Source: a virus. Taken from it: a stretch of DNA of 22,471 bases. The stretch covers positions 1-22,471 of the IMG/VR virus record IMGVR_UViG_3300025671_000591; one strand, 5' to 3'. Below are positions 1 to 22,471 of this stretch, one piece after another (the first letter of the stretch is position 1; each line of letters starts with the position of its first letter). The notes beneath the pieces were generated by a model. It was not told where the DNA came from and ran no database searches. It saw nothing but the letters and a program-made list of their open reading frames with translations. The position numbers were made by a program, and so were the translations under genes.

Positions 1-1
1 C

Positions 2-637
2 TCATACTTATCTGCGGCCTCTGTTTTAAAGGTTTCAAGTAGTTCTGCCAATGATACATCGGCAGGGACAGGGGCCAGAACTGTTGAATTGTTTGGCTTG
101 GATGGTGACTACAATGAAATCAATGAGTTGGTTACCTTAAACGGACAAACTGCGGTAAATACCACACAGTCTTATCTTCGTATAAATCGGATGGTTGTGC
201 GATCCGCAGGTTCTGGCGGTTACAACGCTGGTATAGTATATGCGGGAACGGGAACTGTGACTACGGGTGTCCCTGCAAACATTTACGCCACGATTAACGG
301 TGACGGAACAAATCAGACTTTGATGGCGTTGTGGACTGTACCCGCAGGCTATACGGGTTATCTGATGCAGTACGATGTTTCCAACGGTACGACATCTAAT
401 ACACCTGCCGTGTGTAAATTGACATTGGTAGCTAGACCTTATGGAGAGGTGTTTCAGAGTAAAGATGTTAAGTCTCTTACCACGGGGATGCACATCGAAA
501 ACACCTTAATTGTTCCGGTAAAATTTACAGAAAAAACGGACATAGAAGTACGGGCTGTTTCGTCTTCAGCAAGTGTTATCTTTGACATATCTGCGGCTTT
601 TGAGATCATCTACATTAAAAATGGGGATACCCTTTAA
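2..637 (+). CDS. Conserved beta-rich virion-associated protein (5' end missing)
   Basis: The reading frame is open from the left edge of the window to TAA at 635-637, giving 211 visible residues; the true start lies upstream. A TTG at 89 is an internal codon rather than a convincing start, because the conserved-looking sequence (SSSANDTSAGTGARTVE) continues upstream of it. The protein is rich in Thr, Gly, Val and Asn, with a motif FGLDGDYNEINE followed by VTLNGQTAV and a later TVPAGYTGYL, and it has no membrane segment. I recognise this pattern from conserved proteins of unknown function beside the structural genes of marine phages; the beta-rich composition fits a head decoration or other virion surface protein, which is inference. 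It ends in a TAATG overlap with the next gene, so the two are probably translated together. Confidence 0.75.
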   Translation, partial: SYLSAASVLKVSSSSANDTSAGTGARTVELFGLDGDYNEINELVTLNGQTAVNTTQSYLRINRMVVRSAGSGGYNAGIVYAGTGTVTTGVPANIYATINGDGTNQTLMALWTVPAGYTGYLMQYDVSNGTTSNTPAVCKLTLVARPYGEVFQSKDVKSLTTGMHIENTLIVPVKFTEKTDIEVRAVSSSASVIFDISAAFEIIYIKNGDTL

Positions 638-933
638 TGGCTGCAAAAAAGGAGAAACCCATACGTCGTACCACCTCTGGCAAAGGGGCTAATTACCGAA
701 AGACGAAGTCTGGCGCGGGTATGACGGAAAAGGGTGTAAAGGAGTATCGCAAGAAAAACCCGGGTTCAAAATTACAGACGGCTGTTACGGGTAAGGTTAA
801 AAAAGGTAGCAAGGACGCAAAGCGTCGTAAATCGTACTGCGCACGTTCTGCGGGACAGATGAAAAAATTTCCCAAGGCGGCAAAAGACCCTAATTCACGC
901 CTAAGACAAGCAAGGAAAAGATGGAAGTGCTGA
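637..933 (+). CDS. Small Lys/Arg-rich protein, DUF6321-like
   Basis: This 98-residue protein has about 34 Lys/Arg and only 5 Asp/Glu. The conserved core runs through GKGANYRKTKSGAGMT, RKKNPGSKLQTAVTGKVK and RRKSYCARSAGQMKKFPKA to a Trp-Lys-Cys end. From memory this matches the DUF6321 family, common beside structural genes in marine phages, whose function is not known. The composition suggests nucleic-acid binding, for instance a protein packaged with DNA, but no known DNA-binding fold is evident. The start ATG overlaps the upstream stop (TAATG), and its own TGA overlaps the next start (TGATG), so it is probably translationally coupled on both sides. It belongs to a set of three small basic proteins in the first 2 kb. 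Confidence 0.85.
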   Translation: MAAKKEKPIRRTTSGKGANYRKTKSGAGMTEKGVKEYRKKNPGSKLQTAVTGKVKKGSKDAKRRKSYCARSAGQMKKFPKAAKDPNSRLRQARKRWKC

Positions 934-1151
934 TGGCCGATAAAAGTGTTCACGATTTGGAGTTGGAATTAGTAAAGTTTCAGACTCAACAGGATCATCT
1001 TGTGAAAAGCGTTGATACGCTTCAAAAAGACATGAAAGAAGTAAAAGTTACTCTGTTTCAGGGAAAGTGGATGATTGTGGGTGCTTTGGTCGTGGCTGGT
1101 TTGATGAATAGTGAAACTTTAATGGAAGCAATTATAGGTTTGGCAAGGTAA
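933..1151 (+). CDS. Coiled-coil plus membrane-segment protein, holin/XhlA-like topology
   Basis: This 72-residue protein starts at the ATG overlapping the upstream stop (TGATG at 931-935). An in-frame ATG at 921 would only add MEVL and gives a less natural junction. Residues about 5-42 form a charged, heptad-like helical region (hydrophobic positions in VHDLELELVKF and LVKSVDTLQKDMKEVKV). Residues about 46-58 (WMIVGALVVAGLM) form one short hydrophobic segment, followed by an amphipathic tail. A coiled coil followed by one C-terminal membrane segment is the layout of XhlA-type haemolysin/holin-associated phage proteins, which makes a lysis role possible, but there is no endolysin in the window to support it. 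A small membrane-anchored virion or assembly protein is the alternative. Confidence 0.75.
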   Translation: MADKSVHDLELELVKFQTQQDHLVKSVDTLQKDMKEVKVTLFQGKWMIVGALVVAGLMNSETLMEAIIGLAR

Positions 1152-1155
1152 GCTG

Positions 1156-1740
1156 ATGACTGCTCTTGCGTTCAAATACGGCCTTGAAAAAGACATTTAC
1201 CAAGAGATTTTGGCATGGTCTGAGCATACGCTTCAAAAGCCAAATCCTTACTTTAATAACTTACCTGCGTGTCCATACGCTAAAAAAGCGTGGTCGGAAG
1301 GCCGTGTTGCGGTATTGTTTAAGTCTGAAGAAAGCTATCAGACCGTGTACAGCACGATTTCGCAGTTTGACGACGTCTTTGATTTGGTTATCGTCGTTGA
1401 TTTGGCATACAAAAAAGACCCCGAAGAGTTTCACGACTACCTTGAACAGATGAACGAGGTTATTTCGCGTGGCATCTTTATTGATCGCGACGTTTGGCTC
1501 ATGGGCTTTCATCCTTACGACGATGAGAACGATTATTTAGACGAAGCTACTTTTGAGCAGCTTGTTTCGGACGAATATGCTATGATTTTTATACAGCGTT
1601 TGTCAAAGGTATATAAGTCTTCTCAACAACTCAAAGCCTTGGGATATTACGAAGAATATGCTAAAGATTATGATGTGAACACTATCTTTGCTCAAAGAGA
1701 AACCCTTTATAGGAGATTAATCGATGGCGATGAAACCTAA
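1156..1740 (+). CDS. Conserved hypothetical protein, 194 aa
   Basis: This is an acidic, soluble-looking protein with no signal peptide or membrane segment. Near the N-terminus is a motif NNLPACPYAKKAW, including a Cys-Pro-Tyr; a central stretch FDLVIVVDLAYK and a later GIFIDRDVWLMGFHPYDD suggest alternating beta strands and helices, as in a small alpha/beta domain. The C-terminal third is helical and Tyr-rich. I recall similar proteins with the LP-CPYAKKA motif from marine phages but know no function. It starts four bases after the preceding stop. Its 3' end overlaps the next tiny gene by 17 bases, and the AGGAGA ribosome-binding site of that gene (1711-1716) lies inside its coding sequence. 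Confidence 0.8.
   Translation: MTALAFKYGLEKDIYQEILAWSEHTLQKPNPYFNNLPACPYAKKAWSEGRVAVLFKSEESYQTVYSTISQFDDVFDLVIVVDLAYKKDPEEFHDYLEQMNEVISRGIFIDRDVWLMGFHPYDDENDYLDEATFEQLVSDEYAMIFIQRLSKVYKSSQQLKALGYYEEYAKDYDVNTIFAQRETLYRRLIDGDET
1711..1716 (+). promoter_or_regulatory. Ribosome-binding site of the KKMRGG mini-gene
   Basis: AGGAGA lies 7 bases before the ATG at 1724 and inside the 3' end of the 194-aa gene. It is the main support for reading the overlapping 44-codon frame as a real gene. Confidence 0.65.
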
Positions 1741-1858
1741 GAAAAAGATGCGTGGCGGGCCGATGAAAAAGATGCGTGGTGGACCCATAAAGAAGATGCG
1801 CGGCGGCAAGGTTAAAAAGCTTCGTTGCGGTGGCATGGTAAAGAAAAATGGCCGCTAA
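1724..1858 (+). CDS. Tiny repeat protein (KKMRGG), 44 aa
   Basis: This short gene lies in another frame over the 3' end of the 194-aa gene. The ATG at 1724 is preceded by AGGAGA at 1711-1716 with a 7-base gap, a strong ribosome-binding site. The protein has 18 Lys/Arg and no acidic residue. From residue 7 it is four consecutive 8-residue units, KKMRGGPM, KKMRGGPI, KKMRGGKV and KKLRCGGM, followed by VKKNGR. Silent differences among the units (ggc/ggt, cgt/cgc, aaa/aag) suggest selection on the protein. Marine phage genomes often carry such KMRGG peptides; their function is unknown to me. DNA or RNA binding, or a tiny packaged basic protein, is the natural guess. It ends with an 11-base overlap with the next gene. 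Confidence 0.7.
   Translation: MAMKPKKKMRGGPMKKMRGGPIKKMRGGKVKKLRCGGMVKKNGR
1742..1837 (+). repeat. Four in-frame 24-bp tandem repeats encoding KK(M/L)R(G/C)Gxx
   Basis: Units are at 1742-1765, 1766-1789, 1790-1813 and 1814-1837. The first three share the core aag-atg-cgt/c-ggc/t; the fourth has ctt for atg and tgc for the first glycine. The repeats are exact in length and stay in the frame of the 44-aa gene, so they arose by codon-phase duplication. Confidence 0.8.
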
Positions 1859-1976
1859 GAAAAAAGGTGCCGACGGCAAAGCGTGTTGGAAGGGTTACAG
1901 ATACGCGGGCACTAAAAATGGAAAAGATAAATGCGTTCCCGTAAAACGGAAAAAGTCTACGCGCAAGAAAAGGTAA
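1848..1976 (+). CDS. Tiny basic Cys-containing protein, 42 aa
   Basis: The ATG at 1848 overlaps the end of the KKMRGG gene by 11 bases, and the gene ends with TAA at 1974-1976. The product is MAAKKKGADGKACWKGYRYA and then a Gly/Lys-rich stretch with a second Cys in DKCVPVKRKK, ending KSTRKKR. There are about 17 Lys/Arg against two Asp. The two Cys are 16 residues apart with aromatic residues near the first, so a small metal-bound or disulfide-held fold is possible. I recall the ACWKGYRYAGTK pattern from marine phages, with no known function. The frame is open and in context with the neighbouring small basic genes, which is why I call it a gene despite its size. Confidence 0.65.
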   Translation: MAAKKKGADGKACWKGYRYAGTKNGKDKCVPVKRKKSTRKKR

Positions 1977-1982
1977 CGTGCA

Positions 1983-2651
1983 ATGGCAACTTCTTTAAGC
2001 AAAGATTTTGAGCTTGATGTAGCGGAGTACATTGAAGAGGCTTTTGAGCGTTGTGGCTTAGAAGTTCGCACGGGGTATGACCTAAAGACAGCAAGGCGTT
2101 CATTGAATCTTATGCTTGCGGAGTGGGCCAACCGGGGACTAAATCAGTGGACAATTAAACAGCGCACCGTCACTCTTGCGCAGGGTGACGGTGATTACAA
2201 CCTCGGAACCGATGTAATCGATGTTTTGTCTGTGGTTGTTCGTAGAGATAACACCGACTATGCTTTGGATCGCATAAGTAGGGATTCGTATTTATCAATA
2301 CCAAACAAAACTACTCAGGGGCGACCCTCACAGTTTTTTCTTGATAGACAAATCACCCCCGTCTTAAAGATATGGCCGATTGCCGAAAACAGCACTGATG
2401 TTATTTATTACGACGCGCTAACTCGTATGGATGATGCGGACTATAGTCAAAATACTTTGGATATGCCGTTCAGGTTTTACCCGTGTTTAGCAGCGGGGTT
2501 GGCGTATTATATTGCTATGAAACGTGCGCCGCAAAGGATACAGTTATTAAAAGCTGTATATGAAGAAGAGTTTGAACGAGCAATGGCGGAGGACCGAGAT
2601 CGTGCGTCCTTTAATGTTGTTCCTCAATATGAGTATTTCAGGACGAGCTAA
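1983..2651 (+). CDS. Head-tail adaptor, P22 gp4-like tail accessory factor
   Basis: This 222-residue, largely helical protein contains the signature TARRSLNLMLAEWANRGLN at residues about 36-54, followed by a WTIKQRTVTLAQGDGDYNLG beta segment. The pattern 'helix, LNLML.EW...GLN.W, beta' is what I know from phage neck proteins of the P22 gp4 / Ad1 adaptor type that dock under the portal and extend the neck. The second half has KIWPIAENSTDVIYYDALTRM and a helical C-terminus (GLAYYIAMKRA..). The probable role is the first adaptor ring between portal and tail nozzle. It precedes a second adaptor-type gene at 3149. The start has AAAAGG about 9 bases upstream. The family call rests on motif memory, not on a search. 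Confidence 0.65.
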   Translation: MATSLSKDFELDVAEYIEEAFERCGLEVRTGYDLKTARRSLNLMLAEWANRGLNQWTIKQRTVTLAQGDGDYNLGTDVIDVLSVVVRRDNTDYALDRISRDSYLSIPNKTTQGRPSQFFLDRQITPVLKIWPIAENSTDVIYYDALTRMDDADYSQNTLDMPFRFYPCLAAGLAYYIAMKRAPQRIQLLKAVYEEEFERAMAEDRDRASFNVVPQYEYFRTS

Positions 2652-3148
2652 TGTCAAAATTCGCGACTGGTAAAAACTCCTATGCTATTTCAGATCGATC
2701 CGGTTTTCGGTATCGTTATAAAGATATGCGTAAGGAGTGGACTGGGGCTTTTGTGGGTCGTGATGAATACGAGCCTAAACAGCCGCAGCTTGGTCCTTTT
2801 CGTAAAGTAATTGACGCGCAGGCATTAAAAGACGCAAGACCGGACAGAACAGAACCCAAATCAGAAGTGTTGCTACAATACAATTCCTTTTCTTCGGTAT
2901 CTGGCGGCAACACTGTGACCGTTTATGAGCCGGGACACGGTAGAGTCTCGGGAGACGTTGTCTGCTTTCGAAAAACATCTGGTTTTGCTGGAATTACTTC
3001 AGCAAACCTCAACAAGTCCACGGGTTATTCTATTACAAAAATAGACGAAAACAGTTATACTTTTGAAGTCGATGGTGATGCTGCTTTGGAAACACGATCT
3101 GGAGGTGGAGATTTTTCTTCCGCCGGACCTGTTACAGTGGAGAATTAA
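2651..3148 (+). CDS. Conserved virion protein with FCCH-like beta module
   Basis: The start overlaps the upstream stop (TAATG at 2649-2653). The N-terminal half carries the motif SDRSGFRYRYKDMRKEWTG (residues 15-33) and DEYEPKQPQLGPFRK, ending in DARPDRTEP. I recall this as a small family conserved between adaptor genes in marine phages, function unproven. Residues about 80-143 form a separate beta module: TVTVYEPGHGRVSGDVVCF, then GFAGITSANLN, then YSITKIDENSYTFEV. This looks like the FCCH-type beta barrel seen in many phage structural proteins ('GH.L..GD.V.F ... Y.I..I....YT'). A related copy sits in the nozzle gene at 17720-17893. The protein is probably a neck-associated virion component. 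Confidence 0.7.
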   Translation: MSKFATGKNSYAISDRSGFRYRYKDMRKEWTGAFVGRDEYEPKQPQLGPFRKVIDAQALKDARPDRTEPKSEVLLQYNSFSSVSGGNTVTVYEPGHGRVSGDVVCFRKTSGFAGITSANLNKSTGYSITKIDENSYTFEVDGDAALETRSGGGDFSSAGPVTVEN

Positions 3149-4126
3149 ATGGCTTTTGATTTATTTGAACTTACCGACGCTATAAAACAATACACGGACA
3201 ACGATGAAACGTCGTTTGTTAACAACATTCCGCTTTTTATTCGTCAAGCCGAAGAGCGTATTTTAAAAAGTGTTCAATTGAGCTTGTTTAGAAAAAACGC
3301 AACAGCCACCGTTACAGATGGATACGCTTACATAAACATTCCTAGTGATTTTCTGGCTCCGTTTTCAATGAGTCTAAATGGAAACCCGTTTCCAAAAACT
3401 GGTAGCGTTTATAATATTGCGACTTGTTTTAGTCTGGCATCGGTGGGTATAGAAAGCCCACCCGGCACGCGCTTAAATGTTGATGTATTAGGCACTGGTC
3501 GTATCTTAGGAGCTATCACTGATCCAGATGCTACTCAGGTAACCGTCAATGACACCAATGCTATAAACTTCTATCTAAAATATAAGGTTCAAGGACAATC
3601 ACGAAACTCTACCTTGACGGATGACCAAATCACTTACATAGAAGAAACCTTACTGCCTTATATGGCACAATATCCAAGTATATATAGCACGTTATATCAG
3701 GGTGATATTATTCAAGGTTTATATTACTTAGAGTTTAAAGACGTAAGTTTTTTGCGAGATTATGGCGATGAAGGCTATAACCAAGCCACTCGAGGATTAC
3801 CAAAATATTATGCTCAATTTGACAATGATAATTTCATATTATCTCCGGTGCCCGATGCTGTTTACGAAGTTCAACTAAGCTATCTGTACCGGCCTCAAAG
3901 TCTCACCGAGACATTTACAGCTACTTGGTTAAGTACAAATGCGGAACTAACGCTATTGTACGGATGTTTGGTAGAAGCGTATTTGTACATGAAGGGTGAA
4001 CAGGATATGATGGCGTATTATGACAAACGCTTTAATGAGTCATTAGTAGGTCTGAAGTTGCTAGGGGAAGCAAAAGAAACCACGGATCAGTATAGAACGG
4101 GAATGGTAATAAGGGCGAAACAGTAA
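3149..4126 (+). CDS. Phage adaptor protein, SU10-adaptor-like
   Basis: This 325-residue protein starts directly after the previous TAA. The N-terminus IPLFIRQAEERILKSVQL with TDGYAYINIPSDFLAPFSM, and the C-terminal part RGLPKYYAQFDNDNFILSPV, then YEVQLSYLYRPQSLTE and a helical end, are the pattern I know from marine phage 'adaptor' proteins compared with the phiSU10 adaptor. They act in the neck under the portal. Members I remember run nearly straight from PSDFLAPFSL to the FL.KDV.FIREY segment; here residues about 78-190 lie between these, including a Thr/Asp-rich beta stretch (RILGAITDPDATQVTVND), which looks like an inserted domain. The C-terminal helices LTLLYGCLVEAYLYMKGEQD may pack against neighbours in the ring. 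Confidence 0.65.
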   Translation: MAFDLFELTDAIKQYTDNDETSFVNNIPLFIRQAEERILKSVQLSLFRKNATATVTDGYAYINIPSDFLAPFSMSLNGNPFPKTGSVYNIATCFSLASVGIESPPGTRLNVDVLGTGRILGAITDPDATQVTVNDTNAINFYLKYKVQGQSRNSTLTDDQITYIEETLLPYMAQYPSIYSTLYQGDIIQGLYYLEFKDVSFLRDYGDEGYNQATRGLPKYYAQFDNDNFILSPVPDAVYEVQLSYLYRPQSLTETFTATWLSTNAELTLLYGCLVEAYLYMKGEQDMMAYYDKRFNESLVGLKLLGEAKETTDQYRTGMVIRAKQ

Positions 4127-4422
4127 TGTTTGAGTTTAGTGTAAATATGCCCAAGGATTCGGTCCTTGTTGACGTCAAAACTACAAATAAAAGAGGTTTT
4201 ACGCCTGAAGAAATTGCAAAAGATTGCGTTGATAAGATCATGACTGTTTCTAATAACGCACACCCTGCAATTAGAGAGCAAGCAAATGCATTTAAAAACT
4301 CTATGGAAAACGTTATAGTGGATCACATGAAACAGGCTATCAGCAGTGATAGAACAACTGTGTATAACGCCCTTATAGATGCAGGGCATCCCAAGCTGGC
4401 TGAACTTATAAGGAGACTTTAA
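4126..4422 (+). CDS. Conserved hypothetical helical protein, 98 aa
   Basis: The start overlaps the upstream stop (TAATG at 4124-4128). The protein is short and mostly helical: TNKRGFTPEEIAKDCVDKI, then HPAIREQANAFKNSMENVIV, then MKQAISSDRTTVYNALIDAG and a basic end IRRL. I recall a family with RGFTPEEIAERALDKI and AI+SDRTT+YN in marine phages, lying next to neck genes, with no assigned function. It could be an assembly chaperone or an internal structural component; its size and solubility fit either. Coupling to the adaptor gene implies it is made in comparable amounts. Confidence 0.75.
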   Translation: MFEFSVNMPKDSVLVDVKTTNKRGFTPEEIAKDCVDKIMTVSNNAHPAIREQANAFKNSMENVIVDHMKQAISSDRTTVYNALIDAGHPKLAELIRRL

Positions 4423-4423
4423 C

Positions 4424-4906
4424 ATGGCCTTTACTGGAAACTTTATGTGTACCTCTTTCAAGAAAGAACTCTTGGAAGCGAAGCACGATTTCACCGCCGC
4501 AGGCGATCTTTTCTTGATTGCTTTGTACACAAACTCTGCAACGTTTGACGCTTCTACAACTACCGCTGTTTTTGGTGGTGGCAATAACGAGGTTGCAGAT
4601 AGTGGCAGTTACTACTCTGGTGGACCAACAGTTGCGAACGTTTTAAGTAACAACAACCTAACCAATGCTGCACCCAGCAGTAGCGGCACTACAGGTTTTT
4701 CTTCGTTCACAACTAAGACGTTTACATCCGCAACAATCACTGCTCGTGGCGCGTTGATTTATAACTCACAAGCAGAGGGTGGTACTACAGATACAAACAC
4801 TGTTTGTGTTCTAGACTTTGGAGCCGATAAGACATCAACGTCTGGCGATTTTCAGATTGTGTTCCCAGCTAACAACGCATCAGATGCTTTGATTCGTATC
4901 GCATAA
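4424..4906 (+). CDS. Conserved beta-rich phage structural protein, 160 aa
   Basis: A strong AGGAG at 4411-4415 lies 8 bases before the ATG. The protein begins MAFTGNFMCTSFKKELLEAK, then LFLIALYTNSATFDASTT, a Ser/Gly/Asn-rich middle, and ends TITARGALIYNSQ, VCVLDFGADKTSTSGDFQI and ALIRIA. This is a pattern I know well from marine and other phages, where it lies at the head of the fibre region and is presumed structural (ring-like or carrier for appendages). The role is not demonstrated. It is the first gene of the beta-rich appendage block; the ten bases before the next gene hold a weak GGTGG. Confidence 0.75.
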   Translation: MAFTGNFMCTSFKKELLEAKHDFTAAGDLFLIALYTNSATFDASTTTAVFGGGNNEVADSGSYYSGGPTVANVLSNNNLTNAAPSSSGTTGFSSFTTKTFTSATITARGALIYNSQAEGGTTDTNTVCVLDFGADKTSTSGDFQIVFPANNASDALIRIA

Positions 4907-4915
4907 GGGTGGATA

Positions 4916-7072
4916 ATGGTCACTTTAGCCAACCGCGCAAAAGTTGCTACAGCAACAACAGGCACTGGGACCGTCACTCTTGGTGCAGCAGAAGACGGGT
5001 TTCAAACCTTTGCCTCCGCAGGTATTACTGACGGACAAACCGTTCGTTACACTATAGAAGACGGGGCGGCGTTTGAAATAGGCACTGGTGTATACACAGC
5101 CAGTGGCACAACACTAACTCGTGTTCTTTTAGAAAGTAGTACGGGGTCTTTGCTTAATTTAAGTGGAGACGCGGTTGTGTTTGTAACTATCGCTGCGGAA
5201 GATATAGTTCCAGAAAGTGGTGGTACGTTTAGCGGCGTTGTTGGCTTTGGCAATTACACAGACTTTACAGCCATTAATCACCCAGCGCATCAAGAAGGTC
5301 GTGTGTTTTATGACAATGAGCATAAAACGCTTAATTATTACAGCGACGTTTCTAATGTATCGCATGAGATAGGTATCGAAGAACATCAACGTGTATATAA
5401 CAATACAGGGTCTACTATCTTAAAAGGACAACCGCTTTACTTTAGTGGAAATCACTCTGTTGGTACATATGAGATTCCAACTGTTGGTTTAGCAGATGCT
5501 ACGGATGTAAACGCATACAACGCACAAGGTCTTGCTGCAGGAGATATTGCTGATGGCGCAGAAGGATACTGTATTATTGCAGGTCAAATCTTTAACGTAG
5601 ATACGTCAGGGCTAAACGCTGGCACAAACTTCTTTGTTGGTCTTACTCCGGGGGCAGTGCAAAACGCTTCACCTACATACCCCAACTTTCCTATGTGTTT
5701 GGGGTGGGTTGTTGCTTCAGATGCAACAAATGGCGTTCTTCTTGTTAATCAACAAAACCACTCTGTAAATAGTTTTAGAGTACGCACAGACACGCATATC
5801 GGTGGGGATATGCAGGTTGATGGCGACCTTACTGTATTAGGTACGCAGATAATCGCGTCTTCTGCTAATCTTGAGGTCGGTGGTTCTATCCAATACCTAA
5901 ACGCTGGTGATACGATTGGTGAAGCAAACACCAACTTTACTGGTACAGGTTTAGACGATGCGTTTTACTCAGGGCATTACACTGGCACCACAACTAACTT
6001 AGGGTATTACCTTCGCATTGATGGCACTGGAACGCCGGACACGTTTGAATGGGGGCATGACCCAACTTTTGCTACGACAATAGCAACAGGCGTTGCCATT
6101 ACTGGTGATGCTCAATTACTTGATAACGGTATAAGTATAGATTTTGGTGCAACCACTGGACACACTTTAGGGGATAAGTGGGACGGTACAGCCTCTCCTG
6201 TAGATATTGATACGGGCCTATTTACAAATAGAAACACTGGCGGGACTGGTGTTGGCTATACGCATATGGGTTTGTTCTATGACGTATCCGATGCGAAATG
6301 GCGGTTTGTGTCTGAGTATGGTCCTGAACCTGTTGCCCCGATTAATCCGGGGGACGCAAGCTACGTTTCAGGGGTAGTAGTCGCAGACACTTTTGAGGGA
6401 GCGTTTTCTGGTAATGTTACGGGTAACGTTACAGGCGATGTTTCTGGTAATCTTTACTTGGGCCAGTCTCAAAACATAACTTTTGAAGGTGCAACGGCTG
6501 ATGATTTCGAAACAGTTGTAACTGTAACCGACCCTACGGCAGATCGTACTGTAACTATACCCGATGTCACAGGTACGTTCATAACGACAGGTAATCTTAC
6601 AGATATAACTAACTTAGGTGTCTTAACTGGTGATATTGTCTTTGAGGGTGCAACTGCTGATGACTTTGAGACTACGCTAACTGTTACTGACCCCACAGCA
6701 GATCGCACGATTACGCTTCCCAATGCTGATGGTACTGTTGTCCTGCAAGACAGCAGCGGTGATATTTCCGTAGCAAATGGCGACAAACTAATATTTGGAA
6801 GCACTGGAAGCACCTACATAACGGGCGAAGACACTGGCCCAGATAGTTTTGAAATATACACTGATGGCTCAAATCGTCTTACAGTAGACCAGTATGGCAT
6901 CCTAGTCGCTAACGGCTTGCCGTTTTCATATCAGAACGCAGCGGGTACATTCTATACAAACCTACAAGCAACTGACCCAACTGCTGACCGCACATTCACT
7001 TTACCTGATGAGTCAGGTACAATCGCAACACGAAGTAAGGCGTTTGCTTACGCTTGGATATTCGGAGGATAA
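4916..7072 (+). CDS. Tail fibre/appendage protein with DPTADRT repeats, 718 aa
   Basis: The N-terminal ~100 residues ([48 protein letters not shown], ending in [10 protein letters not shown]) are a widespread attachment-type domain of phage fibres. Residues about 100-300 contain a second conserved region ([20 protein letters not shown], then [17 protein letters not shown] and [19 protein letters not shown]). The rest is Gly/Thr/Asp-rich beta sequence. Between residues 523 and 706 are three copies of an [11 protein letters not shown] / TDPTADRT(I/V/F)T(I/L)P unit, typical of trimeric fibre shafts. The likely role is a virion appendage used in host binding. GGAGG at 7064-7068, inside its 3' end, serves the next gene. 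Confidence 0.75.
6482..7033 (+). repeat. Three fibre-shaft repeats (DPTADRT units)
   Basis: Unit 1 (6482-6592) and unit 2 (6641-6751) both begin [11 protein letters not shown] and continue [10 protein letters not shown] and a TIP/TLP strand; they differ at many third codon positions. Unit 3 (6950-7033) keeps only the second half ([19 protein letters not shown]). The repeat is coding and in frame in the 718-aa fibre. Confidence 0.8.
7064..7068 (+). promoter_or_regulatory. Ribosome-binding site fixing the start of the 119-aa protein
   Basis: GGAGG lies 5 bases before the ATG at 7074 and inside the last codons of the 718-aa fibre gene. It decides against the upstream in-frame ATG at 7008. Confidence 0.75.
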
Positions 7073-7073
7073 A

Positions 7074-7433
7074 ATGGCAAACCCTAACCTTTTAAATCTT
7101 ACTTCAGTATTGGGCGAAAGTTTTATAACGAACTTAACAACCTCAACTGTGGACTTGGTTTCAAACGCAGCTAGTAGCAATAAACTGTACCGGGTTAACA
7201 GTATAATAGTAGCCAATATAGATACAGTTAACGCAGCCACAGTTGACGTAACATTTACTCGTGCGGGGGGTATTCGTTATATAGCTAGAGATGTGAATGT
7301 TCCCGCTCAAAGTACTTTAATTTTACTAGCAAAGGATTCCGCTGTTTATTTAATGGAGAATGATAAAATAAGTGGGTCCGCAAGTGCAAGTTCTGATCTA
7401 ACTATTATTATCTCATACGACGTTATGGAGTAA
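7074..7433 (+). CDS. Small conserved beta-sandwich-like virion protein, 119 aa
   Basis: The start at 7074 is chosen because GGAGG (7064-7068) precedes it by 5 bases and it lies just after the upstream TAA. A longer frame from 7008 would run backwards into the fibre gene. The sequence is MANPNLLNLTSVLGESF, ..STVDLVSNAASSNKLYRV, NSIIVANIDTVNAATVDVTF, ARDVNVPAQSTLILLAKDSA, and ends in DLTIIISYDVME. The pattern (MANP.+.N.TS, NAA.S.K.+++N.+.V.N.D, +A..+.VPA..TL..+.+) is a family I know from many cyanophages and other marine phages, carried beside tail or fibre genes and probably virion-associated. It has no enzymatic motif. Confidence 0.75.
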   Translation: MANPNLLNLTSVLGESFITNLTTSTVDLVSNAASSNKLYRVNSIIVANIDTVNAATVDVTFTRAGGIRYIARDVNVPAQSTLILLAKDSAVYLMENDKISGSASASSDLTIIISYDVME

Positions 7434-7436
7434 TTT

Positions 7437-8432
7437 ATGGTTAATAGATGGCGCATAAATGGCGGGATCATAGGTAAAGAGATTAGTTATGGTGATAACG
7501 ATTCAGGTGTCTGGTCTTTAGAATCTCCCTATTTAAATCTAAACGTGGTCCCTGCAGGAGAAGCTCTTTTTACCACCACAAATACAACTATTAACTGGAA
7601 TGTGCCAGCAGGTGTAACAGAAATTGCCTGCGTAGTTATTGGTGGCGGAGGGGGCGGATCGGCTTCCACACTTTCTTCGAACGGTGTTTCTGGCGGAGGC
7701 GGCGGAGGTGGCGGTCTTCATTGGAGAAATCTAACAGTAGCTGCGGGAGACTTGCTGCAAATTTATGTAGGCGCAGGCGGCACTGGCGGAACTTCAGCAG
7801 GAAATAACAACGCAACTTCTGGAACTTTAAGTCGCATTCTTAATGCTTCTAGCTCTTATCTTTTGAGAGCAAACGGCGGCACCAGAGGTTCTTATAATGT
7901 AAGTAGTACTGGTTCTGTATCTGGTGGGGCTACATATTTTGGAACATATGGCGGCGGAGGCGGTACTGGCGGTGGGGGCCGCAATGGCGCAAACGGTAAT
8001 GGAGGCGGAGGCGGCGGAGGAGCCGGGGGATATTCTGGTAACGGCGGTCTTGGTGGGTATTATAATAGTGTTGGCACAGGTGGCGCAGGTGGCGCAGGTG
8101 GTGGAGGCGGAGCGTGTAACGGGTTTACAGGCGCTGTAACAGCAGGTGGCGGCGGAACGATGCCTTATGGAGAGGGAACAAGCGGAGCGGTAGCAACTTC
8201 TAATAACACTGGCAGTCAGACAGCTATTCAAGGTTTTCAGGGGTCTCCTGTAAGTGGGACGTTAGCTTCTCAGGTTTATGGTGGCGGTGGAACAGGTGCA
8301 GAAGACGACTCTGGCGGTGCTGGAGGGTCTGGCGATCCGGGGGTAGTTAGGATTATTTGGGGGACAGATAGACAGTTCCCAAGCACTAACACTGCCGAAT
8401 CTTTTAGTAATGGGAACGTGACAACGTACTAG
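7437..8432 (+). CDS. Glycine-rich adhesin/tail-tip-like protein, 331 aa
   Basis: The N-terminus MVNRWRINGGIIGKEISYGD is followed by a short beta region and the motif TTINWNVPAGVTEIACVVIG. That motif opens a long glycine-rich region (roughly residues 70-300) with runs of 6-8 Gly and strand-like spacers. The W.VPAGVT...V.++GGGGGG start is what I know from the Gly_rich_2-type phage domains. Poly-Gly receptor-binding tips, as in the gp38 adhesins of T-even-like phages, use Gly-rich helices bundled into a sandwich, so a receptor-binding tip is a reasonable inference. It ends VVRIIWGTDRQFPSTNTAES, as is common in such proteins. The gene lies between a small beta protein and the Trp-repeat protein. 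Confidence 0.7.
   Translation: MVNRWRINGGIIGKEISYGDNDSGVWSLESPYLNLNVVPAGEALFTTTNTTINWNVPAGVTEIACVVIGGGGGGSASTLSSNGVSGGGGGGGGLHWRNLTVAAGDLLQIYVGAGGTGGTSAGNNNATSGTLSRILNASSSYLLRANGGTRGSYNVSSTGSVSGGATYFGTYGGGGGTGGGGRNGANGNGGGGGGGAGGYSGNGGLGGYYNSVGTGGAGGAGGGGGACNGFTGAVTAGGGGTMPYGEGTSGAVATSNNTGSQTAIQGFQGSPVSGTLASQVYGGGGTGAEDDSGGAGGSGDPGVVRIIWGTDRQFPSTNTAESFSNGNVTTY
7640..8316 (+). repeat. G-rich tract encoding the polyglycine region
   Basis: The sense strand is full of ggcggagg/ggtggcgg clusters (for example near 7643-7656, 7693-7713, 7948-8030, 8081-8110 and 8280-8290). They encode repeated Gly runs. The complementary shadow frames are long for the same reason and are not genes. Confidence 0.75.
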
Positions 8433-8438
8433 ATAAAC

Positions 8439-8876
8439 ATGTTAGGTTATAGCCCCATAGCATCTGCGACGTTAGCTTCTACAGGTAGTGTAAATGTAGA
8501 AGTTGTTATTGTTGGTATTGAGGCAACTGGGGTTCTTGGTACGGCAGAGGGCCGTGCAGGTGCGGATATATTTATAAATGGGTTCGAGGTTCAAGGTCTG
8601 CTCTTTCCTCCAGATGTATTCCCGGGGACGGGTGTTACTATAAATATAACAGGTTTTGAACTTCAAGCGTTGTTGGGGTCATATACTGTTTGGGGCGATA
8701 TTGTCCCTGTTCCTACAGAGGATTGGCAGAACATAACACCTGTAGATAGTGCTGTATGGCAGAATGTAGCCGCGTCTAGTCCCGCAACTTGGGCAAACAT
8801 ACCTGTTACCCCTGCTACAAATTGGAACGATATTGCTCCAAACCCCGCAACAGAGTATACTGAGATCAAACCGTAA
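8439..8876 (+). CDS. Appendage protein with GFExxGxLG and 11-residue Trp repeats, 145 aa
   Basis: After an N-terminal MLGYSPIASATLAS, residues about 20-82 carry three copies of an 'I.I.G(F/I)E..(G/A).LG' strand repeat: VVIVGIEATGVLG, IFINGFEVQGLL and INITGFELQALLG. From residue 85 there are perfectly spaced units with an aromatic residue every 11 positions (W85, W96, W107, W118, W129, Y140), each of the form W-x-(D/N)-(I/V). The first part resembles the inserted strands of the nozzle protein at 17414-17677. No enzymatic motif is seen. The protein is probably an elongated virion component, perhaps a short fibre or a link to neighbouring appendages. It starts 6 bases after the preceding stop and is followed 12 bases later by the next fibre gene. 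Confidence 0.65.
   Translation: MLGYSPIASATLASTGSVNVEVVIVGIEATGVLGTAEGRAGADIFINGFEVQGLLFPPDVFPGTGVTINITGFELQALLGSYTVWGDIVPVPTEDWQNITPVDSAVWQNVAASSPATWANIPVTPATNWNDIAPNPATEYTEIKP
8691..8873 (+). repeat. 33-bp-phase repeats encoding 11-residue Trp units
   Basis: The codons for W85, W96, W107, W118, W129 and Y140 lie exactly 33 bases apart, starting at tgg 8691-8693. Sequence between them is diverged (GDIVPVPTED, QNITPVDSAV, QNVAASSPAT, ANIPVTPATN, NDIAPNPATE), but Pro and Ile/Val keep their places. Confidence 0.75.
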
Positions 8877-8888
8877 CGGAGAAACTTC

Positions 8889-9716
8889 ATGGTAACTTAC
8901 GCAGACAACACTGGTATTACCCTTATCGGAACCGGAGAGCAGTCTGGTACATGGGGTGAAACTACTAACAACAACCTAGAAATCATTGACCGCCTTACAA
9001 ATGGGGTTGGCTCAATTGAAGTAACAAACACACACGCAAAGACTATCACGACAACGAATGGTGCTTTGTCTGAAGGCCAGTACGCTGTTCTTGTATTTGC
9101 AAATGGAACTCCTGCTCCTACAGCTACTGTAACCGTAACAATTAATCCTAACGACCAAGAAAAAGTTTTTATAATAAAAAATAACTCTACAGAAACTATG
9201 CTGTTTACTCAGGGTAGTGGAGGTAGCGTAACTGTCTTTAGCGGCAAATCTGCGATCATATATTGTGACGGTGGAGGACCAACCGCTAGTATTGTAGATG
9301 TTACAAGCACATTTGATTTCCAGCCATTAAGTTCAAGTCTTACTGAAATCGCCGCGTTAGCTAAAACCTTGTCTTACGGGATTGTTGGAAACGGTTTGGC
9401 TTATGTAAGCACGAGTGATTCCACAGATGCGTTCCTCATGCCTGCAGGTACTACTGCTGAACGCCCTGCTCCTACTGAGGGTATGATTCGCTATAACAGC
9501 GATGAGACAGCGTTCGAAGGATATGCAAATGGTCGGTGGGGCGAGATTGGGGGTGGCGGTAACCAAGCTGGTGGTGCCATAAGCGTTAACAAAACTACTG
9601 CTGATGAAAGTTATACGTTTCCTTCAGGTACAAACGGTTTTTCTGTCGGTCCTATTACAGTGGCAGCGGGTGTAACTATAACAATTTCAAATGGGCAACG
9701 TTGGGTTGTGATCTAA
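8889..9716 (+). CDS. Tail fibre/appendage protein, 275 aa
   Basis: The N-terminus has the motif GTGEQSGTWGETTNNNLEII (residues 14-33), a widespread opening domain of phage fibre proteins in marine phages ('G.Q.GTWG.TTN.NL...'). It is followed by a beta-rich region containing VFIIKNNSTETMLFTQG, then FSGKSAIIYCDGGG. A segment PAGTTAERPAPTEGMIRYN, ending FEGYANGRWGEIGGGG, is the common phage 'T.A.RP..P..G.+RYNS....+E.Y..G.W' linker. The C-terminus (VGPITVAAGVTITISNGQRW) is also typical of fibre ends. The likely role is a tail fibre or a shaft/attachment component. GGAGA precedes the ATG with a short gap, and its stop is followed by the strong AAGGAG (9715-9720) of the next gene. Confidence 0.75.
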   Translation: MVTYADNTGITLIGTGEQSGTWGETTNNNLEIIDRLTNGVGSIEVTNTHAKTITTTNGALSEGQYAVLVFANGTPAPTATVTVTINPNDQEKVFIIKNNSTETMLFTQGSGGSVTVFSGKSAIIYCDGGGPTASIVDVTSTFDFQPLSSSLTEIAALAKTLSYGIVGNGLAYVSTSDSTDAFLMPAGTTAERPAPTEGMIRYNSDETAFEGYANGRWGEIGGGGNQAGGAISVNKTTADESYTFPSGTNGFSVGPITVAAGVTITISNGQRWVVI

Positions 9717-9726
9717 GGAGCGAGAC

Positions 9727-10233
9727 ATGAGTAAAATATCCGCAGGAATTACAACTCTTACCGCGTTGCAAAGCGAAGCAGATGTCAGCGGTGAACTGCA
9801 ACTACGCACTAATGGCTCAACGACAGCACTGACGTTAGGCACGGATCAGTCTGCTACATTTGCTGGGGCAGCAACCTTCTCGTCTACGGCTACGGTAAGC
9901 GGTGGTTTGAACGAAAGCCAAGTAGACATAACAGATGCAAGTCCTGTGATAGACTGTTCTGCGGGGAATGTCTTTGCTATTACTACTACTGGGAATCCAG
10001 TAGCGTTTACTGCATCTAATGTCCCAGCTTCAGGCACTGCTTATGGGTTTATTTTGAAGATTACCGCAAGCGGTACAGTAACCGTAAACTACGCAGGATT
10101 AGGCACATTATATTGGGCTGGTGGCACGGCACCTGACGCACCTGCTTCTGGTGAGACAGACGTACTTGGGTTCTTGACATATGATGGCGGCACAAGCTGG
10201 TATGGATTCCTAGCGGGAGACGCAATGGCATGA
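9727..10233 (+). CDS. Fibre connector/adaptor protein of cassette 1, 168 aa
   Basis: AAGGAG (9715-9720) lies 6 bases before the ATG. The N-terminus (MSKISAGITTLTALQSEADV, then SGELQLRTNGSTTALTLGTD) is a known short fibre-domain pattern. The C-terminal ~95 residues (SPVIDCSAGNVFAITTTG, SGTAYGFILKITASGTVTV, GGTAPDAPASGETDVLGFL, SWYGFLAGDAMA) are clearly related to the same region of the gene at 11692, and more distantly to the one at 14664. Each is followed immediately by a large beta-rich protein, so I infer that this small protein anchors or joins that protein to the virion. Its stop overlaps the next start as ATGA, which suggests coupled, perhaps equimolar, synthesis. Confidence 0.7.
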   Translation: MSKISAGITTLTALQSEADVSGELQLRTNGSTTALTLGTDQSATFAGAATFSSTATVSGGLNESQVDITDASPVIDCSAGNVFAITTTGNPVAFTASNVPASGTAYGFILKITASGTVTVNYAGLGTLYWAGGTAPDAPASGETDVLGFLTYDGGTSWYGFLAGDAMA

Positions 10234-11681
10234 GCCTAACCAGCTTTATATCTATTTTATCGGCAGCATCCACAAGTGCGCTTAAAGGTCGAGTGGACGG
10301 TCAATTGGTTACATGGCCTGAACTTGGAACTTTTATAAGTAAGATGCAGTTTAATGCAGTGAGCGGTAAACACGCTGTAAGGCTTTCAGATACTAGTGGT
10401 AGGGTTCCCAATACCGTAGGTGTCTTTGGCTTGTTAGATTCAAACTGTACTGATTTTTTGTGGGCATTCTACGTTATAAACGCAGCGGGGTCAGGCGGAA
10501 AACAAGTACAAAGTTTATTAGATGTTTGTATAGATGCCTCTGACAATGTTTATTTCCTAATAAGGATAGCTACAAAGCATTTTGGTATGGGTAAAGTTTC
10601 TCCATCTGGCACTGTGTTGTGGTACGTGGAATGTGATGAATCTGCGAACGGATCATTTATTTCATTAGATTTTAACTCAATAGCAGCAAATGATACAACT
10701 GTTTTTACTTCTGGTAATGGTCGAGAAAACGCATCTTCAAATCCACATGGTGTAATACGTGCTAATGCCTCTTCAAATGGAGGAGACTATACAGGGTATG
10801 CTGGGAAAAGGGCGGGTTATTGTACATTAGGGTATTACAACTCTACCGCTTCTAGTTTTGCGAATAGATCAACAATGGTTTACAACGGAACTGAAGACCG
10901 TGTTATTGTTTCAGGTAGCGATACTGGTAATGGTTATAGTATAATTAGTAACTGGAATTTAAAAACAGTAAATGGTTCTTCTTCCGATACAAGTGCGGTA
11001 TTCAGTCAAGAATTTGGCTATAATTATTCATTTTACACAGAGCCGTGTGCCTTATTCTCTGTGTTTTCCAGACCACATGATACAAGCTCTGGTGGCAAAT
11101 ATGTTTGCTACGCGGGTCGAGTTAGGGACAATTCATCACAGAGTTTTTATTATGGTCATGTTGCCATGCTGAATGAGGTGTCGAGCAGTACTGGTCAAAC
11201 TAATAGATTTCAAAGAGGCGTTTACATTCAAGATAGCTCTAATGTAGTACCAACCACTATGCAAGACGCTGTATACACAACGGAATCGGATGGGACTGGA
11301 AGCTATCCGTTTTATTTTAGATACCAATCAGTTCTTTTTAGAAATGGCTATGCTCAAACCAATAATACAACCAACGATTACCAACTTTTGATTTCAAATT
11401 TTGGTACTATTCAAAACATGAGTGTTACATCAGATCACAACACAATTGTTTATGGAAATATGCCGGGTAATCTTACAGCTTTGTTTATACAACCAAAGGA
11501 TGGTAGTACATGGACAACAAATGCGGGTCTTTCTGTATCAACATACAGCGAGTACACACTTAATCAAGTTTTTGTGCCGCTTAATAACCAAACTAGCGGT
11601 GGGCCACCTTTTAATAACAGTCAAGCCAACAGCGAAGCAAACTATGCTGGCGCAACTCAGCCTACGTTGACACCCGTATAA
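10230..11681 (+). CDS. Distal fibre protein of cassette 1, beta-propeller-like, 483 aa
   Basis: The ATG at 10230 overlaps the upstream stop (ATGA). The protein is rich in Ser, Asn, Gly, Tyr and Phe. Phrases such as LLDVCIDASDNVYFLIRIAT, FGMGKVSPSGTVLWYVECD and a later VCYAGRVRDNSSQSFYYGHV recur in the style of SBBP/NHL-type beta-propeller blades ('V.+D.SGN.Y++....+....+.K....G...W'). It differs from the DUF7483-like proteins of cassettes 2 and 3. The C-terminal ~70 residues are low-complexity Asn/Thr/Pro. The likely role is a receptor-binding or other surface appendage tip; the beta-propeller assignment is inference from spacing and phrase pattern. It ends with AAGGAG for the next gene within its stop region. 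Confidence 0.65.
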   Translation: MSLTSFISILSAASTSALKGRVDGQLVTWPELGTFISKMQFNAVSGKHAVRLSDTSGRVPNTVGVFGLLDSNCTDFLWAFYVINAAGSGGKQVQSLLDVCIDASDNVYFLIRIATKHFGMGKVSPSGTVLWYVECDESANGSFISLDFNSIAANDTTVFTSGNGRENASSNPHGVIRANASSNGGDYTGYAGKRAGYCTLGYYNSTASSFANRSTMVYNGTEDRVIVSGSDTGNGYSIISNWNLKTVNGSSSDTSAVFSQEFGYNYSFYTEPCALFSVFSRPHDTSSGGKYVCYAGRVRDNSSQSFYYGHVAMLNEVSSSTGQTNRFQRGVYIQDSSNVVPTTMQDAVYTTESDGTGSYPFYFRYQSVLFRNGYAQTNNTTNDYQLLISNFGTIQNMSVTSDHNTIVYGNMPGNLTALFIQPKDGSTWTTNAGLSVSTYSEYTLNQVFVPLNNQTSGGPPFNNSQANSEANYAGATQPTLTPV

Positions 11682-11691
11682 GGAGACGAAA

Positions 11692-12162
11692 ATGGTAGTA
11701 ACAATTAACGGCACAACAGGTATTTCGTCATCTGGTAATATCGTGACGACGGGGTCTGGTTCTATTTCATCCGTTACAACTCTCACCTCTGTGGGCGATG
11801 CGACGATGGGCGCAAACCTAATTGCGGATTCCTATCAGGAGACTACGGCAGACCTGACGGGTACTAGCCCTGTAATAGACTGCGCTGTGGCTAATGTGTT
11901 TACCTTGACCACAAGCGGGGCTACAGCGTTTCAAGCGGCAACCAACGTGCCTACAACAGGGACTGGTTATAGCTTCATGTTAAAAATCACGGCAGGGGGT
12001 ACACATACTGTGGACTATGACCTGCTAGGGACAAACGTGTACTTCGCAGGTGGAACTGCCCCTGTCCCTCCTGCATCTGGAGAAACAGACATCTTGGTCT
12101 TCACGACTATAGATGGTGGTACAACATGGTATGGAGCGTTGGCTATCGACGCAGCGAGTTAA
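11692..12162 (+). CDS. Fibre connector/adaptor protein of cassette 2, 156 aa
   Basis: AAGGAG (11680-11685) lies 6 bases before the ATG. A short, variable N-terminus (VVTINGTTGISSSGNIVTTG) precedes a C-terminal region paralogous to that of the gene at 9727. Shared features, in order, are SPVIDC..(G/A)NVF..TT, TGYSFMLKITAGGTHTV, YFAGGTAPVPPASGETD and TTWYGALA. DNA identity in this region is visibly below that of a recent copy, so the duplication is old or was acquired separately. Only three bases separate its stop from the next start, and that start has no clear ribosome-binding site of its own, so expression of the following large gene probably depends on translation of this one. Confidence 0.7.
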   Translation: MVVTINGTTGISSSGNIVTTGSGSISSVTTLTSVGDATMGANLIADSYQETTADLTGTSPVIDCAVANVFTLTTSGATAFQAATNVPTTGTGYSFMLKITAGGTHTVDYDLLGTNVYFAGGTAPVPPASGETDILVFTTIDGGTTWYGALAIDAAS

Positions 12163-12165
12163 GAC

Positions 12166-14133
12166 ATGAGTCAAATCTCTAAAAATCAATTTTTTGCAGC
12201 GGCAGGAAATTCTGCGCAAGCTGGCCTGAATGTTGAGGAAGTATTTTCTACCTATCTTTATGACGGAACAGGTGCCACTCAATCAATTACTAATGACATT
12301 GATCTTAGTGGTGAAGGTGGCATGACTTGGCTTAAAATTAGGTCTCTTAATGGATATGACCACTCAGTATATGACACAGAAAGAGGTGCAAACAAACGAA
12401 TTGTTCCAAACAGCACTGGTGAAGAATTTACAAGAAGTGGTGGATTAACTAGTTTTAACAGTGATGGCTTTACTCTTGGAAATGCTGGAGATGAAAACCA
12501 AAGTGGTGCAAACATTGTTTCTTGGACATTCCGCAAAGCCCCTAAGTTCTTTGATGTGGTGACTTATACTGGGACAGGCAGTAATCAAAACATTTCCCAC
12601 AGCCTAGGTTGTGTTCCAGGGTTTGTAGTTGTGAAGAAAACATCTGGTACTGGAAATTGGTCTGCTTGGCACAGATCATTGCCAGATGCTAATGATTATA
12701 TACTTTTAAATACAACTAACGGAGCACTTGATGGTGGGTCTTCATATAATAGGAGTGTTACTGACACGACTTATCAAGTATTTGGAGACTATCCTGACGA
12801 AAACCAATCTGGTCAAACCTACGTAGCCTACCTATTCGCCCACAACGATGGTGACGGTGAGTTCGGCCCCACAGGGGATCAGGATATTATCAAGTGTGGG
12901 AGTTATACTGGTAATGGTTCATCTATTAATGGCCCAGAAATTGATTTAGGGTTTGAGCCAGAGTGGATTGTAATAAAAAGAACAGATGCTGCTGGAGGTT
13001 GGCATATAGGCGACTCAATGCGAGGCATTTCTAATGGAAGTGATGATCCTTATTTAACAGTAAGTCAAAGCGATGAAGGTCAATCATTTGATTGGTTGAG
13101 TTTAAGCGCAACAGGTTTCTCAATAACAACTGGCAGTCAAAATATAAATTTAGTTGGAGGAAGCTATATCTATATAGCCATACGCCGTGGTCCAATGGCG
13201 GTGCCTGAGAGTGCAACTGATGTATTTGCGGTACAGCCTTGGGACGGAGCGGCAGCTATTCCTCAATTTGTTTCTGGGTTTCCTGTTGATTTTGCAATTC
13301 ACAAAAATAAAACTGCTAACTCAGAAATTTTTTCAAGCGCAAGATTAACACAGCAACTCTATATGGAAACCAGCACAAGTCTGCTTCTTTCTTCAGATAC
13401 AAATTTTATGTTTGATTATCAGAATGGGTATTACGATGCAGCCACAAGTGCTAACTTTGTTTCTTGGATGTGGAGGCGTTCGCCAAACTTTTTTGATGCG
13501 CTTTTTTATAGAGGAGACTCTGTAGCAGGTAGGCAAGTACCGCATAATTTAGGAGCGGTTCCTGAAATGATATGGGTTAAGCGTACCGACGGCGCAGGAA
13601 ACTGGTGGGTATATCATAAAGACCAGCAGGCATCGACAGTAGGAGGGTTGCGGCCCCCTGAAAACTCTGCTTCTCGTTTAGATTTAGACAATATAGCTGT
13701 TGACGGTACAAACTATTGGAACGACACTTTGCCGTCTAGCACAGCGTTTACGGTTGGAAACTTGTCTAACACAAATGGAGTCGGAAACGACTATATGGCA
13801 TATTTGTTTACATCCTTGGCTGGAATTTCAAAGTGTGGTGGGTATATTGGGAACGGAACAACGTTATCTATCGACTGCGGTTTTTCTGCTGGTACTAGGC
13901 TTGTAATAATAAAACGAACAAATGCTACGGGCGGCTGGTTTATTTTTGATAGTTTGCGAGGTATGAGTTCTGGAAATGACAGCACATTAGAACTTAATGA
14001 CAGTGCGCCTGAAGTAATAAATGAAGATGTTATCGAGGCTACTACCACAGGCTTTAACGTAATAAATAGTGGTAGTACAGTAGATACAAATGATCTTAAT
14101 GATAGATACATTTTCTACGCGATAGCAACATAA
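12166..14133 (+). CDS. Distal appendage protein of cassette 2, six DUF7483-like modules, 655 aa
   Basis: After a leader (LNVEEVFSTYLYDGTG) the protein falls into six modules of ~90-116 residues: A 27-130, B 131-246, C 247-356, D 357-446, E 447-558, F 559-655. A and D close with FVSW/IVSW-type strands then (K/R)..P.FFD; B and E close with YVAYLF/YMAYLF; C and F close with YIYIAI/YIFYAI. The order is therefore ABC twice. Typical internal phrases are NISHSLGCVPGFVVVKKTSG, GTGNWSAWHRSL and GFEPEWIVIKRTDAAGGWHI. I recognise this as the DUF7483-type domain of marine phage fibres, function unproven; receptor or glycan binding is the obvious inference. It is paralogous along its whole length to the gene at 15107. 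Confidence 0.75.
   Translation: MSQISKNQFFAAAGNSAQAGLNVEEVFSTYLYDGTGATQSITNDIDLSGEGGMTWLKIRSLNGYDHSVYDTERGANKRIVPNSTGEEFTRSGGLTSFNSDGFTLGNAGDENQSGANIVSWTFRKAPKFFDVVTYTGTGSNQNISHSLGCVPGFVVVKKTSGTGNWSAWHRSLPDANDYILLNTTNGALDGGSSYNRSVTDTTYQVFGDYPDENQSGQTYVAYLFAHNDGDGEFGPTGDQDIIKCGSYTGNGSSINGPEIDLGFEPEWIVIKRTDAAGGWHIGDSMRGISNGSDDPYLTVSQSDEGQSFDWLSLSATGFSITTGSQNINLVGGSYIYIAIRRGPMAVPESATDVFAVQPWDGAAAIPQFVSGFPVDFAIHKNKTANSEIFSSARLTQQLYMETSTSLLLSSDTNFMFDYQNGYYDAATSANFVSWMWRRSPNFFDALFYRGDSVAGRQVPHNLGAVPEMIWVKRTDGAGNWWVYHKDQQASTVGGLRPPENSASRLDLDNIAVDGTNYWNDTLPSSTAFTVGNLSNTNGVGNDYMAYLFTSLAGISKCGGYIGNGTTLSIDCGFSAGTRLVIIKRTNATGGWFIFDSLRGMSSGNDSTLELNDSAPEVINEDVIEATTTGFNVINSGSTVDTNDLNDRYIFYAIAT
12254..14130 (+). 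repeat. Six-module (ABC-ABC) domain repeat in the 655-aa protein
   Basis: This protein-level repeat is described by residue ranges in the gene entry. The two three-module halves are roughly 12244-13233 and 13234-14130. Best marks are the strand-closing phrases at the end of each module. DNA identity between the halves is low. Confidence 0.6.
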
Positions 14134-14144
14134 CTCAAAGCCTG

Positions 14145-14152
14145 AAAGGAGA
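14145..14152 (+). promoter_or_regulatory. Ribosome-binding site of the assembly chaperone gene
   Basis: AAAGGAGA lies 8 bases before the ATG at 14161. It sits in the 27-base gap after the 655-aa gene, so the chaperone has its own strong initiation site and is not merely coupled to the gene before it. Confidence 0.7.
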
Positions 14153-14160
14153 ATCAACTA

Positions 14161-14646
14161 ATGGCTGAATATCGAAACCGAACAACTGGCGAAGTTAAAT
14201 CCCAAGGGGAGATTCGTCGTGACCACCCAAATATGTCTATACCTCGTGTGTGGAACGATGGGGTATGTGATGCGCTAAACGTGGACCCAGTGCTTCCGGG
14301 TACTCGTCCAACTCCGGGTCAGTATCAAACAGTGCGCCGTGACGGTGTAGAACAAAACGATGCAGGTGATTGGGTTGAGAAGTGGGTCGTTGCAGACATG
14401 TTTGCAGACGGAGAAGATGGCACTAAAGCCGAAAAAGAAGCGGCATACCAAGCTACTCTAGATGCGAACATCGCTGCTCAAAATCGCACTGCACGTAACG
14501 ACAAACTTGCAGAGACAGATTTCTGGGGTATGTCTGATATGACTATGAGTGCGGAAATGACTACCTATCGTCAAGCACTTCGTGATATAACTACACATAG
14601 CAATTGGCCCAACCTAGAAGAGGGCGACTGGCCTACGAAGCCTTAA
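14161..14646 (+). CDS. Phage tail fibre assembly chaperone-like protein, 161 aa
   Basis: A strong AAAGGAGA (14145-14152) lies 8 bases before the ATG. The C-terminal ~55 residues, RNDKLAETDFWGMSDMTMSA followed by TTYRQALRDITTHSNWPN and WPTKP, match the pattern of the phage tail assembly chaperone family (Phage_tail_APC, PF16778: 'R..LL..TDW....D.....E...YRQALRD+......P......WP..P') as I remember it. The N-terminal part (NRTTGEVKSQGEIRRDHP, and SIPRVWNDGVCDALNVDPVL) is the usual upstream region. Proteins of this kind help fibre or tail proteins fold. Its position between cassettes 2 and 3 suggests that it serves one or both of these large proteins. The next gene begins 17 bases later. Confidence 0.75.
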   Translation: MAEYRNRTTGEVKSQGEIRRDHPNMSIPRVWNDGVCDALNVDPVLPGTRPTPGQYQTVRRDGVEQNDAGDWVEKWVVADMFADGEDGTKAEKEAAYQATLDANIAAQNRTARNDKLAETDFWGMSDMTMSAEMTTYRQALRDITTHSNWPNLEEGDWPTKP

Positions 14647-14651
14647 ACGCT

Positions 14652-14656
14652 AGGAG
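14652..14656 (+). promoter_or_regulatory. Ribosome-binding site fixing the start of the cassette 3 adaptor
   Basis: AGGAG lies 7 bases before the ATG at 14664. This decides against a start at 14604, where no comparable site is seen and the frame would run through the chaperone gene. Confidence 0.7.
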
Positions 14657-14663
14657 TGACGAC

Positions 14664-15107
14664 ATGACTACACTTATAAACGCCGACACCGTATTAGGCG
14701 GAGCGATAGTGACAGGTGATGCTTCTGGGCAGCTTGGTCTTCAAGCTGCGGGGACGACATTAATGGAACTTTCGGGAAGTGTCGTCACTGTTTCAGGCGA
14801 TGCCTCTTTTGAAAAGTCTATTGTGGAAAACGTATATACACTGTCGGGTACAGAAATTGATCCCTCAAACGGAACAATTCAGACAAAAGTATTGTCCGCT
14901 CCAGTGACGTTTACTGAAAGCTTTTCGTCCGGGGAAAGCGTTGTTCTTATGATTGAGAATGGCGCAACTCACTCAATTTTGTGGCCCACTGTCACTTGGG
15001 TCACAAGTGCAGGGAATGCTGCGCCTACACCTACAGAAAAAGACACCTTTGTGTTTTGGAAAATTAGCACAACACTATACGGAGCTTATGTCGGGAGCTA
15101 CGTCTAA
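14664..15107 (+). CDS. Fibre connector/adaptor protein of cassette 3, 147 aa
   Basis: The start at 14664 is chosen because AGGAG at 14652-14656 lies 7 bases before it; the frame continues upstream to 14604 but only inside the chaperone gene. The N-terminal part (INADTVLGGAIVTGDASGQL, GLQAAGTTLMELSG) resembles short fibre domains. The C-terminus TEIDPSNGTIQTKVLSAPVT, then MIENGATHSILWPTVTWVTS and ending FVFWKISTTLYGAYVGSYV, is a common fibre-end domain ('G.IQT..L......W..V.W......LYGA'). It shares only the last part (AP.P...+T...W..YGA) with the adaptors of cassettes 1 and 2. TAATG overlap couples it to the large gene at 15107. Confidence 0.7.
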   Translation: MTTLINADTVLGGAIVTGDASGQLGLQAAGTTLMELSGSVVTVSGDASFEKSIVENVYTLSGTEIDPSNGTIQTKVLSAPVTFTESFSSGESVVLMIENGATHSILWPTVTWVTSAGNAAPTPTEKDTFVFWKISTTLYGAYVGSYV

Positions 15108-17098
15108 TGGCTAAACTATCAAAGGCTCTACAAGCAGCTTCGGTTTCGGATGCAGCAGGTCTAAATGTTGAAGATGTATTTAGTACTTATTTGTACACTG
15201 GTAATGGTGCAGGTGAAGGCACTGTTATGCAAACTATTGAGAATGAAATTGATCTTGATGGTCAAGGTGGGATGGTCTGGATTAAATCTAGATCAACTAG
15301 AGATCATAATTTACAAGATACAGAAAGGGGTATAGCCTCTCAACTAGCATCAAATACAGCAGATGAGGAAACTGTTTTTACAAATCGTATAAGTGCTTTT
15401 AATTCAAATGGGTTTGATTTGAAAGGAAACGTAGTTGTAAATGCTAACAATGAAGACTTCGCCTCTTGGTCATGGAGGAAAGCTCGTAAATTTTTCGATA
15501 TACAAACTTGGACCGGAAATGGCACTGCGGGTCGCGTTATCTCACATAATTTAGGCTCTCGCCCGGGTATGATTATTACTAAATGCTATAGCGATTCGGC
15601 CCCGGATTGGACTGTATGGCATACTAATAGAAACGGTACTAATACTCATCTAAGATTAAATGAGATAAACCTTCCCCAACCCGGAGAAGACATTTCAGCA
15701 GCAACAGATACAACTTTCACTGTTGGTAATGACAATAGAATTAACGGTGTTAGCCCACGTCAATATGTAGCTTATATATTCGGTAACAATAATGGTGATG
15801 GAAACTTCGGCCCTACAGCGGATCAGGATATCATTAAGTGTGGGTCTTATTCTGGTACAGGTGTTGATGGAAACTTTGTAGACTTAGGGTTTGAGCCTCA
15901 ATGGATATTAATAAAAAACGTTACAAATAATGCAAACTGGGTGATATATGATAACATGAGAGGCATTTCTTTGGAGGGACAAGACCCTTATTTAAGACCT
16001 GCAAATGATACTCAAGAGGGCGAAAATGAAGCTTTATCGTTACGCCCTGATGGTTTCGAATTACTTGGAAGCCACATCGAAAGTAATGCATCAGCCAATA
16101 CTTACATCTACGTAGCAATTCGTCGTGGTCAAATGGGTCTACCTGAAAGTTCAAGTGAAGTCTTCAATACCTTATTGAGGACTGGTAATGGCGTAGATAC
16201 GTTTCTTAACCAGCAAATTTTATGTGACGCAGTCTTTACTTTGTGCCGCTCAAATACCGAACCTAAAGTTACAAGCACTAGACTCTTTGCCAGCAGTAAT
16301 GGTAACGGGTTAAAAACAAGTACAGATGTTAATAGAGTGTTGACTAGTTTCGGCTTTGAGGGTTGGGACTACAACAACGGATGGCTGGTAGACGCTGGTA
16401 AAAGTGAAACAAATACACTTAATGAGGCTTATGTTAACTATGCTTTCAAAAGATCGCGTGGGTTCTTTGATATAGCTTCTTATCGTGGAGATGGGTCCAG
16501 TCAACTTACGGTTCCTCACAATCTAGGCGTAGTGCCTGAGATGATGCTTACTAAAATGTATTATAAAGACATTTCAGCAGGTTCTCCCAGTATTAGATTT
16601 TTTGCTTATCATAAAGATTTAGAAGCGACAGAAGGTTTGTGGTTTGATAACGATATAGCTGTAACAACAGGTCGTCTGTACTGGGGTAGTACTCGACCCA
16701 CAGCAGAAAACTTTTATGTGGGCGGTATATCAGACAACAACATAAACGCTTGTAAGTACATAAACTATTTATTTGCATCTGTTCCCGGTTTGTCAAAAGT
16801 TGGAAGTTATCAGGGCAATGATGGGACTCAGGCTATCGATTGCGGCTTTTCTAACGGAGCGCAGTTTGTAATTCTAAAGAACATAACGGGTATTGGAGAT
16901 TGGATCGTAGTAGATTCTCAAAGAGGGATTACCTCTAGCACCGATCCGTTTTTAGAGTTTAATACTACTATTCAAGAGCAAACCGACGACTGCGTATCAG
17001 CAAACAGTTCGGGGTTCAACGTAATTCAAAGTGTTTTTAATACAAATATAAATGCAACTGGAAACACTTACATCTTCTACGCAATAGCCGCTCCATAG
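15107..17098 (+). CDS. Distal appendage protein of cassette 3, six DUF7483-like modules, 663 aa
   Basis: The ATG overlaps the upstream stop (TAATG at 15105-15109). The leader LNVEDVFSTYLYTGNG is nearly that of the 655-aa protein. The module order is the same: A 24-131, B 132-247, C 248-354, D 355-455, E 456-566, F 567-663. Marks are DTERGIASQLASN, RKARKFFDI, NNNGDGNFGPTADQDIIKCG, LGFEPQWILIK, YVAIRRGQMGLPESSSEVF, VPHNLGVVPEMM and the end NTYIFYAIAAP. The two proteins are paralogues throughout but differ most in modules D and E. A receptor-binding appendage is likely by analogy; no catalytic residues are seen. This is the last gene of the appendage block before the nozzle gene. Confidence 0.75.
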   Translation: MAKLSKALQAASVSDAAGLNVEDVFSTYLYTGNGAGEGTVMQTIENEIDLDGQGGMVWIKSRSTRDHNLQDTERGIASQLASNTADEETVFTNRISAFNSNGFDLKGNVVVNANNEDFASWSWRKARKFFDIQTWTGNGTAGRVISHNLGSRPGMIITKCYSDSAPDWTVWHTNRNGTNTHLRLNEINLPQPGEDISAATDTTFTVGNDNRINGVSPRQYVAYIFGNNNGDGNFGPTADQDIIKCGSYSGTGVDGNFVDLGFEPQWILIKNVTNNANWVIYDNMRGISLEGQDPYLRPANDTQEGENEALSLRPDGFELLGSHIESNASANTYIYVAIRRGQMGLPESSSEVFNTLLRTGNGVDTFLNQQILCDAVFTLCRSNTEPKVTSTRLFASSNGNGLKTSTDVNRVLTSFGFEGWDYNNGWLVDAGKSETNTLNEAYVNYAFKRSRGFFDIASYRGDGSSQLTVPHNLGVVPEMMLTKMYYKDISAGSPSIRFFAYHKDLEATEGLWFDNDIAVTTGRLYWGSTRPTAENFYVGGISDNNINACKYINYLFASVPGLSKVGSYQGNDGTQAIDCGFSNGAQFVILKNITGIGDWIVVDSQRGITSSTDPFLEFNTTIQEQTDDCVSANSSGFNVIQSVFNTNINATGNTYIFYAIAAP

Positions 17099-17107
17099 AG
17101 GTGACCC

Positions 17108-19330
17108 ATGCCCTTACAAAAGTTACAGTTTAGACCGGGAATAGATAGGGAGACAACTTCGTACACAAACGAGGGTGGTTGGTACGATTGCGATAAAGTA
17201 CGTTTTAGGCAGGGGATGCCTGAAAAGATCGGCGGTTGGACTAGGCTTAGCAGTAACTCGTTCCTTGGCTCGTGCCGTGCATTACATACTTGGGCTACTC
17301 TATCTCTCAACAATTATTTGGGTGTTGGTACAAGTCAGAAATATTACATCGAAGAAGGCGAGGCATTCTTTGATATCACACCGATCCGGCAAATAACGGA
17401 CACACTCAAAGATATATCTATAAGCGTCGAAGGTGTAGAGGCTACCGCATCTGTCGGAGAGACAACAGTAGAAGTAAACCTAGAGACTGTGACAGGTCTA
17501 GAGGCAACAACGGCTATTGGGACTGTAGGTGTAATAACTAACCAAGACATGACTGTTGTTATAGGCAACGGCCTTACTGGACTGTCTATGTTTACTTTGC
17601 TTGGTGATGTGGACATGGTCCCTGATAACACCACGGTTACAATAGAAGGCTTTGAGGCGACAGGTACTCTTGGTTATGTCGTGCCATCATCGTCTACTTC
17701 AGATTCTCAAATTGATTTTAGTGCTACAGATGGATCATCTACAATTAACGTAAGCGAACCAGATCACGGCGCGGTGCTTGGAGACTTTGTCACCTTTAGC
17801 AGTGCTGTTGGGTTAGGCGGCAACATAACGGCTGATATACTTAATCAAGAGTATAAGATTGAATCTATTGTAAACGACAACAACTACACGATTATTGCTC
17901 GTGAGGTTGCTCCATTAAGTGACATTACAGTAGACGGACAGTATACACCTACCCCTGTTCTAGCTAACTCATCTGACACAGGTGACGGGGGACGTGCAAC
18001 GACGGCAAACTATCAAATTAATATAGGTATTGATTCGGCTGTTTTCGGAGACGGTTGGGGTGCCGGAGTTTGGAGCCGAGGAGCTTGGGGTTCGGCGGCT
18101 GATGTTAATGTGGTTACGGATACTTTGCGCTTGTGGTCACACGACAACTTTGGAGAAGACTTAATAATTAACGTGATAAATGGCGGCATTTATTATTGGG
18201 ATGCTTCTCAACAAAGGCCGCTTACAAAACGAGCCGTGCAATTATCCGATTTAGCGGGAGCGGATGGCGTTCCAACTATTGCGACAAAAATAATTGTTTC
18301 TGACGTTGATCGCCACGTAATTGCGTTTGGATGTGATTCTTTTGCAGAACCCGGAGTACAAGACCCACTACTGATAAGGTTTTCGGACCAAGAAAATCCA
18401 GCGGTGTGGCGACCCACGGCAACAAACACTGCGGGTGATTTAATCATTAGCCGCGGCTCAAAAATTGTTACTGCGCAAGAAACAAGACAGCAAATTCTAG
18501 TGTTTACAGATAAATCGTTACACGCAATGCAGTACATTGGTGCGCCATTTACCTTTGGTGTCAGCATGTTGTCTGAAAACATTACAATATCGGGTGCCAA
18601 GGCCGCGGTTGCTATTGAAGACGTGGTGTACTGGATGGGCCTTGATGAGTTTTATGTCTACACAGGTGCGGTACAAAAGCTGCCTTGCACGGTGAAAGAC
18701 TATGTCTTTAGTGACTTTAACTTTGAACAACGGGAAAAAGTTATTGCGTCATCTAATTCTTCTTTTTCAGAGGCTTGGTGGTTTTATCCTTCAGCAAATA
18801 GCTCAAACATCGACAAATATGTTGTATTCAACTATCAGCAAAACATTTGGTACTATGGTTCTCTAGCGAGAACGGCTTGGATTGATCGCGGAATTAACTC
18901 AAATCCTGTAGCAGCAAGTCCGGATAGTTACTTATATACGCATGAAAGCGGCTTCGATGATGGAAGCACAAACCCCGCTTCAGCCATTACAGCATATGTA
19001 GAGTCTAGCCAGTTTGACTTAGGTGAAGGCGATAGCTTTGCGTTTGTTCGTAGAATTATACCAGACATTACTTTCCGCAATTCTACTGCGACTACTCCTT
19101 CCGCAGACATGACCTTAAAAGCAAGAAACTTTCCCGGCGGAAATTATTTACAAACATCCGATAGCGGCATTTCAAGAAGTGCATCTGTGCCTGTCGAGCA
19201 ATTTACTCAAGATGCCAACATAAGAATACGGGGTCGATCCATGACTCTAAAGGTAAGCAGTGAGGATACCGGTGTTACTTGGCGCTTGGGGTCGCCTAGA
19301 ATAGAAATTAGACCAGACGGACGCAGATAA
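17108..19330 (+). CDS. Tail nozzle/packaged-DNA stabilisation protein, P22 gp10-like, 740 aa
   Basis: GAGGTGA (17098-17104) precedes the ATG. The N-terminus (LQFRPGIDRETTSYTNEGGW, then YDCDKVRFRQGMPEKIGGW) and the C-terminus (SSEDTGVTWRLGSPRIEIRP, DGRR) are the hallmarks I know of the marine phage proteins related to P22 gp10, a beta-propeller-containing tail accessory factor that seals the neck and forms the nozzle. Blade-like phrases include WSHDNFGEDLIINVINGGIY and EDVVYWMGLDEFYVYTG. Residues about 103-190 hold a repeated strand insertion (VEGVEATASVG, VTGLEATTAIG, IEGFEATGTLG). Residues about 205-262 hold an FCCH-like module (NVSEPDHGAVLGDFVTF). Both modules interrupt the N-terminal part and recur in other genes of this window. 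Confidence 0.7.
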   Translation: MPLQKLQFRPGIDRETTSYTNEGGWYDCDKVRFRQGMPEKIGGWTRLSSNSFLGSCRALHTWATLSLNNYLGVGTSQKYYIEEGEAFFDITPIRQITDTLKDISISVEGVEATASVGETTVEVNLETVTGLEATTAIGTVGVITNQDMTVVIGNGLTGLSMFTLLGDVDMVPDNTTVTIEGFEATGTLGYVVPSSSTSDSQIDFSATDGSSTINVSEPDHGAVLGDFVTFSSAVGLGGNITADILNQEYKIESIVNDNNYTIIAREVAPLSDITVDGQYTPTPVLANSSDTGDGGRATTANYQINIGIDSAVFGDGWGAGVWSRGAWGSAADVNVVTDTLRLWSHDNFGEDLIINVINGGIYYWDASQQRPLTKRAVQLSDLAGADGVPTIATKIIVSDVDRHVIAFGCDSFAEPGVQDPLLIRFSDQENPAVWRPTATNTAGDLIISRGSKIVTAQETRQQILVFTDKSLHAMQYIGAPFTFGVSMLSENITISGAKAAVAIEDVVYWMGLDEFYVYTGAVQKLPCTVKDYVFSDFNFEQREKVIASSNSSFSEAWWFYPSANSSNIDKYVVFNYQQNIWYYGSLARTAWIDRGINSNPVAASPDSYLYTHESGFDDGSTNPASAITAYVESSQFDLGEGDSFAFVRRIIPDITFRNSTATTPSADMTLKARNFPGGNYLQTSDSGISRSASVPVEQFTQDANIRIRGRSMTLKVSSEDTGVTWRLGSPRIEIRPDGRR
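17414..17677 (+). repeat. G(F/V/L)EAT strand repeats inside the nozzle gene
   Basis: Strand units VEGVEATASVG, VTGLEATTAIG and IEGFEATGTLG, with a more degenerate copy near IGNGLTGLSMFTLLGDV, occupy residues ~103-190. They match the GIEATGVLG / GFELQALLG strands of the protein at 8439. Confidence 0.65.
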
Positions 19331-19581
19331 TGGCAAACGCTATCTCTTTACCGTATTTTCCAAATGCGCCTTTGGAGTATGACCAGAGGTACATGTCGGA
19401 AGTTGTTCGAGCCTTTTCAATCTATTTGCAGCAAGCTCAGAATCCGGGCGATGTTGTTTTCAATACCTTAAATCTTTTAAATTTGCCTGTTTATGAAGAC
19501 AATGCATCTGCAATATCCGGAGGGCTTGCACCGAATGATGTGTATAAAACGTCTACGGGGGATTTGAAGATTGTTGTTTAA
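19330..19581 (+). CDS. Small conserved virion protein, 83 aa
   Basis: The start overlaps the nozzle gene stop (TAATG at 19328-19332). The N-terminal half, SLPYFPNAPLEYDQRYMSEV then VRAFSIYLQQAQNPGD, is a motif I know well from marine phages, where the gene directly follows the gp10-like nozzle. The C-terminus (GGLAPNDVYKTSTGDLKIVV) is a short beta tail shared by many phage fibre and structural proteins ('GL..GDVY+..G.LKIV'). In P22 the gene after gp10 encodes the needle gp26, but this protein is far too short and lacks a long coiled coil, so I do not claim that role. It is probably a virion or nozzle-associated component. Confidence 0.7.
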   Translation: MANAISLPYFPNAPLEYDQRYMSEVVRAFSIYLQQAQNPGDVVFNTLNLLNLPVYEDNASAISGGLAPNDVYKTSTGDLKIVV

Positions 19582-19612
19582 AAGCAGTTCTGCTAATATA
19601 GCCTCAACTTTT

Positions 19613-19616
19613 GGAG
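19613..19616 (+). promoter_or_regulatory. Ribosome-binding site of the 460-aa internal protein
   Basis: GGAG lies 6 bases before the ATG at 19623. The 41 bases between the preceding gene's stop and this start are the longest gene-free gap in the window and hold no obvious promoter. Confidence 0.6.
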
Positions 19617-19622
19617 TATGTG

Positions 19623-21005
19623 ATGGCGGTTGAACAAGACACAGATATGATGAGAATGCCTGCTTCGGGCATTGGTTCCATAGCTGCCGCTGCAATGGCA
19701 GAAGATGATTACGATTACGGCGATCAAGGGATCGCGTCTTTTTCTGAGACAACAGAAAAATTAGCGGGGCTTGGGCGTGGCTCGGACAGCGTGATACTTC
19801 ACGCGTCTTTAGGTGAATTAGTTATGCCTAAAGAGGTTTTGAACAGTAATCCAGAATTAACTGCGCAGTTGCGAAGTGCCATGGAAAACATGGGCCTTGA
19901 CCCGGATCAGTATGTAATCGGTTCTGAAAAGAATAGCATTAACCCAAAAACTGGGTTGGTGGAGATGAAATTCAGCCTGAAAAAGGCGTTTAAAAAACTT
20001 AAAAAGTTTGTCAAAAAGAACATAAAGCCAATTGCATCGTTGGCCCTAAATGCACTCGCTCCCGGACTTGGAACAATAGCTTCTGCCGCAATTGGTTCTA
20101 CGGTAGGTGGCCTAGTTCAAGGTGAAAATCTTGGAGACGCGTTGAAGAGTGGCGTAACTGGCGCATTAACTGCTGGCGTTTTAAGTGGTGTATCCGGCAT
20201 GGCTTCTGGGCAAACCTTCATGGAAGGTGTGCAAGGCGGCTTACCTGCCTCTTATTCTGGCGGCATAAATATTTTACCGCAGGCAAGTGACTTCACCTCA
20301 AGATTTGCAATGGATAGCCCTCCGGGTATTTTTGATGTCTTTGGTACGGGCAACGCTTCAAATGTTGCAGCAAATATAGAACAAGGGCTGGGTTCGGTCA
20401 CACCAACTGCAAAAGCTGAAGCAGCGTATAAAACAGCTTTGGAATCTACAGGCGATGAAGTTTTAGCTCGTCAGGCTTACAATAAAGCTTTAGGGACGTC
20501 TAGCGGTGTATTAAAAAGTGCCGCTAAATGGATACTTCCTTCTCTATTAACAGGTGCGGCAACAGGTGCCTTTGATCCAATTCCTCCAATACCTGTTGCT
20601 GAAGGTCTAAACGATGCGTTAGCCGGTGTTGGTGAAGAAGATGCAGGAACACAGTTAATTGAAGAAGCGTTTATCGGGGGAAACAGCAGAAGCCGTGGTC
20701 CGGGAGTCGCGGTCCGCGCACCAATGGTCCGTGCGGAAGATGTTTTAGTCCCGTCTCGGTTTGCAGCGACTAATTACCTACAGCCTGTAAGGGCCGCAAC
20801 GGGTGGGGCTATGTTCCCACGGCGCACGGGCCAGATACAAGGCCCCGGAACAGAAACCTCTGACGACATTCCTGCGATGCTGTCTGACGGAGAATTTGTA
20901 ATGACTGCTCAAGCGGTTCGCGGCGCAGGAAACGGAAGCCGCGAGCAAGGCTTTAAGAAGATGTACGACATCATGAGAGCGTTTGAAGGGGGAGCGGTGG
21001 CGTAA
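19623..21005 (+). CDS. Probable internal virion/ejection-associated protein, 460 aa
   Basis: The ATG at 19623 is chosen because GGAG (19613-19616) lies 6 bases upstream; a TTG at 19611 would add only MEYV. Residues ~48-95 contain GLGRGSDSVILHASLGELVM followed by MPKEVLNSNPEL, MGLDPDQYVIG and SINPKTGLVEM. A Lys-rich stretch (KKAFKKLKKFVKKNIKPIAS) follows, then an Ala/Gly-rich hydrophobic segment that may insert in membranes. The C-terminus has GPGTETSDDIPAMLSDGEFV then VMTAQAVRGAGNG and MYDIMRAFEGG. I recognise this combination from marine podophages, next to internal protein genes, with no proven role. The basic plus hydrophobic layout would suit a protein ejected into the host envelope. It overlaps the next gene as TAATG. 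Confidence 0.65.
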   Translation: MAVEQDTDMMRMPASGIGSIAAAAMAEDDYDYGDQGIASFSETTEKLAGLGRGSDSVILHASLGELVMPKEVLNSNPELTAQLRSAMENMGLDPDQYVIGSEKNSINPKTGLVEMKFSLKKAFKKLKKFVKKNIKPIASLALNALAPGLGTIASAAIGSTVGGLVQGENLGDALKSGVTGALTAGVLSGVSGMASGQTFMEGVQGGLPASYSGGINILPQASDFTSRFAMDSPPGIFDVFGTGNASNVAANIEQGLGSVTPTAKAEAAYKTALESTGDEVLARQAYNKALGTSSGVLKSAAKWILPSLLTGAATGAFDPIPPIPVAEGLNDALAGVGEEDAGTQLIEEAFIGGNSRSRGPGVAVRAPMVRAEDVLVPSRFAATNYLQPVRAATGGAMFPRRTGQIQGPGTETSDDIPAMLSDGEFVMTAQAVRGAGNGSREQGFKKMYDIMRAFEGGAVA

Positions 21006-21856
21006 TGGCAACTAATACAAACATACAGATTAGTAAACAAGACCCCGCTATTCAGGAGTATCGCGAGAATCTTCTAGCCGACGTAGAGCAGTTTATCGCA
21101 AATCAGATAGCCTTGGGTCCCTCTGCGGGAACAGATTACAAAGTAGCTGACCTAACTGCACCTGAATACGGCGCAGTTACAATGGCCAATCAAGGGCTTG
21201 GGGCTTATCTACCTTTTTTGCAGGCGGGCGAACGCGCTATTGCGTCTGGTCAGGCAGGGCTACAGGGTATTGGTGCATTTAATCCCTTTGAAAACCAAGT
21301 TGTGAGTCAAACTCTTGCTGATATTGGTAGACAGGGTGCAATAGAGCGTAACCGTTTGAACAGTCAAGCTGTTGGGGCAGGTGCTTTTGGAGGCAGCAGG
21401 CAAGCTGTTGCAGAGCAGGAATTGAATCGTAATGTGTTGGAGCAGATGGGCAGAACAGCGGGTGATCTTCGTTCTGCGGGCTATGATGCTATGATGGGAA
21501 GACGTTTAGCGGGTGCGGAGCTTATGGGTAAGCTCGGTATGCAGCAAGCGGGCATTGGAGAGTTGGCGCAAAACTTAACCAGTTCTCAAATACAAAACGC
21601 ATTGACTGCGGGCGGTGTTGCTCGTGGCGTGGATCAAAGCGTTCTTGATGCAATGCGTTTGACTAACGAAGCTAGAATGTCTTATCCATATCAACAGTAT
21701 GGCTTCTTGTCTGACATCTATGCGGGGATTCCGACCTCACAATCTGTAATTACATCTGGAGCGGCTCCGCAAGTTTCACCCTTCCAAACTGCACTGGGAC
21801 TCGGTATCGGAGCTTTTGGTTCTCTAGCAGGCGCTCAACAAGCGGGGATTCTATAA
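21005..21856 (+). CDS. Probable internal virion/DNA-transfer protein, 283 aa
   Basis: The start overlaps the upstream stop (TAATG at 21003-21007). The protein is helical, Ala/Gln/Gly-rich, with ISKQDPAIQEYRENLLADVE at the N-terminus, AVGAGAFGGSRQAVAEQELN in the centre, a helical RRLAGAELMGKLGMQQAGIG stretch and the end YPYQQYGFLSDIYAGIPTSQ followed by VSPFQTALGLGIGAFGSLAG. The motif GAGAFGGSRQ with downstream GYDAM.GR and YPY....+.+IYAG+PT is common in phage proteins annotated as internal or DNA-transfer components. The final Gly/Ala/Leu segment is hydrophobic. The likely role is a protein packaged inside the head and released at infection. It overlaps the next gene by TAATG. Confidence 0.7.
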   Translation: MATNTNIQISKQDPAIQEYRENLLADVEQFIANQIALGPSAGTDYKVADLTAPEYGAVTMANQGLGAYLPFLQAGERAIASGQAGLQGIGAFNPFENQVVSQTLADIGRQGAIERNRLNSQAVGAGAFGGSRQAVAEQELNRNVLEQMGRTAGDLRSAGYDAMMGRRLAGAELMGKLGMQQAGIGELAQNLTSSQIQNALTAGGVARGVDQSVLDAMRLTNEARMSYPYQQYGFLSDIYAGIPTSQSVITSGAAPQVSPFQTALGLGIGAFGSLAGAQQAGIL

Positions 21857-22471
21857 TGAACAATGTTTTCGCAAGACCTTTGTTTAGACAGATGGGTGGT
21901 CCTGCTATCCCTGAAATGCAACAAGCTGAATCGCAAGCGATGCAAATGGGCGAACAGGCAGGTGCCATGTATGTACAGGGGACTGAAGCGGCGGTTGATG
22001 CGGCGGAAGACCCTAAAAGTTTAATTGACGCTATTCGTGGAAACGAAATGCCGATTGCGCAACGGTATGCAGAACTTGCTCAGTATGTGGGTGAAGAAGA
22101 CGCGCAGCAGACTCCTGAAAGTGTTTTGGCGATGGTGCAGCCCGCCTTGTTGATGACAGAGGAAGGCGCAATAGACAGTGGTATTGGCGAATTGATGCAA
22201 GGTTTGCTCGGCAACACCGGTATGTCTGAAGAAACGAACATGTCTCAAGGTGTTGGCGAGTTAATGATGCGCGGGGCGGGCAACACTCCACCCGCAAATT
22301 TTAACCAAGGCGGCGCGGTCCGCCGGTTTCAAGCAGGTGGGGACGTAGCGTCTGGTGCCGCGGCTTATATGCCAGAGTTCCAAAAGCTTTACGCCTCTGT
22401 ACTTGGCGATCAATCGGCACGACAAGCAGAACTTGATGAGCAAAAGCGTCTGACACAGGCGCAGATGCTGT
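21856..22471 (+). CDS. Large internal virion protein, 5' part only (3' end beyond window)
   Basis: The ATG at 21856 overlaps the upstream stop (TAATG at 21854-21858). The frame stays open to the last base, giving 205 complete codons. It begins MNNVFARPLFRQMGGPAIPE, followed by a Gln/Ala/Met-rich helical stretch, DPKSLIDAIRGNEMPIAQRY, VGEEDAQQTPESVLAMVQPA, GIGELMQGL and FNQGGAVRRFQAGGDVASG. The opening MNN+F.RPLFRQ.GGP and the FNQGG...FQ.GG motif are, from memory, the start of a large marine phage protein at the end of the internal protein cluster, often more than 1000 residues. Some relatives carry a lysozyme or transglycosylase domain; that part is not visible here. It is probably an ejected internal protein or tape-measure-like component. 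Confidence 0.7.
   Translation, partial: MNNVFARPLFRQMGGPAIPEMQQAESQAMQMGEQAGAMYVQGTEAAVDAAEDPKSLIDAIRGNEMPIAQRYAELAQYVGEEDAQQTPESVLAMVQPALLMTEEGAIDSGIGELMQGLLGNTGMSEETNMSQGVGELMMRGAGNTPPANFNQGGAVRRFQAGGDVASGAAAYMPEFQKLYASVLGDQSARQAELDEQKRLTQAQML

Follow-up and report, generated by a model that had tools for sequence, protein, structure and literature searches.

Gene content of the array

The window analysed in this study is a 22.5-kb (22,471-nucleotide), podovirus-like IMG/VR fragment (IMGVR_UViG_3300025671_000591). It contains three consecutive pairs of a small and a large gene at the positions given in the original prediction, and both the ORF coordinates and the joints check out (Table 1). 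Each small protein, termed an adaptor, is a short fibre with a domain of ~95 aa at its C-terminal end. As had been proposed, adaptors 1 and 2 are paralogues (60% identity across 106 aa, E 5e-38), and adaptor 3 is related too (30% to adaptor 2, E 7e-6), with 55% to CRP-1 gp42 over 97 aa; profile-profile comparison of two adaptor classes gave 95% probability (E 2e-8). The term adaptor understates the role of these proteins, because the same C-terminal domain is also the last part of complete fibres as long as 1374 aa. Sequence searches of the PDB with the adaptor domain, and with adaptor and DUF7483 profiles, returned nothing useful and no solved homologue of either domain, and no solved fibre or tip structure matched the proteins of the array by sequence; toxin-B matches in the profile search (E 0.3-0.9) were attributed to chance. 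When an adaptor-DUF7483 model was compared with the PDB by Foldseek, the best TM was 0.34 and no fold could be assigned with confidence; the match to a Klebsiella phage baseplate chain reached a TM of only 0.14.

Table 1. Features of the three-pair array and its flanks (positions in the window)
Feature	Position	Strand	Remarks
Left flank of array, conserved	8889-9716	+	58-61% in relatives L366 and L367
Adaptor 1 / Big1 ORFs	9727-10233 / 10230-11681	+	168/483 aa; ATGA joint
Adaptor 1, short fibre, tail class A (...WYGFLAGDAMA)	9727-10233	+	PHROG tail-fibre matches
Adaptor 1 C-terminal docking domain (putative)	9910-10230	+	
Tip 1 docking peptide (putative), MSLTSFISILSAASTSA	10230-10280	+	Pattern MS[LF]TxFIxxLxxxx
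Tip 1 (Big1), 483 aa, orphan body	10230-11681	+	No Pfam, PHROG or tblastn relatives
Adaptor 2 / Big2 ORFs	11692-12162 / 12166-14133	+	156/655 aa; 3-nt gap (GAC)
Adaptor 2, short fibre, tail class B (...WYGALAIDAAS)	11692-12162	+	PHROG match, likeness to adaptor 1, L366 orthologue
Adaptor 2 C-terminal docking domain (putative)	11836-12159	+	
Tip 2 docking peptide (putative), MSQISKNQFFAAAGNSA	12166-12216	+	Class-B pattern MS[NQLK]I[SA]...
Tip 2 (Big2), 655 aa	12166-14133	+	DUF7483 at 12241-13185 and 13489-14127; PF24299 E 2e-86
Tail-fibre assembly chaperone (Phage_tail_APC / Tfa-like)	14161-14646	+	PF16778 E 1e-9; phrog_8716/4912
Adaptor 3 / Big3 ORFs	14664-15107 / 15107-17098	+	147/663 aa; TAATG joint
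Adaptor 3, short fibre, tail class D (...LYGAYVGSYV)	14664-15107	+	CRP-1 gp42 likeness, L366 orthologue
Adaptor 3 C-terminal docking domain (putative)	14805-15104	+	
Tip 3 docking peptide (putative), MAKLSKALQAASVSDAA	15107-15157	+	Class-D pattern M[AS]KL[ATS]KALxAA
Tip 3 (Big3), 663 aa	15107-17098	+	DUF7483 at 15173-16120 and 16310-17089; PF24299 E 2e-82
Right flank of array, conserved; large virion protein resembling 'phage stabilization protein'	17108-19330	+	phrog_3287 E 3e-72; 68-69% in L366/L367

Every large partner begins with a class-specific peptide of ~13-17 aa, followed by the body. The bodies do come from two families, as originally described: Big2 and Big3 align over their full length at 39% identity, while Big1 is unrelated. 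Big2 and Big3 each carry two copies of DUF7483 (290.9 and 277.3 bits against a Pfam cut-off of 27), and the first domain of Big2 was modelled with a pLDDT of ~95. No relative of Big1 was found in phages, and its sole match in IMG/VR was its own near-identical contig. The Big1 body is possibly a divergent beta-propeller, given one weak, blade-like match (hhalign prob 42, E 3e-4) in a profile comparison with beta-propeller tips; AF2 on Big1 alone gave no usable fold (pLDDT 34).

The original prediction left out the chaperone gene lying between pairs 2 and 3. Its product scores 38.6 bits for Phage_tail_APC (Pfam cut-off 26.6), and in five CRP roseophages the gene that comes next after DUF7483 matches it at 45-69%. 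A chaperone relative follows 64 of 80 DUF7483 genes and belongs to the same unit as fibre and tip in cultured phages. The order fibre, DUF7483, chaperone is found in cultured phages CRP-1/4/9/13/603 and in the metagenomic ctnlZ23, and in Limnohabitans phage DC31 a fibre is followed by a protein beginning MDSISQKMLMGAAG... and then by the chaperone.

Adaptor tails, tip starts and body exchange

Across ~300 adaptor/next-gene pairs, from which the rule was drawn, the adaptor tail class predicts the first ~16 residues of the partner and does not predict residues 26-41. When only tips with unrelated bodies were compared, the nearest peptide belonged to the same adaptor class in 124 of 161 cases (shuffles: mean 45, max 71), against 35 of 161 for the control stretch at residues 26-41. 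The tail classes used throughout were set by eye after the data had been looked at. Class 'o' rows, which include serial fibre genes rather than tip cassettes, were excluded from the class tests, and single-linkage clustering of tip bodies was not used because it fused multidomain proteins into one group. This class matching argues for the cognate pairing suggested in the original prediction. For 46 of the 238 tips in a swap test, their own class was not the nearer one.

The rule is seen from either side of the joint. At ~80 loci approached through the adaptor, a tip-like gene with a class-typical start directly followed nearly every adaptor gene. In a search that began with the peptide, 99 of 100 evaluable MATKKKxLQAAAG genes adjoined an upstream gene that ends in the A1 domain, the tail being GFTAG[QL] or AGQ in nearly every case; in the single exception, an endonuclease VII gene lies between adaptor and tip. 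The class-A peptide pattern begins five tips with differing bodies behind FLAGDAM[AG] adaptors, the class-B pattern stands behind GALAIDAA tails with many unrelated bodies, and the class-D pattern stands behind LYGAYxGSY tails. Distance correlations, which took in DUF7483 tips collected without a peptide query, were higher between adaptor and peptide than between adaptor and body, both in class A1 (rho 0.55 versus 0.20, n 52) and in class A2 (0.86 versus 0.50, n 32); for A1, the first ~12 peptide residues alone correlated more weakly with adaptor distance (rho 0.31). All classes were different in 35 of 39 arrays (null mean 26.7, p 0.0008), in line with the expectation of several different tips per genome.

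The exchange of bodies has an abrupt limit just after the peptide. Where tips of one class have unrelated bodies, identity beyond residue ~17 drops to ~7% (aa) and ~27% (nt). The closest relative, L366, has kept the three adaptors (orthologues at 79, 65 and 70% for adaptors 1, 2 and 3) and the chaperone (77%), and carries replacements of tips 1 and 2. DNA homology between the two breaks 12-22 nt into the tip genes (borders at 10252 for tip 1 and 15118 for tip 3). The modular system of adaptor and exchangeable tip proposed earlier is supported; inheritance of the adaptor together with its tip holds for the first ~13-17 residues and fails for the rest of the tip, which is replaced independently. 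Two natural slot swaps were also found: one body occurs in slots B and A at 94% identity and a second body in A and B at 93%, and every copy carries a peptide of the type proper to its slot.

A proposed docking model and its alternatives

We consider it likely that the fibre tips attach non-covalently, each using a peptide at its N-terminus to dock on the fibre's C-terminal domain, with several docking classes per genome. Each pair would encode two separate proteins, a tip and a short tail fibre that is probably a trimer; the socket would be the C-terminal ~95-aa beta domain of the fibre, and the plug the first ~13-17 residues of the tip, predicted as a short helix followed by an Ala/Gly-rich hinge. 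When adaptor 2 and tip 2 were joined by read-through and modelled by AF2 as a monomer, the tip 2 peptide formed a helix with a pLDDT of only ~50. The body behind the plug (DUF7483 pairs, beta-propellers, laminin-G-like domains or orphans) is freely replaced, and the Tfa-like chaperone would assist assembly. Several putative socket/plug classes (A FLAGDA, B ALAIDAA, C FTAGQ, D LYGAYxGSY and others) stand together in one array, which should direct each tip to the fibre it belongs to; peptides of classes A and B are partly alike, however, and orthogonality may therefore be incomplete. Physical docking, the trimer state, the position at the fibre end and receptor binding by the tips are inferred, and simultaneous display of all three tips on one virion is plausible.

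It is also conceivable, with a rather low probability, that the tips are independent receptor binders whose N-terminal peptides sit on the tail hub or on several hub sites, the adaptor-peptide correlation reflecting DNA neighbourhood only. Co-inheritance of neighbouring DNA segments would also correlate adaptor and peptide, the adaptor-body correlation is weak yet not zero, and in KP32-like systems an N-terminal peptide attaches to the branching domain of another protein (PMC13082707). Linkage does not account for a correlation that stops behind the peptide without gradual fading, however; the putative socket domain is without exception the C-terminal-most one, adjoining the tip gene, tips of one genome differ in peptide despite one common hub, and DUF7483 bodies with other peptides sit behind fibres with other termini. 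Less probable still is a DNA-level device for tip exchange, in which the conserved tip start is a homologous-recombination joint or a translation-coupling signal without a protein interface. The DNA homology borders do coincide with the peptide region, stop/start overlaps are typical of the class, and endonuclease VII and GIY-YIG/NUMOD3 genes lie exactly at the adaptor-tip junction in some phages. Against this, the 13 residues stay constant although synonymous sites are highly variable (at least five codons are used for Leu8), and the lysine/alanine-glycine protein pattern repeats in classes with differing DNA.

The original prediction also considered a reservoir for switching, and an array with one pair expressed at a time would fit several paralogous pairs standing in tandem. 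We regard this as very improbable and reject switching because inverted repeats are absent (none of at least 20 nt in 8800-17400); moreover, no recombinase was recognised among the window ORFs, all six genes are intact and their starts closely coupled, and the pairs within a genome mostly differ in class, for which a replace-in-place reservoir would have no need.

The docking model may extend further. We lean slightly towards the view that marine and freshwater phages share a portable fibre-tip address code, in which four or more socket/plug classes, most of them occurring once in a genome, load unrelated receptor binders at set fibre ends, and bodies change slot by exchange of everything behind a plug of ~17 residues. 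Some lineages (L130, L131, L166) may chain tips through proteins that combine a DUF7483 body with a C-terminal socket for the next protein. The host range of most uncultured marine phages is unreadable because tips are too diverse for recognition. If the plug rule is true, position and the first ~15 residues would be enough to find a tip, even one with an orphan body such as that of Big1, and its fibre partner and the site of exchange could be read from the sequence. The rule predicts several unrelated binders per virion at defined fibres; one virus could then bear several different binding heads at once, in a scheme recurring in hundreds of related viruses.

Comparison with known systems

No mention of DUF7483 was found in the literature searched, and the name and description of its Pfam entry (PF24299) include neither a tip role nor a docking peptide. 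In Alteromonas phages V22/A5/P24, modules of a tail fibre and its cognate chaperone are common to distant families (PMC10579305). The array resembles these as a marine host-recognition module with a fibre chaperone; the parts of that report available to us describe fibre-chaperone pairs only, and no separate tip with a docking peptide.

In T2, PP01 and Salmonella phage S16, a separate tip adhesin is attached by its N-terminus to the C-terminal end of a trimeric fibre and has to suit that fibre: PP01 gp38 functions on T2 gp37 only once its N-terminal 113 residues are exchanged (PMC12892980). Similarly, the tip genes of the window lie directly downstream of fibre genes, and their starts match the fibre C-terminus by class. 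In contrast to T2-type gp37/gp38, the matching part is ~13-17 residues long and occurs in several classes per genome, and the bodies are DUF7483, beta-propeller, laminin-G-like or orphan instead of a Gly-rich PGII-sandwich. In Klebsiella phage KP32, a 'conserved peptide' docks RBP2 on the anchor-branching RBP1 (PMC13082707), and a short conserved N-terminal peptide likewise appears to mark an exchangeable second binder here. The KP32 socket is a T4gp10-like branching domain between the RBP1 anchor and its enzymatic domain, whereas the proposed socket of the array is a domain at the C-terminus of the protein encoded immediately before the tip, repeated and in differing classes. The closest known systems are gp37-gp38 of T2/S16 and the 'conserved peptide' of KP32.

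Adaptor tails and tip starts

Among approximately 365 loci, taken as the best 80 or first 120 of larger sets from redundant collections, we found at least 425 genes ending in the adaptor domain and at least 303 distinct pairs of an adaptor and its next gene. The domain lay at the C-terminus in every collected gene (0 exceptions), and the gene encoding the large partner, or tip, began within a few bases of the adaptor gene at a class-typical spacing. Among the collected pairs, the tail class of the adaptor, defined post hoc with the data already seen, predicts the first ~13-17 residues of the next gene: GFLAGDA (class A) is followed by MS[LFV]T... or related starts, with an ATGA overlap in almost all cases, GALAIDAA (B) by MSNIS[KR]...AAAG, GFTAGQ (C) by MATKKK[ML]LQAAAG, and LYGAYxGSY (D) by MSKL[AT]KALTAAAG or MAKL[AS]K.... 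The bodies behind these starts differ from gene to gene and are unrelated; DUF7483 bodies occur in 187 of the 303 pairs, while the others include beta-propellers (SGL, Lactonase, SBBP, WD40), laminin-G-like and unknown folds. All classes were different in 35 of 39 arrays (shuffle mean 26.7, p 0.0008).

The window, a single-contig IMG/VR virus record of 22,471 bases with podovirus-like virion genes (head-tail, virion structural and DNA-ejection-like proteins), has the order A-B-chaperone-D. The original prediction of three gene pairs, joined by an ATGA overlap, a 3-base gap and a TAATG overlap, is borne out, as are the relationships it proposed: adaptors 1 and 2 are related (60% over 106 aa), adaptor 3 is distantly related to them (30%; profile E 2e-8), and the large partners are of two kinds, with tips 2 and 3 being 39% alike and containing two DUF7483 domains each, and tip 1 an orphan. 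Since a second contig (IMGVR_UViG_3300006870_000362, L368) is 99.96% identical to window positions 335-12639, the first pair and second adaptor are assembled alike in another record.

Elsewhere in the window, a 3-base gap separates a 141-aa beta-looking protein from a downstream 331-aa glycine-rich protein (Gly_rich_2). These two may form a fourth pair of a different kind; the start of the glycine-rich protein (...GGIIG...SGVWSLE) is faintly like KRYxxNII...GVWSLE, with which some DUF7483 tips begin. A phrog_28581 domain is common to a small protein and an insert in the large 'phage stabilization'-like protein, and is also found in the large protein of the window's relatives.

Features in the window and in collected loci (L-numbers)
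Feature	Location	Strand	Remark
Small protein with phrog_28581 domain	window 2651-3148		
Beta-looking and Gly_rich_2 proteins	window 7008-8432		
DUF7483, tip 2	window 12241-14127		
Phage_tail_APC (Tfa-like) chaperone	window 14161-14646		seventh gene, absent from the original prediction
DUF7483, tip 3	window 15173-17089		
Large 'phage stabilization'-like protein	window 17108-19330		phrog_28581 insert at ~17711-17890
Endonuclease VII family	L297 9225-9703	-	between fibre and tip genes
GIY-YIG/NUMOD3	L375		upstream of tip gene
HNH-looking ORF, Pfam-negative	L386		upstream of tip gene
Serial genes	L130 5623-6948; L131 235-1566; L166 1093-6004		

Tests of the rule and body exchange

When the peptide alone was used as a query, 99 of 100 evaluable genes sat directly behind an adaptor-domain gene, the lone exception (L297) having an endonuclease VII gene in between. 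Because the peptide query over-represents class C, an independent set is also quoted. Among DUF7483 tips found without that query, adaptor distance correlated with the tip N-terminal segment (rho 0.55 and 0.86 for A1 and A2, the two classes of adaptor C-terminal domain) and less with the tip body (0.20 and 0.50, respectively); twelve-column windows along the DUF7483 body gave mean correlations of only 0.06 and 0.13. With peptide-retrieved loci left out and only neighbours with unrelated bodies allowed, the nearest neighbour by the first 16 residues shared the adaptor class in 124 of 161 cases (shuffle mean 45, maximum 71), compared to 35 of 161 for residues 26-41, which served as the control. 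Past residue 17, same-class tips with unrelated bodies have ~7% amino acid and ~27% nucleotide identity. In the 97 MATKKKxLQAAAG genes compared, the peptide residues show little or no variation but the choice of synonymous codons differs widely, indicating that selection acts on the protein; the query partly accounts for the constancy of the residues, not for the codon variation.

Bodies also move between slots. There were 124 cross-class tip pairs with bodies at least 50% identical, including a 365-aa body shared at 94% identity by slot B of L294 and slot A of L301 and a ~253-aa body shared at 93% identity by slot A of L028 and slot B of L035, each with a slot-type start, and the peptide was nearer its own slot's class in 192 of 238 swap tests. 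The array of the closest relative (L366, from a 33.7-kb IMG/VR contig) lies as in the window between matching flanks (adaptors 79, 65 and 70% identical, chaperone 77%, right flank 68%). Similarity of the L366 slot-A (426 aa) and slot-B (473 aa) tips to tips 1 and 2 was not detected, and its slot-D DUF7483 tip is 40% identical to the window's slot-B tip versus 36% to the slot-D tip. Starts remain slot-like despite the replaced bodies (MSLTNFISLLGSSG versus MSLTSFISILSAAS; MAKLAKFLSSANG versus MAKLSKALQAASV). Nucleotide homology stops at 10252, 22 nt into tip 1, and returns from 11680; it stops again at 15118, 12 nt into tip 3, and returns from 17068, with only short conserved DUF7483 patches between the homology blocks. 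This only partly bears out the proposed inheritance of adaptor together with tip: the adaptors are kept, whereas the slot-A and slot-B tips are replaced behind slot-like starts. A second relative (L367) has the order A-B-chaperone-C-chaperone, and its third adaptor joins an adaptor-3-like first part to a class C tail.

Cultured relatives, other starts and junction genes

A fibre ending in the adaptor domain, a double-DUF7483 protein and a chaperone form a unit, in this order, in Roseobacter phages CRP-1, -4, -9, -13 and -603 and in metagenomic phage ctnlZ23. Whole-fibre length is 205-705 aa in this set and reaches 1374 aa in IMG/VR; therefore, the 'adaptor domain' is a fibre end rather than a small stand-alone protein family. 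The CRP-603 DUF7483 protein has an extra ~240 aa, laminin-G-like by eye, between its typical start and body. Limnohabitans phage DC31 shares this gene order with another tip, beginning MDSISQKMLMGAAG and followed by a Phage_tail_APC chaperone (E 1e-19).

DUF7483 bodies also carry very different starts behind fibres with very different ends. MPLQATSGAAS (class E) follows fibres ending ...LAS[NV]TQFKA in all 91 genes with enough upstream sequence; 17 of these 91 junctions contain a ~655-676-bp insert between fibre and tip genes, GIY-YIG/NUMOD3-like in the single Pfam-positive case tested. A longer start, KRYxxNII...GVWSxxE...WPTxGN, is shared by seven DUF7483 proteins and a single protein of another kind. 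These alternatives agree with a start that follows the fibre, not the body.

Nuclease-type genes lie exactly at the fibre/tip junction in three loci (L297, L375, L386), and such genes might drive tip exchange. At three other loci (L130, L131, L166), genes in series all combine a DUF7483 body with an adaptor domain at the C-terminus, and the series ends with a final DUF7483 tip and then a chaperone, possibly a daisy chain of beads.

Proposed docking and known systems

In the most likely mechanism, the adaptor is a short fibre in which the C-terminal domain would form a socket, and the tip protein would dock there non-covalently through a short helix at its N-terminus, the Tfa-like chaperone presumably helping. 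When adaptor 2 was fused in frame to tip 2 by read-through and modelled with 69 paired rows, pLDDT was ~63-85 for the adaptor domain and mostly >90 for the DUF7483 domain; the putative plug was a helix at only ~50, with no readable interface. This model matched DUF7483 proteins and fibre C-termini (e.g., that of CRP-4) in a viral structure library and had no good fold match among solved structures. DUF7483 domain 1 is modelled with very high confidence, yet without a good solved-fold match; the best matches include apicomplexan PLP1 beta-rich/APC-beta domains (TM 0.21-0.34), with the PCSK9 C-terminal domain weaker.

We found no description of the marine fibre/tip system in the open literature, a search with most subscription journals outside its scope. 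The principle is already known from two systems: in T2-type gp37/gp38 the tip N-terminus has to match the fibre (PMC12892980), and in KP32 a conserved peptide docks a second RBP onto a branching domain (PMC13082707). As the T2 tip N-terminus fits its fibre, the marine tip start follows the fibre tail class; as in KP32, a short conserved peptide would dock the receptor binder, although the KP32 socket is a branching domain and the proposed marine socket is the fibre C-terminal domain.

Follow-up and report, generated by a model that had tools for sequence, protein, structure and literature searches.

What do two large, similarly built genes standing side by side in a viral genome encode, and how did they come to differ? 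The window (the whole stretch of 22,471 bases that was analysed) is one viral record, IMGVR_UViG_3300025671_000591, with tail and head-completion genes, two SU10-adaptor-like proteins and several fibre-like proteins, and its gene content suggests a short-tailed phage. It encodes short and long proteins in three tandem pairs, of which the last two each consist of a short protein with a proposed connector domain and one of the large proteins, P1 or P2. The coordinates of both large ORFs in an earlier note on this DNA were correct, and the features discussed below are as follows.

11692..12162, plus strand: short fibre-like protein directly upstream of P1 (phrog_9017 tail fiber, 1.3e-7); its C-terminal domain of about 90 aa is the proposed connector
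12166-14133, plus strand: P1 ORF, 655 aa
12238..12552, plus strand: P1 module A, residues 25-129, borders from HMMs and strands from AlphaFold; closing strand FFD
12553..12879, plus strand: P1 module B, residues 130-238; closing strand YVAYLF; pLDDT 89.1 and pTM 0.82 when predicted alone with AlphaFold
12880..13215, plus strand: P1 module C, residues 239-350; closing strand YIYIAIRRG
13216..13494, plus strand: P1 module D, residues 351-443; closing strand FFD; most variable module
13495..13818, plus strand: P1 module E, residues 444-551; closing strand YMAYLF
13819..14130, plus strand: P1 module F, residues 552-655; closing strand YIFYAI; most conserved slot
14161..14646, plus strand: tail-fibre assembly chaperone (Phage_tail_APC, PF16778, 9.8e-10) directly 3' of P1
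14664..15107, plus strand: short fibre-like protein directly upstream of P2, 147 aa, ATG at 14664; C-terminal domain as in the protein upstream of P1
15107-17098, plus strand: P2 ORF, 663 aa
15173..15496, plus strand: P2 module A, residues 23-130
15497..15823, plus strand: P2 module B, residues 131-239
15824..16153, plus strand: P2 module C, residues 240-349
16154..16468, plus strand: P2 module D, residues 350-454
16469..16783, plus strand: P2 module E, residues 455-559
16784..17089, plus strand: P2 module F, residues 560-661

The only Pfam family above cut-off in P1 and P2 is DUF7483 (PF24299, 330 positions), found as two stretches in each of them (290.9 and 277.3 bits; curated cut-off 27), and both chains end with module F. 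Relatives are encoded at 589 or more places in IMG/VR, and phages that infect Roseobacter, SAR11, Prochlorococcus and Synechococcus are among those that have them. Yet no function has been described for this widespread family; a literature search on the term DUF7483 found no paper, and the Pfam label holds no function, no inner three-module repeat and no exchange, of which the latter two are seen here.

Every copy of DUF7483 splits into three homologous modules of about 100 aa apiece. Profiles were needed to detect this repeat, since blastp of P1 and of P2 against themselves reported no internal repeat. In module profiles from 43 aligned six-module proteins (the rows kept as full among the 49 of alignment A1), all 15 module pairs are homologous (E 1e-7 or better), and the reciprocal best matches are A-D (79/83), B-E (198/194) and C-F (153/155); B-E and C-F win by a wide margin, A-D by a smaller one. 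The same groups appear in a mixture-model tree of 102 modules from 12 six-module and 10 three-module proteins, for which group-wise alignments were merged: A and D with the A modules of single units (100/96), B and E with single-unit B (99/95), and C and F with single-unit C (100/99). A first FastTree of 345 modules (unguided alignment, midpoint root) had left the grouping unresolved with D modules scattered, and was replaced by the guided alignment. When the closing-strand patterns were loosened and counted over 136 distinct proteins, FFD was found in 132 A and 64 D modules and in no B, C, E or F; the YVAYLF type in 108 B, 72 E and 3 D modules and no others; and the YIYIAI type in 107 C and 97 F modules and no others. 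The earlier note had read six modules in the order ABC-ABC and had proposed that A would group with D, B with E and C with F. Both are borne out by the profiles, the tree and the slot-specific closing strands.

The domain borders expected from this reading also agree with the predicted structure. When P1 was modelled with AlphaFold from 49 sequences (pLDDT 90.8, pTM 0.90), the strand pattern recurred from module to module through all six, the strands of module B predicted alone are those of the full model, and single-domain structural matches (VIA) at residues 26-124, 124-225, 241-344, 346-438 and 551-655 each cover a single module. P1 and P2 are probably each a rigid string of six homologous beta-sandwich domains, i.e., two DUF7483 units of three. 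Sequence searches of solved structures gave no match for P1 or P2, and the fold matches are all weak (Z below 8), mostly to domains of tailspikes and fibre tips, to lectins of the galectin type and to immunoglobulin-like domains; the C-terminal domain of Pseudomonas aeruginosa pseudaminidase comes first (Z 5.7). Module B superimposes on the C-terminal beta domains of fibre tips and tailspikes (AP22 gp53, 4mtm; R2 pyocin, 6ct8; Pam1, 7eea) over 61-67 residues with rmsd 2.0-2.7 and 13-16% identity. Z is 4.3-4.8 against these and against 6cl6, low enough that the likeness may extend no further than a common arrangement. In a Foldseek search on the question of a fibre-head knob fold, the best E was 0.096. 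For the whole of P1 against the PDB, the best Foldseek match was 9k09_U from the tail of cyanophage A4 (probability 0.38). Several of the chains listed (APC-beta, a Parkia lectin, PCSK9 and a single-chain adiponectin trimer) have three beta domains around a pseudo-threefold axis, a resemblance that is a hint only because the TM-scores are 0.11-0.29.

The three-module unit also exists independently. It makes up whole ABC proteins, about 360 aa long, is repeated in tandem in L167 and L163, and forms the C-terminal end of long fibre-like proteins that other phages encode, one of them annotated as a fiber protein. A census of loci, identical copies included, gave 146 ABCDEF ORFs, 6 with an extra weak A, 18 ABC and a few multiples. 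These slot calls are partly circular, as 43 of the classified proteins had served to train the HMMs for the slots. No module stood in a wrong slot in the ABCDEF-type proteins of the loci surveyed. Separate arrangements are ABCABC, seen in one protein (L167), and AECAEC, seen in two (L005, L006). Since most relatives found have the ABC-DEF form, the duplication of ABC that created it predates the split of P1 and P2, and the ancestor suggested in the earlier note is supported to this extent. In the 102-module tree, single units of the pelagiphage type, which may have branched before or after this duplication, place B beside E, C beside C and A outside A, and within-type trees do not cleanly separate single-unit proteins from the N- or C-half. 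P1 and P2 are not near paralogues. Among the 135 neighbours of P1, P2 ranks 102nd for A, 107th for B, 44th for C, 123rd for D, 67th for E and 74th for F, and with such low ranks in all modules the pair is two divergent copies side by side and not a recent local duplication.

The gene context points to a role at the tail. Among six-module ORFs followed by 700 nt of sequence, 114 of 133 have a Phage_tail_APC-like ORF directly after them; the set includes near-identical and twice-fetched contigs (e.g., L008/L153, L014/L157). ORFs of the Phage_tail_APC type make up only 143 of the 2705 in the loci. P1 has this chaperone gene; P2 is among the 19 of 133 without one directly 3'. On the other side, the C-terminal connector domain of about 90 aa was detected in 32 of 78 ORFs upstream of six-module genes versus 4 of 1364 other ORFs. 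As regards the 46 upstream ORFs missed by the connector HMM, some look related by eye and several resemble homing-endonuclease genes. PHROGs gave a tail match (phrog_24898, tail fiber), and an NCBIfam search gave no match. The best PHROG match is phrog_19943, a 'virion structural protein' of the class head and packaging, and tandem beta-sandwich proteins do decorate some capsids; P1 and P2 might therefore be decorations of the capsid or virion surface whose modules bind glycans or mucus non-specifically. We consider this unlikely given the chaperone and fibre-like neighbours and the long fibre-like proteins that end with the three-module unit. With a fibre-like connector encoded upstream and a fibre chaperone downstream, a distal tail adhesin is the best explanation, and P1 and P2 are probably such adhesins of a short-tailed phage. 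Attachment of each one to the tail is probably the task of the short fibre-like protein from the gene before it, and the adhesins probably fold with help from the chaperone whose gene follows P1.

The slots differ in variability. The identities between P1 and P2 are.476 for A,.375 for B,.473 for C,.207 for D,.388 for E and.447 for F, and the corresponding means over the 136 distinct proteins are.48,.47,.45,.30,.42 and.55. D was the least identical of the six modules in 8174 of 9180 pairs, and E in 605. The earlier note had named D and E as the modules that differ most, in line with a variable binding surface located there. The greater variability holds for D, which is a clear outlier in both comparisons; E is the second most variable slot across the 136 proteins but not between P1 and P2, where it is level with B and has more gap columns in the alignment. 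Slot D is thus the most variable, and variability itself does not equal binding. The domains probably form the host-contacting surface, on which slot D would diversify fastest.

Close relatives form striking mosaics of modules. We analyzed 136 distinct six-module proteins, nearly all metagenomic and with identical sequences collapsed, and the identities of different modules correlate weakly across the 9180 pairs (Spearman 0.18-0.37). Almost all pairs with one module at least 90% identical have another below 60% (105 of 108). L096 and L102 share an identical C (1.00), with the remaining modules at.42-.66; L045 and L041 share E (.95; remaining modules.41-.74); L121 and L013 share DEF (.86/1.0/.93), with ABC at.42-.55; and L023 and L022 share all modules except C. 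For mapping of crossovers, 21 non-overlapping pairs were drawn from 79 candidate blocks, with each sequence used once, and aligned by codon. Within these pairs, 26 of 29 crossovers lie at most 15 residues from a module border (expected 25%, p 4e-13), and the border signal was gone, with none left, when the borders were moved by 40-50 residues. Pairwise re-alignment of the 21 pairs without module borders placed 26 of 30 crossovers near borders (p 2e-12). These results show, as the new point, independent exchange at six homologous slots, the crossovers falling at domain borders. As the modules are the units of exchange, a single history of duplication followed by divergence does not describe genes of the P1/P2 type, and the duplication account of the earlier note, though supported, is incomplete.

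The DNA at some borders may help to guide the crossovers. We compared codons at identical residues in the 8426 pairs with every module below 70% identity, and found an excess of identical codons at B/C (+0.088) and C/D (+0.115) and a smaller one at A/B (+0.043), which is what crossover sites would be expected to show. The excess is absent at D/E (-0.009) and E/F (-0.043) although exchanges occur there too, and it is also found inside A at 46-59, which is not a border. Similar DNA might therefore guide crossovers at some borders, but not as a general rule. P1 and P2 themselves have no recent swap with any contig compared (best module identity 0.64), and the five phage isolates compared have none among themselves. 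Isolate CRP-4 has an E module 0.91 identical to that of L109, and its other modules are at most 0.68 identical to any contig compared. The isolates CRP-1, 4, 9 and 13 have no common module above 0.69, hence no slot can be tied to their host, FZCC0023.

Most loci are metagenome contigs and the border strands are conserved, so the mosaics could be chimeric contigs joined at these sequences, with the true genes evolving by ordinary descent; the junctions in L022 and L096 were each found in one contig. We regard this as quite improbable. For 2 of the 21 pairs (L019/L015, L045/L041), each of the two haplotypes was met again in metagenomes with separate numbers, and for four more one haplotype was (L013, L023, L024, L102), a count that left out L157, a replicate of L014, because it is the same contig. 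One pair includes the isolate CRP-4. Moreover, DNA identity within the shared blocks is often no higher than 85-92%, a pattern which a join of two strains, each with outside relatives, could mimic. Unequal rates without exchange (fast D and E, constrained B and F) would fit the range of slot means from D to F and the frequency with which D is lowest, but are refuted, unless the contigs are chimeric, by slots that are fixed in one pair and free in another (C is the sole difference in L023/L022 and the sole shared module in L096/L102, and L045/L041 have just E in common) and by breakpoints on module borders, which leaves this explanation with next to no likelihood. Diversity-generating retroelements produce a pattern of point mutations, unlike the whole-module exchange found here.

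Domain mosaicism of phage receptor-binding proteins is already known, and homologous exchange in fixed slots is a new form of it. One report describes ongoing shuffling of fragments between the proteins of tail fibres and tail spikes (PMC10684548). Shuffling is common to that description and ours; here the six exchanged parts are homologous, keep fixed slots and have crossovers mapped to their borders. For Alteromonas phages A5 and V22, another describes a fibre with a cognate DUF4376 chaperone downstream, common to unrelated phages, as well as a duplicated knob domain and a lectin-like tip fold as in pyocin (PMC10579305). The chaperone gene after the fibre is as for P1, but those fibres are described with one or two knobs per chain, compared to six domains and a separate connector gene here, and the likeness need not reflect homology.

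Six-slot genes probably evolve largely in this way: whole domains pass between phages at their borders, each into its own slot, and new combinations arise out of a common pool, perhaps driven by selection on host range. It is possible, if rather doubtful, that DUF7483 adhesins form a combinatorial recognition system, in which six slots have their own pools of beta domains common to many aquatic phages and are swapped at border DNA islands kept similar, most clearly around slot C; the three-domain unit may then be a single-chain counterpart of a trimeric fibre head, with three different faces replacing three identical ones. Host-recognition genes of marine phages are described as under-recruiting in viromes (PMC3909814). 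If the domains bind hosts as proposed, exchange of single domains may help phages to re-tune which cells they grip. Collectively, a fixed scaffold of six slots with natural exchanges of single domains is a ready-made experiment, and comparison of natural one-slot variants could reveal the slot on which the host specificity of ocean phages depends.

The window holds three tandem gene pairs, in each of which a short fibre-like protein is followed by a long protein, and a C-terminal domain is common to the short proteins of all three:

9727-10233, short protein, and 10230-11681, long protein (pair 1)
11692-12162, short protein, and 12166-14133, long protein, the six-module P1 (pair 2)
14664-15107, short protein, and 15107-17098, long protein, the six-module P2 (pair 3)

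The long protein of the first pair (483 aa) has no family match in Pfam, PHROGs or NCBIfam. Elsewhere in the window, this one phage also encodes two distinct SU10-adaptor-like proteins (1983-2651 and 3149-4126).

Among related loci from other phages, two to four genes for DUF7483, the unit of three homologous modules A, B and C, lie in tandem on one contig (L167 21-7199, L163 1-4956, L124 and L053). Repeat-bearing ORFs are found immediately 5' of the DUF7483 ORF, i.e., the probable adhesin gene, in L043, L045, L047, L063, L070 and L068, and judged by eye these repeats look like homing endonuclease repeats.

Unit order can be rearranged or tripled within single long phage proteins, as in L086 (201-4670) and L085 (3645-8444), where the orders found are A-A-BC-BC-ABC and three ABC. 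In L084, L005, L006 and L007, long insertions separate module A from module B of one unit; thus, the A/B border tolerates extra sequence.
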